Assembly (NCBI RefSeq): GCF_025245835.1
Contig: NZ_JAOBWS010000001.1
Location: 744,001 to 808,000, forward strand
Length of the DNA stretch: 64,000 nt
Direction of reading: 5' to 3'
Source of the DNA: Rheinheimera sp. 4Y26
GTDB taxonomy: Bacteria; Pseudomonadota; Gammaproteobacteria; Enterobacterales; Alteromonadaceae
Below the pieces are notes generated by a model. The model searched no databases. It was given only the letters and a program-made list of their open reading frames with translations, and had not been told where the DNA came from. The translations under genes were made by a program, and so were the position numbers. This document shows, piece by piece, positions 1-64,000 of the stretch. Every line of letters begins with the position of its first letter. Position 1 is the first letter of the stretch.

Positions 1-1596
1 CAGCAGTTTCCGATAGGTGCAGTAAGGCAAAACGTGTTGCAGGTGATTGAACTGGCCAACACCGCAGGCACAGATCTGGTGGTATTTCCTGAACTGACAC
101 TCACCGGTTATCCACCGGAAGACTTGTTATTCCGTGATGACTTATTCACTCTGGTGGAAACAGGGTTACAGGACATTCAGGCGGCAGCATACCCAGGTGT
201 ATTGGTGGTGGGGCATCCATGGCGTCAGGATGGCCTGTTATACAATGCTGCTTCTGTCATTCAAAACGGCAAGCTGATTGGCCGCTATTTTAAGCAGGAA
301 CTGCCAAACTACGGTGTGTTTGACGAAAAACGTTATTTTACACCAGGCAATGCCGAAGATATCTGCACTTTTACCATTAAAAATCAAACCTTTGCTGTGC
401 TGATTTGTGAAGACGTCTGGCATGGCCATCCGGCAGCCGCCGCTAAAGCCGCAGGCGCGGACTGGGCTTTGGTGCTCAATGCGTCCCCTTATGAAACCGG
501 CAAAATCGCCCAGCGCCAGCATCTGCTCTCCACACTGGCAGAACGTTTACATCTGGGTTTTGTTTATGTCAATCAGGCACAAGGCCAGGATGAGCTGGTG
601 TTTGACGGCAGCTCAATGCTGGTCAACCCGGATGGCAAACTGGCACTGCAGGCGCCGGCCTTTGAACGCGATATTTACCGGGCAGAACTGCACAAAAATT
701 CTGCCCATGTTTTTGCCAGTCACCAGCTGGTGCAGCCGTCACCTTTGTCCTTTGAAGCTGAGGTGTATCAGGCCTTAGTGATGGCCACCCGCGATTATAT
801 TCAGCAAAACGGTTTTCCGGGCGCTGTACTTGGCCTGTCCGGCGGTATTGATTCGGCCTTAACCCTGGCTATTGCTGTGGATGCCATCGGCGCCGACAAA
901 GTGCAGGCACTGATGTTGCCGTTCCGCTATACCTCGTCGATGAGTGTGGAAGACGCCACAGCCCAGGCCAACACCATGGGCGTAAAGTTTGACATAGTGT
1001 CGATTGAGCCTATGTACGACAGTTATATGCAGCAACTCACCCCACTTTTTGCCGGTAAAGGCGTGGATACCACAGAAGAAAACCTGCAAGCGCGTTTGCG
1101 CGGTGTGCTGCTGATGGCAATGTCGAATAAAACCGGCAAAATGCTGTTAACCACGGGCAATAAAAGCGAAGTGGCTGTGGGTTATTGCACCTTGTACGGT
1201 GATATGTGTGGTGGTTTTGCCGTCATTAAAGACGTGCCAAAAACCCTGGTGTTCCGTTTGGCGGCATATCGCAACAGCATATCGCCAGTGATCCCACAGC
1301 GGGTGATCGACAGACCCCCTTCAGCTGAGCTGGCACCTGGCCAGACCGATCAGGACAATCTGCCGCCTTATGATGAGCTGGACGCTATTATTGAGGCCTA
1401 TCTGGAGCAGGATAAATCGCTGTTGGAGATAACGGCGATGGGCTATGCTGAAGCAACAGTCAAACGTGTACTGAACCTGATTGATTTAAATGAATATAAA
1501 AGACGTCAGTCGGCGGTGGGGCCAAAAATCACCAGCCGGAACTTTGGTAAAGACAGACGCTATCCGATCACTTCGGCCATGCGCAAACAGCGGTAG
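1..1596 (+). CDS. nadE: Glutamine-dependent NAD+ synthetase, 5' end outside window
   Basis: This enzyme makes NAD+ from deamido-NAD+, ATP and glutamine, the last step of NAD synthesis in the cytoplasm. The frame is open from base 1 and matches the family before the first available start (GTG at 34), so the gene is cut by the left edge and only a few N-terminal residues are missing. The N-terminal half is a nitrilase-fold glutaminase, with FPELTLTGYPPED carrying the catalytic Glu and LICEDVWHG carrying the catalytic Cys. The C-terminal half is the synthetase, with the PP-loop LSGGIDSALTLA and the TTGNKSEVAVGY segment. glnB follows after 9 bp, a common pairing in related gammaproteobacteria. 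Confidence 0.97.
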   Translation, partial: QQFPIGAVRQNVLQVIELANTAGTDLVVFPELTLTGYPPEDLLFRDDLFTLVETGLQDIQAAAYPGVLVVGHPWRQDGLLYNAASVIQNGKLIGRYFKQELPNYGVFDEKRYFTPGNAEDICTFTIKNQTFAVLICEDVWHGHPAAAAKAAGADWALVLNASPYETGKIAQRQHLLSTLAERLHLGFVYVNQAQGQDELVFDGSSMLVNPDGKLALQAPAFERDIYRAELHKNSAHVFASHQLVQPSPLSFEAEVYQALVMATRDYIQQNGFPGAVLGLSGGIDSALTLAIAVDAIGADKVQALMLPFRYTSSMSVEDATAQANTMGVKFDIVSIEPMYDSYMQQLTPLFAGKGVDTTEENLQARLRGVLLMAMSNKTGKMLLTTGNKSEVAVGYCTLYGDMCGGFAVIKDVPKTLVFRLAAYRNSISPVIPQRVIDRPPSAELAPGQTDQDNLPPYDELDAIIEAYLEQDKSLLEITAMGYAEATVKRVLNLIDLNEYKRRQSAVGPKITSRNFGKDRRYPITSAMRKQR

Positions 1597-1944
<348 letters not shown>

Positions 1945-1948
1945 TCTG

Positions 1949-3247
1949 GTGTCAGAGATAGTCTCTGCCTCGCAGGCTTTAGTGCCTGAACCCCACAAAG
2001 CACCGGACTCTGAGCTGGTGCTTTGTCGTTATTGTGATTTATTACAACAACTTCCGCCGTTACAGGACGGTGAAGAAGCCTCCTGCCAGCGCTGTGGTCA
2101 TGAACTGGACGCCAGACAACGCGAGTCGGCGCTGCGCCCCATTTTGTATGCGCTGAGCGCGCTCTTTATGTTGCTGCTGACCAATCTGTTTCCTTTTGTC
2201 GGTATGGATGCGGCCGGCAGCCACAGGGATATGAACTTTCTTGATACCTCGGCCGTGTTGCTGGATGAAGACCATCCCTGGCTGGCGGTGCTGGTGTGGT
2301 TATTTATCCAGGCCATTCCCTGTTTTTGTATGCTGGCCATTATCTACCTGAAACTGGGGATGTATATCCGCTTGCCAGCACTGGTCCAAATGGCGCGGCT
2401 TTTATACATGCTTAAACCCTGGAGCATGGTGGATATTTTCCTGATGGGGCTGATAGTCAGCTTTGTGAAGTTACTGAGCCACTTTGATATTTCATTGGGC
2501 ATGAGTTTCTGGGCTTTTTGTTTATTTTGTTTATTACATTTACGCACCTTCCAGGTGGTAGACCGGCACGAGCTGTGGTCGCGTATTGCACCGGCACCGC
2601 AGCCTGTTGCCGGCAAAGTAGCGGGGCAAACCGGTTTAAGCCAGCAGCTGAAAGTCTGCAGTTGTTGTACTGCCTTAGTGCCGTTTGACGAACCACGCTG
2701 CTCACGTTGCGGCACCAAAGTACGTCAGCGTATTCCCGACAGCATTCAGCGCACGCTGGCGCTTTTGGTCACCGCAACCATTTTGTATATACCAGCCAAC
2801 TTTTTGCCGATGATGGAAACTGTGTCGTTAGGGGAAAGTATTCACTCCACTATTATCAGCGGCATCATTCTGATGTGGCAGGACGAGGCTTATCCTGTGG
2901 CTATTGTGGTGCTGTTGGCCAGTGTGGTGATCCCTATTTTAAAAATCGCCGTGATGTTCTGGTTGTGTTACCTCACCACTTTGCCACTGAGTGAACGCAG
3001 TCAGCATGGTACCTGGATTTATCCGGTGGTGGACTGGATTGGCCGCTGGTCGATGGTAGACGTGCTGGTGGTGGCCATTTTGGCTGCTTTGGTGCGGTTT
3101 GATGCTTTGGTTGGGGTGTACCCCGGCATGGGCACTTTTGTATTTGCCTGTGTGGTGATTATTACCATGCTGGCAGCAATGAGTTTTGATCCAAGATTAT
3201 TATGGGACCCAAGTCCGTCCGAACAAATGGAGACAGAGCGTGACTGA
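1949..3247 (+). CDS. pqiA: PqiA-family inner-membrane protein
   Basis: This is an integral membrane partner of an MCE (PqiB) lipid-transport tunnel between inner and outer membrane. The 432-residue protein has two similar halves, each starting with a zinc-ribbon-like pair of CxxC motifs (LCRYC and CQRC near residues 26-49; CSCC and CSRC near 237-256), followed by about four membrane helices. This two-domain architecture is the usual one for PqiA. It starts with GTG four bases after the glnB stop, and its end overlaps pqiB by 8 bp, as expected for a pqiABC operon. The LetA/YebS paralogue is less likely because a PqiC-type lipoprotein closes the operon. Confidence 0.92.
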   Translation: MSEIVSASQALVPEPHKAPDSELVLCRYCDLLQQLPPLQDGEEASCQRCGHELDARQRESALRPILYALSALFMLLLTNLFPFVGMDAAGSHRDMNFLDTSAVLLDEDHPWLAVLVWLFIQAIPCFCMLAIIYLKLGMYIRLPALVQMARLLYMLKPWSMVDIFLMGLIVSFVKLLSHFDISLGMSFWAFCLFCLLHLRTFQVVDRHELWSRIAPAPQPVAGKVAGQTGLSQQLKVCSCCTALVPFDEPRCSRCGTKVRQRIPDSIQRTLALLVTATILYIPANFLPMMETVSLGESIHSTIISGIILMWQDEAYPVAIVVLLASVVIPILKIAVMFWLCYLTTLPLSERSQHGTWIYPVVDWIGRWSMVDVLVVAILAALVRFDALVGVYPGMGTFVFACVVIITMLAAMSFDPRLLWDPSPSEQMETERD

Positions 3248-5093
3248 ACAGCAAGGGCATTCTTCGAAAGACAGAGGCCATGGAGCAAAAGATCACCCAC
3301 AGACCGCCGGCAAAAGCGCCCCGGCTCATGCGTCAGTGCAGGCCAGAGTGCGTAAAATCACCCAGTGGTCGCCGATCTGGATAGTGCCGGTGGTGGCAGT
3401 GCTGATTGGCGGCTGGATGCTGTATCACACTTACAAAAATCAGGGCGCCACTTTAACTTTGCTGTCCAGTACAGCTGAAGGGTTAGTGCCGGGTAAAACC
3501 GCCATTAAAAGCCGCAGTGTGGATGTGGGCAAAGTGGTGTCGGTCGAGCTGTCGCAGGACTTAAAACAAGTGGTAATTAAAGCACGGATGAATCCCGGCA
3601 CTGATGTGCTGCTCAACGACGAATCTCAGCTCTGGGTGGTGAAACCCAGTGTTGGCCGTGGTGGTATTACCGGTTTAAACACTTTGTTATCAGGTGCTTA
3701 TATTGAGCTTCAGCCAGGTAAAGGCGCCAGCAACAAGTTTAACTTTGAACTGCTGGAAAGCCCGCCAATAGCGCCGCCTGATGCACCAGGGGTGCGGGTG
3801 TTTTTAACCAGTGGTGATGCCACTTCGTTGTCGGTGGGGGACCCTGTGCTGTACCGCGGTTATGATGTGGGCACAGTGGAGCTGGGTGAATTTGACGCCA
3901 AAGCCCGCTCTATGCGCTATCAGCTGTTTATCCGTGCGCCTTATGATGCGCTGGTGACTGAAAACGTGCGCTTCTGGCAGGCCAGTGGCATGGCGCTGGA
4001 TATGTCGGCTGAAGGGGTTCGGATAGAAATGGGGTCTGTCGCTACTTTGTTAAGTGGTGGTGTGACTTTTGATGTGCTGGATGGCTGGCCCAAAGGTGAA
4101 CAAGCAGAGAACAACAGTGAGTTTCAGCTGTTTCAGAACAAAAAAAGCATTCAGGACGGTTTATATAACGAATATCTGGAATATCTGCTGTTTTTTGACG
4201 AATCGGTGCGGGGTTTAACGTCCGGCGCGCCGGTAGAATACCGCGGTGTACGTATTGGGACTGTAATGACAGTGCCGTACTTTTTTAATATGAAAAAGCC
4301 GCTGCAAATCGCCTTTAACAGAGGTATTCCGGTGTTGATTCGGGTGGAATCAGGGCGCTTGTATGACAATTTAACCCTGCCGGAATTGCAACGTGAACTC
4401 GACACTGCAATGCAAAAGGGCCTGAGAGCTGTGTTAAAAACCGGCAACCTGTTAACCGGTGGTTTGTATGTGGATTTAAATATTGTGGAGGGTGCTGCTG
4501 ACAACACAGCCGCAACCCAAGGCAGTGCTTCGTTGCAGAACACAGCAACCGGCAAAGTACATGAACTGGCAGGCGCCGATGCTGATGCCGGAGCCAACAC
4601 CCACAGTGGTGTTGTGGCAGCAGCCTTGCCTGCGCCCGTACTGGATGAATTTGCTGGTTACCGTCTAATGCCAACAGCACGCAGTGGCCTTGGCCATATT
4701 GAACAAAAAGTGTTGCAGGCGCTGGATAAAATCAACAACTTACCTGTAGAGCAAGTGCTGGCCGACAGCTCAGCCACCCTCAATGAAACCAGGGCGTTGA
4801 TGCAGCAAAGCCAGCAACTGGTGCAAAGCCTGGACACACTGCTTGGCAAAGACAGCACACAACAACTGCCGGCTGAGCTTAAAAATACCCTTGAGCAATT
4901 ACAACAAACGTTGCAGGGTGTAAGCCCTGGCTCACCTGTGTATGAGCGGCTGAACAGTAATTTGCAGGCAATGGATAAAGTGCTGCGTGATTTACAGCCT
5001 GTGGTACAAACGATGAATCAACAAAGTAATGCACTGGTGATCAGCGCAGATCCGGCGTCGGATCCGGAGCCGGAGCAGGGAGTTCAGCCATGA
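3240..5093 (+). CDS. pqiB: PqiB-type MCE-domain protein
   Basis: This is a periplasm-spanning MCE protein thought to move lipids between the inner and outer membranes. I chose the GTG at 3240 (reading VTEQQGHSS) because GGAG lies seven bases upstream and the overlap with pqiA is then 8 bp; an upstream ATG at 3186 would add 18 residues. The N-terminus is polar, with one membrane helix (WIVPVVAVLIGGWMLY) near residues 45-60. Three MCE domains follow, starting near GATLTLLSSTAEGL, GVRVFLTSGDATSL and YLLFFDESVRGL, and the C-terminal 150 residues are helical and Gln-rich. The count of three domains fits PqiB and not the seven-domain YebT/LetB. Confidence 0.93.
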   Translation: MTEQQGHSSKDRGHGAKDHPQTAGKSAPAHASVQARVRKITQWSPIWIVPVVAVLIGGWMLYHTYKNQGATLTLLSSTAEGLVPGKTAIKSRSVDVGKVVSVELSQDLKQVVIKARMNPGTDVLLNDESQLWVVKPSVGRGGITGLNTLLSGAYIELQPGKGASNKFNFELLESPPIAPPDAPGVRVFLTSGDATSLSVGDPVLYRGYDVGTVELGEFDAKARSMRYQLFIRAPYDALVTENVRFWQASGMALDMSAEGVRIEMGSVATLLSGGVTFDVLDGWPKGEQAENNSEFQLFQNKKSIQDGLYNEYLEYLLFFDESVRGLTSGAPVEYRGVRIGTVMTVPYFFNMKKPLQIAFNRGIPVLIRVESGRLYDNLTLPELQRELDTAMQKGLRAVLKTGNLLTGGLYVDLNIVEGAADNTAATQGSASLQNTATGKVHELAGADADAGANTHSGVVAAALPAPVLDEFAGYRLMPTARSGLGHIEQKVLQALDKINNLPVEQVLADSSATLNETRALMQQSQQLVQSLDTLLGKDSTQQLPAELKNTLEQLQQTLQGVSPGSPVYERLNSNLQAMDKVLRDLQPVVQTMNQQSNALVISADPASDPEPEQGVQP

Positions 5094-5707
5094 TCAAATT
5101 TCAGTCTCAAAGGGCCGCTGCTGTGATGCTGCTTGGTTTATTAGCAGGGTGCAGCTCAGCTGTCACTATTAACTATTTTCAGTTGCCACAACCTGCCATC
5201 AGCACCAGCAGCCCTGCTGTCGATGCGCCCGTGCTGGTGGTGGAGCCTGTGATGGTGGCGAATTATCTCAATAGTAATGCGCTGATTTTACAAACCTCAG
5301 AAGTGCAGCTGGTGAAAACCCAACAGCAACAATGGGCGGAAGCTTTAGATCAGCAGCTGAACCGTATTCTGCTGCGTACTTTAGCAGCTGAATTGCCGGG
5401 TTATCGGGTAACAGAGCGGCCTGTGGCTGGCGCACAACGATTATTGGTGCAGGTGGAGCAGTTTCATGGCTCTGAACAAGGCACTGTGTTGCTCAGTGGT
5501 CGATTTAGCCTGATGCCGGCACAGGGGAAAACCTTGCCAGGCGGCCAAAGCGGTATTGTGCAGCAACAATTCCAGCTGCAAATGCCACAAGCCGATGATG
5601 GTTATCCGGCCTTAGTCGCAGCTTTGGGTGAGTTGTGGCAACGTCAGGGCAAAGATATAGCGCAGCTGCTAAAACCAGATACCGCCAAAATTCAAGCGGC
5701 TGAATAA
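5090..5707 (+). CDS. pqiC: PqiC-type outer-membrane lipoprotein
   Basis: This 205-residue lipoprotein of the ABC-type transport auxiliary (former DUF330, YmbA/PqiC) family is thought to dock the PqiB tunnel to the outer membrane. A signal peptide of about 20 residues ends in the lipobox LLAGC. The body has the family's VNYFQL-like start (INYFQLPQP) and an LLRTLAAELPGY segment. The ATG overlaps the pqiB stop (ATGA), so the two are translationally coupled. A strong bidirectional terminator follows. Confidence 0.9.
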   Translation: MIKFQSQRAAAVMLLGLLAGCSSAVTINYFQLPQPAISTSSPAVDAPVLVVEPVMVANYLNSNALILQTSEVQLVKTQQQQWAEALDQQLNRILLRTLAAELPGYRVTERPVAGAQRLLVQVEQFHGSEQGTVLLSGRFSLMPAQGKTLPGGQSGIVQQQFQLQMPQADDGYPALVAALGELWQRQGKDIAQLLKPDTAKIQAAE

Positions 5708-5754
5708 ATGCAAATAACGCCAAAGACCGCCAATAAACCAGGCATAAAAACAAC

Positions 5755-5784
5755 AAAGCCAGTGTGAACAACACTGGCTTTTTT
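5755..5784. terminator. Bidirectional rho-independent terminator after pqiC and anmK
   Basis: A 10-bp perfect stem (AAGCCAGTGT / ACACTGGCTT) with a 5-nt loop is followed by a T-run on the plus strand, and there is an A-rich flank on the other side. It sits between convergent pqiC and anmK. Confidence 0.85.
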
Positions 5785-5804
5785 ACGTTAAATATCAACG
5801 ACAC

Positions 5805-6908
5805 CTAATAAGGCAAAAATTCCTGCCCTAGTACCAAAGCCTGACGCGCACCTGTTACCGCCGGCACATTACCCGGAATACGCAAATCATAAGCCAGCGC
5901 CAGCCAGGCAAAGGCCATAGCTTCGACATAATCGGCGTCAACACCCAGCTCTGCTGTGGTGCTGATACGGCACTGTGGCAATAACAGCTGTAAATCGGCA
6001 AGCAGTTGGTTATTTTTGGCGCCACCACCACAGACAAATACTTCAGACACTGCATATTTGCTGATGGCAAGTGCCATGGTGCCGGCGCTGAATTGACACA
6101 GGGTGCGTTGTACGTCGGCCGGATGATAGTTGCGGCCCGCCAGATGTGTTTGCAGCCAGCCGAGCTGAAAATATTCCCGCCCTGTGCTTTTAGGGCCGGT
6201 CTGCGCAAAATAAGGATCGGAAAACAACAACGCCAGCAGTTCAGGCTGTAACTGACCGCTGGCGGCATAAGCGCCATCAGCGTCATAAGCTTTGCCCTGC
6301 TGCAGCTCAATCCAGTTGTCCAGCAAACAGTTACCAGGGCCGGTGTCAAAACCCAGCAGCTGTTGATGCGGCAGCAGCAGCGTGATATTGGCAATACCAC
6401 CAATATTTAAGATACAACGGCCTTTGCTGCTATCGGCAAAAATAGCCTGATGAAAAGCCGGCACCAAAGGTGCGCCCTGACCACCAAAAGCAATATCTTT
6501 ACGCCGGAAATCGCCAATCACCCGGATGCCGGTCAGCATGGCCAGCCGGTGCATATCACCAATCTGATAACTAAAAGGCTGACGGCCACTGGGCCTGTGT
6601 CTGATGGTCTGGCCATGACAGCCAATGGCCTGAATTTGCTCTGGCTGATGGCCGCTTTTTTTTAATAAAGTTGCTACTGCGCTGGCATAAACATCAGCAA
6701 GATCGGCCTCTAATAAACCGAGGCGTTCTATTTCGTTGTCACCTGGCTGACTAATGGCAGCAAGTTCGGCGCGAAGCGCAGCGGGGTAGGGCAGTAGTGC
6801 AGTGGCCAGCAGTTTTGGGCAGTCGCCGGCAAAATCAACCAGCACTACATCAACACCATCCAGGCTGGTGCCTGACATGATGCCGATATAAAGCTGGTCG
6901 CTGTTCAT
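5805..6908 (-). CDS. anmK: Anhydro-N-acetylmuramic acid kinase
   Basis: This cytoplasmic murein-recycling kinase converts 1,6-anhydro-MurNAc and ATP to MurNAc-6-phosphate. At 367 residues it has the usual length. The N-terminal IGIMSGTSLDGVDVVLVDF is diagnostic, followed by AIGCHGQTIRHRP, the GDFRRKDIAFGGQGAPLVPAFH block and a late FVCGGGAKN phosphate-binding loop. It lies 15 bp downstream of an M23 peptidase on the same strand, a pairing that fits cell-wall turnover. The start has no clear Shine-Dalgarno sequence, so coupling to the upstream gene is likely. Confidence 0.95.
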   Translation of the reverse strand: MNSDQLYIGIMSGTSLDGVDVVLVDFAGDCPKLLATALLPYPAALRAELAAISQPGDNEIERLGLLEADLADVYASAVATLLKKSGHQPEQIQAIGCHGQTIRHRPSGRQPFSYQIGDMHRLAMLTGIRVIGDFRRKDIAFGGQGAPLVPAFHQAIFADSSKGRCILNIGGIANITLLLPHQQLLGFDTGPGNCLLDNWIELQQGKAYDADGAYAASGQLQPELLALLFSDPYFAQTGPKSTGREYFQLGWLQTHLAGRNYHPADVQRTLCQFSAGTMALAISKYAVSEVFVCGGGAKNNQLLADLQLLLPQCRISTTAELGVDADYVEAMAFAWLALAYDLRIPGNVPAVTGARQALVLGQEFLPY

Positions 6909-6923
6909 TCGGATGGGAAAAAA

Positions 6924-8228
6924 TTAGTTATTGGCAGCCAGAACCACACGTTCATGCGATTTTAACTGAGCAATCAATTGTTTAGCGTTGTTGGCAAACT
7001 TCACGCGGGCCACACCCTGCAAAGGTTCGGCTTGCGGCAGCTTCACAGTACGAGGGTTACGGTGCACACCACCGACCACAAATTCATAATGTAAATGTGC
7101 GCCTGTGACACGACCGGTAGCCCCTAAACGACCGATGACGTCACCTTGTTTGACTTTTTCGCCACGTTTCACATCACGTTTGGATAAATGCAGGTATTTG
7201 GTCTGAATATTGTTGGCGTGTTGAATAACCACATAGTTACCGTTTGCGCCTTTCATGCCGGATTCAATCACTTTACCGTCACCGGCTGCCATAATGGGTG
7301 TACCCATTGGAGCTACATAGTCAACACCATTGTGCGCTTTGATTTTACCTAACACTGGATGTAAACGGCGGGGATTAAAGTTAGAGCTGACATAACGGAA
7401 GTTCACAGGGGCGCGTAAAAACGCCTGTCGCATGCCGCCGCCGTCTGCTTTGTAGTAGTTACCGTCGGTGTGGCGAACCGCCTGATAGACCTGGCCCTGG
7501 TTCGTGAATTGAGCCGCCAGAATAGCGCCATTACCAATATATTGGCCTTCAGCATAGTTGCGTTCAAACATCACGCTGAAAGTGTCACCTGAATGAATAT
7601 CTAAGGCGAAGTCGATGTCGTAACCAAAAACGTTTGCTAAATCAAGGATTTGCGCTTCAGTTAAACCAGCTTTCATCGCCGAACCCCAGAAGCTGCCGCT
7701 GATCACACCGGCTACAACTTCGGTGCGCACTTCAATTTCTTTTTGCAGTTGTTTGGCGGTAAAAGCACCTTGCGCAGTACGCTGCACTACTAAAGTTTTT
7801 AAATTACTGATGGTATAACGTAATTCTTGCAGGCTGCCATCGCTTGCTAAGCCAAATTCCAGTTGTTCACCAGGGAATAGACGGGTCAGGGTTTTGGCAT
7901 CTTTGCCACTATCAAGAATGGCCTGCATGGTGGCTGCGTCAATGTTCGCTTTGCGGAACACTGCACCTAATACATCACCCTTTTTTACTTCAACAGAAAC
8001 CCACTCTAACGAGTTGTCTTCCTGCGGCAGGGTAGTGGCCTGAGTTTGTGGTAAGGAATCTGTCACAACTGGCACGGCCAAACTATAACGTTTGCCAATC
8101 TCCAGACTGCTCTTTTCTGAGTCTTTTGACGCTTCGGCAGGATCTGAAGGGATCAGCAGCAGTACAGACAAAAAGGTCGCTAAACCAGCGATTATAAACC
8201 GATGTTTTGTGGGCAAAGATGAAAACAT
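6924..8228 (-). CDS. Murein DD-endopeptidase, M23 family (MepM-like)
   Basis: This is a periplasmic, membrane-anchored zinc peptidase that cuts peptidoglycan crosslinks. I start it at 8228 (MFSSLPTKHRF) because a hydrophobic anchor (FIIAGLATFLSVLLLI) follows at once; an in-frame start at 8303 would add 25 residues and spoil the signal. The middle holds an OapA/LysM-like region (EWVSVEVKKGDVLGAVF). The C-terminal M23 domain has both metal motifs, HNGVDY (HxxxD) and HLHYEF (HxH). It is divergent from tyrS and upstream of anmK, an order also seen in Pseudomonas. Confidence 0.9.
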   Translation of the reverse strand: MFSSLPTKHRFIIAGLATFLSVLLLIPSDPAEASKDSEKSSLEIGKRYSLAVPVVTDSLPQTQATTLPQEDNSLEWVSVEVKKGDVLGAVFRKANIDAATMQAILDSGKDAKTLTRLFPGEQLEFGLASDGSLQELRYTISNLKTLVVQRTAQGAFTAKQLQKEIEVRTEVVAGVISGSFWGSAMKAGLTEAQILDLANVFGYDIDFALDIHSGDTFSVMFERNYAEGQYIGNGAILAAQFTNQGQVYQAVRHTDGNYYKADGGGMRQAFLRAPVNFRYVSSNFNPRRLHPVLGKIKAHNGVDYVAPMGTPIMAAGDGKVIESGMKGANGNYVVIQHANNIQTKYLHLSKRDVKRGEKVKQGDVIGRLGATGRVTGAHLHYEFVVGGVHRNPRTVKLPQAEPLQGVARVKFANNAKQLIAQLKSHERVVLAANN

Positions 8229-8389
8229 GAAAGGCGCATCTCTTATTATTATGACAAGAACCACGTAAAAAATGAGCATATAACGATTTTTTGCAAGATC
8301 CAAGACTTTTGTGCGTTTAATCGCAGGGAATGTTGCAGTAGAATGCGGTTCTATAAATTCAGGCGAAAAATTATCCGAAGGAGTACCGC

Positions 8390-9592
8390 ATGACGCAGTG
8401 GCAACAAGCCCTCGCCGAGATCACGCGTGGTTGTGAAGAGGTGTTATTAGAAGAAGAACTGATTGCTAAATTAAAGGAAGGTAAACCGTTAAAAGTTAAG
8501 GCTGGTTTTGATCCAACAGCACCGGATTTGCACCTTGGGCACACAGTTTTAATCAACAAATTACGCACTTTCCAGCAGCTGGGCCATGAGGTAATTTTCC
8601 TGATTGGTGATTTTACCGGCATGATTGGTGACCCAACGGGTAAAAACGTGACCCGTAAACCGCTGACGCGCGAAGACGTATTGGCCAATGCCAAGACGTA
8701 CCAGGATCAGGTATTTAAAATTCTGGATCCGGCCAAAACCCGCATTGCCTTTAACTCCGAATGGATGGAAAAACTGGGCGCCGCCGGCATGATTAAACTG
8801 GCTGCCCGGCAAACCGTTGCGCGGATGCTGGAACGCGACGACTTTAAAAAGCGTTATGCCAATAACCAGTCTATTGCCATTCATGAATTTTTATACCCGC
8901 TGGTGCAGGGCTGGGACTCAGTAGCGCTTGAAGCCGACATCGAGATGGGCGGTACTGATCAGCGTTTTAACCTGCTGATGGGCCGTGAGCTGCAAAAAGA
9001 CGAAGGTCAGCGGCCACAAACCGTCATTATGGTGCCTTTGCTGGAAGGTCTGGACGGCGTGCAGAAAATGTCCAAATCACTGGGCAACTATATCGGCATT
9101 ACCGACAGCCCAACGGAAATGTTTGGCAAAATGATGTCGATTACCGATGACCTGATGTGGCGTTATTACGATCTGCTGAGTTTCCGTCCGCTGGAAGACA
9201 TAGCTGCGCTGAAACAACAGGCTGCTGAAGGTCGCAACCCACGGGATATTAAAATTGAGCTGGCCAAAGAAATTATTGCCCGTTTTCACGACGAAGCAGC
9301 GGCCGAAGCGGCGCACGCCGACTTTACCCAGCGTTTTTCCAAAAACGCCTTGCCGGATGATATCCCTGAACTGACCTTAACTATTGAAGCTGCTGCCATT
9401 GCGATCCCGCAGTTATTAAAAGAAGCAGGTTTAGTGGAAAGCACCTCAGAAGCGATGCGGATGATTAAACAAGGTGCAGTCAAACTGAACGGTGACACTA
9501 AAGTGGAAGATGCCAAACTGGAATTTGCCAAAGGCTCCAGCACCATTTTCCAGGTGGGTAAACGTAAGTTTGCCAAAGTGACACTGGCCTAA
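8390..9592 (+). CDS. tyrS: Tyrosyl-tRNA synthetase
   Basis: This cytoplasmic enzyme charges tRNA-Tyr. The 400-residue protein has the class I HIGH motif as HLGH at residues 48-51, KMSKS at 226-230 and a C-terminal S4 RNA-binding domain from about residue 335 ([20 protein letters not shown]). The length and the [14 protein letters not shown] segment point to the shorter TyrRZ-like bacterial class. A good ribosome site (AAGGAG, spacing 7) precedes the ATG. Confidence 0.97.
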
Positions 9593-9653
9593 AGTGAAAC
9601 TTGTTTAAATTCACGCAGGCATCATCCGGGTCCGGATCCTTTGTTCCTGCTGT

Positions 9654-9679
9654 AAAAAACCGCCTTTTGGCGGTTTTTT
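9654..9679 (+). terminator. Rho-independent terminator after tyrS
   Basis: The stem AAAAAACCGCC / GGCGGTTTTTT has a TTTT loop and lies about 60 bp after the tyrS stop. The stem's own A and T runs make it work in either direction. Confidence 0.85.
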
Positions 9680-9734
9680 GTCTTTTACGCGGAAAAAACC
9701 AACAATAGGCTTGCGTTTTAACCAGGCTCGATCT

Positions 9735-9761
9735 AATGTGATATCAATTTAATATCACATT
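9735..9761. promoter_or_regulatory. Perfect inverted repeat upstream of the SPFH gene (probable operator)
   Basis: Two perfect 10-base arms, AATGTGATAT at 9735-9744 and ATATCACATT at 9752-9761, are separated by seven A/T-rich bases. The right arm abuts the ribosome site (GAGGTGA) of the SPFH gene, so a bound protein would block expression. No U-tract follows, so it is not a terminator. The obvious candidate ligand is the ribbon-helix-helix protein encoded downstream, but this is inference. Confidence 0.6.
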
Positions 9762-9771
9762 GAGGTGAGTT

Positions 9772-10626
9772 ATGCATAAAGAAATGCCTGCCCGTAGTTC
9801 GTCGGGTTTTACCATGTTAGCGCTGTTATTGTTGTCACAAATTGCGTCGGTTGCTGCTTTGGTCGTGTTGCCAGGTGCACTGAAAGTACCTGCGTTGTTG
9901 TGGGTGCTGGCAAGCGCCATTTGCTGGTTTGGTTTTTATATGGTGCAGCCGAATCAGTCGGCGGTGCTGCAGCTGTTTGGCCGTTATGTCGGCACCGACT
10001 TTACCAATGGTTTGCGCTGGGCCAACCCGTTTTTCAGCAAACAAAAAGTCAGTTTGCGGGTGCGTAACTTTGAAAGCAGCAAACTGAAAGTCAACGATCA
10101 CGCCGGTAACCCGGTTGATATTGCCGCTGTGGTGGTATGGAAAGTGGTGGACAGTGCAGAAGCTGTGTTTGAAGTGGAAGATTACGAAAACTTTGTCACT
10201 ATTCAAAGTGAAGCGGCCATTCGTTATCTGGCGTCCAGTTATCCTTATGAAGCCGAGCAGAGCAGCGATATCAGCCTGCGCAGCAGTGGTGATGAAATTA
10301 CCGACTTATTACGCACTGAAATTCAGAACAGGCTGCAAAAAGCCGGTGTCACTGTGATTGAAGCCCGCATCAGCCATCTGGCTTATGCCCAGGAAATTGC
10401 CAGTGCCATGCTGCAGCGTCAGCAAGCCCGCGCTGTAGTGATGGCGCGCCAGCAAATTGTTGAAGGTGCTGTAGGTATGGTGGAAATGGCTTTAAACCGG
10501 CTGGCGGAAAAAGATGTGGTGTCTTTGGATGAAGAGCGCAAAGCGGCGATGGTCAGTAACTTGCTGGTGGTGCTTTGTGGTGACCACAGCGTGACGCCTG
10601 TAGTCAACACCGGAACTTTATATTAA
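9772..10626 (+). CDS. SPFH/Band 7 (stomatin/prohibitin-like) membrane protein
   Basis: This is a predicted inner-membrane scaffold protein of the SPFH superfamily; its cellular role is unknown. Two hydrophobic segments occupy about residues 14-55, and the SPFH domain begins at the [19 protein letters not shown] segment. The following helical region has the typical [20 protein letters not shown] heptad-rich pattern, and the 284-residue length is normal. The start ATG has GAGGTGA just upstream. A 70-residue Arc-like protein follows after 62 bp, probably co-transcribed. Confidence 0.85.
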
Positions 10627-10688
10627 AAACAACAACATCAAGCGCGTTGCCGCACTCTGGCGCGCGCTTTGTGTCATGAGGTTGACTG

Positions 10689-10901
10689 ATGGCAAAAAAA
10701 GCCTTTGCGCTTCGCATTGACGAGCAGGTACTGGCGCAGCTGCAAAGCTGGGCTGACGCCGAGTTTCGCAGTGTCAACGGTCAGATTGAATATTTGCTGC
10801 ATCAGGCTTTGTTGCACTCAGGCCGGTTAAAAGCCACTGCATCACCTCAGGGTGAACAAAGCGATTTGCCAGGTGCGACAGAGCCAAAGTCTGATACCTG
10901 A
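10689..10901 (+). CDS. Arc-like ribbon-helix-helix DNA-binding protein
   Basis: This 70-residue protein begins AKKAFALRIDEQVLAQLQSWA and continues FRSVNGQIEYLLHQAL, which matches the Arc/MetJ fold: a beta strand, helix A, then the SVNGQIE helix. The last 20 residues are polar and probably disordered. GAGGT lies seven bases before the ATG. It sits immediately downstream of the SPFH gene and is a plausible autoregulator acting at the palindrome 9735-9761. Confidence 0.8.
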   Translation: MAKKAFALRIDEQVLAQLQSWADAEFRSVNGQIEYLLHQALLHSGRLKATASPQGEQSDLPGATEPKSDT

Positions 10902-10942
10902 GCTGCCGGCCAAGGCTGATGTGGCATTTAGCTTTAAAAAAC

Positions 10943-10967
10943 AAAGGCGACCCTAAGGTCGCCTTTT
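10943..10967. terminator. Bidirectional terminator between the Arc-like gene and valS
   Basis: The stem AAAGGCGACC / GGTCGCCTTT has a CTAA loop. A TTTT run lies on the plus side and an A-run at 10935-10941 gives a U-tract for the minus strand, so it serves both convergent genes. Confidence 0.85.
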
Positions 10968-10991
10968 GTATGATTGGCTTTTCAGGCTAAA

Positions 10992-13871
10992 TTACAGCGC
11001 AGCAATTTCTGCTTGTTGTGCCTGTAATTTCACAATAGCGGCTTCTGCTTCTGCCAGTTTTTCACGCTCTTTGGCAAGTACTGCTTCCGGTGCTTTGGCA
11101 ACAAAACCTTCGTTGGCCAGTTTAGCGGCTACCCGAGCTGCTTCTTGCTGCATTTTTTCCAGCTGTTTAGCAATACGGGCCAGTTCTGCTTCTTTATCAA
11201 TCAGGCCTGCCATAGGGATCAGAATATCCATGGCGCCCAGCAGCTGCGCAGCAGATGCTGGGGCAGTGTCGGCGGCAGTCAGCACTGTGATGCTGTCGAG
11301 CTTGGCCAGATTTAACAGCAGCGCCTGGTTTTGCTCTAAACGACGGCTGTCGTCAACAGATAAGTTGCGCAGCAGCACCGGCAGTGGTTTGGTTGGTGGA
11401 ATATCCATCTCACCGCGGATATTACGGATGGCCACAATAAAGTTTTTCACCCATTCAATATCGGCTGCTGCGTTGTCATTAACAAGCGTCTGATCCACTT
11501 CCGGGTAAGCCTGCAGCATAATGCTGTCGCCTGGCTTGAGGTCGCTGCGGATCATTGGTGCTACCCGCTGCCAAATCTCTTCAGTGATAAATGGCATAAT
11601 GGGATGCATTAAACGTAATAAAGATTCCAGCACTGTCAGCAGGGTATGGCGGGTGCCACGTTGCTGCGCTTCGTCGCCTTTAAAGAGGACAGGTTTGGTC
11701 AGTTCTAAATACCAGTCACAGAACTGGTTCCAGGTAAATTCATACAGTGTATTGGCGGCCATATCAAAACGATAGCTGTCCAGATACTGGCGGAACTGCG
11801 CCACTGTTTGCTGGTACTGGCTTAAAATCCACTGGTCGGCTAATGACAGTTTCATCTCGCCTGCAGTTTCACCGGCAGCGGCAAGACCTACGTCTTTGCC
11901 TTCCGTCATCATGGTGACATAACGGCTGGCGTTCCACAGCTTGTTACAGAAGTTGCGGTAACCATCCAGTCGTTTCATATCCCAGTTGATATCACGGCCG
12001 GTGGAGGCCAGCGCCGCTAAGGTAAAACGCAAAGCGTCTGTACCACAGGCATCAATACCTTCCGGGAATTGTTTTTTCGTCTGGTTGGCAATTTTTTCCG
12101 CCAGTTGTGGCTGCATCATATTGCTGGTGCGTTTGGCCAATAAGTCGTCCAGGCTAATGCCGTCAATCATATCCAGTGGGTCGATGACGTTGCCTTTGGA
12201 CTTGGACATTTTGTCGCCGTTTTCATCACGAATAAGGCCCGTCACATACACAGTCTTAAAGGGCACCTGCGGTTTGCCGTTTTCATCTTTAACAAAATGC
12301 ATTGTCATCATAATCATCCGGGCAACCCAGAAGAAAATAATGTCAAAACCCGTCACCAGTACATCAGTCGGGTGGAAGGTTTTTAAATCTTCAGTTTGTT
12401 CCGGCCAGCCCAGGGTCGAGAAAGTCCAGAGTGCTGAGCTAAACCAGGTGTCGAGCACGTCGTTGTCCTGACGCAGCGCCACCTCAGGCGTTAAGCCGTG
12501 TTTAGCACGCACTTCGGCTTCATCCCGGCCCACATACACTTTGCCGTCATTGTCGTACCAGGCCGGAATGCGGTGGCCCCACCATAATTGGCGTGAAATA
12601 CACCAGTCCTGAATGTCGCGCATCCAGCTGTAGTACATGTTTTCGTACTGTTTTGGCACAAACTGAATATCGCCGTTTTCCACAGCTTCAATCGCCGTTT
12701 TGGCAAGTGGCGCCACCCGCACATACCACTGGTCGGTCAGCATAGGCTCAATTACCACACCAGAGCGGTCGCCGTACGGCAGGGTGTTGGTTAAGTCTTC
12801 AATTTTATCGAGCAAACCTGCCGCATCAAAAGCCGCCACTATGGCTTTACGGGCAGCATAACGGTCAAGGCCAGCGAGCTCTGCCGGAATAGGCGCTGCC
12901 ATATTCGGGTTTTCTTCACCATTGCTGAAAAAACATTCGCCTGCAGCGCGGATAGTGGCGTCTTTGGTCATCACGTTGATCATTGGCAACTGATGACGTT
13001 TACCCACTTCGTAGTCGTTAAAGTCATGCGCCGGGGTGATTTTGACGCAGCCTGAGCCTTTTTCTTTATCGGCATGCTCGTCAGCAATAATTGGCATACG
13101 GCGATTGACCAACGGCAGCAGAATTTCTTTGCCAATCAGCGACTGGTAACGCTCGTCTTCAGGGTTTACCGCTACTGCGGTATCACCCAGCATGGTTTCA
13201 GGGCGGGTGGTGGCAACCACTAAGTAGTTTTTGCCATCAGCAGTTAATACACCATCAGCCAGCGGGTAGCGTAAATGCCAGAAATGGCCTTTTTGTTCTT
13301 TGTTTTCTACTTCTAAATCAGAAATAGCGGTGTGCAGTTTTGGATCCCAGTTCACCAGGCGTTTGCCACGGTAAATTAAATCGTCCTGATACAAACGCAC
13401 AAAAACTTCCTGCACTGCGTTTGACAGGCCATCGTCCATGGTAAAACGTTCTTTGTCCCAGTCGACCGAGTTGCCTAAACGGCGCATTTGTTCAGTGATG
13501 GTGCCACCGGATTCGGCTTTCCATTCCCAGACTTTTTCAATAAAAGCATCACGGCCCATGGCGTGGCGGTCCGGTTTGCCTTCGGCGGCCAGTTTACGCT
13601 CTACCACCATCTGAGTGGCGATACCGGCGTGGTCTGTACCCACCTGCCATAAAGTGTTTTTGCCTTGCATCCGCTGATAACGGGTGAGCGCATCCATAAT
13701 GGTTTGCTGGAAAGCGTGACCCATGTGCAGGCTACCCGTGACATTTGGCGGCGGGATCATAATGCAATAAGCGCCGCTTGAGTTGTCACCTGAAGGTTTA
13801 AAGTAGCCTTTGTTTTCCCAGGCTTTGTACATCGCCTGTTCGATTTGACTTGGGTTAAATTTTGTTTCCAT
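10992..13871 (-). CDS. valS: Valyl-tRNA synthetase
   Basis: This cytoplasmic enzyme charges tRNA-Val and edits mischarged Thr. The 959-residue protein has [15 protein letters not shown] (HIGH motif, residues 49-52), the KMSKS loop in [14 protein letters not shown] near residue 560, an anticodon-binding domain and a C-terminal coiled-coil arm ([19 protein letters not shown]). It is 13 bp downstream of holC in a pepA-holC-valS arrangement that is conserved in many gammaproteobacteria. Confidence 0.98.
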
Positions 13872-13884
13872 TTTTCTACCTGTT

Positions 13885-14364
13885 TCAGCTGGCCTGCACG
13901 GTTTGGGGTGTCACACCAAGCTGGCGATAATGTTTATACTTTTGCCGGGCTATGTCTTTGTCAGACTCAGCCGCTGGCACAAATTCGATGATCTGACTAA
14001 ACCTGTTGGCAAATACCGGTACAGCAGACGTTAAATTAATTAATACCTGACGGTTATTTTTGGGGGGCAGCCAGCTGATCTCAACCGGCGCGCCGCGGGC
14101 AGGGCCTTCACCCACCAGGTTATGCGGTACAAAACTGTGTGCATCAAACTGCCATAATACCTCATCGACCTGTTCAGCGTCTTGCTGATTTGCGCAGTAC
14201 ACAAAGACTTTCAGATTTTGCCGGTACAAAGCAGCACAAAGCTGACAGGCCAGCAGCAGCTGGTTATTCCCCTTTATTTCACCGCTATCAGCCGGCGCTT
14301 TGCTGCTATCCCCCGACGCTTCGCTGGGGTCAGCAGCTTTGGGCAAATAAAACTGAACTTGCAT
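13885..14364 (-). CDS. holC: DNA polymerase III chi subunit
   Basis: Chi links the clamp-loader complex to single-strand-binding protein. I start it at 14364 (MQVQFYLPK), where AGAAGG lies seven bases upstream; a start at 14418 would add an unrelated N-terminus. The 159-residue product has the family's [21 protein letters not shown] helix-strand, an [16 protein letters not shown] block and a late [24 protein letters not shown] segment. Between the first strand and first helix there is a Ser/Ala/Asp-rich stretch (residues about 10-30) that I do not expect in short chi proteins. Confidence 0.9.
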
Positions 14365-14410
14365 CAGTGGCCTTCTGTTGTGCTGTTGCAGCGCACAGGC
14401 TGCAAGGGCT

Positions 14411-14444
14411 AAAAACAAAACTGGCCAGGGTTCCCGGGCCAGTT
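14411..14444 (-). terminator. Rho-independent terminator after pepA
   Basis: Read on the minus strand, the stem AACTGGCC / GGCCAGTT with a 10-nt loop is followed by TTTTGTTTTT. It lies between the pepA stop and the holC start, so holC-valS probably has its own promoter as well. Confidence 0.7.
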
Positions 14445-14474
14445 GCTGCGCAAAATAACTGCAGAGGCGTTTGT

Positions 14475-15983
14475 TTAACTTTCCGGATGATGGCCGGCAC
14501 GGTTAATTAAAAATTGCATCAGCATGGCTACAGGGCGACCTGTGGCACCTTTGTCTTTACCGCCGCTACGCCAGGCTGTGCCGGCAATGTCCAAATGCGC
14601 CCAGTTATATTTGCGGGTGAATTTTGACAAAAAGCAGGCTGCGGTAATAGTACCGGCGGCGCGGCCACCTAAGTTACTAAAGTCGGCAAAGGGGCTTTCT
14701 AACTGGTCGTGGTAATCATCCCACAAAGGTAAACGCCAGGCGCGATCCCCACTTTGTTCTGATGCATTCAGAATTTCATGCGCCAGCGGGTTGTGGTTAC
14801 TCAACAGGCCAGTGGCATGTTTACCCAGCGCAATGACACAGGCACCGGTTAAAGTGGCGACGTCTATCACCACATCCGGGTCAAACCGCTCCACATAAGT
14901 TAAAGCATCACACAGCACTAAACGGCCTTCAGCGTCAGTGTTTAACACTTCAACCGTTTGGCCCGACATCGTCGTCAGTACGTCACCAGGGCGGTAAGCT
15001 TTACCGTCCGGCATGTTTTCGGCAGCTGCTAATACTCCAATCACATTGACCGGTAAACCGAGTGATGCCACAGCGTTCATGGTACCCAGCACAGAAGCAG
15101 CGCCACACATGTCGTATTTCATCTCGTCCATGGCGTCACTTGGTTTAATGCTGATACCGCCGGTATCAAAAGTTAAACCTTTGCCGACCAGCACCACGGG
15201 CGCGCTGTTGTCCATGGCGCCCTGGTATTTAATCACCGCCATTTTGGCTTCGTTGTCCGAACCACGGGCCACAGCTAAATAAGAATGCATGCCCAGCGCG
15301 GTCATTTCCGGCACACCCAGCACTTCAATACTGAGTTTGTCGCTGATAGTGGCAAGCCCCTGCGCCTGCTCGGCCAGCCAGGCCGGGGTGCAGATATTCG
15401 GTGGCATATTGCCAACGTCTTTACATTGTTTAATACCGGCGGCAATAGCCAGGCCATGCTCAACGGCTTTTTCGCCTATGGTGAGGTCACGGCGGGTGGG
15501 CACATTAAACACAATTTTGCGCAGCGGACGGCGGGTTTCATCTTTTTTGCTTTTCAGCTTATCAAAGGTGTACAGGCAATCCTGAGTGGTTTCTACCGCA
15601 TGACGTACTTTCCAGTAGGTATCGCGGCCTTTGACATGCAGCTCAGATAAAAAGCACACAGCTTCCATTGAACCGGTTTCATTCAGGGTGCTGATGGTTT
15701 TGGCAATGATCTGACGATACTGGCGTTCGTCCAGCTCACGTTCTTTGCCACAACCGACCAATAACACTCGTTCGCTCAGTACGTTAGGTACATGGTGCAA
15801 CAGCAGCATCTGACCTGGTTTGCCTTCCAGATCACCACGGCGCAGCAGGTTACTGATATAACCTTCGCTGATTTTATCTAATTGTTCGGCCACCGCAGAT
15901 AACCGGCGTGGTTCATACACGCCGACAACAATACAAGCACTGCGTTGTTTCTCCGGACTTCCGCTTTTAACGCTGAACTCCAT
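14475..15983 (-). CDS. pepA: Leucyl aminopeptidase (PepA, M17)
   Basis: This is a cytosolic two-metal aminopeptidase; in E. coli PepA also binds DNA and regulates carAB and plasmid recombination. The 502-residue protein carries the M17 signature [10 protein letters not shown], the metal ligands in [17 protein letters not shown], and [11 protein letters not shown]. Its N-terminal domain is of normal length. It is transcribed away from lptF, a classic neighbour pair. Confidence 0.97.
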
Positions 15984-16169
15984 GTCAACTCCTGATTCTG
16001 ATGGACTATGCTGGGGTAACGCCGCGCTTTAGGCCAGTAAAAGAGGTGCTGGCGCTGATAAAAAAGCTCGGATTTCACCGGACTTTAGTCGATAATAATT
16101 GCTATAAATATCCAGTTTACTTAAAAATTGCCAGGGTGCCAGCAAAAAGACTGGTTTTTGGGGGGCATT

Positions 16170-17282
16170 TTGATTGTTTTTCGTTATTTGATTGGCGAAG
16201 TATTTAAATCTCAGCTGGCTGTGTTTCTGATTTTAATCACTATTATCTTAAGCCAGCGCTTTGTCAAAACCTTAGCAGACGCCTCAGAAGGCGAGCTGCC
16301 TGCTTCATTGGTGCTCACTTTGGTGGCATTAAAACTGCCGCAGATGGCCATTCTTATTTTACCTTTGGCGGCATTTTTGGGTGTTTTAATCGCCTACGGC
16401 CGGATTTATGCAGAAAGTGAAATGACAGTGTTGCATGCCACAGGTGTCAGTGAATGGCTGGTGGGGCGTATGACGCTGGTGTTGTCGTTGTTTATCGCCT
16501 TGCTGGCCGGTGGTTTAACTTTGTATTTAAGCCCCTGGGCCGCTGAGCGTGAATATCAGCTGCTGGAAAAAGTGTCGTCCGACCCTGGTTTATCCACACT
16601 TATTCCCGGGCGTTTCCAGCAAACTTCCAATGAAAAAGCCGTGGTGTTTGTGCAGGACATCAGCCGTGACGGCCACAGTCTGTCCAAAGTGTTTTTGGCG
16701 CAACAGGCCACTGAAGATGGCGGTCAGCATTCGGTGGTGTATGCCCAAACCGGTACTGTGCAGGAAGACAATACCGGTGCACAACGACTGGTGCTGAGCA
16801 ATGGCCGCAGGTATGCAGGGGCTGTGGATGCACCTGAATATGATGTGCTGGAGTTTGGCCGTTATGATTTGCAAATCCGCGAGCAGCAGGTAGAGCAGCG
16901 CCGGCGCAAATTAAAAAGTTTGCCCACGCTGGATTTATATCAGCAGCGTGATAACCCCGAAGCTGTGGCTGAGCTGCATTGGCGGCTGGCCATTCCGCTG
17001 TCGATTCCCATTCTGATGTTGCTGGCAGTGCCGCTCAGTAAAGTGAACCCGCGCCAGGGCAAATTTGGCCGTTTATTGCCGGCTTTGTCGTTGTTTTTGC
17101 TGTATTACATGCTGCTGATTGTCAGCACCAATTTGCTGCAAAAAGAAAAAATCCCTCAGGCGGTCGGGCTTTGGTGGATCCATGGCCTGATGCTGACGCT
17201 GGTGGTGGTGTTGTTGCTGCAAAGCCGCGCCGGTGCGCAGCGGCTGAAAGCCAGAATTTTTGGCCGGGGTGAACATGCTTAA
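16170..17282 (+). CDS. lptF: LPS export ABC transporter permease LptF
   Basis: This is one of two permeases of the LptB2FG complex that extracts lipopolysaccharide from the inner membrane. I place the start at the TTG at 16170 (giving MIVFRYLIGEVFKSQL), which matches the known LptF N-terminus and gives 370 residues; an ATG at 16128 would add an unlikely 14 residues. GGGGGG lies just upstream as a poor ribosome site. There are six membrane helices, three before and three after the periplasmic jellyroll. The downstream lptG start overlaps the stop by 8 bp. Confidence 0.95.
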   Translation: MIVFRYLIGEVFKSQLAVFLILITIILSQRFVKTLADASEGELPASLVLTLVALKLPQMAILILPLAAFLGVLIAYGRIYAESEMTVLHATGVSEWLVGRMTLVLSLFIALLAGGLTLYLSPWAAEREYQLLEKVSSDPGLSTLIPGRFQQTSNEKAVVFVQDISRDGHSLSKVFLAQQATEDGGQHSVVYAQTGTVQEDNTGAQRLVLSNGRRYAGAVDAPEYDVLEFGRYDLQIREQQVEQRRRKLKSLPTLDLYQQRDNPEAVAELHWRLAIPLSIPILMLLAVPLSKVNPRQGKFGRLLPALSLFLLYYMLLIVSTNLLQKEKIPQAVGLWWIHGLMLTLVVVLLLQSRAGAQRLKARIFGRGEHA

Positions 17283-18336
17283 GATTGTCGATATTTACAT
17301 TGGCCGCAGTATTCTGACCACCTCGGCTTTGTCATTGTCTGTGCTGCTGATTTTATCCGGCATGTTCCGTTTTATTGATCAGCTGAAAGTCGACCGCGGT
17401 GACTACACAGCGCTGACGGCGGCTATGTTCAGCTTGTTCAGTGTGCCGGGCGATATGGTGTTGTTTTTCCCGATGGCAGCGTTAATAGGTGCGCTGATTG
17501 GCCTTGGTATGCTGGCCAGCAATAGCGAGCTGGTGGTGATGCAGGCCTCCGGTATGTCCAGGCTGAATATTATCGGCTCTGTGATGAAAACCGCGTTATT
17601 GATGATGGTGTTGGTGATGGCGGTGGGCGAGTGGCTGGCGCCGGCTTCGGAAAAGTTTGCCAGAGAACTCAAAACCAAAGCCATTTCCGGCGGTAATTTA
17701 TTTGCTGCGCAGCAGGGCGTCTGGGCTAAAGATGGTGACGATTTTGTCAATATCCGTCAGGTGTCAGACGATGGCAGTCTGAAAAATGTCACTATTTATC
17801 AGTTTTCGCCTGAGCTGGCGCTGCAGGGCATTATTAACGCCAAGTCGGCGATATTTGTCGCCGGTGTCTGGCAATTAGAGCAGGTCAGCCGCCTGAATTT
17901 CCGGGATGACAAAGTTGAACAGCATCAATGGGCGCAGCAACGCTGGCGCTCAGGTTTAACGCCCGACAAGCTGGGCGTGGTCAGTGTCAAACCTGAACTT
18001 CTGAGTTTACAGGGTTTAAGCAGTTATCTGGATTATCTGGATGCCAATCAGCAGGACAGCAGCCGTTATCAGCTGGCGTACTGGCGCAAAGCCACTCAGC
18101 CGTTAACCATAGTGGCAATGATGCTGATGGCGTTGTCGTTTATTTTTGGCCCGCTGCGCAGCGTGACTATGGCAGCAAGGGTGTTGATGGGCATTCTGAC
18201 CGGTTTTGCTTTTCATATGGCCAATGAAGTGTTTGGCCCTATTGCGCTGGTCTACCAGTTACCGCCCGTGCTTGGCGCTGTGTTGCCCAGCGGCATTTTT
18301 ATTGCGGTTTCTGTGTATCTGATGCAGAAAAAATAA
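17275..18336 (+). CDS. lptG: LPS export ABC transporter permease LptG
   Basis: This is the second permease of the LptB2FG lipopolysaccharide extractor. The start ATG at 17275 (MLKIVDIYIGRSIL) overlaps lptF, and GGGGTGA lies just before it. Segments such as FPMAALIGALIGLGMLASNSE, ELVVMQASG, LTPDKLGVV and MMLMALSFIFGPLRSV match LptG closely. The product is 353 residues, near the family norm of 360. Confidence 0.96.
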   Translation: MLKIVDIYIGRSILTTSALSLSVLLILSGMFRFIDQLKVDRGDYTALTAAMFSLFSVPGDMVLFFPMAALIGALIGLGMLASNSELVVMQASGMSRLNIIGSVMKTALLMMVLVMAVGEWLAPASEKFARELKTKAISGGNLFAAQQGVWAKDGDDFVNIRQVSDDGSLKNVTIYQFSPELALQGIINAKSAIFVAGVWQLEQVSRLNFRDDKVEQHQWAQQRWRSGLTPDKLGVVSVKPELLSLQGLSSYLDYLDANQQDSSRYQLAYWRKATQPLTIVAMMLMALSFIFGPLRSVTMAARVLMGILTGFAFHMANEVFGPIALVYQLPPVLGAVLPSGIFIAVSVYLMQKK

Positions 18337-18374
18337 CAAGCACAGCCTGAGGCTGGTATTTTGCAGTGATGGAT

Positions 18375-19148
18375 TTAGTGCTGAAACTGGCCCGGATTTT
18401 GATGGTACTGACGGATAATCGCATCAAAACGGCCATTGTGTTTCAGCTCATTCAGCGCCTGTTGCAGGCGGTGGGCAAGTTCGGGTGATACTGCTTTATT
18501 CAGCGCCAGAAAGTTATTGCCTATGGCCGAAATATCCAGCACCGGTTCCACCAGGCGCATATCTTTGCCATGTTTGGCCAGCCAATCGGGCAACACCAGC
18601 TCAGAGCCGATAATCAGGTCTACTTTTCCCTGTAAAAACAGCGGAATAGGTTCTGATTTGGTGGCAAAATCCAAAAGGTTCACACCCCGTTTAAACCCTT
18701 GCTCAGTCAGATATTCTTCATATACATCGCCCCTGGCGACGGCAATGCCAAAGTTTTTTGCATCGGCGAGATTTTTGGGCGCAATTTGCGGCCGGCTTTT
18801 TAGCCGGTATAAATACGCTTTGGCAGAGGCAATAGGGCCAACCCACTGAAACAGCTCACTGCGTTTGGGCGTTCTGACCGTTGGAAACAAACCACTTTGC
18901 GGGTCTTGCTGCGCGTTTTCAAAGGCGCGCAGCCAGGGCAGGCTCACCATGTCACATTTTAACTGTGCCAAAGTGCAGGCTTCCAGAATGATGTCGGCGT
19001 TAATGCCGCGAATTTTGCCCTGATGTAAAAAACTATAAGGCGGGAATTCTTCGGTATACAAGGTCAGATTCAGTTGTTGCGGCGCAGCCACCAGATTTTG
19101 CACACTGCATAAACAACAGAACAACAAGCTGAATACAGGCAACCGCAT
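18375..19148 (-). CDS. Periplasmic solute-binding-like protein (SBP family 3)
   Basis: This 257-residue secreted protein resembles the amino-acid-type solute-binding fold. A signal peptide (MRLPVFSLLFCCLCSVQNLVAA) is followed by LNLTLYTEEFPPYSFLHQGKIRGINADII, a typical family 3 opening, then LPWLRAFENAQQDP and a VDLIIGSELVL segment. No permease or ATPase gene lies nearby, so it is probably not a standard importer. Such orphan proteins often act as sensors or are of unknown role. Its ligand cannot be read from the sequence. Confidence 0.75.
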   Translation of the reverse strand: MRLPVFSLLFCCLCSVQNLVAAPQQLNLTLYTEEFPPYSFLHQGKIRGINADIILEACTLAQLKCDMVSLPWLRAFENAQQDPQSGLFPTVRTPKRSELFQWVGPIASAKAYLYRLKSRPQIAPKNLADAKNFGIAVARGDVYEEYLTEQGFKRGVNLLDFATKSEPIPLFLQGKVDLIIGSELVLPDWLAKHGKDMRLVEPVLDISAIGNNFLALNKAVSPELAHRLQQALNELKHNGRFDAIIRQYHQNPGQFQH

Positions 19149-19409
19149 CTGACAAACTCCGGATGATTTGTGCGCAATATGCCAGAGTCTGTGCCGATAG
19201 GGTAGTTTTTGTTTAAGTACCAGTTTGCAGCACCTTGTTGGCCTGATGTTGCATTCTTGTTGCTGTTTAAATGGTGCTTGCTAAAGCTGCTTGATTTGAC
19301 TTATTTTTTAACTGGCAGCCTTTGGAACGGCGCGGTTCTTATCGCAACTTACTTTCGTAAAAGGCATTTATTTCAAGCGTTCAGGCTTGGCAGAATACAA
19401 GGAATATTT

Positions 19410-19739
19410 ATGTCAACTTATGTGCAGGAACCAGGACAAGACAGTAAAAACCTGGCAGCTATTACTCATGTGGCTTCGATCTTTTTTGCTTTTCTGGCGC
19501 CTTTACTGGTGTACCTGATTAAATCCGATGATGAATTTGTGAAAAGCACCGCTAAAGAAGGGCTGAATTTTGCCATCACAGTACTGCTGGTGTATGTGCT
19601 GCTGGGAATTTCGGTGATAGGTGTTGCGCTGATGCCGGTGTTATGGCTCGCGACTTTAGTGCTCTATATTATTGCCGCCAAAACGGCCAGCGAAGGCCAG
19701 GTGTATCGTTTTCCACTGACCTGGCGTCTGCTGAAATAA
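19410..19739 (+). CDS. DUF4870 family small membrane protein
   Basis: This is a 109-residue membrane protein of unknown function. I start it at 19410 (MSTYVQEPGQDSKNLA), where AAGGA lies six bases upstream; the longer frame from 19209 looks like non-coding leader. The DUF4870 pattern is clear: an N-terminal helix with ITHVASIFFAFLAPLLVYLIKSDD, then FVKSTAKEGLNFAITV, and two further helices ending in AAKTASEGQVYRFPLTWRLLK. A strong terminator follows. Confidence 0.85.
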   Translation: MSTYVQEPGQDSKNLAAITHVASIFFAFLAPLLVYLIKSDDEFVKSTAKEGLNFAITVLLVYVLLGISVIGVALMPVLWLATLVLYIIAAKTASEGQVYRFPLTWRLLK

Positions 19740-19803
19740 CCTGGTGAAATAACAATGGCTTGTGGTAAAAGGCCGTTAGATTTTTCCTTGTTGGCATCGA
19801 CAG

Positions 19804-19838
19804 AAAAAAGCCTGTTGTTTAAAACAACAGGCTTTTTT
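19804..19838. terminator. Bidirectional terminator between DUF4870 and SulP genes
   Basis: A perfect 17-bp stem (AAAAAAGCCTGTTGTTT and its complement) with a single-base centre ends in T6 on either strand. It sits between convergent genes. Confidence 0.9.
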
Positions 19839-19883
19839 AATGCCGTATTTTACCGCTAGCTTTGCTGCGCAGCATGCAGTTAT

Positions 19884-21359
19884 TTAATGTAATAAAGGTG
19901 CGATTGCTTCAGGTTTGTTGTGGATGGCAAATTTATCCACCAAAGTCGCGCTGGCCTGATTTAACCCTGTGACCTCTGCTTCGATATTGTTTCTGCGAAA
20001 CTTCAGTACCACTTTGTCCAGTGAGCTGACCGCCGTGATATCCCAGAAATGGGCATGGGTCAGGTCAATCTGCACTTTGCTGAGCTGTTCTTTGTAATCA
20101 AAACTGGCAACAAATTGCTCTGCCGAGGTAAAAAACAGCTGGCCCGTGACCTGATATATCCTGCTGTTGCCATCTGCAGAAAGGGTGGACTGCACGGCCA
20201 GTAACTGGCCTATTTTATTGGCAAAAAACAAGGTGCTGAGCAGCACCCCCACCAGCACACCATAAGCCAGGTTGTGGCTGTATACCACCACAGCCACAGT
20301 GGCCAGCATCACCACACCTGAGCTGGTTGGGTTATGGCGTAAATCGCGCAGTGACTGCCAGTTAAAGGTGCCAATAGATACCATAATCATCACAGCCACT
20401 AACGCAGCCATCGGAATAAGGCCAACCCAGGGGCCTAAATACACCGCAAAAATCAGAATAAGAATACCGGCAACTAGAGTGGATAAGCGGGTGCGGCCAC
20501 CGGATTTTACGTTGATCACCGACTGGCCAATCATGGCGCAACCGGCCATCCCACCAATCAGGCCAGAGCCAATATTGGCAATGCCCTGGCCCACACATTC
20601 ACGGTTTTTATTACTGTCGCTTTCGGTCATGTCATCGACAATAGTGGCGGTCATCAGCGACTCGAGTAAACCTACGACGGCAAGGCCCAGTGAATAAGGG
20701 AAGATAATTTCCAAAGTCTGCCAGTTGAGCGGTGCCTCAGGCCACAACAATACCGGCAGGCTGTCCGGCAAGGCGCCCATATTGGCCACATTGCGTACAT
20801 CAATCTGGAAATACAAAGTGATGGCGGTTAATACCAGAATGGCCACCAGAGGAGACGGAATAGTTTTATTCAGATAAGGAAACAAATAAATAATGGCAAG
20901 GCCGGCTGCTGTCATGGCATATACCTGCCAGCCGTGCCCTATTAATTCAGGCAGCTGCGCCATAAAAATCAAAATCGCCAGCGCATTAACAAAACCTGTG
21001 ACAACAGAGCGCGACACAAAACGCATCAGCTCACCGAGTTTACATAAACCAAAAATGATCTGAATAACACCACACAGCAGGGTTGCGGCCAATAAATATT
21101 GCAGGCCATGTTCTTTGACCAGGGTGACCATCAACAGCGCCATTGCGCCCGTTGCAGCCGAAATCATCGCCGGCCGGCCGCCGGCAAAAGCGCAAATGAC
21201 TGCGATGGCAAAAGAAGCGTATAAACCGACTTTGGGGTCGACACCGGCAATAATCGAAAAGGCGATCGCTTCCGGGATCAGCGCCAGCGCCACCAGAATG
21301 CCGCATAAAATATCAGCGCGGGTATTGCTGAACCACTGTTGCTTCAGTTGCTGAAACAT
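19884..21359 (-). CDS. SulP family anion transporter with STAS domain
   Basis: This is an inner-membrane anion carrier (bicarbonate, sulfate or similar). The 491-residue protein has about 12-14 membrane helices opening with [35 protein letters not shown], a typical SulP start. The [27 protein letters not shown] segment resembles the BicA/YbaR-like branch. The C-terminal 90 residues form a STAS domain ([20 protein letters not shown]). The substrate cannot be decided from sequence; the short BicA-like form makes Na+/bicarbonate one possibility. Confidence 0.88.
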
Positions 21360-21593
21360 TTATTTTTCCTTTTAAAACAAAATAATTGCTGGCTTTTTGA
21401 GCCTATCGCAGCTTTCATCTGCAGCCAGTTCAAAGCCAAGCCGGGCGAAAAAAAGCCGCAATTCTAACAGACTGTGCCGGAGCTGGCGAATAAGGGGGCA
21501 CTCGACCAACTCCCGAATCTTTATACAATCTTTATAATGCTGCTTTACCACAGCTTATAAGATCGCAGTTATCCGTTGTTCTGGTGTGTTGTG

Positions 21594-23075
21594 ATGACGA
21601 CTGCTGTGATGTCCCGTGTGGTGCTGGTGCCTGGCCGGTATTTAATGTACCGGGTGCTGGGTTATTTATTGTTGTTGCTGTCACTGGTGCAGCTGCTTGG
21701 CATGCTGGTGGCGATTTATTACCACGAAAGTATCTTCTGGGTGTTTTTAACCTGTGCAGTGCTTGGCGCTGTGGTGGGTTATACGCTGATATATTGGGGG
21801 CGGCACGCCCGCGATTTAAAAAGCCGGCAACTGTTTTTACTGACCACCTTAAGCTGGCTGATGTTATGTTTTTTTGCCGCTTTACCTATCTGGTGGATAG
21901 TGCCGGATTGCAGTTTTACCGACGCCTGGTTTGAAGCTGTTTCTGCGGTGACGACCACGGGTTCCACTGTGTTATCCGGTTTGGATCATATGCCCAAAGG
22001 CTTGTTGTTCTGGCGCGCCGTGCTGAACTGGATAGGTGGCATTGGGATTATTGTGATGGCTATTGCCATTTTACCGGCGCTAAAAATCGGCGGTATGCGG
22101 TTATTTAAAACCGAAAATTCCGACACCTCCGAAAAAATTCTGCCGCGCAGCTCCTCAATGTCTGCCGCGATAGGCGTGGTCTATCTGGTGCTGACTTTGC
22201 TGACCATGCTCAGTTATTATCTGGCTGGTATGACGGGTTTTGATGCCATCAGCCATGCCATGACCACAGTGGCCACCGGTGGTTTTGCCAATTACGACGC
22301 TTCTTTTGGCCAGTTTAAAGACACACCGTTGATTTTCTGGCTTAGCAGCTTCTTTATGATGGCTGCGGCTATGCCTTTTGTGCTTTTTGTCAGTATGGTT
22401 AAAGGCAACCGGCTGGCGTTGTGGCGTGACCCGCAGGTGCGGGCTTTTATTGCCATAGTACTGGTGGCGGCACTGACGCTGACTTTTTATCAGGTGCAAC
22501 AACAAAACCGCCCCTGGTTTGACGCGCTGACCCATAGTTTGTTTAATGTGGTGTCAGTGATCACCACTTGTGGTTATGCTTCAGAAGACTATACGCTGTG
22601 GGGCAATCTGGCCGTGATGGTGTTTTTTTATCTTACCTTTTCCGGCGCTTGTTCCGGTTCTACCTCAGGTGGCTTAAAAATCTTCCGGATACAGCTGGCG
22701 GCTATGCTGCTGGTGAAACAAATGAAGTTATTGATCCATCCAAGAGCGGTCTGGGATCAGCGTTATGGCGGCAAAAAGGTTGACGACCAGCTGCTTGGCA
22801 CTGTGCTGGCCTTTTGTTTTATTTATTTTGCCACTATTGCTTTTATTGCCATGGCCTTGTCTTTTTATCAGCTGGATTTAGTCACAGCGGTAACGGGCGC
22901 TGCCACAGCAGTTGCCAATGTTGGTCCTGGTCTTGGCAGCATCATTGGTCCAGCCGGCAATTTTTCTACTTTGCCGGATGGTGCCAAATGGTGGTTGAGT
23001 TTGGGTATGTTGATGGGGCGGCTGGAGATTCTCACTGTGCTGATATTACTCACCCCTGCTTATTGGCGTTATTAA
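21594..23075 (+). CDS. trkH: TrkH-family potassium uptake protein
   Basis: This is the membrane pore subunit for K+ uptake. The product is about 493 residues from the ATG at 21594; a TTG at 21576 or ATG at 21609 are alternatives, and no start has a clear ribosome site. The four selectivity-filter loops are visible as TTTGST, TVATGGF, ITTCGYASED and VANVGPGLG, each with the conserved glycine. It is followed by a KdpD-like kinase after one base and a KdpE-like regulator. The TrkA/KtrA gating subunit is not in the window. Confidence 0.9.
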   Translation: MTTAVMSRVVLVPGRYLMYRVLGYLLLLLSLVQLLGMLVAIYYHESIFWVFLTCAVLGAVVGYTLIYWGRHARDLKSRQLFLLTTLSWLMLCFFAALPIWWIVPDCSFTDAWFEAVSAVTTTGSTVLSGLDHMPKGLLFWRAVLNWIGGIGIIVMAIAILPALKIGGMRLFKTENSDTSEKILPRSSSMSAAIGVVYLVLTLLTMLSYYLAGMTGFDAISHAMTTVATGGFANYDASFGQFKDTPLIFWLSSFFMMAAAMPFVLFVSMVKGNRLALWRDPQVRAFIAIVLVAALTLTFYQVQQQNRPWFDALTHSLFNVVSVITTCGYASEDYTLWGNLAVMVFFYLTFSGACSGSTSGGLKIFRIQLAAMLLVKQMKLLIHPRAVWDQRYGGKKVDDQLLGTVLAFCFIYFATIAFIAMALSFYQLDLVTAVTGAATAVANVGPGLGSIIGPAGNFSTLPDGAKWWLSLGMLMGRLEILTVLILLTPAYWRY

Positions 23076-23076
23076 G

Positions 23077-24396
23077 ATGCGGCTGTACCAGACGCGGCCT
23101 GACAAAAAACTATGGGGCTGGTTTCATGCCATCGCCTGGCCTGTGTTCTTTACTGCGCTGTTGATCCCACTGCGTCAGCATATCAGCCCAACCGATGTGG
23201 CCATGCTGCAGCTGGTCTGGATCAGCTGGATGGCGCAGCGTTACGGCAAAACTCTGGCCATCACCAGCACTTTAGTGTCGGTGCTGGCGCTGAACTGGTG
23301 TTTTGTGCCGCCTTATTACACTTTGCATGTACACGACACCCGAAATCTGATTAGTTTTGTGGTGATGGCAAGTCTGGGGATTTTTATCAGTTATTTGTCT
23401 GATCGTATTAACCGGCAACTGCAAAAGACCCGCAATCTGATGTCGCAGCTCAGGGGCATGTATATGCTGGCCAAAGGTTTGGCAAGCCGCAGCGACTGGC
23501 AGGGCCAATGTGCATTTGCCCAGAAGTTATTGTCACGCCGTTTGCGTGCACCGGTCAGGCTCTACGCCAGCGCTGTTGCTCCTGCAGCTGAAGCCGGCCT
23601 TTGCCAGCTGCCACTGGGCAAACCTCAGCCGGCTGGCTGGTTGGTATTGCCACAAGCCTTATTGTTGCCCAACCATAATCTGCTGCATGCGGCTCAGTCA
23701 TTGTTAAGTCAGAGTCATGCTGCACTGGAGCTGAAGCATGAAGCGAATAAAAACCTGCTCAGGGTGGAGTCGGAGCAACAACGCGCCATGTTGTTAAGGT
23801 CGTTATCGCATGATTTACGCACGCCGCTGGCCACCATTATGGGTGCTTCAAGTATGTTGGCCGACACAGAGCTGACCTTGTCGGACGAACAGCGACAGCA
23901 ACAGGCATTGAATATTTACCGCCACAGCAAACTGTTACAACAACATTTTGAAAAGGTGCTGGAGTTATCCAAAGCGCAGCTGGCCGATGTGCAGCTGACA
24001 TACAGCCAGTTTAGTTCAGACGATTTAATCGCCGGAGCTTTGGCCAGGCGCAGTGAATTGGCCACCGATATTGCACAGCGGCTGGCTTGCCCGCCGCCGC
24101 AGGCACTGAGTGGCGATGCCGGTTTACTGGAAATTGCGTTGGCCAATTTACTAGAAAATGCGCAAAAATACGGCGCCGGCAGGATTGAACTTGGTTGTGA
24201 AAGGGTTAAGCAGTGGCAGCGGCTGGTATTGCGCAATCACTTGCCGTCAGCTGGCACTGCCAGCGGCAATGCTGCCGATGCCGGTCATGGCCTTGGCATT
24301 CGCATCTGCGAAACAGTGGCGGCTTTGCATCAGGGGCGGTTTAGTTTTGTGCTTGATAAGACCCAGGCTGTTGCCGTACTGGAGTGGCCGCTATGA
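23077..24396 (+). CDS. KdpD-like sensor histidine kinase lacking the KdpD/USP input domains
   Basis: This is a membrane sensor kinase. Residues about 12-108 hold the four-helix DUF4118 module found in KdpD (LNWCFVPPYYTLHVHD). A GAF-like region follows, then the HisKA box RSLSHDLRTPLATIMG with His245, the N box LANLLENAQKYG and GHGLGIRICE in the ATPase domain. At 439 residues it is about half of E. coli KdpD: the N-terminal KdpD and universal-stress domains are absent. It starts one base after trkH and overlaps the regulator by 4 bp, so it probably controls K+ uptake through TrkH. Confidence 0.88.
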   Translation: MRLYQTRPDKKLWGWFHAIAWPVFFTALLIPLRQHISPTDVAMLQLVWISWMAQRYGKTLAITSTLVSVLALNWCFVPPYYTLHVHDTRNLISFVVMASLGIFISYLSDRINRQLQKTRNLMSQLRGMYMLAKGLASRSDWQGQCAFAQKLLSRRLRAPVRLYASAVAPAAEAGLCQLPLGKPQPAGWLVLPQALLLPNHNLLHAAQSLLSQSHAALELKHEANKNLLRVESEQQRAMLLRSLSHDLRTPLATIMGASSMLADTELTLSDEQRQQQALNIYRHSKLLQQHFEKVLELSKAQLADVQLTYSQFSSDDLIAGALARRSELATDIAQRLACPPPQALSGDAGLLEIALANLLENAQKYGAGRIELGCERVKQWQRLVLRNHLPSAGTASGNAADAGHGLGIRICETVAALHQGRFSFVLDKTQAVAVLEWPL

Positions 24397-25070
24397 GTCA
24401 GAAACCCCGCGTTTTGCTGCTGGAAGATGATGCCGGCATGCAGAGTTTTCTCGCCACTTTATTGACCAGTCAGGGTTATTTGCCAGACATCTGTGCTTCA
24501 GGCCAACAAGGACTGCAACTGCTGGCCGGCCAGGAGTATGCCTTGCTGCTGCTGGACCTTGGGTTGCCCGATCTGGATGGCCTGCAGTTATTAACCCAGT
24601 TGCGGTTATGGTCTGCTATTCCGGTCATTATTATTTCGGCCCGTGGCAAAGAGCAGGACAAAGTGCAGGCGCTGGATTTGGGTGCCAACGATTATGTCAC
24701 TAAACCTTTTAGCGCCGGTGAGTTACTGGCGCGGATGCGCAGTGCACTCAGGCCGCGTCAGGGCACAGTGCGGCAATGGCAATTTGGCACTGTCACTCTT
24801 GATCCGGTGCAGCATGTTGTGACTAAAGCCGGCGAGCGGGTGCATCTGACCAAAACCGAATATGAATTGTTGTTATGCCTGCTGCGCCATGCCGGTGTGG
24901 TGCAAACCCATAATCAGATTTTGCAGCAGGTGTGGGGAGAGGCTTATCAGGGGCGACCTGAATATGTGCGGGTGCATATGGCGCAGCTGAGGCAAAAGCT
25001 GGAGGATAATCCGGCAGCGCCCCGTTATTTAACCACCGAAGCCGGAGTGGGATACAGGTTGTGCCTGTAA
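24393..25070 (+). CDS. OmpR/KdpE-like response regulator
   Basis: This is a DNA-binding partner of the kinase just upstream. The 225-residue protein has the acidic pair EDD (11-13), the phospho-acceptor Asp55 in LLLLDLGLPDLDG, the KPF lysine near 104 and a C-terminal winged helix (LTKTEYELLLCLLRHAG and YVRVHMAQLRQKLEDNP). The start ATG overlaps the kinase stop as ATGA. Resemblance is to KdpE, but no kdpABC is nearby. Confidence 0.92.
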   Translation: MSQKPRVLLLEDDAGMQSFLATLLTSQGYLPDICASGQQGLQLLAGQEYALLLLDLGLPDLDGLQLLTQLRLWSAIPVIIISARGKEQDKVQALDLGANDYVTKPFSAGELLARMRSALRPRQGTVRQWQFGTVTLDPVQHVVTKAGERVHLTKTEYELLLCLLRHAGVVQTHNQILQQVWGEAYQGRPEYVRVHMAQLRQKLEDNPAAPRYLTTEAGVGYRLCL

Positions 25071-25268
25071 GCTACCGGTTGTTTTATGATATAGCACAAC
25101 TGCTTACATTATTTTTGTCCAAATAAAATCAGGGCTGCTGAGTTTTTTCTGCTGTTGCGCTAGCATCCGGTTAGCAGCTTTGTGTATCTATAACAATTAT
25201 TTTGTTGGCGGTAGCAACAGGCTACGCCGCCAGAGTACCGGCCTCAGACTCAGTGAAGGACAACCCAG

Positions 25269-26618
25269 ATGAGCAATTTTGTCGAAGCAAGTCTTCGCCT
25301 CTCCCAGTTACAACAGGAATTTATCCGCACCGACGGCACAGATCCGGCCACAGCCCCTTTAGTGAAACATCGTAAAATGACCCAAAGCCCGTTCCGGTTT
25401 TTACGCGGCAGTTCAGGCTTGTTTTATGCCGATATCCATCGCCGGTTGTTACCTTTGCCTGAAGCGCTCTGTGCAGTGCCGCTGGTGAGGGTGATGGGCG
25501 ATTGTCATCTGGCGAACTTTGGTTTTTTTACTGAAGAAGGCAGCAGTGGTGACAGAGTGATTTTTGGCCCCAACGACTTTGATGATGCCTGTGTCGGTCA
25601 TGCCGTCTGGGACTTAAGCCGTTTTGCCATCAGTTTATTATTGGCGGCCGACTATTGCCGTGGTCTGGCCGGGGGACGTTATCAGAGCGACGACAGTGTT
25701 GATTTTAGTGCTGTCAAAGTTGCAACTGAGCAGGATGGCGAAAAAGCCATGCTGGCGTTTTTCCGTGAGTACCAGCAGGAGCTGCTGCGTATCAGCGACG
25801 ACCCTGAGCGCAGATTTTATGCGCAGGACGATTTTCCAAAAGAACATTTATTAAAACCTTATCTGAAAAAAGCCATTAAGAGGTCGGCTGCCGGCGAGCA
25901 CTTCTTAACCAAAAGCACCCTGGCTAAGACAGTCGACTTCACGCAAAAACCTCTGCGGTTTAAAGCCGATGCCGGCAAATTTACCAGATTAAGCGAGCAG
26001 GACTATCAGCGGGTGCTGACCAGCTTCCGGCCTTATGTCGACGATGATATTGTCGATTTGGTGGCGCGTCAGGGCGCCGGCACCGGTTCGCTGAATCTCG
26101 GTCGTTATTATTTGCTGGTTGGGCCTAAAAAGTGGCAAACCAACGAAGATCTGGCGCTTTATCATGTGGTTGAAGCCAAACAACAACGCCGCTCGGCACC
26201 ACTGGCATTTTTTGCTGACTTAAACCCGGTGAATCAATTAAATGATGCTCACCTGACGGTGGATTGTCAGCGCCAGATGCAGCGCCGGCCAGATTTAGTG
26301 CTGGATGAGCTGCAGTTTGAAGGTGCACATTATCTGATGCGTTCGCTACACCATGCCAATGTGGATTTGGATCCGGAAGATATTTGTGTTCATCCAACCA
26401 GCCCGGGCCTGGCCATGCGTCAGTATGCTCAGGCTTGTGCTGTGGCGTTGGCGCTGGCACATAGCCGCAGTGACAGACGCAGTTGTCGTTTTGAGCAACA
26501 AATGGCAGCAGCGCTCAACCAGCATCAGGCGGAACTAGCCGATGTCTGCCGGCAGTATGCCAAGCAGCAGGTGCAGGATTGCCAGTTATTACAACAGATG
26601 TTGCCTAAGGCGGAATAA
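25269..26618 (+). CDS. DUF2252 family protein
   Basis: This 449-residue cytoplasmic protein belongs to the DUF2252 family, which has a fold distantly like aminoglycoside phosphotransferases and no agreed function. Diagnostic segments are RVMGDCHLANFGFF, GPNDFDDACVGHAVWDLSRFAIS (DFDD in the place of a metal-binding loop), GTGSLNLGRYYLLVG and a late AMRQYAQACAVALALAHSRS. It stands alone, with AAGGA-like sequence ten bases before the ATG, and converges with the gene at 26644. Confidence 0.88.
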   Translation: MSNFVEASLRLSQLQQEFIRTDGTDPATAPLVKHRKMTQSPFRFLRGSSGLFYADIHRRLLPLPEALCAVPLVRVMGDCHLANFGFFTEEGSSGDRVIFGPNDFDDACVGHAVWDLSRFAISLLLAADYCRGLAGGRYQSDDSVDFSAVKVATEQDGEKAMLAFFREYQQELLRISDDPERRFYAQDDFPKEHLLKPYLKKAIKRSAAGEHFLTKSTLAKTVDFTQKPLRFKADAGKFTRLSEQDYQRVLTSFRPYVDDDIVDLVARQGAGTGSLNLGRYYLLVGPKKWQTNEDLALYHVVEAKQQRRSAPLAFFADLNPVNQLNDAHLTVDCQRQMQRRPDLVLDELQFEGAHYLMRSLHHANVDLDPEDICVHPTSPGLAMRQYAQACAVALALAHSRSDRRSCRFEQQMAAALNQHQAELADVCRQYAKQQVQDCQLLQQMLPKAE

Positions 26619-26643
26619 CTCAGCTGCTGCCTCTGACATCTGG

Positions 26644-27465
26644 CTAGCGACAGCAGTTGGCGTTTGGCTGTTGCTCCTTCAGTTGTGCCGGCGGGTTGGT
26701 GAATGGCGCTGTTGGTAGGGCTTGTTCTTTGGCAATAGTGCTGCGGGCATTGGGAATTTGTAACCAGACCTTCTGCACCAGCTCAGGCTGCTGTTTGGCA
26801 AACTGCAGGCTAAACACCAGAAACAGCGGCTGCTGATAAAAAGCTGGCTGCAGTTTTTTAATCAAAGCGGCTTTGGGGTGTTGTTTCAGCTGAGCGTCTG
26901 CGACAAATTCGGCCAGTACATAACCGTCCAGCCGGCGGTTGAGCACCAGCTCCAGCCCGGCATTGAGGCCAGACGGCAGGGTGCTCAGGGCATTCAGTTG
27001 TTTCAGCTTTTGCTCCACGACAAACCCCTGCGGCGCCGATAAACCAAATTTAACGCCGGATAATCTGTTGCCATCCCAGGACAAAGGCTGCTGCTGATGG
27101 GTGTAAATATGATAATCGACCTGCATCAGGCTCAGGCTGGCATCAGCTTGCTGCTGTGCAGTAAGCGGAAAGGCAAGTTGTTGCTGGCGCTCGGCAGTCC
27201 AGCCAATGCCAATCACCCCATCCATTTTGCCAATCGAAGCTTCATGCAAACAGCGTTTCCAGGGGATACGGTGCAGTTCAACTTCAACACCGGCCAGAGC
27301 AAACGCCAAAGTGGCAGTTTGGCTGTGGGTGCCATAAGCAGCAACTCCCTGCACCATTTGTTTGGGCAAAGCGGGTGAATGTTCGTTGTCTTCGTAACAA
27401 ATCTGCAGTGGTGCGGCCAAAAGCGGCATGCTGAACAACAACAAGGCTGCAAGAGTCGATTTCAT
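26644..27465 (-). CDS. Periplasmic solute-binding-like protein
   Basis: This is a 273-residue secreted protein of the family 3 solute-binding type. Of two possible ATGs (27471 and 27465) I prefer 27465, because GGAG is seven bases upstream. A signal peptide ends near LLAAPLQICYED. The RIPWKRCLHEASIGKMDGVIGIGWTAER block is typical of orphan binding proteins in Alteromonadales and relatives. No transporter genes are adjacent. Ligand unknown. Confidence 0.7.
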   Translation of the reverse strand: MKSTLAALLLFSMPLLAAPLQICYEDNEHSPALPKQMVQGVAAYGTHSQTATLAFALAGVEVELHRIPWKRCLHEASIGKMDGVIGIGWTAERQQQLAFPLTAQQQADASLSLMQVDYHIYTHQQQPLSWDGNRLSGVKFGLSAPQGFVVEQKLKQLNALSTLPSGLNAGLELVLNRRLDGYVLAEFVADAQLKQHPKAALIKKLQPAFYQQPLFLVFSLQFAKQQPELVQKVWLQIPNARSTIAKEQALPTAPFTNPPAQLKEQQPNANCCR

Positions 27466-27578
27466 CAGCATTCTCCGACTGGGGATATGCTGAGTATAAG
27501 AGTTTTCTAAACTGAAGAGTGGGCTTTTAACGTTACGGGTGCTGTTGGCTGCTGCAAATGCGCTCGGAGCGTTTATCG

Positions 27579-27617
27579 CAACAGCAGCACGGCCAGCGGC
27601 TGGCCGTGCTGCTGTTG
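27579..27617. repeat. Perfect 18-bp hairpin at the 3' end of the gene at 27619
   Basis: The arms 27579-27596 and 27600-27617 are exact inverted copies separated by CGG. It begins one base past the stop codon of the small beta-barrel-like gene (minus strand). No U-tract follows on the minus strand, so it is either a poor terminator or a stabilising 3' structure. A second small hairpin (CGCTC / GAGCG) lies at 27561-27571. Confidence 0.6.
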
Positions 27618-27618
27618 A

Positions 27619-28038
27619 TTAGAACTTATAACCAATATTCAGTACAGCAATAGTTTTGCTGTCGCCATCACGGCCTCTGTCGGTGCGATCGGCCTGGCCT
27701 AAACCAGCGCCCAGTACCCAGCCGCGGCCACTAAAACTGGTTAAGTGATAGTCGTAAGTGACTAACACCAGCTCTTCAGCGTTAAAGATGTCAGATTCGG
27801 TGCCATACATCAGGCCAAAAGCATGAGGGCTGCCTGGCGCTGGTGCCATTTGTGCCCCCAGTGCCGCACCATGAATACCGACACCGGCAAAAAACGCCAG
27901 ATTGTTTTCGCGGTAACTGATTTTGGCGCCTAAGTCGCCATATTGCGGGCCAAAACCGGCTGCCGGAATAAATTCACCGGCAAATGCAGGAGTGCTCAGC
28001 AGCAATGCAGTTATCAGAGCAAGGTTATGTTTTTTCAT
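27619..28038 (-). CDS. Small secreted beta-barrel-like protein, unknown function
   Basis: This is a 139-residue protein that I do not recognise. I start it at 28038 (MKKHNLALITALL), where AAGGA lies seven bases upstream, instead of at 28215. A signal peptide ends at TPAFAG. The rest alternates short hydrophobic and Gly-rich stretches (NLAFFAGVGIHGAALGAQ, RGWVLGAGLGQADR) and ends IGYKF, with the terminal aromatic residue common in outer-membrane beta barrels. That suggests a small outer-membrane protein, but this is inference. Confidence 0.6.
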   Translation of the reverse strand: MKKHNLALITALLLSTPAFAGEFIPAAGFGPQYGDLGAKISYRENNLAFFAGVGIHGAALGAQMAPAPGSPHAFGLMYGTESDIFNAEELVLVTYDYHLTSFSGRGWVLGAGLGQADRTDRGRDGDSKTIAVLNIGYKF

Positions 28039-28360
28039 ATCAGGTTCCTTCATAAAGCGGGCGGCTGCTGCACAACAACAACCGTTGGGGCGGTAGCCAA
28101 CAGCCTGAGGCTGTTGGCTTACAGCGAAAAAGTGCAGGCGAGTGTAAAAGGACAAAACTGAATTTGAACTGACTACAGTGCCAGCATTGCCGCACAAATT
28201 CAGGGCTGTTGACACGTTTTTATTGTTTTATCTCAAGCAGAGCAGACTTTTTGCACAAATCGCTTTTGATATGCCATAAAGTGAAACAACAAAAGCCTAA
28301 ACAAAAAATGTCGGCGGGCGTCAGGCTGTTACAGTGCTCCGCCGTCCCAGGGAAGCTCAG
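28039..28360. other. 322-bp divergent intergenic region
   Basis: There is no gene here. Between the small secreted protein (minus) and the HlyD gene (plus) it holds an 11-bp hairpin at 28095-28119 (AGCCAACAGCC / GGCTGTTGGCT) in the leader of the minus-strand gene, and a 9-bp inverted repeat with arms CTGAATTTG at 28158-28166 and CAAATTCAG at 28195-28203, a possible operator between the divergent promoters. A TTGACA at 28209-28214 has no convincing -10 partner. Confidence 0.5.
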
Positions 28361-29455
28361 ATGCAACAAGCAAATTCGGGGTATTTACAGCAAGGGCGCA
28401 GCAATTTGTTGCTGTTGGGGGTCGTGGGGGCGCTGCTTATCGCGGCAGCCGGTTTTTGGTATCAGCATTATGTCAGGCAAAATGGCAAAGATAACCTGCT
28501 GCGCGCCAATGGCCGTATTGAAGCCACAGAAATTGCCATTGCCAGCAAAAGCCCGGGCCGGATTAAAACAATTCTGGTGGATGAAGGAGATTTTGTCAGT
28601 GCAGGCCAGTTGCTGGCGGAAGTCGAGTCCGACGCTTTGCAGGCGCAGTTAGCCCAGGCGCAGGCGCAGCTAAAACAAAGCGAAAGTATGTTGTTAACGG
28701 CACAAAGCCAGTTACAACAAAGAGAAAGTGAAAAAAATGCCTTAAAGGCCGTGTTGAAACAACGGGAAGCTGAGCTGCAAGCTGCCCTTGCCAGAGCGAG
28801 CCGCACCGACGCTTTGGCACAAAGTGGTTCAGTATCCAGGCAGCAGGCCGATGACAACGACACTCAGGTGGCCAGTGCCAGAGCTGCACTCAGTGCTGGC
28901 TTGGCGCAAATTACTGCAGCAGAAGCAGCGATGACCTCAGCCAAAGCGCAGATTTTATCGGCGCAGTCGGCGGTGGAGGCGGCAAAGGCCACAGTACACA
29001 GAGTGGAAGTGGAGCTGAATGACAATCAGCTGAAAGCGCCGCGCGCTGGCCGCATTCAATACCGTATTGCACAAAGTGGTGAAGTGGTGGCCGCTGGCGG
29101 CAAGGTATTGAGTCTGATTGATTTAACTGATGTGTATATGACGTTTTTTCTGCCTTCGGCCAGTGCCGGCCAGATTGCGCTTGGCAGCGAAGTACGGCTG
29201 GTGCTGGATGCTGTGCCACAAAGGTCGATTCCGGCCAAAGTGTCTTATGTGGCCGATGTGGCGCAGTTCACCCCCAAAACAGTGGAAACGGCCAGCGAAC
29301 GGGAAAAACTGATGTTCAGGGTCAAAGCCAAAATCAGCCCGGCCCTGCTGCAAAAACATATTCAGAAAGTAAAAACAGGTTTGCCCGGTGTGGCTTATCT
29401 GCGGCTCGATGACAGCCAGCCCTGGCCTGACAGCTTGCCGGAGCTGGCGCAGTGA
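28361..29455 (+). CDS. HlyD-family periplasmic adaptor (YhiI-like)
   Basis: This is the membrane-fusion subunit of an ABC exporter. I start it at 28361 ([12 protein letters not shown]), where AGGGAA lies seven bases upstream. One membrane helix ([19 protein letters not shown]) is followed by a lipoyl half-motif ([23 protein letters not shown]), a long coiled coil (residues about 90-220), the second lipoyl half ([24 protein letters not shown]) and a beta-barrel domain. It overlaps the next gene by 4 bp. The order matches E. coli yhiI-rbbA-yhhJ. Confidence 0.9.
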
Positions 29456-32328
29456 CAAAAACGCAGTCTGAAGCCGGACCTGATCTGGCGGCATTAAGCA
29501 AAGTTGCGCCCCCTGCAGCCGAGCCTGGAGCTGCTCCTATCGCAATGCCTGTAGCAACAGTGCAGTCGGTGTCGTTAAGTTATGGCAATACTGTGGCGCT
29601 GCATGATCTGACGCTCGATATTCCCGCTGGCAAAATGGTGGGTTTATTGGGGCCTGATGGCGTCGGTAAATCCAGTCTGCTGGCGCTGTTGGCAGGGGCG
29701 CGGCAAATCCAACAAGGCCGTATTGAAGTGTTGGGCGGCGATATCAGTAAACGCAGTCACCGCCAGCGGGTTTGCCCGGCAATAGCCTATATGCCGCAAG
29801 GGCTTGGCAAAAATCTGTATCTGAGTTTGTCGGTGGAAGAAAATCTGCAGTTTTTTGCCCGCTTGTTTGGCCATAATGCCTTTGAGCGCCGCCGCCGTAT
29901 TGATGAACTGACCCGCGCTACCGGTCTTCATGAGTTTTTAAACCGGCCGGCCGGCAAGTTGTCGGGCGGGATGAAACAAAAACTCGGTTTGTGTTGTGCC
30001 CTTATTCATGACCCGGAGTTATTGATCCTCGATGAACCCACCACGGGGGTCGACCCTTTATCCCGCAGTCAGTTCTGGCAGTTGATTGGCCATATCAGAG
30101 CACAAAAACCAGGTCTTAGTGTGCTGGTGGCCACAGCTTATATGGACGAAGCCAGCCATTTTGACCATTTGCTGGTGATGAATGCCGGCACTTTGCTGTC
30201 ACAAGGCAGCCCGGCACAGCTGTATCAACAAACCGGCTGTAACACGCTGGAAGCGGCTTTTATCCAGTTGTTGCCGCCTGAACTTCGTGCTTTACATCAG
30301 CCGGTGCTGGTGACCCCACTCGAGACGCAGACCGACCCTGTCATAGCCATAGCGGCCGAGCAGCTCACCATGAAGTTTGATGACTTTGTTGCTGTTGATG
30401 CGGTGAGTTTTCAAATCCGGCAAGGCGAAATTTTTGGTTTTTTAGGCTCCAACGGCTGTGGCAAAACCACGACGATGAAAATGCTGACCGGTTTATTACC
30501 GGCCAGTAGCGGCAAGGCCTGGCTCTTTGGTCAGGAGCTGAGCAGCAATGATTTATCCATCCGCCACAGGGTGGGTTATATGTCGCAGTCGTTTTCTTTG
30601 TATAACCAGCTGACGGTCAGGCAAAACCTGCAACTGCATGCCAGGTTGTTTCACCTGCCGGAAGCGCAAATTGCCGGACGTATTGAGCTGATGCTCAGTC
30701 GTTTTTCGCTCAAAGCGCAGCAGCACAGCCTGCCTGATCAGTTGCCGCTTGGGCTGCGTCAGCGCTTGTCGCTGGCAGTGGCCATGGTGCATCAGCCTGA
30801 GCTGCTGATCCTGGACGAGCCTACTTCGGGCGTGGACCCGATAGCACGGGATCAGTTCTGGCAGCTGATGCTGGATTTAGCCCGCAACGACAAAGTCACT
30901 ATTTTTATCTCCACCCATTTTATGAATGAAGCAGAGCGCTGCGACCGCATATCCCTGATGCACGCCGGTAAGGTACTGGTTAGCGACACACCGGCCAATT
31001 TAGCCGCTGATCATCAGGATTCGCTGGAGCAGGCTTTTATATGGTATTTGCAGCAGGCAGGCGCAGGCGGCGCGGGGGCGGCAGCGGCACCATCAGCATC
31101 ACCGAAAAAACAGGCGGCTGTGGTCAGCCAGCCTGACGCAACAACAGCTAAGTCGCAGACAGCTCCGGTTTTGCCGGTAAAAGCTGTCAGTTCAAACCGG
31201 CTTTTTAGCTGGCGCCGGTTATTTAGTTATTCCCGCCGCGAAACGCTGGAGCTTAAACGTGACCCTATCCGCGGTGCGCTGGCGCTCTTTGGTAGCTTAG
31301 TGTTGCTGCTGTTTTTCGGTTATGGCATCACCATGGATGTTGATGATTTGACTTTTGCCGTGCTGGATCAGGACCAGTCGTTACTCAGTCAAAACTATGT
31401 GCAGAACCTGGCCGGCTCACGTTATTTTATTCAAAAAGCAGATATCACCAGCGAGGCGCAGCTCGATGCCCGAATGCGCAGTGGCGAGCTGGCGCTGGCG
31501 CTGGAAATTCCGCCTGGTTTTGGCCGGCGCTTAAGCCGCGGTGAGCCGGTTGAAATTGGCGCCTGGATAGACGGCGCCATGCCGACCCGGGCTGAAACCA
31601 CCCGAGGTTATGTGCTGGGCATGCATCTGTATTGGCTGTCGCAGCAGGCCAGGTTGCATGGCAGCAACAGCACACTAAGCCAGCAAGCGGTGGTGCAAAC
31701 CCGGTTTAGGTATAACCCCGATATCCGCAGTTTAGTGGCCATGGTACCGGCGCTGATCCCGATGTTATTGCTGATGATCCCGGCGCTGCTGACGGCGCTG
31801 TCGGTAGTGCGGGAAAAAGAGCTGGGCTCCATTATTAATTTGTATGTTACACCGGTAAGCCGGCTGGAGTTTTTATTGGGCAAGCAGCTGCCTTATGTGC
31901 TGCTGGCGCTGCTCAATTATGCATTGATGCTGTTGATGGCCGTGACCCTATTTGCCGTGCCGTTAACCGGCTCGCAGCTGGCATTGTCGCTCAGCGTGTT
32001 GATGTTTGTTATTTTTGCCACTGCTTTTGGCCTGTTGGCTTCTACTTTTACCCGCAGTCAGATAGCCGCCATTTTGTTAACTGTGCTTGGCACTATTATT
32101 CCGGCGGTGCAGTTTGCCGGCATGATCAACCCGGTGTCAGCGCTGGAAGGCGGCGGCCGGCTGATTGGTGAGCTGCATCCGGCCAGCCATATGCTAACCA
32201 TCAGTCGTGGTGTTTTTAGCAAAGCGCTGCAACTGGCTGATATTTACCCTTCGTTGCTCGCTATTACAGCTGCTGTGCCTGTGGTGCTGCTATCAGCGTT
32301 GTTGTTGTTAAAAAAGCAGGAGCGCTAA
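29452..32328 (+). CDS. rbbA: RbbA-type ABC transporter, two ATPase domains fused to a permease
   Basis: This 958-residue fusion resembles E. coli RbbA (ribosome-associated ATPase/YhiH). The first ATPase domain has Walker A GPDGVGKS (67-74), signature [10 protein letters not shown] and [13 protein letters not shown]. The second has [14 protein letters not shown], a degenerate signature [12 protein letters not shown] that I recall as normal for RbbA, and [14 protein letters not shown] 60-residue Ala/Gln-rich linker leads to an ABC-2 permease with six helices ([21 protein letters not shown]). Start is GTG, inside the upstream stop. The substrate is unknown. Confidence 0.9.
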
Positions 32329-32329
32329 G

Positions 32330-33544
32330 ATGAAGCCGCAGCAGAGCAACAACCAACATCACATCAGTACACAGCACTCTATCAGAGCCAGGCACCCTGT
32401 AAGTGCAGGGCAGCGCTGGCGGCAAAAGCTATTAAATATCTGGTTTTTATTGCAAAAAGAGTTATGGAGCCTGTGGCGTGAGCCTGTGATGTTATTGCTG
32501 ATTGGCGTGAGTTTTTCGCTCAGCATTTACCTGGCCGGTTCGTCTTTGCCTGAAACCTTACATAAAGCCGCTATTGCCATTGTGGATGAAGATCAGTCGC
32601 CTTTGTCACTGCGGATTCAAAGTGCGTTTTACCCGCCTTATTTTGTCAAACCTGCGTTGCTGGCTCTGGATGAAGCAGACGCCGCACTGGATGCCGGTCG
32701 GTATAGTTTTGTGCTGAATATTCCGCCTGAATTTCAGCAGGATGTGCTGGCCGGGCGTTCGCCTGCACTGCAGCTCAGTGTCGATGCCACCCGCATCAGT
32801 CAGGCTTTTAGCGGTGCCGGTTATATTGAGCAGATAGTCACAGCACAAGTCAGTGAATATCAGCAAAAACACCGCAGCAACACAACGCTGCCGGTGGAGC
32901 TGGTGCTCAGAGCCAGATTTAATCCAAACCTGAAAAGTGCCTGGTTTGGCTCCGTGATGGAGCTGATTAATATGGTGACGATGATTTCAATAGTGCTGAC
33001 GGGCGCTGCGCTTATTCGTGAGCGCGAGCATGGCACCATTGAACATTTATTGGTGATGCCGGTGACACCGGCGGAAATTATGCTGGCAAAAATTTTGTCG
33101 ATGGGCGCAGTGGTGCTGATTGCCACTGCGTTGTCGCTGCATTTTGTCATTCAGGGTGTGCTGCAGGTGCCGATTGAAGGCTCAGTGTTGTTGTTTTTAT
33201 GTTGTGCCGCTTTGCAGCTGGCTGCCACCACTTCGATGGGCATTTTTATGGCGACCATTGCCCGCTCTATGCCGCAGTTTGGTCTGATGATGATTCTGGT
33301 GTTATTGCCATTGCAGTTGTTGTCGGGCGGCATGACCCCCAGGGAAAGTATGCCGCAGCTGGTGCAATATCTGATGCTGGCCGCACCCAACACCCATTTT
33401 GTGCAGGCGTCGCAGGCCATTTTATACCGTGGTGCCGGTTTTGACGTGGTGTGGCCGCAGCTGCTGGCATTAACCCTGATAGCGGGCACGCTGTTCTGGT
33501 TATCTTTAAACAGATTTCGCGCCACGCTCAGTAAAATGGCTTAG
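32330..33544 (+). CDS. yhhJ: ABC-2 type permease (YhhJ-like)
   Basis: This 404-residue permease starts one base after the RbbA-like gene. An N-terminal polar tail is followed by a first helix (VMLLLIGVSFSLSIYLAG), a large periplasmic loop and five helices in the last 200 residues, including LVMPVTPAEIMLAKI, the usual ABC-2 coupling segment. With the HlyD adaptor and RbbA it should form one efflux system that uses an outer-membrane TolC encoded elsewhere. Confidence 0.88.
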   Translation: MKPQQSNNQHHISTQHSIRARHPVSAGQRWRQKLLNIWFLLQKELWSLWREPVMLLLIGVSFSLSIYLAGSSLPETLHKAAIAIVDEDQSPLSLRIQSAFYPPYFVKPALLALDEADAALDAGRYSFVLNIPPEFQQDVLAGRSPALQLSVDATRISQAFSGAGYIEQIVTAQVSEYQQKHRSNTTLPVELVLRARFNPNLKSAWFGSVMELINMVTMISIVLTGAALIREREHGTIEHLLVMPVTPAEIMLAKILSMGAVVLIATALSLHFVIQGVLQVPIEGSVLLFLCCAALQLAATTSMGIFMATIARSMPQFGLMMILVLLPLQLLSGGMTPRESMPQLVQYLMLAAPNTHFVQASQAILYRGAGFDVVWPQLLALTLIAGTLFWLSLNRFRATLSKMA

Positions 33545-33569
33545 GCAAAATCGGGCAGGCAAAACGGCT

Positions 33570-35492
33570 TTAACCGGCCAGCACTGCCTGATTACGCCCC
33601 TGTTGTTTGGCCTGATATAAAGCGGTATCGGCCTGATGCCATAACTGCAATAAATCGCCCTGAGTGCCAAGGCAGGCAATACCAATACTGACCGTCACCT
33701 GCAGCTGCTCGGCAATGTCGCTGACATTTAACTGCGCTACCTGCTGACAGAGTCGTTGTGCTATTTCCAGTGCCTGCTGCTCATTGGTATTGGGCAATAA
33801 ACATAAAAACTCTTCGCCGCCGACCCGGCCCACTTTGTCTTGTGGCCTTAAGCCGGTTCTTAAACAGTGACCGACTTTTTTCAGCACCTGATCGCCGGCC
33901 TGATGACCAAAACTGTCGTTGATTTTTTTAAAAAAATCGATATCCAGCGCCAGTACCGCCAGTGGTTGTTGCTGCTGTTGATGTTGTTGCCACAACTGTT
34001 CGGCCATGGCCACAGTGTGACGCCGGTTCGGTAGCCGGGTCAGTTCATCCATCAAAGCTAAATCACGTAATTGCCGCGACAGCTTGTACTGGCGCTGCAT
34101 CAGCAGCAGCAAACTCAGGATCAACAAAGCGGCAAATAACAAAGCGGTCAACTGCCAGCGTTTGATGCTGTTGGCATCAAGCAGTTGTTGCTGTTGCTGC
34201 TGATTTTTTTGCGCCAGCAGCTCTTTTTCACTTTTGAGTTGTTCGGTTTGTAACTGGGTTTTTAAAGCGCTGGTGCGCTTGTCCAGCAATTGTTGCTGCA
34301 AATAATGTTCACGTTCCAGTTGTTGTTGTTGCCGCACAAAAGCCTGTTGCCATTGCTGTTGCGCTGCGGCCACTGCGGCATATTCTTTATAAAGCCGGGC
34401 TTCAAAGCGCGGGTTGGGGTGTTGCTGAAAATAAGCGGCTGCCGCTGTTAAGTCTTGCTCTGCCGCTGGCCATTGCAAAAGCGCCATATAACTGATGGCG
34501 CGGCTAAGCTGCGTATAAGCCAGATATTCCTGATTGCCACTTTGCTGGTAATACAAAATGGTGTTGTTCAGCAGTTCAACTGCTTGTTGTGCCTTGCCGG
34601 CTTTGCTCAGCACCTTGGCTATAGCCCACTTGGTAAAAGCAATATCATCGGGCTGTGCCCTTTGTTCTTCTACCTTCAGCGCCTGTTGCAGGTAATCCAG
34701 TGCAGTGCCCAGCTCACCTTTACTTTCATAAGTGCTGCCAAGGTTATACAGGGCTGTGGCTTCATCCTGACGGTTTTGCTCTTTTCTGTGATAAGCCAGG
34801 GTTTGCTGGTACATGGCAATGGCTTCGTTGTAATCGGCCAGCGCCGGATCGGCATACAGATTTGCCAGCGCATTACTGACATAACTTAAGTTTTTGGCAT
34901 TACCCAGCTGTTGCTCCAGCTGATAGGCCTGTTTTAAATCTTCCAGCGCCGCCGGATAAGAGCCCAAAGCGGCATATTGTTCACCTCTGAGTGTCAGGGC
35001 TCTGGCTTGTAAAGTCGGATCCTCGCCGGCCTTTGGGTGTAATAACAGCTCCTGATAGAGTTCAAGCGCTGCTTGGTTATTGCCAAGTTGCTCTGTTGCA
35101 TAAGCGGCGCACAAGCTAAAACGCAGCTGCCAAAGTTCGGGCAGCTCAGCGCTCAGGTTGTTGCGCAGCGTCACAGCGGCCTCTGGCTCAGCAGGAGCCA
35201 GCAGCCAGCAAAATCTTTGTTGAATCACATTGTGCTGCTGCGGGTATTGGCTGAGCAGGCGGGCAAATTCCTGTTTGCTCTGTGCCGTGTTTGTTTGATA
35301 CAGCTGCTCAGCTGCCGCGAGCGCCTGCTCCAGTTCGGCCGCTATACCGGTTACAATCGGCTGACCGGTCTGGTTGAGACTTTTTTGTGCTGACGTCTGG
35401 GCAGCAATCTGGTTGCTGAGCAGCAAGCTGCTGCACAACACCAGTTGCAGCATGGTTATCGTGCTGTGTTTGATTGACAGTTTTATTGTCAT
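33570..35492 (-). CDS. TPR-containing membrane diguanylate cyclase (GGDEF)
   Basis: This enzyme makes cyclic di-GMP from two GTP. I start it at 35492 (MTIKLSIKHS), with AGGAGG 12 bases upstream; the spacing is long, so a start a few codons later is possible. A signal sequence (MLQLVLCSSLLLSNQIAAQ) leads to a periplasmic part with several TPR repeats (residues about 95-370), a Gln-rich coiled coil, one membrane helix (WQLTALLFAALLILSLLLLMQ) and a cytoplasmic GGDEF domain. The active site is GGEEF, and RPQD five residues before it is an intact inhibitory I-site. Confidence 0.9.
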   Translation of the reverse strand: MTIKLSIKHSTITMLQLVLCSSLLLSNQIAAQTSAQKSLNQTGQPIVTGIAAELEQALAAAEQLYQTNTAQSKQEFARLLSQYPQQHNVIQQRFCWLLAPAEPEAAVTLRNNLSAELPELWQLRFSLCAAYATEQLGNNQAALELYQELLLHPKAGEDPTLQARALTLRGEQYAALGSYPAALEDLKQAYQLEQQLGNAKNLSYVSNALANLYADPALADYNEAIAMYQQTLAYHRKEQNRQDEATALYNLGSTYESKGELGTALDYLQQALKVEEQRAQPDDIAFTKWAIAKVLSKAGKAQQAVELLNNTILYYQQSGNQEYLAYTQLSRAISYMALLQWPAAEQDLTAAAAYFQQHPNPRFEARLYKEYAAVAAAQQQWQQAFVRQQQQLEREHYLQQQLLDKRTSALKTQLQTEQLKSEKELLAQKNQQQQQQLLDANSIKRWQLTALLFAALLILSLLLLMQRQYKLSRQLRDLALMDELTRLPNRRHTVAMAEQLWQQHQQQQQPLAVLALDIDFFKKINDSFGHQAGDQVLKKVGHCLRTGLRPQDKVGRVGGEEFLCLLPNTNEQQALEIAQRLCQQVAQLNVSDIAEQLQVTVSIGIACLGTQGDLLQLWHQADTALYQAKQQGRNQAVLAG

Positions 35493-35571
35493 GTTGTTGA
35501 TCCGCCTCCTTGCCCGTCCGGAACCACTATACCCCAGATCCAGGTTCAATAAAGTATCTGCTTGTTATAGT

Positions 35572-36513
35572 TCAACTTATTGCTGCAGTTGTGGCTCTGT
35601 TGTATCTGTTGGCGCATAAGGTGGCAATCTGCCTGCGCAACCACTGATGTAATAAATCGTCCTGACAGCGGGAGTGCCAAATCTGGCTGATTTGCACCGG
35701 TTTGAGCGTTAAAGGGCAGGGCAGCAGCTGTAAGCCGGCGTGCTGCGTCACTGCCGTTTCGGCCACAGAACGCAGGCAGGTTAATAACACATCGTTATGC
35801 AGCACCAGCGCAGGCGGCGCCATAAAACTGGAAATGCCGGCGCAGACATGGCGTTTGAGCCCAAGTTTGGCCAGCTCTTTGTCAACAATGCCGTCTAAAT
35901 CGCCGGTCAGGGTGGTGACTATATGCTGCGCCTGACAATAAGACTGCAGTGTCAGCGGCGCACCGGCAAGCGGATGCTGGCGGCGCAGCAGCACCACAAA
36001 ATCTTCCTGATATAGCTGCTGCTGATACAGGGTTTGTGGTAAATCGGTATAAAAACCGGCAATGGCCAAATCACATTCACCCCTTTCCAGCTCCTGCCTG
36101 GGCAATAAGCCCATGGTATTACGGGTGATCAGCTGCACAGCAGGGGCTTGTTCCAGCAACAGCTGTAACAAAGGCGGTAATAACAGGCTTTCAATATAGT
36201 CAGTGCTGTACAGATAAAAGCGGCGTTGCTGCTTTAAAAAGTCCAGGCTCTGGCTGTCCTGATAAAAAGCTTCCAGCTGACTGGCCAGGGCCAGTACATG
36301 CGGCGCCAGCCGGATAGCTTTGGGCGTGGCGGTCAGGCCGCGGTTTGAGCGGACAAACAAAGGATCGGCAAATTCGTGGCGCAGTTTATTCAGTTTGTGG
36401 CTGAGCGCAGGCTGGCTCAGCGCCATCCGTTCGGCTGCAACTGTCACATTTAACTCTTCAAATAACACCTTAAATAACAGCAGCAGGTTCAGATCTTTGT
36501 TTTGTATATTCAT
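35572..36513 (-). CDS. LysR-family transcriptional regulator
   Basis: This 313-residue regulator has an N-terminal winged helix (KDLNLLLLFKVLFEELNVTVAAERMALSQPALSHKLNKLR) and a C-terminal effector-binding domain. It is divergent from the PfpI-like gene at 36671 with 157 bp between them, the standard layout for a LysR regulator and its target. The effector is unknown. The GGDEF gene lies 79 bp downstream on the same strand. Confidence 0.92.
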   Translation of the reverse strand: MNIQNKDLNLLLLFKVLFEELNVTVAAERMALSQPALSHKLNKLRHEFADPLFVRSNRGLTATPKAIRLAPHVLALASQLEAFYQDSQSLDFLKQQRRFYLYSTDYIESLLLPPLLQLLLEQAPAVQLITRNTMGLLPRQELERGECDLAIAGFYTDLPQTLYQQQLYQEDFVVLLRRQHPLAGAPLTLQSYCQAQHIVTTLTGDLDGIVDKELAKLGLKRHVCAGISSFMAPPALVLHNDVLLTCLRSVAETAVTQHAGLQLLPCPLTLKPVQISQIWHSRCQDDLLHQWLRRQIATLCANRYNRATTAAIS

Positions 36514-36670
36514 AATTTGAATTACACAGATTTAATCTATTCATTTCCCGTGATGTTAGCTGCTGGCTACACTTCGCACCAGTTGCAGTTGGGGCTGGCC
36601 CCGGCTCACTGCAGTAAAAAAGTAAAGAAACGCAACCACAAAGCCGGCAATGCCGGCGCCGGAGTGACCG

Positions 36671-37426
36671 ATGAACAAGATTTCAATAGTAAAAAAATTA
36701 ATGCTGGCGGCCGTGCTGAGCCTTGGCAGTCAGCTGGCGCTGGCGGCAGATAAAGTGCTGATTGTGGTTACCAGCCACCAGCAGCTTGGCAACAGTGGCG
36801 AAAAAACCGGTTATTGGCTGGGTGAAGTCACCCATCCATACCAAAAACTGCTGCAAGCCGGTTTTGAGGTAGAGATTGCCAGTATTCAGGGGGGCAAGGC
36901 ACCGCTGGATGCGCGTAGTGTGGCGGAAAAAGATGGGGTGAATGACTGGTTTTTGGCGGATAAACAACATGCCGATAAACTGAACAACACCAAAAAACTC
37001 AGTGAGTTAACCCCATCTTCTTACAAAGCTGTGTTGTTTGCCGGAGGTCACGGCACTATGTGGGATTTCCCGTCTGACACGGCGTTGCAGCAATTGGCTG
37101 CTGCCATTTACCAGCAAAATGGTGTGGTGGCTGCTGTGTGTCATGGGCCAGCGGCTTTACTAAATATCCGGCTGAATAATGGCAAATATTTAATTGACGG
37201 CAAAAAGCTGACCGGTTTTAGTAACACCGAAGAAGCTGCGGTAAAACTGACCACAGTGGTGCCATTTTCGTTGGAAGATGAGCTACGACAAAGAGGCGGT
37301 ATTTTCGAAAAAGCCGCTGACTGGCAGGTGAAAGTGGTGACAGATGAGCGGCTGGTGACAGGGCAAAATCCACAATCAGCCGCTGAAGTGGGTATGGCTG
37401 TGGTGAAGTTATTACAGGCAAAATAA
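36671..37426 (+). CDS. Secreted DJ-1/PfpI-family protein
   Basis: This is a type 1 glutamine-amidotransferase-like (DJ-1/PfpI) protein of 251 residues. It carries a signal peptide (LMLAAVLSLGSQLALAA), so the mature protein should be periplasmic, which is unusual for this mostly cytoplasmic family. The nucleophile elbow AAVCHGPAALL has Cys157-His158, and GGHGTMWDFP (125-134) is the oxyanion region. The closest described relatives are Hsp31/YajL/glyoxalase III-like enzymes. The divergent LysR gene is its likely regulator. Confidence 0.82.
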   Translation: MNKISIVKKLMLAAVLSLGSQLALAADKVLIVVTSHQQLGNSGEKTGYWLGEVTHPYQKLLQAGFEVEIASIQGGKAPLDARSVAEKDGVNDWFLADKQHADKLNNTKKLSELTPSSYKAVLFAGGHGTMWDFPSDTALQQLAAAIYQQNGVVAAVCHGPAALLNIRLNNGKYLIDGKKLTGFSNTEEAAVKLTTVVPFSLEDELRQRGGIFEKAADWQVKVVTDERLVTGQNPQSAAEVGMAVVKLLQAK

Positions 37427-37497
37427 GTTACTGTGAACAGCGGCCGCTGTTGGCATCGGCTCTGGTTTAAACTGGCCGGCAACAATGAGGATATAAC

Positions 37498-38358
37498 ATG
37501 CAGCAACAAGACGAATATACGCCCCCCAAAGTCTGGGTCTGGGATCAACAAAACGGCGGCGCTTTTGCAAGTATCAACAGGCCTGTTGCCGGCGCTACCC
37601 ATGAAAAAACGTTGCCCAAAGGCCAGCACCCCTTGCAGCTTTATTCGCTGGCTACACCCAATGGCGTTAAAGTCACCATTATGCTCGAAGAGCTGCTGGA
37701 GGCCGGTTTTACCGGCGCTGACTATGACGCCTGGCTGGTGAGTATCCGCGAGGGCGACCAGTTTGGCTCAGGTTTTGTGGCCATAAACCCCAACAGCAAA
37801 ATTCCAGCTTTACTGGATACCTCGGTACAGCCTGAGCTTCGGGTGTTTGAGTCCGGCAATATTTTGTTGTATCTGGCAGAAAAATTTGGGGCATTTTTGC
37901 CAAGCACTCTTTCAGAGCGCACCGAAGTGCTGAACTGGTTATTCTGGCAAATGGGCAGTGCACCTTTTTTAGGCGGTGGTTTTGGTCATTTTTACGCTTA
38001 TGCCCCGCAAAAATTTGAATATGCCATTAACCGTTATACGATGGAAAGCAAAAGGCAGCTCGATGTATTAGAGCGCCAGCTGGCGCAGCAGCCTTATGTG
38101 GCCGGGCAAAACTACAGTATTGCCGATATCGCTATCTGGTCCTGGTATGGTGCTCTGGTGTTGGGCCGGTTATATAACGCCGCTGAATTTTTGGATGTAC
38201 AAAGTTATCCCAACCTGCAGCGCTGGGCGAAACTCATAGACGCCCGCCCGGCGGTGCAGCGGGGCATCAAAGTGAACCGCAACTGGGGCGAGCCGCACGA
38301 GCAACTGCCGGAGCGTCACAGTGCGGCTGATTTTTTGCAGCTGCCCAAAGCTGAATAA
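37498..38358 (+). CDS. yghU: Glutathione S-transferase, YghU type
   Basis: This is a glutathione/disulfide-bond oxidoreductase of the Nu-class GST (YghU/YfcG) family, 286 residues. The long N-terminal arm (YTPPKVWVWDQQNGGAFASINRPVAGATHE) and TPNGVKVTIMLEELL (with the catalytic TPN) are diagnostic, followed by NPNSKIPAL and a helical C-terminal domain. GGATATAAC precedes the ATG. It lies 71 bp after the PfpI-like gene and could share its transcript; both would suit a response to electrophiles or oxidation. Confidence 0.9.
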   Translation: MQQQDEYTPPKVWVWDQQNGGAFASINRPVAGATHEKTLPKGQHPLQLYSLATPNGVKVTIMLEELLEAGFTGADYDAWLVSIREGDQFGSGFVAINPNSKIPALLDTSVQPELRVFESGNILLYLAEKFGAFLPSTLSERTEVLNWLFWQMGSAPFLGGGFGHFYAYAPQKFEYAINRYTMESKRQLDVLERQLAQQPYVAGQNYSIADIAIWSWYGALVLGRLYNAAEFLDVQSYPNLQRWAKLIDARPAVQRGIKVNRNWGEPHEQLPERHSAADFLQLPKAE

Positions 38359-38366
38359 TACCAGCG

Positions 38367-38405
38367 GCAACGCGACCTGAGTGAGGTAAGCCGGGTCGCA
38401 GTTGC
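38367..38405 (+). terminator. Possible terminator after yghU
   Basis: GCAACGCGACC pairs with GGTCGC-A-GTTGC (one bulge) across a 16-nt loop, followed by a T-rich stretch (CATTTTGTTTG). It is weak but well placed before the regulated operon that follows. Confidence 0.35.
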
Positions 38406-38551
38406 AGCTCATTTTGTTTGTTCCCTTCTGATGAGCTGCTGTGCTCATTCTTTTGTTATCTCCTGTGTTGTGATGGCTGTGACGGCAGTGCCTGTGCCTC
38501 GGTTGTTGGCTGCTGTTGTGGTTACAGGTCTTTTTTATTGTCATCAGATTA

Positions 38552-38607
38552 TATCTTGACATAGAGATTCTTCACGTATTAAATGAATTTATCTTTAAGT
38601 AAAGATA
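38552..38607 (+). promoter_or_regulatory. MarR-type operator pair and promoter of the trpF-like operon
   Basis: A perfect inverted hexamer, TATCTT-N6-AAGATA, lies at 38590-38607. A degenerate copy, TATCTT-N6-GAGATT, lies 38 bp upstream at 38552-38569. A TTGACA at 38556-38561 inside the upstream copy is followed 17 bp later by TTAAAT (38579-38584), so the two operators flank a plausible core promoter. The same operator recurs at 42818 and 47939. Confidence 0.65.
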
Positions 38608-38650
38608 CATCATGTTGAGATACAGACCAATACACCGAAGGGAGAGCAAA

Positions 38651-39328
38651 ATGAAACATCTGATCCAGGTAGCCGGCATTATCGACCGGCAGGAAGCACA
38701 ACTGATTGTTAATGAAGGCGTGGAGTGGCTGGGTTTTCCGCTTCGGCTGCCGTCGGGTCGCGACGATATCAGCGAGCAGGCTGCCATCGATATTATTGCC
38801 GGCCTGGAACAACCCCATGCCGGTGTGCTGATCAGTTATCTGACCGATGCGCAAGAAGTAAGTACATTTTGTCAGCAGCTTGGTGTCACCGCAGTGCAGC
38901 TGCATGGTGATATCAGTGTGGCAGAGATGCAAAAACTGCGTCAGTTAAGACCTGACCTGTGCATTCTGAAAAGCCTGGTGGTGAAAGAGGATAACGCCAG
39001 CGAGCTGCTGCAGCTGGTGGATCAGTGTGCTGAATATGTCGACATGTTTATTACCGATACCTACAACCCGAAGACGGGCGCTAAAGGGGCAACAGGTTTA
39101 ACCCATAACTGGGATGTCAGTGCTGAGCTGGTAAGACGCTCGCCAAAACCACTGATGTTGGCCGGTGGACTGACCCCGGACAACGTGGCTGCGGCTATCC
39201 GTCATGTCCGTCCTGCCGCCGTGGATGCGCATACGGGTCTGGAAGGGCCGGATGGGCGTAAGGATGCGGCAAGGATCCGCCGTTTTGTTGCACAAGCCCG
39301 CCAGGCTTTTGCCGAACTGGCCGCTTAA
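38651..39328 (+). CDS. TrpF-fold (phosphoribosylanthranilate isomerase-like) protein without the catalytic Cys
   Basis: This 225-residue protein has the (beta/alpha)8 pattern of TrpF: AVQLHGD (81-87), TDTYNPKTGAKGATG (135-149, keeping Asp136, the general acid), LAGGLTPDNVAAAI and VDAHTGLEGPDGRKD. In true TrpF the first strand reads KICGIT with a catalytic Cys; here it is IQVAGII, so Cys is replaced by Ala8. It is therefore unlikely to do the normal tryptophan-pathway reaction. It starts at 38651 with GGGAGAG upstream and leads an operon with a uracil phosphoribosyltransferase, PecM-like exporter and Old Yellow Enzyme. Confidence 0.8.
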   Translation: MKHLIQVAGIIDRQEAQLIVNEGVEWLGFPLRLPSGRDDISEQAAIDIIAGLEQPHAGVLISYLTDAQEVSTFCQQLGVTAVQLHGDISVAEMQKLRQLRPDLCILKSLVVKEDNASELLQLVDQCAEYVDMFITDTYNPKTGAKGATGLTHNWDVSAELVRRSPKPLMLAGGLTPDNVAAAIRHVRPAAVDAHTGLEGPDGRKDAARIRRFVAQARQAFAELAA

Positions 39329-39381
39329 ACCCTGTCAGCCCGCCTTTGAACGGCGGGCTGTTTTGTTGCAAGGAGCATCTT

Positions 39382-40080
39382 ATGTCTGCACAAATTCTGC
39401 CGGTGTCCCCGCTGCATGACGGCGCGGCGCTGCCTGTGATCGAACTGGCGCAAACTGACCGCTTGCGCGCCCTGCATGCCCAGATGCGGGATAAAAGAGC
39501 CTGCCAGTCTACTTTTACCTTTTACGCTGATCAGGTGATCCGCTTGCTGCTGGAGCAAGCTTATGCCCTGTTACCCTTTACCGATTATCAGGTCACGACA
39601 CCTTTGGGTGTGCCCTATCAGGGCAAACGCCTGGCGACCGGGCTTTGTGCTGTGTCTGTGATGCGGGCCGGTGAGAGTATGGAATTTGAATTGCAACGTA
39701 TTAACCGCGACATTCCGATTGGCAAAATTCTGGTGCAGCGCCATCAACAAAGCAAACAACCTCATTTGTATTACAGCAAACTGCCGGGAAATATTGCCGA
39801 CGGTTATGTGATGTTGTTTGAACCTATGCTGGCGACCGGTGGTTCGGCCTTGTGTGCGCTGGAGGTGTTGCTGGCCGAAGGCGTGAGAGCGGACCGTATT
39901 TTATTACTGAATTTATTGTCATCTCCTGCCGGCCTTGCCCGCCTTGCGCAGCAACAACCCCGGGTGCAGATCATCACCAGCAGCATCGAGCAGGGCCTGA
40001 CCGGGCAAGCCTATATGTTGCCGGGCATAGGGGACTTTGGCGATCGGTATTTTGGCACCTGGCAGGCGGAGGCGGTATGA
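39382..40080 (+). CDS. Uracil phosphoribosyltransferase, FUR1-like
   Basis: This enzyme would make UMP from uracil and PRPP. The 232-residue protein has RAGESME, IGKILVQRHQQS, YYSKLP, the PRPP loop EPMLATGGSA and a C-terminal PGIGDFGDRYFGT uracil-binding segment. From memory these read more like the eukaryotic FUR1 branch (RAGESME, DPMLATGGSA, PGLGDFGDRY) than like E. coli Upp. The first PRPP-loop Asp is Glu here. AAGGAG lies seven bases before the ATG. In the minimycin pathway a UPRT (MinD) gives self-resistance by raising UMP, a likely role here. Confidence 0.8.
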   Translation: MSAQILPVSPLHDGAALPVIELAQTDRLRALHAQMRDKRACQSTFTFYADQVIRLLLEQAYALLPFTDYQVTTPLGVPYQGKRLATGLCAVSVMRAGESMEFELQRINRDIPIGKILVQRHQQSKQPHLYYSKLPGNIADGYVMLFEPMLATGGSALCALEVLLAEGVRADRILLLNLLSSPAGLARLAQQQPRVQIITSSIEQGLTGQAYMLPGIGDFGDRYFGTWQAEAV

Positions 40081-40991
40081 GCAGCAGGTCTTATACGCTG
40101 GCGCTGCTCTGTGGTGTGCTTGCTGCCATCATTTGGGGTAGCACCTATGTGGTGACCACAGAATTGCTGCCGCCAGACCGACCTTTGCTGGCCTCGCTTG
40201 CCCGCGCGCTGCCGGCCGGGCTGCTGTTATTGTTGTGGCAACGTCAGCTGCCACAAGGCCATTGGTGGTGGCGTTCAGCCTTGCTGGGCAGTCTGAATAT
40301 AGGTGTGTTTTTTTATTGCCTTTTTGTCGCAGCTTATCATTTGCCGGGTGGAGTGGCGGCGCTGGTGATGTCTTGCCAGCCGGTGCTGGTGATGTTGTTC
40401 AGTGTGTTTTTATTGCATGAAAAACTCAGGTTGCGGCCTGTGCTTGCCGCCGGCATTGCCAGTGGTGGGGTGGCGCTGCTGGTGTCGGTGCAGGGGGCGG
40501 CGTTGTCGGTCACTGGTGTGGTGGCCGGTGTTCTTGGCGCGGCTTCAATGGCACTTGGCATAGTGCTTAGCAAAAAATGGCCCAAGCCGGCCGATATCAG
40601 CCTGGTGACTTTTACCGGCTGGCAACTGCTGGCCGGTGGTTTGTTGTTGTTGCCGCTGGCTTTGTATCAGGAAGGTTTACCCGATCGCATCAGCCTGCAA
40701 AATCTGGCCGGTTACAGTTATCTCTGTCTGATTGGTGCTGTGCTGGCGTATTTGTTGTGGTTCCGCGCTTTACAACGTTTACCGGCAGTAACCTTGTCTT
40801 TTTTAACCTTTACCAGCCCGGTTTCAGCATTGGTTTTTGGTTACCTTGTTTTAAATCAACAGCTTACTTTACAGCAATCGCTGGGGGCTGTGGCCATTTT
40901 GCTGGCGATAGTGCTGGCACAACGTCCGCCGGCGCCTGTGGTGCCCGCTGCTGACACTTCGTTGACTCCGTTACCTAAAGGAAAATTCTGA
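40077..40991 (+). CDS. pecM: PecM-like EamA/DMT exporter
   Basis: This is a ten-helix inner-membrane transporter of the drug/metabolite superfamily, 304 residues. The opening IIWGSTYVVTTELLPPDRPLLASLARALPAG is the PecM hallmark; in Dickeya PecM is linked with export of indigoidine and is paired with the MarR-family regulator PecS. Two EamA halves are visible, the second ending LSFLTFTSPVSALVFGYLVLNQQLT. Start ATGA overlaps the upstream stop, and the Old Yellow Enzyme start overlaps its stop by one base. Confidence 0.85.
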   Translation: MSSRSYTLALLCGVLAAIIWGSTYVVTTELLPPDRPLLASLARALPAGLLLLLWQRQLPQGHWWWRSALLGSLNIGVFFYCLFVAAYHLPGGVAALVMSCQPVLVMLFSVFLLHEKLRLRPVLAAGIASGGVALLVSVQGAALSVTGVVAGVLGAASMALGIVLSKKWPKPADISLVTFTGWQLLAGGLLLLPLALYQEGLPDRISLQNLAGYSYLCLIGAVLAYLLWFRALQRLPAVTLSFLTFTSPVSALVFGYLVLNQQLTLQQSLGAVAILLAIVLAQRPPAPVVPAADTSLTPLPKGKF

Positions 40992-42094
40992 TGGCATCTT
41001 TATATAGTCCACTGACGACAGGCGCTCTGGCGCTGCAAAACCGTTTTGTGATGGCTCCGATGAGCCGCAACCGCGCCACGGCCGATGGCCTCGCCACAGC
41101 GTTGATGGCGCAATATTATGCCCAGCGTGCCAGTGCCGGCCTTATCATCAGTGAAGGCATGCAGCCCAGTGTCACAGGCCAGGGTTTTGCCCAATCACCG
41201 GGTTTACACAACCAGCAACAGGCCGACAGCTGGCGGCCGGTCACTGCGGCTGTACACCGGCAGGGCGGCCGTATTGTGGCGCAGCTGATGCACGCCGGTC
41301 GCATCGGACATCCGTCTTTATATGCCAGTGCCCATCAGTCACTGGCACCTTCGGCTATTGCCGCCAGCGGTTTTGCTTATACCGCCGCTGGCCCACAGCC
41401 TTATCCGGTGCCACGCGCTATGACAGGTGCGGATATCCGGCAATGTATTGATGATTTTGCCACTGCCGCCCGTTTTGCCATAGAAGCAGGTTTTGACGGT
41501 GTGGAAATTCATGCCGGCAATGGATTTTTGCTGCATCAGTTTATGACACAACACTGTAACCAACGGACCGATCTGTATGGTGGCTCAGTGCAAAACCGGC
41601 TGCGGCTGACACTGGAGGTGGTGGCTGCAGTGGCAGATGCCATAGGGGCCCATCGCACCGGCGTGCGGTTGTCACCACAAAATCCATACAATGATATGCA
41701 GGAAGCAGATGCCATGATGTTGTATCCGGCCTTATGCCGTCAGCTGCCTGCGGATTTGGCTTATCTGCATCTGATGGAAGCAGCGAACCGCGATATGACC
41801 TTGCAGCTACGGCAGTTGTGGCAGGGTTGTCTGATCCTGAACCCGCATCAGAGTGCAGAGTCTGGTCCTGTGACCCCACAAATTGCTGCTGAAGTGCTGC
41901 AGCAGGATGTGGCAGACGCTGTTGCTTTTGGGGCTTTATTTCTGGCCAATCCGGATCTGGTGGCCAGAAGCCGGCGCGGCGGGCCTTATAACCAGCCGGA
42001 TGCCAACTTTTTTTATGGTGGGGATGCCACGGGTTATACCGACTATCCGACTTTGCAGTTAACACCACAGCCCGAGCCGGAAAGTTTGAGCTGA
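40991..42094 (+). CDS. Old Yellow Enzyme family alkene reductase
   Basis: This is an FMN-dependent NAD(P)H oxidoreductase of the NemA/OYE class, 367 residues. The barrel opens LYSPLTTGALALQNRFVMAPMSRNRA. The substrate-binding pair is present as EIHAGNGFLLHQF (His and Asn), followed by DLYGGSVQNRLRL and the late FGALFLANPDLVAR phosphate-binding stretch. It is the last gene of the trpF-like operon, translationally coupled to the exporter. It might reduce or oxidise the pathway's pyridine-type product or detoxify it; that is inference. Confidence 0.9.
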   Translation: MASLYSPLTTGALALQNRFVMAPMSRNRATADGLATALMAQYYAQRASAGLIISEGMQPSVTGQGFAQSPGLHNQQQADSWRPVTAAVHRQGGRIVAQLMHAGRIGHPSLYASAHQSLAPSAIAASGFAYTAAGPQPYPVPRAMTGADIRQCIDDFATAARFAIEAGFDGVEIHAGNGFLLHQFMTQHCNQRTDLYGGSVQNRLRLTLEVVAAVADAIGAHRTGVRLSPQNPYNDMQEADAMMLYPALCRQLPADLAYLHLMEAANRDMTLQLRQLWQGCLILNPHQSAESGPVTPQIAAEVLQQDVADAVAFGALFLANPDLVARSRRGGPYNQPDANFFYGGDATGYTDYPTLQLTPQPEPESLS

Positions 42095-42153
42095 CAGCCA
42101 GCCACTCTGGCAGGTTTTGGTAAGGACAACAGGCAAAGGGAAGCGCCTGTTGG

Positions 42154-42645
42154 CTACATGCCGTGTGACTGCAGCAGTTTTTTCAGCAGCTGCGCCAGTT
42201 GTTCCCGCTCAGCCTGACTCAGTGCCGCCAGCAGCTGGTCGCCTTTTGCCAAATGTCTGACCAGCGCTTTATCTATAATCTCCAGCCCTTTTGTTGTCAG
42301 AGACACCAGCACACCCCGGCGGTCATGAGGGTCCGGGCTTCGCATGACCAGTTGTTTTTCTTCAAGTTTGTCAATTCTATTGGTCATAGAACCCGAAGTC
42401 AGCATCAGGGTTTGCAACAGTTGATTGGGCGTGAGGGTATAAGGTTTGCCCGAGCGGCGCAGGGTGGCAATCACATCAAACTCGCCGCCATTGAGGCCAA
42501 ATTCACTAAAAACTGTACTCAGTTCGCGGTCAAATAATGCACAGCTTCGCACCAACCGGCCCATCACGGCCATAGGCGCCGGGTTTAGATCAGGACGCTC
42601 CTGTTGCCATTGCTGGATCACTGCATCCACTAAATCATCTTTCAT
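42154..42645 (-). CDS. pecS: MarR-family regulator, PecS-like
   Basis: This is a 163-residue dimeric winged-helix repressor. The N-terminal extension AVIQQWQQERPDLNPAPMAVMGRL and the EFDVIATLRRSGKPYTLTP segment recall PecS. Trp13, Asp57 and Arg64 fall where urate-responsive MarR proteins (HucR/PecS) keep ligand-linked Trp, Asp and Arg. The recognition helix region is TSGSMTNRIDKLEEKQLV, with a DPHDRRG wing. It sits between the trpF-like operon and the divergent synthetase, and a degenerate copy of the locus operator overlaps its own start. Confidence 0.85.
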   Translation of the reverse strand: MKDDLVDAVIQQWQQERPDLNPAPMAVMGRLVRSCALFDRELSTVFSEFGLNGGEFDVIATLRRSGKPYTLTPNQLLQTLMLTSGSMTNRIDKLEEKQLVMRSPDPHDRRGVLVSLTTKGLEIIDKALVRHLAKGDQLLAALSQAEREQLAQLLKKLLQSHGM

Positions 42646-42953
42646 TTTTATCTTCTCATGAAGTTTCTTTATAAAGAGGGATATTAGCTTGTGATTGATC
42701 GCTGAGCAATAGCGAACAACGGCGCATTAAAACTTAACAAAGACATTATAAATCAATGATAAACGCCGTGATTCTGTTTGATTATCCTCAGCTTTATGAC
42801 AATGTCATTAAATTATTAATCTTCATATAAAGATACTTGTTGTGAAGATTTTTGCTGTTATCTTGACATGGCAGTTTTTAACAGCGGCGCTTTAGCAGTC
42901 GCCGGTAAGTTTTTAGCAAACGACTTTTATTCAATGACAAGGAGGCAAACAGA
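42646..42953. promoter_or_regulatory. 308-bp divergent control region of marR/pecS and the synthetase
   Basis: There is no gene here. It contains a degenerate operator TATCTT-N6-AAGTTT at 42649-42666 touching the marR ribosome site, a perfect 12-bp palindrome TCTTTATAAAGA at 42666-42677, an inverted repeat ATGACA-A-TGTCAT at 42796-42808, a near-perfect operator AATCTT-N6-AAGATA at 42818-42835, and a TATCTTGACAT element at 42859-42869 that also occurs at 38552. The synthetase ribosome site AAGGAGG ends eight bases before its ATG. Confidence 0.65.
42818..42835 (+). promoter_or_regulatory. Operator of the synthetase gene
   Basis: AATCTT-CATATA-AAGATA differs from the perfect inverted hexamer at one base. 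TATAAA inside it (42826-42831) could be a -10 element, which would let a bound MarR protein block RNA polymerase. Confidence 0.65.
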
Positions 42954-45900
42954 ATGGAAAGAGTACAGTCAGAGGCCACTATTACAGTGTGCCCTATTCA
43001 GGCAGAGTTGCAGAGACAATCTGCACAGGGTTGCAGCGATTTGGCCACATTATTGTTATGGCAATGCCAGCGCCAGCCGGATGCAGTGGCGGTGCGCACA
43101 CAGCAGGAGGAACTGAGTTTTGCCAGCCTGGTGCAGCAGGCGGGTGACATTGCCCAGGTATTGGTCAACCAGACACAACCACAGGACCAATGTATTGGTT
43201 TATTTATGGAGCCTGGTACTGACTTGATCCGTGGCGTGTGGGGCATTCTGTTTGCCGGAGGCTGTTATCTGCCATTGTCGCCTGAATATCCGGCTGAGCG
43301 TATTCAATACATGTTGCAGGATGCCGGTGTGTCCGTGGTGTTAACCCAGCGGCATTTGCGCTCACAACTGCAGCAGTTGGCACCTGACACTCTGACTATT
43401 TTGACAGTGGAAGATTTACCTGCCGGTATATCGCCATTTAAGCCCCGGCTGGATGAGCGGCAGCTGGCCTATATGATTTACACCTCGGGCAGTACCGGCA
43501 AACCCAAAGGGGTGATGATTGAACACCGCAGTATTACTGCGCAGCTGCAGTGGCTGGCAACGGAATACGGTTTTGACCACAACACGGCCATTTTGCAAAA
43601 AACACCTTTTAGTTTTGATGCGGCGCAGTGGGAAATTCTGGCGTCGGCTATGGGCGCGACTGTGGTGGTGGGGGCTGCGGGCATTTACCGCGACCCACCG
43701 GCTTTATTAGATACAGTGGCCGAGCTTGGGGTCACGGTATTACAAGGCGTGCCGACCTTATTACAAGCATTATTGGAAGTGCCGGGTTGCAGTATCGCCA
43801 GTGGTTTAAAGTTTATTTTCAGTGGTGGTGAGTTATTAACCCGGCAACTGGCGACAGATCTGCTGAACACTTTTAACAAGTGCCGGCTGGTGAATTTGTA
43901 TGGCCCAACCGAGTGCACTATTAATTCTTCTGCTTTTGAAGTGACGGCCAATCAGCTGGCGCAAATCCCGCTGGCGGTGCCTATTGGTTACCCGGTGGCA
44001 AACAGCCGTTATTATGTGCTGGATGCGGCTTTACAACAGGTGGCGCCTGGTGAAACCGGCGAACTTTATATCAGTGGTATCCAGCTGGCACGCGGTTATT
44101 ATCAGCGGCCAGATCTCACTGAAGAACGTTTTATCCCAAATCCGCACAGCAGTGAGCCTTTGCATCAAAGTCTGTACCGCACCGGCGATCTGGCGCGGAT
44201 GGACGCAGATGGCAATACCCATTTTGTCGGCCGGGTGGATAATCAGGTGAAGCTGCGTGGTTATAGAGTGGAGCTGGATGAAATACGGTTGCAGATTGAA
44301 AAACACCGCTGGATCAAAAATGCCGCTGTGCTGGTGCAACCCGACAGCAGAACCGGCAGTGATCAGCTGATTGCCTGTATTGAATTGGACAAACAACAAG
44401 CCAGCCTGATGGATCAGGGCCGCCAGGGCGCGCACCATCAGTCAAAACAAAATAAATTACAGGTTAAAGCCCAGTTGTCTGATGCCGGACTACGCCAGGA
44501 GCATGAACTGTTGGGATACAGCCAGCTACCGCTGCCGGGCGCTGAAGCTTCGGCCGGACAAAAAGCGCTGGTATTTGCCCGTAAAACCTACCGCTTTTTT
44601 CAGGGGGGGGCTGTGAGTCAGCAAGAATTGACTGCGCTGTTACAAAGTACAGCACCAGTGCCTGCCGCAGTCAGATCGTTGCCGAGCCTGAGTTTTGCCG
44701 ACTTTGGTTATCTGCTGCGTTATTTTGGCCAGTATCACAGCAGCGAGCGGCTGTTACCTAAATATGGCTTTGCCTCACCCGGTGCTTTATACGCGACGCA
44801 GCTTTATCTGGAAATTGACGGGCTGTTTGGCCTGGACAGTGGTTTTTATTATTACCAGCCAAAGCAGCACAGCCTGTATTTAGTGGCCGGCAAAACTGCA
44901 GCGGCAAAACCTGGCCTGAAGCTGCATTTTATTGGCCGGGTGAGCGCTATTGAACCTGTGTATCAGAACAATATTGCCGAAGTGCTGGAGATGGAAGCCG
45001 GCCATATGCTGGGGCTGTTTGATCAGGTGTTGCCTGAATTTGGTCTTGGCATCACAGAACACAGTTTTGCGCCAGAGCTCAAGCCGCTGTTGGCGGTGGA
45101 TGTGCAGGATTTGTATCTGGGGTCTTTTGCCGTCGACAGTTGGCAGGCACCGGATTGCCCTGTGACACAGATTTTGCAGGTGCAGCCAGGTGCAGTGACG
45201 GGGTTGGCTGAGGGCCAGTACTTGTGGCAGGACGCTACTTTACAGTTTCTTGACCAGCAACGTATTGAAGAATCAGACGTTATTGCCATTAATCAGCAGG
45301 TGTATCAGCGTGCCAGTTTTGGTATTGGCCTGCTCAGCCAGAGTCAGGACCACTGGTATCAGTACATTGCACTGGGCCGGCGTTTACAGCAACTGCAACA
45401 AAATGGTTTGCAGCTGGGCCTGATGTCGTCGGGCTACAGTTCAAAATCCGGCCATCCGCTTCATGCAGCGCTTCGGATGGATGCACTTTGTGACGCCCGG
45501 CAGATGCCAAAAGCGGCATTTTATTTTGCCATTGGTGGCAAAGTCAGCCCGCAGCAGCAAGCCTGCACCGGCATGCAGGAAGACAGTATCCATATGCGCG
45601 GACCGGCCGAAATTTTGCGGGATGAACTGCAAAACAGCCTGCCGGCTTATATGGTTCCGAACAATATTGTGGTGTTTGACCGCTTCCCGCACACTGCCAA
45701 CGGCAAAATTGACATGCAGGCGCTGCGTCAGTCTCCCCAGGTGCAAAGCAGCAACAATGCAGCTCCTATGCTGGCACCCCGTAACGACACTGAAACCATA
45801 TTGCTGAGCCTGTGGCAACAAAGTCTGCGGCTGGCGCAGGTGTCGGTACTGGATGACTTTTTTGCCTGTGGTGGCAATTCGTTAAAAGCGGTGGCGCTGA

Positions 45901-46838
45901 TGCATCAGATCAATCAGCAGTTCGGTTTGCAATTACCGATGCAGGCCATTTTTACCGCGCCCACTATCGCGGCTTTGGCGGAATTAGTGCAACAAGCCGC
46001 CACAGAGGACAAAGCGCAGAGCCGGTTATTGCTGCTGCATCAGGCGCACAGCGAAAAGAATATTTTCTGCTGGCCCGGCCTGGGTGGTTATCCGATGAAT
46101 CTGCGGTTGTTGGCCGAAGCCACGGCCGGCGGGCAGAATTTTTATGGTGTGAAAGCCGAAGGTCTGGAGCCAGGTGAACAGATCCAGCCCGATATCAGCG
46201 CTATGGCGCAGGCGGATATTGCTTTGCTGAAACAGGTGCAGCCAGAAGGGCCTTACCGCATCTGGGGTTATTCTTTTGGCGCCAGGGTGGCCTTTGAAGT
46301 GGCTTATCAGCTGGAACAGCAGGGTGATGTGGTGAAACAGTTATTTTTACTGGCTCCTGGTTCGCCAAAACTCCAGTGTGAAAATCAAAGCGGTCTGGCT
46401 GATTTTGCCGAACCCGCTTTTGTCACAGTGTTGTATTCGGTTTTTGCACAGAAAATCAGCGGACCTTTGTTACAACAATGTCTGCAACAAGCCCGTTGTC
46501 AGGACTCCTTTGTCGATTTTATCTGTCAGCATTACCGCACATTGCCCAGAAAGCTGGTGGACCATATTGTCAGCCTGGTGCGTCAAACCTATCAGTACCG
46601 TTATACCTTTGCCGAACTCAGTCAGCGCCGGCTGAAAGTTGCGCCAGTGCTGTTTAAAGCCAGAGGCGATGATTACGCCTTTATTGAGGCGGTCGGCCGC
46701 GAGCTGGGCTTAGTAGAAGTGCAGCTGGAGGCTTGTCATTACAGCCTGTTGCAGGCCAGCGGCATGAAAGAGCTCAGTGGTTACATTCAGCGTTACCAGC
46801 AGCTGAGCCGGCAACTGGAAAAATTGCAGTCTGCCTGA
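42954..46838 (+). CDS. indC: Indigoidine-synthetase-type NRPS (A-Ox-T-TE)
   Basis: This 1294-residue single-module synthetase has the architecture of IndC/BpsA, which turns two L-Gln into the blue pigment indigoidine. The adenylation domain shows YMIYTSGSTGKPKG (173-186), NLYGPTE (314-320), YRTGDLAR (408-415) and GRVDNQVKLRGYRVELDEI (426-444). A nitroreductase-like oxidation domain (about 515-880) is inserted before the last A motif NGKID (916-920). The carrier serine is Ser976 (CGGNSLKA), and the thioesterase has GYSFG with Ser1107 and a late His1262. Pocket residues Asp222, Ala223 and Trp226 fit a Gln-type code by my own alignment. Confidence 0.92.
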   Translation: MERVQSEATITVCPIQAELQRQSAQGCSDLATLLLWQCQRQPDAVAVRTQQEELSFASLVQQAGDIAQVLVNQTQPQDQCIGLFMEPGTDLIRGVWGILFAGGCYLPLSPEYPAERIQYMLQDAGVSVVLTQRHLRSQLQQLAPDTLTILTVEDLPAGISPFKPRLDERQLAYMIYTSGSTGKPKGVMIEHRSITAQLQWLATEYGFDHNTAILQKTPFSFDAAQWEILASAMGATVVVGAAGIYRDPPALLDTVAELGVTVLQGVPTLLQALLEVPGCSIASGLKFIFSGGELLTRQLATDLLNTFNKCRLVNLYGPTECTINSSAFEVTANQLAQIPLAVPIGYPVANSRYYVLDAALQQVAPGETGELYISGIQLARGYYQRPDLTEERFIPNPHSSEPLHQSLYRTGDLARMDADGNTHFVGRVDNQVKLRGYRVELDEIRLQIEKHRWIKNAAVLVQPDSRTGSDQLIACIELDKQQASLMDQGRQGAHHQSKQNKLQVKAQLSDAGLRQEHELLGYSQLPLPGAEASAGQKALVFARKTYRFFQGGAVSQQELTALLQSTAPVPAAVRSLPSLSFADFGYLLRYFGQYHSSERLLPKYGFASPGALYATQLYLEIDGLFGLDSGFYYYQPKQHSLYLVAGKTAAAKPGLKLHFIGRVSAIEPVYQNNIAEVLEMEAGHMLGLFDQVLPEFGLGITEHSFAPELKPLLAVDVQDLYLGSFAVDSWQAPDCPVTQILQVQPGAVTGLAEGQYLWQDATLQFLDQQRIEESDVIAINQQVYQRASFGIGLLSQSQDHWYQYIALGRRLQQLQQNGLQLGLMSSGYSSKSGHPLHAALRMDALCDARQMPKAAFYFAIGGKVSPQQQACTGMQEDSIHMRGPAEILRDELQNSLPAYMVPNNIVVFDRFPHTANGKIDMQALRQSPQVQSSNNAAPMLAPRNDTETILLSLWQQSLRLAQVSVLDDFFACGGNSLKAVALMHQINQQFGLQLPMQAIFTAPTIAALAELVQQAATEDKAQSRLLLLHQAHSEKNIFCWPGLGGYPMNLRLLAEATAGGQNFYGVKAEGLEPGEQIQPDISAMAQADIALLKQVQPEGPYRIWGYSFGARVAFEVAYQLEQQGDVVKQLFLLAPGSPKLQCENQSGLADFAEPAFVTVLYSVFAQKISGPLLQQCLQQARCQDSFVDFICQHYRTLPRKLVDHIVSLVRQTYQYRYTFAELSQRRLKVAPVLFKARGDDYAFIEAVGRELGLVEVQLEACHYSLLQASGMKELSGYIQRYQQLSRQLEKLQSA

Positions 46839-46855
46839 GTCAGTATTGCTGCAGG

Positions 46856-46882
46856 CTCCGCGTGATAAAACGCGGGGTTTTT
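46856..46882 (+). terminator. Terminator-like hairpin between the synthetase and the psuG-like gene
   Basis: The stem CTCCGCGT / ACGCGGGG (8 bp with one G-T pair) has the loop GATAAA and is followed by TTTTTATC. It ends 54 bases before the psuG-like start, for which I see no separate operator, so the downstream gene may depend on read-through. A second hairpin GGGCCGG / CCGGCCC follows at about 46893-46911. Confidence 0.65.
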
Positions 46883-46935
46883 ATCAACCCTGGGGCCGGT
46901 CTGCCCGGCCCGTTATTTATTGTCTGGAATACATG

Positions 46936-47919
46936 ATGCAAAAATCCCTTTTTACCGGCAGGGCTACTCTGCCGCTGCCACTTTATTACAGCGCCGAAGT
47001 AAAGGCGGCACTGGCGCAACAACAAGCCGTGGTTGCGCTGGAGTCCAATGTGATTTGTCAGGGGCTGGATTACCCGCAGAATCTGCAAACGGCGCTGGCG
47101 CTGGAACAGATAGTGCGCGCCAAAGGTGCTGTGCCGGCAACACTGGCGGTATTGCATGGCGAAATCCGGGTTGGTCTGACTGAAGACGAACTGGAGTATC
47201 TGGCCACCCGGCCGCAAATCCCAAAGATCAGCAGCCGTGATTTAGCTTTTGTGCTGGCCAGTGGCAGCAGTGGTGCCACTACTGTGGCCTGTTCTTTACA
47301 AATTGCCGCCCATGCCGGCATCCGCTTTTTTGCTTCGGCCGGTTTGGGAGGGGTGCACCGTGGTGCCCAACAGAGTATGGATATTTCCGGAGATTTAATT
47401 GAACTGACCCGAAACGGGCTGGCGGTGGTTTGTGCCGGTGCTAAAAATATCCTGGATCTGGGACTGACGCTGGAATTTCTGGAAACCCATAATGTGCCTG
47501 TAGTTTCTTATCAGTTTGATGATTTTCCTGCGTTTTATTGTCGATCTTCCGGTTTAAAAGCCCCGAGACGGCTGGATGACCCATGGCAGCTGGCGGCCGC
47601 TCTTGAATGGCAAGCTGCAATAGCCCCCGGTATCAGCACGCTGATTTGTACACCCACAGCAGAAGCAGACGCTTTGGACGCCGCTTTAGTAGAGCAGGCC
47701 ATTACTGAAGCGACTGCGGCAGCGGCACAAGCGGGCATCAGCGGTAATGGCCTGACCCGTTTTATTATGAAAGCCGTTGAAAAGGCCACGGCGGGTTTGT
47801 CGGCACAGGCCAATGCGGCTGTACTGCGCCATACCACTGCAGTTGCCGCCGAACTTGCCGTAGTGCATGCCCGTTATTGCCAGCAACTGCAGCAAGATGG
47901 CAGTCAGGCTTTTGGTTGA
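46936..47919 (+). CDS. indA: Pseudouridine-5'-phosphate glycosidase-like protein (IndA type)
   Basis: This is a homologue of PsuG, which reversibly joins uracil and ribose-5-phosphate through a C-C bond; in indigoidine loci the homologue is IndA. The 327-residue protein has ALESNVICQGLDYPQN, ASAGLGGVHRGAQQSMDISGDLIEL, CAGAKNILDLGLTLEFLET (keeping the catalytic Lys of the Schiff base) and GNGLTRFIMKAVEKAT. ATG at 46936 has GGAA at spacing six; ATG at 46933 is the alternative. The partner HAD phosphatase (IndB) is absent. Confidence 0.88.
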   Translation: MQKSLFTGRATLPLPLYYSAEVKAALAQQQAVVALESNVICQGLDYPQNLQTALALEQIVRAKGAVPATLAVLHGEIRVGLTEDELEYLATRPQIPKISSRDLAFVLASGSSGATTVACSLQIAAHAGIRFFASAGLGGVHRGAQQSMDISGDLIELTRNGLAVVCAGAKNILDLGLTLEFLETHNVPVVSYQFDDFPAFYCRSSGLKAPRRLDDPWQLAAALEWQAAIAPGISTLICTPTAEADALDAALVEQAITEATAAAAQAGISGNGLTRFIMKAVEKATAGLSAQANAAVLRHTTAVAAELAVVHARYCQQLQQDGSQAFG

Positions 47920-47956
47920 CAAAAAAAATTTCGACATATATCTTCATGTAAAGATA
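47916..47956 (+). promoter_or_regulatory. Promoter and perfect MarR-type operator of the RND efflux operon
   Basis: The perfect inverted hexamer TATCTT-CATGTA-AAGATA occupies 47939-47956. A TTGACA at 47916-47921, overlapping the psuG-like stop codon, lies exactly 17 bp upstream, so the first operator arm would be the -10 hexamer. Binding there should repress the pump genes. Confidence 0.65.
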
Positions 47957-48010
47957 CTTTATGTAAACATTGCTGCTCTGTGTCAGAGTCAGCCTGTCAG
48001 GAGGACACCG

Positions 48011-49105
48011 ATGAAACTGATGCCATGGTCTATTACCGTTATTTTGTTGGCGCTGCTTGCTGCCTTGGTCAGTTTGTTACGCCAGTGGCAGCAAAGTGGC
48101 CCGGTTGGCAACATGGAACAATCCGCCACCGTCACAGCACAAACTGTCGCCAGTCAGCTGTATCAACCCAGACGACAGGTCAGTGGTGTGCTCAAAGCGC
48201 CGCAATATTTGCAACTGACCAATGAATTGTCCGGCACTGTCAGCAGGTTAAATTTCAGTTCAGGTGCTGTGGTGGAAAAAAATCAGGTGTTGCTGGAAAT
48301 TGATCATCAGGAAGAGCTGGCGCGGCTGGCCGCTACTGAAGTGCGGCTGGCACAACAGCAAAAAACAGTGCGGCGTTATCAGCAACTGTACCAAGGGCAA
48401 AAAGTCAGTACCGAAGCACTGGAACTGGCGCAGGCCCGTCTCAGTGAATTGCAGGCGGAACAACAGGTACTGCAGAGCGTGATTGGCAAAAAAGTGCTCA
48501 GAGCGCCGTTTCGTGCCAGGGCCGGCATTCATGATCTGCAACAAGGCCAGTTTTTAGAGCGGAATCTGGTGTTAACCACACTGGTTGGTTTGACCGACCA
48601 CAGCTGGGTGGATTTTTCGGTGCCTCAGGGATTACCTGAGCTGGCAAAGGGCGACAAAGTGGATGTGTATCTGCCTGGCAAAACACAGGCGATGACGGCG
48701 CAGGTGGTTTCAGTGGAAGCTGAAGTCAGTAGCCGTTTGCGCCAGCTCAGATACCGGGCCAGTTTGCCGGCCAGTCAACAACAGTTACGTGCCAATCAGC
48801 TGGTGCAGGTGGATTTTGCCACTGGTGTATCGCAGCAGTTGCCGGTGATCCCGGCCACGGCAGTGGTGCGGGATCAACTGGGTGACTATGTGTATTTACT
48901 GGAAAAAGACCCCGCCGGCGTACTCAGAGCCAAAAGACAACAGGTGCAGCTGGGGGCCAGGTTGGGGGAGCAGGTGCTGGTGACTGCGGGCTTGCAACAG
49001 GCGCAGCTGATCGCCAATGAAGGTGCTTTTAAACTGCGGGATGGGTTAAGGGCACAAGTAACAGCCAAAGCAGCCGACAGCCTGACTGCTGCGGCGGAGT
49101 TCTGA
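48011..49105 (+). CDS. RND efflux periplasmic adaptor
   Basis: This is the membrane-fusion subunit of an RND pump, 364 residues. It starts at 48011 with GGAGG six bases upstream. A membrane anchor (SITVILLALLAALVSLL) is followed by a lipoyl half (LNFSSGAVVEKNQVLLEID), a short coiled-coil hairpin, KKVLRAPFRARAGIHDLQQGQFL and beta-barrel and membrane-proximal domains. The permease starts two bases later. The operator at 47939 ties it to the pigment-type locus. Confidence 0.92.
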   Translation: MKLMPWSITVILLALLAALVSLLRQWQQSGPVGNMEQSATVTAQTVASQLYQPRRQVSGVLKAPQYLQLTNELSGTVSRLNFSSGAVVEKNQVLLEIDHQEELARLAATEVRLAQQQKTVRRYQQLYQGQKVSTEALELAQARLSELQAEQQVLQSVIGKKVLRAPFRARAGIHDLQQGQFLERNLVLTTLVGLTDHSWVDFSVPQGLPELAKGDKVDVYLPGKTQAMTAQVVSVEAEVSSRLRQLRYRASLPASQQQLRANQLVQVDFATGVSQQLPVIPATAVVRDQLGDYVYLLEKDPAGVLRAKRQQVQLGARLGEQVLVTAGLQQAQLIANEGAFKLRDGLRAQVTAKAADSLTAAAEF

Positions 49106-49107
49106 AC

Positions 49108-52100
49108 ATGAGCAGTTCAGCTAAGCGCAGCACCGACATTTTTGTCAGTCGTCCTATTCTTGCCATTGTTTTTTCATTGTTGATTTGTTTTGGTGGGCTG
49201 TGGGCAGCAAAAGAAATTGCCGTCTTACAGTTTCCGCGTCTGGAAAGTACAGCGCTGGAAATCAGCACCCGCTATACCGGCGCGGCAGCGGCCACAGTTA
49301 AAGGTTTTATTACCGATCCGGTAGAGCGGGTGGCCGCCACTATTCCGGGGCTTGATTATGTGGACTCAGTCAGTAAAGCCGGTGAAAGCAAAGTCACCGT
49401 TTATCTGCGCCTGAATGAAGACAGTACCAGGGCGCTGGCCGAGCTGAACAGTAAACTCAGCCAGATCCGGTACCAGTTGCCCGCCGGGGCTGAAGATCCG
49501 CTGGTAAACGTAAAAAGGGCCGACCGGCCTCATGCGTTGTTTTATTTAAATGTCAGTGCAGCTGGTATTCCACTGAGTCAGTTAACCGACTATTTATCCA
49601 GACAGGTGACCCCTGTGCTTGGCAATATTCCCGGTGTACAAAAAGTGGATATTGAAGGGCGTCGTACCCCGGCGATGCGGGTGACGCTGGATGCAGACAG
49701 CCTCAGCGCCTTTAATTTAAGCCCCGATGATGTCTGGCAGGCGTTAGCGGCCAATAACAGTATTGCCACCTTAGGTTTTACCGAAACCAGCAAGCAACGT
49801 ATTGATTTAGTTGCCAATACCCAACTGGCCACCGCTGAAGACTTTGCCAGTCTGATTGTGCGTCAGGCAGAAGGACAAACTGTGTACCTGCGCGATCTGG
49901 CCACAGTGGCGCTGGCGCATGAAGAGGCGGTGATGACAGCGCGGCTTGATCAGCAGGACACAGTGTACCTGTCGGTCTGGCCTTTGCCCGGCGCCAATGA
50001 AATAGCGGTGGGTGATGCGCTTTATGCGGCAACGGCGGCGCTGAACCCGACGCTGCCGGACGGGGTTGAGATCCAATACGCCTACGACGGCACCTTGTAT
50101 ATGCGGGATGCGCTGAAAGAAATTTTTATCACCCTGGCGGAAACCATTTTGCTGGTGGCACTGGTGGTGCTACTGATGATGGGCTCACTGCGCACTGCCG
50201 CAGTGCCTTTGGTCACTATTCCGGTGTCTATTCTCGGCGCCATTGCCGCTATCAGTCTGGCGGGTTTTTCACTGAATCTGTTAACGGTGCTGGCGATAGT
50301 GCTGTCGGTGGGGCTGGTGGTGGATGACGCCATTGTGGTGGTGGAAAACGTGGCAAGGCTGGTGCGTCAGGGGCATTCGCGTTATCAGGCGGCCTTACTC
50401 AGTGCGCGGCAATTGTTTACGCCGATAGTGGCCATGACACTGACGCTGGCAGCTGTGTATGCGCCTATTGGTTTGTTATCGGGTCTGAGCGGGGTGCTGT
50501 TCCGTGAGTTTGCTTTTACCCTGGCCATTGCGGTGATTATTTCCGGCGTGGTGGCTGTGACTTTATCGCCTGTGATGAGCAGTTGGGTGATTGCCGACGC
50601 CGGGCGGGAAAGCCGGTTCAGCCAAAGGGTGAACCACAGTTTTGGCCGTTTTAGTCATCTATACCGCCGTGCACTGCTGTGGGCCCAGCGGTTTCGGTTG
50701 CAGTTATTAAGCAGCGCTTTGTTACTCAGCCTGTTATTGCTGCCGTTTTATCAGGGCTCACAAAAAGAGCTGGCGCCGGTGGAAGATCAAAGCAGTATTT
50801 ATGTGCTGGTGCAGTCGCCGCCGGAATCTTCGTTGTTATATAACGAACAACAAATGCGGCCTATGGTGGATGACCTGTTAAAACTGCCGGGTGCAACACA
50901 GATGTGGCAGAATATTTTTATCAATGGCGCTTTTGGCGGTATCGAATTCAGCCCCGCAAAAGAGCGGCAGCAAAGTACCCAGCAGTTGTTGGGGCAGGTA
51001 TATGGTGTATTGTCGGCGCAGCCCGGTATTCAGCCTTTGCCCATTATGCCTGCGCCTTTGCCCACTGCCGGCCAGTTTGATGTAGAGCTGGTGGTCAAAG
51101 CCAATGCGCCTTATCAGGAGCTGAAAGAATACGCTGATAAGCTGGTGGGGGCGGCCTTTGCCAGTGGCCATTTTTTATATGCTGACACCGATTTAAAAAT
51201 TGATTTGCCCCAGACTGAATTGCGGTTAGACCGCGATAAAATTGCCGATTTAGGCTTGCAAATCGCCGATGTCAGCCAGCAGTTGTCGGTGTTGCTGTCG
51301 GGAAATTATGTCAACAGGTTTGATGCTCAGGGCAAGGCGTATCAGGTGATCCCGCTTTTAAGCCAGAATTTGCGTGCTGATGTCAGCCGCTTGCTGGATT
51401 TACCGATCAAAACCGCGGACGGCAGTCTGTTGCCCTTGTCTGATATTGCCCGGCTGCACTGGCAAACAGTGCCCCGTCAGCTCAATAGTTTTTCCCAGCA
51501 AAATGCGGTGCGCATTTATGGCGGGGTAGCTCCTGGCAGTACCAAAGAAAGTGCATTGTTGGCACTGGAAGCTGCAGCGCATCAGTTGCTGCCAGCAAGT
51601 TACCTGCTGGATTATGCCGGGGAGTCCAGACAACTCCGCCAGCAGGGCACTTCTATGTTGCAGGTGATGATGTTGTCGTTACTGGTGGTGTACCTGCTGC
51701 TGGCGGTGCAATTTAACAGCTTCCGTGACCCGCTGGTGGTGCTCTTTGGCAGTGTACCGCTGGCTTTGTCGGCGGCAATGTTGTTGTCTTATCTGGACTT
51801 CACCACGCTGAACATTTATTCGCAGATTGGCCTGGTGACGCTGGTTGGGCTGGTGGCAAAAAACGGCATTCTGATTGTGGAATTTGCCAATCATCTGCAA
51901 CTGACGGGTTTAAGCCGGGCTCAGGCCGCCATTGAAGCAGCAGTCAGCCGGTTCCGCCCTGTGATGATGACAACTGCGGCTACTGTGCTTGGCCATTTTC
52001 CACTGGTGCTGGTCAGTGGCGCCGGTGCGCAAGCCCGCAACAGCATTGGCATTATGTTAGTGGCGGGTATGTTATTAGGTACCTTGTTTACACTTTTTGT

Positions 52101-52203
52101 GCTGCCGCTCTGTTATCAGCTGTTTGCGACAACACGGCAGCAGACAGCTGCGCCAGCGAGTGAGGCCATAGCAGCTGACGCACTGCTTTTAAGCCAAAAA
52201 TAA
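49108..52203 (+). CDS. RND efflux permease
   Basis: This is a proton-driven inner-membrane pump of the AcrB/MexF superfamily (HAE1-like), 1031 residues. It has 12 helices, two large periplasmic loops, the proton-relay pair in GLVVDDAIVVVENVARLV, and a second-half signature IGLVTLVGLVAKNGILIVEFANHLQ. The N-terminus FVSRPILAIVFSLLICFGGLWAA is typical. No outer-membrane channel gene is adjacent, so it must borrow a TolC-like protein. It probably exports the locus product or its toxic intermediates. Confidence 0.94.
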   Translation: MSSSAKRSTDIFVSRPILAIVFSLLICFGGLWAAKEIAVLQFPRLESTALEISTRYTGAAAATVKGFITDPVERVAATIPGLDYVDSVSKAGESKVTVYLRLNEDSTRALAELNSKLSQIRYQLPAGAEDPLVNVKRADRPHALFYLNVSAAGIPLSQLTDYLSRQVTPVLGNIPGVQKVDIEGRRTPAMRVTLDADSLSAFNLSPDDVWQALAANNSIATLGFTETSKQRIDLVANTQLATAEDFASLIVRQAEGQTVYLRDLATVALAHEEAVMTARLDQQDTVYLSVWPLPGANEIAVGDALYAATAALNPTLPDGVEIQYAYDGTLYMRDALKEIFITLAETILLVALVVLLMMGSLRTAAVPLVTIPVSILGAIAAISLAGFSLNLLTVLAIVLSVGLVVDDAIVVVENVARLVRQGHSRYQAALLSARQLFTPIVAMTLTLAAVYAPIGLLSGLSGVLFREFAFTLAIAVIISGVVAVTLSPVMSSWVIADAGRESRFSQRVNHSFGRFSHLYRRALLWAQRFRLQLLSSALLLSLLLLPFYQGSQKELAPVEDQSSIYVLVQSPPESSLLYNEQQMRPMVDDLLKLPGATQMWQNIFINGAFGGIEFSPAKERQQSTQQLLGQVYGVLSAQPGIQPLPIMPAPLPTAGQFDVELVVKANAPYQELKEYADKLVGAAFASGHFLYADTDLKIDLPQTELRLDRDKIADLGLQIADVSQQLSVLLSGNYVNRFDAQGKAYQVIPLLSQNLRADVSRLLDLPIKTADGSLLPLSDIARLHWQTVPRQLNSFSQQNAVRIYGGVAPGSTKESALLALEAAAHQLLPASYLLDYAGESRQLRQQGTSMLQVMMLSLLVVYLLLAVQFNSFRDPLVVLFGSVPLALSAAMLLSYLDFTTLNIYSQIGLVTLVGLVAKNGILIVEFANHLQLTGLSRAQAAIEAAVSRFRPVMMTTAATVLGHFPLVLVSGAGAQARNSIGIMLVAGMLLGTLFTLFVLPLCYQLFATTRQQTAAPASEAIAADALLLSQK

Positions 52204-52211
52204 TCGCAGCC

Positions 52212-52238
52212 CAGGCAAGGGCGAGTTGCCCTTGCCTG
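52212..52238. repeat. Hairpin between the RND permease and the galactose operon
   Basis: The 11-bp arms CAGGCAAGGGC and GCCCTTGCCTG flank a 5-nt loop. No U-tract follows on either strand, so its terminator role is uncertain, but it is the only structure between these convergent genes. Confidence 0.4.
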
Positions 52239-52254
52239 CTAAAAAACGGGCTTG

Positions 52255-53817
52255 TTACCACCAGGCGTAATAAAAGCTGGCGACGACCAGCGACACCGCC
52301 ACTGCCGCCAGATTAAAAGCCGGTTTAGTGTCAAAGCGGATATCCGACAGCTGAACTGCGGTGGCCGGTACCGGCTTTTGTTCGGCCAGAGTGACCAGCA
52401 CGGCCAGCAGCAGACAACTTAAAAACACCAGACCGACTCTGTCCATAAAAGGCAGCTCAGGCCAGAATTGTTTGGCCAACAGCGACAACAGGGCCGAACC
52501 AATAGCCGCAGCTAAAGCGGCGTTGGCCGTGGTGCGCGGCCAAAACATCCCCAGTAAAAACAGCGCCACTATGCCCGGGGTAAAAAAGCCGGTGAATTCC
52601 TGAATATACTGAAAGGCCTGATCAAAATCGCCAAGCAGTGGTTTTGCTGTGACTAAAGCCAGCAGCAAGGCACCAACCCCGGTCAACCGGGCCACCAGCA
52701 CATAATGCTGTTGTGAGGCCGCAGGTTTTAGCTGACGGTAAATATCCATGGTAAAAATAGTGGCGACACTGTTGGTCATAGAGGCCAGACTCGACAAAAT
52801 GGCTGCCACTAAAGCTGCAAAAATCAAACCTTTAATGCCGGACGGCATCAGGTTCATCAGCGCAGGGTAGGCCTGATCCGGCTTGGCTAAATCGGGCAGA
52901 ATTAATACAGCGGCAATGCCGGGCAACACCACAATAAGCGGCATCAGAATTTTTAAAAAGGCCGCAAAAACAATACCTTTTTGCGCTTCGGCTAAGTCTT
53001 TGGCGGCCAGCGCCCGCTGAATAATATATTGGTTAAAACCCCAGTAGGATAAGTTCATCACCCAAAGACCGCCCAGCAGCACGGACAAACCGGGCAGGCT
53101 GGCGTAATGTGGATGGTCCGGGCTTAAAATCATGTCAAATTTATCGGGTGCCTGCAGCATCAGTTGGTCTAAACCGGCCAGCACACCGGCACCGGCGCCA
53201 ATTTGCTGCAAAGTGACATAAGATAAAAACAAACCGCCGGCCACCAGCAACACCACCTGAATAATATCGGTAAAGGCCACCGCTTTCAGACCGCCATATA
53301 GCGAGTAGGTCAGCGATAACAGCGCCAGCAACAACATACTTTCAAATAGCGCCAGACCTGTAACGGCATTGACCGCCAGCGCGCCCAGCCATAACACGGC
53401 CGTCAGGTTCACCAGCACATAAACCGCCAGCCAGAACAGCGCCAAAGTGGTGCGCACCCTGTTATCAAAACGCTGCTGCAAAAACTGCGGCATGGTATAA
53501 ATTTGCCGTTTCAAAAATACCGGCAGGAAATATTTACCCACAATAATCAGGCTGATGGCCGCCATCCATTCATAAGACGCAATGGCCAGACCAATGGCAT
53601 AACCCGACCCCGACATCCCAATAATTTGTTCTGCCGAAATATTGGCGGCAATCAGCGACGCGCCTATCGCCCACCAGGGCAGGCTGTTGCCGGCCAGAAA
53701 ATAGTCATTGGTGCCTTTGGCGTGGCCACTTTTTTCCCGCGATACCTGATAAGCCAGCAGCAACAGCCCCAGCAGATAACAAGCAACAATGATTAAATCT
53801 AAAGTACTGAGCGTCAT
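52255..53817 (-). CDS. Na+/galactose symporter, vSGLT-like (SSS family)
   Basis: This 520-residue inner-membrane symporter reads closely like Vibrio parahaemolyticus vSGLT: DYFLAGNSLPWWAIGASLIAANISAEQIIGMSGSGY, IASYEWMAAISLIIVGKYFLP, GGLWVMNLSYWGFNQYIIQRALAA and SSLASMTNSVATIFTMDIY. About 14 helices are present. It is the last gene of the gal operon, overlapping galM by 4 bp, which supports galactose or glucose as substrate. Confidence 0.92.
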   Translation of the reverse strand: MTLSTLDLIIVACYLLGLLLLAYQVSREKSGHAKGTNDYFLAGNSLPWWAIGASLIAANISAEQIIGMSGSGYAIGLAIASYEWMAAISLIIVGKYFLPVFLKRQIYTMPQFLQQRFDNRVRTTLALFWLAVYVLVNLTAVLWLGALAVNAVTGLALFESMLLLALLSLTYSLYGGLKAVAFTDIIQVVLLVAGGLFLSYVTLQQIGAGAGVLAGLDQLMLQAPDKFDMILSPDHPHYASLPGLSVLLGGLWVMNLSYWGFNQYIIQRALAAKDLAEAQKGIVFAAFLKILMPLIVVLPGIAAVLILPDLAKPDQAYPALMNLMPSGIKGLIFAALVAAILSSLASMTNSVATIFTMDIYRQLKPAASQQHYVLVARLTGVGALLLALVTAKPLLGDFDQAFQYIQEFTGFFTPGIVALFLLGMFWPRTTANAALAAAIGSALLSLLAKQFWPELPFMDRVGLVFLSCLLLAVLVTLAEQKPVPATAVQLSDIRFDTKPAFNLAAVAVSLVVASFYYAWW

Positions 53818-54872
53818 AGTTTTGTTCCCGTAGTGGTCTGTTGACTACCGCTGTGTGCTGTGGGCCACAGCTCATCCGGCTTTTGTAAAAACTGATAACA
53901 CAGCTGATGCTGATACCATTGGCCGGCTTTTAACAGCGCCGGTGGAAAGTGCGGCTGGTTCGGTGCATCCGGCCAGTGTTGGGGTTCCAGACACAAGCCC
54001 TGACGCGGCAAAAAAGGTGTGGCTAAATACTGGCCGGTATAAAGTTGCAAACCGGGTTTATTGCTGAAAAGCCGCAGCTGCACGCCACTTTGCGGTGACC
54101 ATAAGCTGGCGCGCCATTGCAGTTCAGACGAATTGGCCGCCTTGGGCCAGACCAGGCAGTGATCAAAACCACTTTTGTTGTGAAGCGCCGGTTGCTGTAA
54201 CCGCTGCGACAATGCTGTGGGTTGCTGAAAATCAAAAACTGTGCCCGCGACAGCGCAGATATCGCCTGTGGGCAAGGTATCAGCATCTGTCGGCAGATAA
54301 TGGCTGGCATCCGATTGCAGCAGGTGATTGTCGATGCTGCCGCCGTCACTGTTTAAATTAAAATAACAATGGTTGGTTAAATTCAGCACTGTGTCCTGGT
54401 CACTCAGTGCTTTGTATTCACAATAAAGCTGGCTGTCCTTTAGCATAATTGTGCACCAGAGCTGCACTTCACCGGGAAAACCACAGCTGCCCTGTGGCGA
54501 CAATAAATACAGCTGCAGTCCATCTGTGCTGTGCCACAGCAGCTGCCAGTGCTGCTGGTGTAAAGCGCCGCTCTGGCCAGCTCCACCATGTAAACAATGG
54601 CCATTGGCATTGGTATCCAGCTGATATAACTGCTGATCCAGATAAAACCGGCCCTGGCGGATACGATTGGCATAACGCCCCACTGTAGCGCCCAGATAAT
54701 AAGGATCGTGCTGATAATAAGCTGGCGTTGGGTAACTTAACGTCAGCTGCTGGCCAAAACAGCGGATGGCGCTGATATAAGCGCCAAAAGGCAACACATC
54801 CACCTCCAGCCCGGCCTCAGTAGATAGGGTGATACAGCTTAATGCAGCATCCGCTGTTGCCGGCCTGGTCAC
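53814..54872 (-). CDS. galM: Aldose 1-epimerase (galactose mutarotase)
   Basis: This enzyme interconverts alpha- and beta-galactose for GalK. The 352-residue protein has GRYANRIRQGRFYLD, the catalytic His in LNLTNHCYFNL, DHCLVW and the catalytic Glu in LCLEPQHWPDAPN. It overlaps galK upstream and the symporter downstream by 4 bp each. Confidence 0.94.
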   Translation of the reverse strand: MTRPATADAALSCITLSTEAGLEVDVLPFGAYISAIRCFGQQLTLSYPTPAYYQHDPYYLGATVGRYANRIRQGRFYLDQQLYQLDTNANGHCLHGGAGQSGALHQQHWQLLWHSTDGLQLYLLSPQGSCGFPGEVQLWCTIMLKDSQLYCEYKALSDQDTVLNLTNHCYFNLNSDGGSIDNHLLQSDASHYLPTDADTLPTGDICAVAGTVFDFQQPTALSQRLQQPALHNKSGFDHCLVWPKAANSSELQWRASLWSPQSGVQLRLFSNKPGLQLYTGQYLATPFLPRQGLCLEPQHWPDAPNQPHFPPALLKAGQWYQHQLCYQFLQKPDELWPTAHSGSQQTTTGTKL

Positions 54873-56026
54873 AGTTGTGTTGCTCCCTGACTGGCTTCAC
54901 AGACAAAAATATCGGCCTTTAAGCCGGTTTTTGCCGGATATTCTGTCGCCACCACAGCCTGCACCTGCGCTATTTTGTCGCTGGGTAACAGCGCCACCAC
55001 ACAACCACCAAAACCACCGCCAGTCATCCGCACACCGCCTTCATTCCCCACCACGGCACTGACCAGCTGCACCAAGAGGTCAATCGCCGGCACTGTGATC
55101 TCAAAGTCCTGCTGCATCGACTGATGCGACTGCGCCATCAGCGTGCTTAACAAGCGGATGTCCCCTTGTTGCAAAGCTCTGGCGGCAAGCCTGGTGCGCT
55201 GATTTTCACTGACCACATGGCGGGCGCGTTTGGCTTCAAGCGGACTGAGTTTATACAGCTGCTGATTCAGCTCCAGGTCGCTGATATCCCGCAGTGCCAC
55301 CAGACCCAGTTTGCGGGCCGCGGCTTCACATTGTTGCCGTCTCTGGTTATAGGCACTGTCCACCAGACCCCGCTGCACATTAGAGTTGATAATCAGTACC
55401 GACAATGACTGTGGAATGCTGACTTCGGCGCAACCTAAACTGCGGGTATCGATCAGCAGGGCTTTGCCTTGTTGACCCAGCGCTGAAATCAGCTGATCCA
55501 TAATGCCGCACTGGCAACCCACAAACTGATTTTCCGCCTGTTGGCCATTCAGTGCATTGTCGCGCCCGGACAATTCAAAACCACTGACAGTACTCAAACA
55601 AAGGCCAAGCGCCACCTCCAGCGAGGCCGACGAGCTTAAGCCGGCACCTTTGGGCACATTGCCGCTGATGGCAATATCACAACCCTGCAACTCATAACCT
55701 TGTTGCAGCAGGTTATTTGCCACACCGCGCACATAGTTGGCCCAGCTGTAACAGGGATGAGCCGCTATTGGCGCACTGAGGTCAAATTCATCCTGCTGCT
55801 GATAATCCAGTGCCAGCACACGAATTTTGTGGTCCGGTCGCCGGTTTGCCAGCACCCAGGTGTAAAAGTTAATGGCACAAGGCAACACAAAACCGTCGTT
55901 ATAGTCGGTATGTTCACCAATCAGATTGACCCGGCCCGGCGCCTGAAACGCCAGCTGATGTGGCTGGTGATAATGGCTGGCAAAAGCCTGTTGTAATGCC
56001 ACCAACTGTGCTGGCTGCTTATCCAT
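54869..56026 (-). CDS. galK: Galactokinase
   Basis: This GHMP kinase phosphorylates galactose to galactose-1-phosphate. I start it at 56026 (MDKQPAQLV), with AGGAACGGAAC upstream, giving 385 residues. The galactokinase signature GRVNLIGEHTDYNDGFVLPCAI, the ATP loop PKGAGLSSSASLEVAL and the late GGVRMTGGGFGGCVVAL are all intact. Its start overlaps the galT end by 8 bp. Confidence 0.96.
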   Translation of the reverse strand: MDKQPAQLVALQQAFASHYHQPHQLAFQAPGRVNLIGEHTDYNDGFVLPCAINFYTWVLANRRPDHKIRVLALDYQQQDEFDLSAPIAAHPCYSWANYVRGVANNLLQQGYELQGCDIAISGNVPKGAGLSSSASLEVALGLCLSTVSGFELSGRDNALNGQQAENQFVGCQCGIMDQLISALGQQGKALLIDTRSLGCAEVSIPQSLSVLIINSNVQRGLVDSAYNQRRQQCEAAARKLGLVALRDISDLELNQQLYKLSPLEAKRARHVVSENQRTRLAARALQQGDIRLLSTLMAQSHQSMQQDFEITVPAIDLLVQLVSAVVGNEGGVRMTGGGFGGCVVALLPSDKIAQVQAVVATEYPAKTGLKADIFVCEASQGATQL

Positions 56027-57248
56027 GTTCCGTTCCTGCATGATCTTTCTCAACCATTTGTTTTTTATAATGAATGTCGCTTTGGTTGCGCAAACGTTCA
56101 GCGGCCTGCTCCGGTGTCATATCGCGCTGGGTTTCGGCCAGCATTTCATACCCTACCATAAACTTTTTGATGCTGGCGGAGCGCAGCAGCGGCGGATAAA
56201 AATGGGCGTGTAATTGCCAGTGCTGCGTTTCATCGGCGCAGCACTCTTGTTCATCTAGGCCGCGCTTTTGTTCATTCACGCTGCGCTGTTGTTGATCTAT
56301 GCTGCGCTCTTGTTCAGCTGCTTTGAGCTCTTGTTCATCTATGCTGCGCCCCGGATAAGGCGCACCATGCCAGCCCATTGAATAAGGAAAAGCACACTGG
56401 AATAAGTTGTCATACCGGCTGGTCAGCCGTTGCAGAATATCGGCCAGCGCCAGTTGCTGGGCAGCGCTTAGCTGTTCCATCCGCGCCACCTGCGCTTTTG
56501 GTAATAACAAGGTTTCAAAAGGCCAGCTGGCCCAATAAGGCACCACCACCAGCCAGTGTTCGTTGTGCAGCACCAGCCGCTCCTGATGCTGCAGCTCGGC
56601 ATGGGCGTAATGCAATAACAGGTTTTTGCCATGTTGCTGCAGATAACGGCGCTGCGCTTTGTCGGCTTTGGCCGGCAAAGTGGGAATAAAGTTACTGGCC
56701 CAGATCTGGCCGTGCGGGTGTGGGTTAGAGCAGCCGTTTATCGCACCTTTATTTTCAAACACCTGCACCCAGCGATACTGCGCCGACAATTGCCGGTATT
56801 GGTCTATCCAGCTTTGGATCAGCTGCACTATTTGCGCCTGGCTTAATTCCGGCAGGGTTTTGCTGTGATCCGGCGAATAACAAATCACTCTGCTGGTGCC
56901 CTGTACCGACTGCAGTCTGAACAAATCATCCTGATTATGCTGATAACCGGGGCCATCAGGTTTTAACGCGGCAAAATCGTTGGTAAACACAAAAGGGCTG
57001 CGGTAGTTGGGGTTGCGCTCACCGCTGATACGAAGATTACCGGCACATAAATAACATTCCGGGTCGTAGGAGGGCAGCATTTCAGGGTCTGTACTTTCCA
57101 GCTGCCCCTGCCATGGACGTTTGGCTCTGTGCGGAGACACCAGCACCCAATCGCCGGTCAGCGGATTGAACCTCCGGTGCGGATGTTCGTGTTGCATAAA
57201 CACCGGTTGCAGCTGCTCTGGCGCTGTCTGCTGTTCAGGCTTATTCAT
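56019..57248 (-). CDS. galT: Galactose-1-phosphate uridylyltransferase with a heptad-repeat insert
   Basis: This Leloir enzyme swaps UMP between UDP-glucose and galactose-1-phosphate. The start is 57248 (MNKPEQQTA) with GGAGGGG upstream. The N-terminal half has RRFNPLTGDWVLVSPHRAKRPWQG, metal-binding ECYLCAGN, and the catalytic GCSNPHPHGQIW. At 409 residues it is about 60 longer than E. coli GalT. Most of the excess is an insert near residues 301-342, made of seven-residue repeats such as RSIDEQE and RSIDQQQ, just before QHWQLHAHFYPPLLRSA. The active-site segments are intact, so it is probably functional. Confidence 0.93.
   Translation of the reverse strand: MNKPEQQTAPEQLQPVFMQHEHPHRRFNPLTGDWVLVSPHRAKRPWQGQLESTDPEMLPSYDPECYLCAGNLRISGERNPNYRSPFVFTNDFAALKPDGPGYQHNQDDLFRLQSVQGTSRVICYSPDHSKTLPELSQAQIVQLIQSWIDQYRQLSAQYRWVQVFENKGAINGCSNPHPHGQIWASNFIPTLPAKADKAQRRYLQQHGKNLLLHYAHAELQHQERLVLHNEHWLVVVPYWASWPFETLLLPKAQVARMEQLSAAQQLALADILQRLTSRYDNLFQCAFPYSMGWHGAPYPGRSIDEQELKAAEQERSIDQQQRSVNEQKRGLDEQECCADETQHWQLHAHFYPPLLRSASIKKFMVGYEMLAETQRDMTPEQAAERLRNQSDIHYKKQMVEKDHAGTEHG
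56223..56348. repeat. 21-bp tandem repeat inside galT
   Basis: Five clear units begin at 56244, 56265, 56286, 56307 and 56328, with a diverged sixth at 56223. On the plus strand the commonest form is close to CTCTTGTTCATCTATGCTGCG with the phase fixed. Each unit is seven codons, so gain or loss of units stays in frame. Confidence 0.8.
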
Positions 57249-58296
57249 CCACCCCTCCGGCTTTGTGCGGCTGATGGCTGTGGCGATCACGCTGTTGCCA
57301 GCGCCAGGCGTCATCGGTCATTTGTTGTAAGTCCCGCTCTGCGACAAAACCAAGTTGTGCTCTGGCTTTGGCAACACAGGCCACAGTGCTGGCCACATCG
57401 CCCTGGCGCCTTGCCACCACCCGATAGGGCAAGGAGCGGCCACAAGAGCGTTCAAAAGCGCGGATCACTTCCAGCACCGAATAACCCTGGCCACGGCCCA
57501 GGTTATACAGATGCAGGCCGGGGTCGGTCAGATGGTGCTGCAGCGCCAGCAAATGGCCTTTGGCCACATCTTCGACATGAATATAATCCCGTACCCCTGT
57601 GCCGTCGGCTGTGGGGTAGTCGTTCGCAAAAATCTGAATTTCACTGCGCTCGCCACTGGCCACCTGCGCCACAAAAGGCAGCAGATTATTGGGTGTGCCG
57701 GTGGGCGACTCGCCTAACAGGCCCGAATGATGCGCACCGGCCGGATTAAAATAACGCAATAAAATCACACTGACAGACGGATTTGCCTGGCAAAGATCAG
57801 CAAGTATGGATTCAACAAAATATTTGCTGCGACCATAAGGGCTGGCTGGCGCGCAGGGACTCTGTTCATCAAGCGCTTGCTCAGACGCTGCGTAAACAGT
57901 GGCCGAGGAGCTGAATAACAAACAAGGCACCCGGTGTTTTTGCATCAACGCGGCCAGTAACAGACTGCCGGCAACATTGTGCTGGTAATAATCCAGTGGC
58001 TGTTGCCAGGAATCACCCACAGCTTTTAAGCCGGCACAATGTAATACGGCCGAAAAATCGCCTTGCGCCAGTACCTCGTCCAGCAGTGCTTCATTGCGGA
58101 TATCGCCCTCGATAAACTGCGGCAGTCTGGTATTGCTGCCGCTGCCGCCCTGCGCTAACTGAGCTATTCGCGCTACCACACTGAGATCACTGTTGGATAA
58201 GTTGTCCAGCAAAGTCACCTGATAACCCGCCTGCAGCAGTGCAACAGCACAATGTGAACCGACATAACCGGTGCCACCGGTTAATAAAATATTCAT
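57241..58296 (-). CDS. galE: UDP-glucose 4-epimerase
   Basis: This NAD-dependent enzyme interconverts UDP-galactose and UDP-glucose. It starts at 58296 (MNILLTGGTGYVGSH) with AAGGA upstream; a longer frame to 58401 adds an unlikely N-terminus. The Rossmann GGTGYVGSH, catalytic Ser in FSSSATVY, Tyr and Lys in YGRSKYFVE, and RYFNPAGAHHSGLLGE are all present. At 351 residues it is slightly longer than E. coli GalE, with a polar tail. It is the first gene of the galETKM-symporter operon and overlaps galT by 8 bp. Confidence 0.95.
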   Translation of the reverse strand: MNILLTGGTGYVGSHCAVALLQAGYQVTLLDNLSNSDLSVVARIAQLAQGGSGSNTRLPQFIEGDIRNEALLDEVLAQGDFSAVLHCAGLKAVGDSWQQPLDYYQHNVAGSLLLAALMQKHRVPCLLFSSSATVYAASEQALDEQSPCAPASPYGRSKYFVESILADLCQANPSVSVILLRYFNPAGAHHSGLLGESPTGTPNNLLPFVAQVASGERSEIQIFANDYPTADGTGVRDYIHVEDVAKGHLLALQHHLTDPGLHLYNLGRGQGYSVLEVIRAFERSCGRSLPYRVVARRQGDVASTVACVAKARAQLGFVAERDLQQMTDDAWRWQQRDRHSHQPHKAGGVDE

Positions 58297-58704
58297 AAGT
58301 TCCTTGGGTGTTGGCCTGGAATGGCGCGACCTTAGCGCCGCCACTTTGGCCTCGTCAACGACAGAAGCCGCAAAGGTTACAAAGCAGGAATACTCCGGCA
58401 AAAATGCGCATTACTTCAGACCTGACAGCCTGCAAAGCGCAGTTATTCTGGCTTGTTTCTGATACAGGGGGGGGCGGCGCCTTTTTGCCGGCTGTTATTG
58501 TTGTGCTTATTTTTCAAGAAATAGCCGGAGGATTTAAGGAGGCATACGGGGTTAAAAAGGCGGATTAATAAAACCGTTCCAGCGTTGAACAGCAATCCAG
58601 GCGTTGCGCTTGATTGCCCCACAGCTTCTGGCCAGCGGTTTTTAGCTGCTCTGCAGTAAAGAATAAAAGCCAGGCCGGATTTTTTTACTACACGAGGCAA
58701 CAAC
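58297..58704. other. 408-bp divergent region between galE and the TonB receptor
   Basis: I see no gene here. It must contain the two divergent promoters. It has a run of eight G at 58467-58474, GGAGG-like sequence near 58528-58541 that is not followed by a credible reading frame, and the TonB receptor ribosome site (ACGAGG) just before 58705. I looked for a LacI/GalR-type palindrome and found none I would defend. Confidence 0.5.
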
Positions 58705-61536
58705 ATGAAAAAAACCTATCTGGCACTTTTAATCGGCTCGGCGCTGGCATGGCCAGTGGCGGCCGCCACTGCGGCAGAGCCGGACGTCGCCCAAAACGAA
58801 CAAAACAGCAGTACCGTCAGCAGCAAAACAGCAGCAAAAACCAGCAAAAAGAAAAAAGCGGCCAGCGACGATGACAAAGTGGAAGTGATTAAAGTTACCG
58901 GCATCCGCAGCAGCTTAAAAGAAAGCCAGGAAATCAAAAAACTGGCCGACAACGTCATCGACGCCATAGTGGCAGAAGATATCGGTAAGTTCCCGGATGA
59001 AAACGTGGCTGAAGCGCTGCAACGAATTCCCGGGGTCAGTGTCACCCGCTCCAACGGCGAAGGTCAGACTGTGACAGTGCGTGGTTTAACCGGCGATTAC
59101 AACATCACCACCTTAAATGGTCGCAAACTGGCGTCCGACAACCCGTCACGGGATTTTAACTACGACGTCATTGCCTCCGAGCTGATTAGTGGTGTGCAGG
59201 TGCATAAAACGCCTCAAGGCCATTTACCTGAAGGTGGTATTGGTGCTGTTGTTAATGTACAAACTGCGCGGCCTTTGGATATTGGCAAATTTGTGATGTC
59301 GGGCTCATTAAACAGTACTTATAACGAAAGGGCAGAAAGCAACGACCCAAGAGCGTCGTTTTTTATCAGCGACACTTTTAATGACGACACCTTTGGTGCG
59401 CTGGCTTCTATTACCCATTCCAATTACACCAACCGTCACGACAGTTATCAGGCCTGGAGTTTTAGCGAAAGGGCAGTCGATATTGGCCGCGACGGTGTGG
59501 TGGAGCACAGCGCAGTACGCTTTCCGGGTTACGCCCAGCTGACTTCTTATGAAGATGAAAGAACCCGTACCGGCGGCACCATGGCGCTGCAATGGCGGCC
59601 GGCCAACAATATTGATGTCAATTTTGACGCTTTATACAGCGTGTACGACATTGACTCGCATGGTCGGCAGTTGTCGGTGGTGACTTATTCCGAGTCCTGG
59701 TTACCAGCCAAAAACGGTGTTTATACCGAAGTGGATGTGGCGCCCGATGGCTGGGCCAATAAGCTTGCCTGGCAAGGCCCGGCGCTGATGGATATTGTTG
59801 ATACCCGAGCGCCCAGACGCAACACCACGTATCAGTACGGTGTGAACGTCAATTGGGTACTGGACGACCTGACCTATACCTTTGATATTTCAAGTTCAGA
59901 AGCTAAAAACAAAAACAACGGCGACAACAAATATGTGGTGGCGCGCTCTGGCGTAGAAGCGGCCAGCATTAACTGGGCCAACGGCCAGGCGGTGCCGGAT
60001 ATTATTCTGTCGGAAGAAGTAACCCCCAACAGCGTGTTTGGCGCCTGGTACACCAATACCGACGGCACTGGTGTGAATGACGCCACTCAGAATGCGGCTT
60101 TTACCGGCACCTGGGAAAATGATGGCCTGGTCAGCAAAGTGATGTTTGGTGCAGGTTTGGACAGTCAGGAAAAAGAACGTATTACCCACCGTTCGCGCAA
60201 TGCCTCTATTTTTGCCGGTGAAAACCTGGCCAAAATTAATGCACCCAGGTCGGCTTTGGTGAATTTTTATGGCCACGAATGGTGGCGTTTACCAAGCAAC
60301 GCGCTGGATGCCGGCAATATCAGTAATTTTATGGGCGATACCAAAGCGCTGATCCCGGCCAACTGGGCCACAGTTAATATGGACAACCTGTATAAATTCC
60401 TCGGTGAGCTGGACCCTGCTGCTGCCGATTTACTGAAAACCGATATTTCCAAATCACAGTCTTTTATTATTAAAGAAGAAATTGCCCACGCTTTTGTTGA
60501 GATGAATATTGAAGATGAGGTGTTTGACATGCCTTATCTGCTGAATCTGGGCCTGCGTTATACCCGCACCGATGTGGCCTCCAGCGGTCATAGCCAGAAT
60601 ATTCATAACCTGAAATTTGGTGCTGACGGCAAACCGGTGGATAACAGCTGGGAGGCCGTGCAACCTGTGCAGGAGGCGTCAGATTATGACGATATTCTGC
60701 CAAGCCTGAACTTTAAGATTAACCTGACCGATGAGGTGATTTTCCGTACTGCAGCGTCTCAGGTGATTTCACGGCCGTCGCTGAACGAGTTGGCCCCTTA
60801 CACTTATATTGATGTAAAACCAAACGAGCAGGGGGTGCGTTATTATGAAACCCGCACGCCGGGGCTCAAACCTTATACCGCCGACCAGTTTGATACCGCG
60901 CTGGAATGGTATTACCACGAAAGCGGCACTGTGACCTTTGCCACTTTTTATAAAGAAGTGGCCAGTTTTATCAAATGGGATAAAACCAGCGAAACCATTG
61001 ATGGTCAGCCATTTGAAGTGTGGAAACCCTATAACGACAGCAGTAAAACCGCGCGTATCCGCGGTTATGAACTGGCATTTTTACAAACCTTTGACGACAT
61101 GCTGCCGGACTACTTAGCTGGTTTTGGGTTGCAGGCCAACTACACTTACAACGACAGTGTATCCGGTGAAAAAGACGACCAGGGCAATGAAAAACCGTTC
61201 CGTGGTTTATCAAAAAACCAGACCAACCTGGTGGCCTTTTACGAAAACAACAAATTTGAAGCCCGTATTGCCTACAACAACCGTTCCGGTTATTACGCCT
61301 GGGATAACTGGTCGGTGATAGGCGGTGTTTGGGTGGCCGAGGCGCTGCACAACAACAGCACCAGCTGGATGGACCTGGGTGTCAGTTATGACATTACCGA
61401 CAACATCACTTTGCGCGGTGATGTGGCCAACCTGCAGGACAAAATTGACACCCGTTATTTAGGTGACCCGTCGCATATTCAGTACGCCGCCACTTATGGC
61501 CGCCGTTTTTCCCTGGGGGTGCGCGCCAAGTTTTAA
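58705..61536 (+). CDS. TonB-dependent receptor, carbohydrate type
   Basis: This is a 943-residue outer-membrane active transporter. A signal peptide (MKKTYLALLIGSALAWPVAAATAAE) is followed by a Lys/Ser-rich linker, the TonB box region (VEVIKVTGIRSSLKESQEIK), a plug domain (DENVAEALQRIPGVSVTRSNGEGQ and TVRGL) and a 22-strand barrel ending FSLGVRAKF. The opening matches the TIGR01782 group used by Alteromonadales, Xanthomonas and Caulobacter for sugars. Its position divergent from galE suggests import of galactosides; no beta-galactosidase is in the window. Confidence 0.9.
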   Translation: MKKTYLALLIGSALAWPVAAATAAEPDVAQNEQNSSTVSSKTAAKTSKKKKAASDDDKVEVIKVTGIRSSLKESQEIKKLADNVIDAIVAEDIGKFPDENVAEALQRIPGVSVTRSNGEGQTVTVRGLTGDYNITTLNGRKLASDNPSRDFNYDVIASELISGVQVHKTPQGHLPEGGIGAVVNVQTARPLDIGKFVMSGSLNSTYNERAESNDPRASFFISDTFNDDTFGALASITHSNYTNRHDSYQAWSFSERAVDIGRDGVVEHSAVRFPGYAQLTSYEDERTRTGGTMALQWRPANNIDVNFDALYSVYDIDSHGRQLSVVTYSESWLPAKNGVYTEVDVAPDGWANKLAWQGPALMDIVDTRAPRRNTTYQYGVNVNWVLDDLTYTFDISSSEAKNKNNGDNKYVVARSGVEAASINWANGQAVPDIILSEEVTPNSVFGAWYTNTDGTGVNDATQNAAFTGTWENDGLVSKVMFGAGLDSQEKERITHRSRNASIFAGENLAKINAPRSALVNFYGHEWWRLPSNALDAGNISNFMGDTKALIPANWATVNMDNLYKFLGELDPAAADLLKTDISKSQSFIIKEEIAHAFVEMNIEDEVFDMPYLLNLGLRYTRTDVASSGHSQNIHNLKFGADGKPVDNSWEAVQPVQEASDYDDILPSLNFKINLTDEVIFRTAASQVISRPSLNELAPYTYIDVKPNEQGVRYYETRTPGLKPYTADQFDTALEWYYHESGTVTFATFYKEVASFIKWDKTSETIDGQPFEVWKPYNDSSKTARIRGYELAFLQTFDDMLPDYLAGFGLQANYTYNDSVSGEKDDQGNEKPFRGLSKNQTNLVAFYENNKFEARIAYNNRSGYYAWDNWSVIGGVWVAEALHNNSTSWMDLGVSYDITDNITLRGDVANLQDKIDTRYLGDPSHIQYAATYGRRFSLGVRAKF

Positions 61537-61619
61537 TAACCCTGTGTGATATCTCTGCAAATTGTTGTTTGCTCCCGGTACTTCGGGACAGCTGTGACAA
61601 GTTGTTTACCTGGAGTTTT

Positions 61620-61646
61620 GACCCGGCTTAGGCCGGGTCTTTTTTT
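61620..61646 (+). terminator. Rho-independent terminator after the TonB receptor
   Basis: The 8-bp stem GACCCGGC / GCCGGGTC with a TTAG loop is followed by seven T. Confidence 0.9.
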
Positions 61647-61720
61647 GCCGGTGCGGCCCGGCACAGCCGGCAGTTTTTGCTTATACTGGCTCAGTTAGCC
61701 TGACAAAGGATGTGTTGCTG

Positions 61721-62602
61721 ATGAAAAAGCATGTGCTATCAGCCGGTTATATCTTTGCGCTTTGGTTGTTGCTTTGGCTGTTGCCGGCCGGGGCGGCGAC
61801 AGTACAACAGGTGGTTTATGCCTGGCCTGCATCGATGCAACAGGACGAGCGCGGGCATTATCCGGTGGCTTTGTTAATGCTGGCGCTGAGCAAGGCTGGT
61901 GGCCATTATCAACCGGTACCCAGCGCTTTTGTGATGAGTCAGTACCGCACCCTGAAACAGCTGGAGCTGGGACAGGGCATTGATGTGGCCTGGACTATGA
62001 CCAGCCCTGAGCGTGAACAGCAGTTAAAACCGGTGCGTATTCCGATCGACCGTGGTCTGATGGGCTGGCGCTTGCTGGTGATCCGTCAGCAGGATGACGC
62101 CAGATTCCGCAGCCTGGCCACAGCCGAACAGTTGAAGTTGTTATTAACAGTGCAGGGCATCGACTGGCCGGATTATCAAATTCTCAAAGCCAATGGTTTT
62201 GCCGTGTCTGCCAGCAATCATTTTGATGGCATGTATCACATGTTACGCAAAGGCCGTGTTCAGTATTTTCCGCGTTCTGTCACTGAAATCTGGCCTGAGC
62301 TGGCGGCTTTGTCTGGGCCTGAGCTTAGCGTGGCGTCCGACTGGGCACTAAATTATCCAACCGCTTCTTATTTTTTTGTCCGTCACAACGATGTGGAACT
62401 GGCCGCAGCCATAGAGCGCGGGTTGGAGCTGGCGCTGGCCGATGGTTCGATGCAGCAGTTGTTTTTGCAGCATTTTTCAGCTGTGTTGCAACAGGCTGAT
62501 TTCACAAAACGTCGTGTGATCCAACTCACTAACCCGCTGCTGCCGGCAAAAACGCCGTTGCAGCGCAGCGAGTTATGGTTTGACCCAAACAAGGGCTATT
62601 AG
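61721..62602 (+). CDS. Periplasmic solute-binding-like protein, upstream of a histidine kinase
   Basis: This 293-residue secreted protein has a signal peptide (GYIFALWLLLWLLPAGAAT) and a body reminiscent of family 3 binding proteins (VALLMLALSKAGGHYQPVPS, LGQGIDVAWTMTSPEREQQLKPVRIPI, FDGMYHMLRKGRVQYFPRSVTEIW). I start it at ATG 61721 with AAAGGA ten bases upstream; GTG at 61712 is too close to that site. The kinase gene begins directly after its stop, so the pair probably forms a sensing unit, with this protein as a ligand-binding partner. Confidence 0.72.
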   Translation: MKKHVLSAGYIFALWLLLWLLPAGAATVQQVVYAWPASMQQDERGHYPVALLMLALSKAGGHYQPVPSAFVMSQYRTLKQLELGQGIDVAWTMTSPEREQQLKPVRIPIDRGLMGWRLLVIRQQDDARFRSLATAEQLKLLLTVQGIDWPDYQILKANGFAVSASNHFDGMYHMLRKGRVQYFPRSVTEIWPELAALSGPELSVASDWALNYPTASYFFVRHNDVELAAAIERGLELALADGSMQQLFLQHFSAVLQQADFTKRRVIQLTNPLLPAKTPLQRSELWFDPNKGY

Positions 62603-64000
62603 ATGAAAAACTATCTGAATATCCGGCAGTGGCTGCGACAAAGTATTGCCGCCAGACTGGCCATGGTATGTTTTGGCTGGAGTTTGCTGGTGGCAGGGCT
62701 GGTGACTTTATGGTTGGTGCTGCATGAAAAAAAAGAAGCCTTGCAGCATGCCGAAGCTGAACTGCATAAGATTTCACAAAGTTATTTGCCGGTACTGAAC
62801 GACGCACTCTGGACTCTGGACCCACAACGGCTGCAATCGCAGTTGGATGCACTGCGTCAGTTTCCTGAGCTGGCACGGATTGAGCTGACCAACGACAGCG
62901 GCGAGCTGACCCGGATAGAGCTGCGTCCGCTTGAACAGTTATTGCTGGAGCGGCGTTATCCGCTGGAAATCGAGATCGAGGGCCAGCGTTACCCACTTGG
63001 CGAGCTGCATTTAATGATTGATGCCGCCAGCTTAAATGAACAAATGTGGGAAACGGCGCAGGCTGGTTTAATTACGTCGTTTTCCACGTTGTTTTTCAGC
63101 AGTTTATTATTGCTGTTGTTATTTCAGCGTTGGGTCAGCCGTCAGCTGCATCAGCTGGCGCTGTATGCCAGGCAACTGAACGCGGACAATCTGTCGGCCA
63201 GCCCGGTCTGGGCCGGTGCCGATTTTTATGCCGACGACGAAATAGGTGCCATAGTGGAAGCTTTTAGCGGCATGCAACAACGGCTTGGCAAAGAGCTAAA
63301 ACACAGGGCTTTGGTGGAAGCTGAGCTGAAGTCTTATCAGAGTGAGCTGGAGCTGATGGTGGAGCAGCGCACAGCTCAGCTGGCGGCGCAAACCCAGCGG
63401 CTGGGGCTGCAGTCGCAGCAGTTGCAGGAGCAAAACGACGACCTGAATGCTTTTGCTCACACCGTTGCTCATGACTTAAAACATCCGTTAACCAGCATGA
63501 TTGGCGTGGCCACTTTATTAACCCAGACGGGCGATGCGCTGAGTCCGGCGCAACAACAAAACTTTTTACAACAAATTTTGCAGTCGTCGCAAAAAATGAA
63601 TTTGATGATCAATGCCTTGTTGCAGTTGGCAGCGCTGCGGTCTGATGAAGAACCGGAAAAAACCGAAGTGCAGGTAGAGCACAGTATTCAGGAAGCATTA
63701 CAACATTTGCAGCCGCTTTTGGATGAAAACCACAGTCAGGTCAGGTTATGCGGGCCTTTTCCCAAAGTGCTGGCGCAGCCACAGTGGCTGATGGAAATCT
63801 GGTTAAATTATCTGTCCAATGCGGTGAAATATGGCGGCAAGCCAGCGCAGATTGAAGTGGGGCTGGATACTCTGACCGATAACAGCAACTGCTGGCGGTT
63901 TTGGGTCAGAGACCATGGTAGTGGTGTGCCGGCCGGGCAAAAAGACAAATTATTTGTCGAATTCTCCAGGCTGCATCAGATGCGCAGCGACAGTCATGGT
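62603..64000 (+). CDS. Membrane sensor histidine kinase, 3' end outside window
   Basis: The frame is open from ATG 62603 to the window end (466 codons, no stop). Two membrane helices (about 19-40 and 158-175) flank a periplasmic sensor of about 115 residues. A HAMP-like stretch and a long coiled coil (about 230-283) follow, then the phospho-acceptor box FAHTVAHDLKHPLTSMIG with His290, an N box WLNYLSNAVKYGG and VRDHGSGVP from the ATPase domain. The stop of the preceding binding-like protein touches its start. No response regulator is visible before the cut. Confidence 0.9.
   Translation, partial: MKNYLNIRQWLRQSIAARLAMVCFGWSLLVAGLVTLWLVLHEKKEALQHAEAELHKISQSYLPVLNDALWTLDPQRLQSQLDALRQFPELARIELTNDSGELTRIELRPLEQLLLERRYPLEIEIEGQRYPLGELHLMIDAASLNEQMWETAQAGLITSFSTLFFSSLLLLLLFQRWVSRQLHQLALYARQLNADNLSASPVWAGADFYADDEIGAIVEAFSGMQQRLGKELKHRALVEAELKSYQSELELMVEQRTAQLAAQTQRLGLQSQQLQEQNDDLNAFAHTVAHDLKHPLTSMIGVATLLTQTGDALSPAQQQNFLQQILQSSQKMNLMINALLQLAALRSDEEPEKTEVQVEHSIQEALQHLQPLLDENHSQVRLCGPFPKVLAQPQWLMEIWLNYLSNAVKYGGKPAQIEVGLDTLTDNSNCWRFWVRDHGSGVPAGQKDKLFVEFSRLHQMRSDSHG

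Follow-up and report, generated by a model that had tools for sequence, protein, structure and literature searches.

Gene content and occurrence of the locus

The locus occupies about 13.6 kb (~38.55-52.20 kb of the window, i.e., of the whole 64-kb stretch of DNA analyzed) in a Rheinheimera genome of 4.08 Mb, and its nine genes and candidate operators are collected in Table 1. All genes which an earlier note had recognized here were recovered as open frames within their assigned spans (Pfam, NCBIfam), and its placement of the host close to Rheinheimera agrees with the 92-93% identity of the TrpF-like protein to those of three Rheinheimera records. A phosphatase gene was not found among the nine genes by Pfam. 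The block of 38.5-52.1 kb recurs undivided in three further Rheinheimera genomes, where it lies at two kinds of place, and the grouping of the genes therefore exceeds chance. Its G+C content (53.2%) is hardly unlike that of the flanks (51.0 and 52.3%), so composition was discarded as a transfer sign and gives no support for a recent transfer. The upstream PfpI and GST genes (36671-38358) were considered as further cluster members and rejected, because PfpI is present in 14 of 22 genomes of the genus, 11 of them cluster-free, while one cluster-bearing genome (G004) contains no PfpI match and a cluster-free one (G008) has the PfpI-GST pair as far as 38349, but no cluster after it.

Table 1. Features of the locus, with positions in the window.
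Feature	Position	Strand	Remarks
Weaker copy of candidate operator, 2 mismatches	38553-38568		upstream of candidate operator 1
Candidate operator 1, ATCTTTAAGTAAAGAT	38591..38606	.	45 bp before TrpF-like start
TrpF-like protein, Ala replacing catalytic Cys	38651..39328	+	PF00697; model pLDDT 95.2
UPRT-family phosphoribosyltransferase	39382..40080	+	PF14681; 1upf/1bd3 closest solved chains
EamA/DMT exporter, PecM-like by position only	40077..40991	+	Pfam, NCBIfam
Old Yellow Enzyme (OYE)-family flavoprotein, Phe179 at proton-donor Tyr position	40991..42094	+	Pfam, alignment
PecS-type MarR regulator	42154..42645	-	Pfam; best PDB match 8ylf
Candidate operator 2, ATCTTCATATAAAGAT	42819..42834	.	between marR and synthetase
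Indigoidine-type synthetase A-Ox-T-TE, 1294 aa, code DAWQISLINK	42954..46838	+	Pfam, Ox model
PsuG/IndA-type C-glycosidase/synthase	46933..47919	+	PF04227
Candidate operator 3, ATCTTCATGTAAAGAT	47940..47955	.	before MFP gene
RND periplasmic adaptor (MFP)	48011..49105	+	Pfam, NCBIfam
RND efflux permease	49108..52203	+	Pfam, NCBIfam

A pattern scan of species genomes returned 47 loci with a TrpF-like gene and cluster neighbors. The UPRT gene adjoins the TrpF-like gene in all 47, and PsuG and the synthetase are each present in 41. All six loci missing PsuG are cut by a contig or flank end, as are five of the six missing the synthetase, leaving L025 as a true miss within 10 kb. A tautomerase, free or fused, is encoded in 35/47 loci (fused to the synthetase in ten), and a profile of 29 cluster tautomerases found none in the 64-kb window or in the three related loci L008-L010. 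A PRPP synthetase occurs in 16/47 loci, six of them within a group of 13 actinobacterial loci with a DJ-1 protein upstream of the TrpF-like gene, and also in pSA3239 and NBC_01276. The OYE is present in 28/47 loci. Twelve others encode a flavin reductase of another family (FMN_red, from a Pfam scan of one member); the two never occur together, and no member of either was detected in L016, L017, L047, and four cut loci. Clustering of unannotated neighbors yielded mostly antisense frames in high-GC genomes.

The gene combination, which the earlier note did not recognize, is not unique: the TrpF/UPRT/PsuG/synthetase set is widespread and also found in Corynebacterium aurimucosum, Streptomyces lavendulae CCM 3239, and Epibacterium ulvae, the first of these being in print since 2010 (PMC2830990). 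The black-pigment genes of C. aurimucosum plasmid pET44827 include the TrpF-like gene (54% identity of the proteins), UPRT, indigoidine-type synthetase, PsuG/IndA, PecS-like MarR, and EamA. In addition, the fetched stretch encodes a tautomerase plus an NmrA-like NAD(P)H-binding protein, but no OYE or RND. The indigoidine genes within the auricin region of plasmid pSA3239 from S. lavendulae share TrpF-like (70% identical), UPRT, EamA, PsuG, OYE ("alkene reductase"), and synthetase genes with the Rheinheimera locus; unlike the latter, they include a tautomerase, a PRPP synthetase, and a SARP regulator, with no MarR or RND annotated. The indigoidine cluster of E. ulvae U95 (L038) contains the same six genes plus a tautomerase, and no MarR, MFP, or RND was detected in its 20.7-kb locus. 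The igi clusters of Leisingera, Rhizobium, and Bradyrhizobium share the synthetase family and the A-domain code, but typically encode an arylmalonate decarboxylase, an NAD(P) oxidoreductase, a tautomerase, an MFS transporter, and a TetR regulator (exceptions being the Bradyrhizobium locus without tautomerase and Rhizobium CB3171 without annotated arylmalonate decarboxylase and NAD(P) oxidoreductase); TrpF-like, UPRT, and PsuG were absent from four igi-type loci. The earlier note mentioned neither the changes in the active sites of the TrpF-like protein and the OYE, nor the palindrome, nor the lack of a tautomerase.

Active sites of the encoded enzymes

In the synthetase, Pfam recognizes A, T, and TE domains; the Ox stretch, which has no Pfam match, is inserted into the A domain. 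The model of this stretch (pLDDT 90.4) resembles nitroreductase folds, ThcOx, and BmdC at E values of 1.8e-9 to 1e-7 and modest TM-scores of 0.34-0.55 by query length. Its A-domain code differs from those of reported indigoidine producers only at positions 5-7 (DAWQVSLINK in E. ulvae, DAWQISVINK in S. lavendulae, DAWQLSLINK in Leisingera), which is consistent with the indigoidine-type synthetase previously claimed. The positions were set by motif, using what we take to be the usual numbering, and those outside 5-7 are invariant in 56/56 synthetase rows (two row pairs represent the same record). The TE motif GYSFG is likewise found in 56/56 rows, and the T-domain motif GGNSL in the window and the six commonest variants (29/56 rows). 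Rows below 600 bits (L042 and the cut loci) were left out of this alignment, while the duplicates L034 (of L004) and L040 (of L005) were kept. Y804, a candidate for the active-site Tyr of Ox, is conserved in 55/56 rows. Its counterpart in BmdC (7ly7_B) is the Tyr at position 262 of the chain, in a second aligned stretch of low score (6.0 bits, i-Evalue 44), and this corresponds to the published Tyr260 only if an offset of two residues is assumed. Monophyly of the TrpF-bearing synthetases could not be upheld, as the tree is poorly supported at its deep nodes and places igi-type synthetases among them.

The TrpF-like protein matches PF00697 (E value 5.7e-21) above the Pfam family cut-off, but remains below the NCBIfam equivalog cut-off (best 123.4 vs 215 bits). 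As a small correction, the likely start is the ATG given in Table 1, with GGGAGAG in front. The model adopts the TrpF beta/alpha barrel, with 1dl3, 4aaj, 1nsj, and 1lbm as best folds. However, the Cys of the K-[IV]-C-G motif, which we take to be the catalytic general base of TrpF, is replaced by Ala in 52/52 cluster rows (two of them duplicates) and 16/16 standalone proteins, i.e., in 68/68, while ordinary TrpFs from the same hosts have Cys in 14/16 cases and gaps in the other two. The Asp of the presumed catalytic pair is retained, and the constant residues are Ala7, Arg31, Asp38, Asp135, His151, and His193. In this alignment, 14 of the 30 rows L080-L109 are TrpF-like and were not counted as ordinary TrpF, the duplicates L034 and L040 are included, and L071 (a 30-residue match) was not used. 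A housekeeping role of the TrpF-like protein was dismissed because of the Cys-to-Ala exchange and an ordinary trpCF elsewhere in the genome, which also retains upp. The 16 standalone genes code for the same constant residues, and their genomes (15 of them MAGs) contained no PsuG match, which speaks against a general tie to PsuG. Their neighborhoods were rejected as a functional clue, with no family beside more than 4 of the 16 (two pairs share a stretch) and no theme in a Pfam scan of ten neighbors. Together, the missing PsuG and the few common neighbors suggest that the reaction need not involve a C-nucleotide.

The UPRT (PF14681, E value 6.8e-67) has its best solved relatives in 1upf/1bd3 (1.5e-60), presumably the Toxoplasma enzymes, followed at 7.6e-30 by 1v9s, which we take to be bacterial. 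Its GDFGDR sequence, presumably the uracil-site motif, is intact in 50/50 rows (duplicates L034 and L040 left out). This fits plain self-resistance, as reported for the MinD-type UPRT in the available text (PMC8724604). The PsuG/IndA protein (E value 1.4e-105) is the sole PF04227 match in the genome and retains the catalytic residues of PsuG, in accord with its earlier assignment from sequence. The OYE (E value 7.8e-76) has Phe179 instead of Tyr in 30/30 rows, at the position of H-x-x-[NH]-G-Y that we assume to be the proton donor Y196 of OYE1, whereas Tyr is present in the two best solved relatives. Regarding the exporter claimed as PecM-like, membership of the EamA family stands (E value 2.4e-44; Pfam, NCBIfam), while the likeness to PecM is one of position only.

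Regulator and palindromic candidate operators

The MarR protein matches 8ylf best in the PDB (9e-45) and has W-x-x-E-R-P-D-L in common with 8ylf and 8ylh, neither of which is named PecS, and it shows 35% identity with the regulator from C. aurimucosum, which was described as PecS-like (PMC2830990). Its position beside a conserved candidate operator is consistent with the PecS-type control proposed before. A looser pattern of the 16-bp palindrome has exactly three matches in the whole genome (4.08 Mb), one in front of each of the three operons, and the RND pump therefore appears to be co-regulated; a PecS-type repressor binding this one palindrome would control all three. In the genomes G004, G007, and G018, there are 4, 4, and 3 matches, all inside the cluster, and none in the cluster-free G008, G001, and G003, while the reversed pattern gave 0, 0, 1, 0, 0, 0, and 0 matches over the same seven genomes. 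These counts are not independent of the loci, as L009, L008, and L010 come from G004, G007, and G018, respectively, and L015 from G343. The strict palindrome is present in only 6/51 cluster loci, all gammaproteobacterial; in the L015 genome, the contig with the synthetase and RND genes yielded no match. Candidate operator 3 overlaps a promoter-like site (47916-47944), sites of this kind being no commoner in this DNA than expected by chance.

Possible products and proposed pathway

We lean toward regarding the locus as a secondary-metabolite locus that moves between genomes and in which an indigoidine-type synthetase feeds a phosphoribosyl branch. From the genes, residues, conservation, and palindrome observed, we infer the following substrates, reactions, and order of steps. 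The synthetase would load, oxidize, and cyclize glutamine and release the aminopyridinedione precursor of indigoidine, part of which may dimerize to the blue pigment, while another part would be ribosylated. PsuG/IndA may join ribose 5-phosphate to a ring carbon, as MinB does, and UPRT and the TrpF-like protein may act as a further phosphoribosyl step or pair. In this, the transferase would consume PRPP, and the TrpF-like protein, whose active site differs from that of true TrpF, would isomerize or open a phosphoribosyl group. The OYE lacking a proton donor would probably reduce the quinone-like ring and not a C=C bond, and the EamA and RND pumps may export the product. Against this pathway count the lack of the tautomerase present in most related loci, the lack of a phosphatase, the standalone TrpF-like genes without PsuG, the intact GDFGDR motif, the pigment of C. 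aurimucosum, which has this gene set but is black and not blue (PMC2830990), and the rarity of the strict palindrome. More tentative and rather doubtful is the proposal that a new subfamily of TrpF begins with the TrpF-like protein and catalyzes a novel phosphoribosyl isomerization. With UPRT and the synthetase, the protein would then give an undescribed class of glutamine-derived ribosyl metabolites in Proteobacteria and Actinomycetota, and it would have another job when alone in Ignavibacteria, Planctomycetota, and others.

A plain indigoidine locus, with the pigment as product and UPRT, PsuG, TrpF-like, and OYE protecting the cell or recycling side products (e.g., by boosting UMP, breaking down C-ribosides, or reducing quinones), seems unlikely to us. 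In its favor, E. ulvae U95 with this set is reported to show indigoidine peaks by HPLC/MS (PMC7989816), the corresponding genes of S. lavendulae CCM 3239 are referred to as those for the blue pigment indigoidine (PMC10409956), and the MinD-type UPRT is reported to confer self-resistance (PMC8724604). Moreover, Streptomyces NBC_00158 and W1SF4, near the TrpF-bearing ones, keep synthetase, tautomerase, and EamA without TrpF and OYE or without any ribosyl genes in the annotated stretch. However, four igi-type loci dispense with TrpF-like, UPRT, and PsuG, and protection does not readily explain why UPRT adjoins TrpF-like in all 47 loci.

The chemistry may instead resemble tryptophan synthesis, with UPRT phosphoribosylating a nitrogen of the aminopyridinedione (cf. 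TrpD on anthranilate) and the TrpF-like protein forming an Amadori-type 1-deoxyribulose adduct that may close to a fused ring. The TrpF fold with the Asp presumably of the catalytic pair, the invariably adjoining phosphoribosyltransferase, the PRPP synthetases in a third of the loci (16/47), and the independence from PsuG agree with this idea, but the general loss of the base Cys and the intact uracil motif of UPRT make it quite improbable. Very improbable is minimycin (oxazinomycin) or a closely similar C-nucleoside, which the earlier note had considered. The locus shares MinA-type synthetase, MinB-type PsuG, MinD-type UPRT, and a transporter with the min cluster (PMC8724604, available text), and ten of the 47 relatives have a tautomerase-synthetase fusion as in MinA. 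However, MinC (HAD/DUF4243) is not among the nine genes (Pfam) and its family PF14027 has 0 matches in the genome, for which reason minimycin was struck out as product; in 16 genomes, PF14027 matched in four, never at the cluster. Furthermore, the four Rheinheimera loci lack the tautomerase that the minimycin route requires, and their additional TrpF-like and OYE genes have no place in the reviewed route, the MarR and RND genes also being extra to the min cluster.

Loci labeled "indigoidine" comprise at least two kinds, one of which pairs the synthetase with phosphoribosyl enzymes, including a TrpF-like one altered in a constant way. As a Cys-less relative of TrpF kept across several phyla, the latter offers a clean test case for a barrel gaining new reactions. 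Should the aminopyridinedione be a substrate of the phosphoribosyl enzymes, a nucleoside-like product may have gone unnoticed in many "blue pigment" strains. The antibacterial and antinematode activity of an E. ulvae fosmid, for which indigoidine was tentatively held responsible (PMC7989816), would then need a renewed look.

Gene content and extent of the locus

Every gene listed in the earlier note, which had proposed an indigoidine- or minimycin-like locus, was recovered by gene calls, Pfam and NCBIfam.

Features of the locus in window coordinates
Feature	Position	Strand
TrpF-like	38651-39328	+
UPRT	39382-40080	+
EamA	40077-40991	+
OYE	40991-42094	+
MarR (putatively PecS-type)	42154-42645	-
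Synthetase	42954-46838	+
PsuG/IndA	46933-47919	+
MFP	48011-49105	+
RND	49108-52203	+

Three Rheinheimera records show 92-93% identity to the TrpF-like protein of the window, and a cluster-type TrpF-like gene occurs in four of the 22 genus genomes, namely the strain's own (4.08 Mb), G004, G007 and G018, while the match in G002 and G020 is an ordinary trpF only (35%). The four genomes have a conserved block of about 38.5-52.1 kb in common (76-82% DNA identity), whose neighbors are as in the window in G018 and different ones in G004 and G007; the cluster-free G008 matches the left flank as far as 38349 and diverges beyond it. The extent of the block and the G008 flank indicate that the unit includes the RND genes but not the PfpI and GST genes. 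G004, G007 and G018 are the genomes of loci L009, L008 and L010 of the species-genome scan described below, and the two sets count as a single line of support. For L015 (genome G343; L160, L161), the series TrpF-UPRT-EamA-OYE stops near a contig end and MarR-synthetase-PsuG-MFP-RND is found on a second contig, with about 39 kb between it and the contig start. The operons are possibly unlinked in this genome, with synthetase and RND still together.

The cluster is flanked at 36671-38358 by PfpI (DJ-1) and GST genes next to a LysR gene, and G004 and G007 contain a GST-like stretch less than 5 kb from the cluster, on the opposite side compared to the window. A gene at 33570-35549 with GGDEF-like features, recognized by eye, is absent from the otherwise collinear G008 flank (L141), where the positions matching 33546 and 35535 are almost adjacent.

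A palindrome ahead of three operons

In the window, each of the three operons is preceded by a perfect copy of the 16-bp palindrome ATCTTYAWRTAAAGAT, with no other perfect match; allowing up to two mismatches gives seven strand-wise matches at four sites (0.05 expected). Its looser form ATCTTNANNTNAAGAT matches three times in the whole genome of the strain, every time at the cluster, and four, four and three times in G004, G007 and G018, always inside the cluster. No match was found in three cluster-free genomes (G008, G001, G003), and the reversed pattern used as control gave none in six of seven genomes and one in G007. A still looser form occupies the same three places in L008-L010 (Rheinheimera) and L011-L012 (Pseudoalteromonas), and one copy precedes the TrpF-like gene in the cut loci L015 and L019. 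It is absent from the other 44 of the 51 loci L004-L054, which include Shewanella L014, Chromohalobacter and all alphaproteobacterial and actinobacterial loci, and the palindrome was not found on the synthetase/RND contig of the L015 genome. We infer that the three operons form one regulon, with the putatively PecS-type MarR protein binding the candidate palindrome.

A strong terminator-like stem with a T tail is located at 39336-39360 between the TrpF-like and UPRT genes, within the presumed operon, and is possibly an attenuator.

Active sites of the encoded enzymes

The modeled TrpF-like protein (pLDDT 95.2) adopts the fold of TrpF, and all 68 aligned sequences share Arg31, Asp38, Asp135, His151 and His193. 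The Cys position of the TrpF alignment, which we take to be that of the catalytic residue, is occupied by Ala in all 52 cluster sequences and all 16 standalone ones (without cluster neighbors), and in the ordinary TrpFs of these hosts by Cys (14 of 16) or a gap (two). The score is far below every NCBIfam TrpF cut-off shown, and the strain also encodes an ordinary trpCF. The 52 cluster sequences form one group in the tree (support 0.95), outside of which the standalone ones are placed.

The standalone genes (L055-L070; e.g., L062:10001-10660, L068:10001-10654) share the altered active site and come from Ignavibacteria, Planctomycetota and Desulfacinum, among others; their surroundings have little in common. 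None of their 16 genomes yielded a PsuG match, a weak absence as 15 are MAGs, suggesting that the TrpF-like reaction is not bound to C-nucleotides.

In the OYE, the position of the proton-donor Tyr, presumably equivalent to Y196 of OYE1, is taken by Phe179 in 30 of 30 sequences, with His174 and Asn177 retained; the two best solved relatives carry Tyr. Losing this Tyr in OYE1 reportedly impairs C=C reduction and spares quinone reduction, which, together with the flavodoxin-type reductase that stands in for OYE at other loci, suggests a quinone-like reduction.

The UPRT keeps the PRPP loop [ED]-P-x-x-A-T, followed by Gly or Ala, and GDFGDR (50/50 sequences). PsuG, the sole PF04227 match in the genome, keeps all residues aligned with Glu, two Lys and Asp of E. 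coli PsuG (44 sequences), presumably the catalytic set, one Lys being that of the Lys-to-Ala change in 4gim. A minimycin review describes MinD as a UPRT for self-resistance and MinB as a C-glycosynthase (PMC8724604).

The synthetase contains A, T and TE domains according to Pfam. Its A-domain code, DAWQISLINK (ten positions placed by motif, with GrsA numbering), varies only at position 5, 6 or 7 in the other 55 sequences, E. ulvae and S. lavendulae CCM 3239 included. The Ox model (31 sequences, pLDDT 90.4) resembles nitroreductases, ThcOx and BmdC with modest TM-scores. As judged by sequence only, the refutation set out in the earlier note does not apply, a flavin fold and a glutamine code both appearing to be in place. 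An Ox tyrosine kept in 55 of 56 sequences aligns weakly with a tyrosine of BmdC, and according to the BmdC paper the analogous tyrosine of indigoidine synthetase has been proposed as general base. Besides an AcpS-sized match, a second PPTase-family match elsewhere in the genome, a 297-aa frame, appears Sfp-like by its size.

Distribution of the gene set and its product

One pattern-based species-genome scan yielded 64 loci, comprising 47 cluster loci (L008-L054), 16 standalone ones and one unused fragment. UPRT accompanies the TrpF-like gene in all 47 cluster loci and in none of the standalone ones. Synthetase and PsuG are each present in 41, the misses falling at contig or flank ends except in L025, followed by EamA (39, five of them in the DJ-1 group and several kb off), tautomerase (35, free or fused; missing in all four Rheinheimera loci examined and both Rhodococcus loci), OYE (28), MarR (21), PRPP synthetase (16), DJ-1/PfpI (14, including Rheinheimera L010), MFP (6) and RND (1, undercounted because the 10-kb flank stops short of the gene). 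A flavodoxin-fold FMN reductase (Pfam-scanned in one case) was detected in 12 loci, each belonging to the DJ-1 group of 13, and together with OYE in none of the 47.

Seven of 394 genomes of the same order bear the synthetase, two with the cluster TrpF-like gene (the strain's own and G343) and five without, so the synthetase does not need the TrpF-like protein. UPRT is also known without TrpF-like: Streptomyces NBC_00158 lacks TrpF-like and OYE and possesses UPRT, PsuG and PRPP synthetase, and W1SF4 contains EamA, tautomerase and synthetase only, both being placed among TrpF-bearing Streptomyces in the tree. This loss pattern, with UPRT lacking TrpF-like and never the reverse in cluster loci, fits a TrpF-like protein acting downstream of the UPRT step, although both losses are on related plasmids, two in number.

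A serious alternative is that indigoidine itself is the product, UPRT, PsuG, TrpF-like and OYE only protecting or recycling. Two papers favor it, one reporting E. ulvae with the same set as an indigoidine maker (PMC7989816) and the other terming the S. lavendulae locus an indigoidine locus (PMC10409956, citing Novakova 2010). The gene set was already known, since Trost et al. (2010; PMC2830990) describe pET44827 as carrying a synthetase and IndA together with a PecS-like regulator, a phosphoribosyltransferase and a homologue of PRA isomerase; their proposal that transferase and isomerase homologue might activate the synthetase is not supported by the protein families. A literature search covering few subscription papers retrieved no account of the set recurring over several phyla, of the changed active sites in the TrpF-like protein and the OYE, or of the three-operon palindrome.

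L025 (Kitasatospora) harbors TrpF-like, UPRT, EamA, PsuG and OYE genes, with no synthetase within 10 kb. L016, L017 and L047 combine synthetase and TrpF-like without OYE or flavodoxin-type reductase. In the actinobacterial sub-branch L041 and L043-L054, DJ-1/PfpI lies upstream of TrpF-like, the flavodoxin-type reductase replaces OYE in 12 of 13 loci, and ten contain a tautomerase-synthetase fusion.
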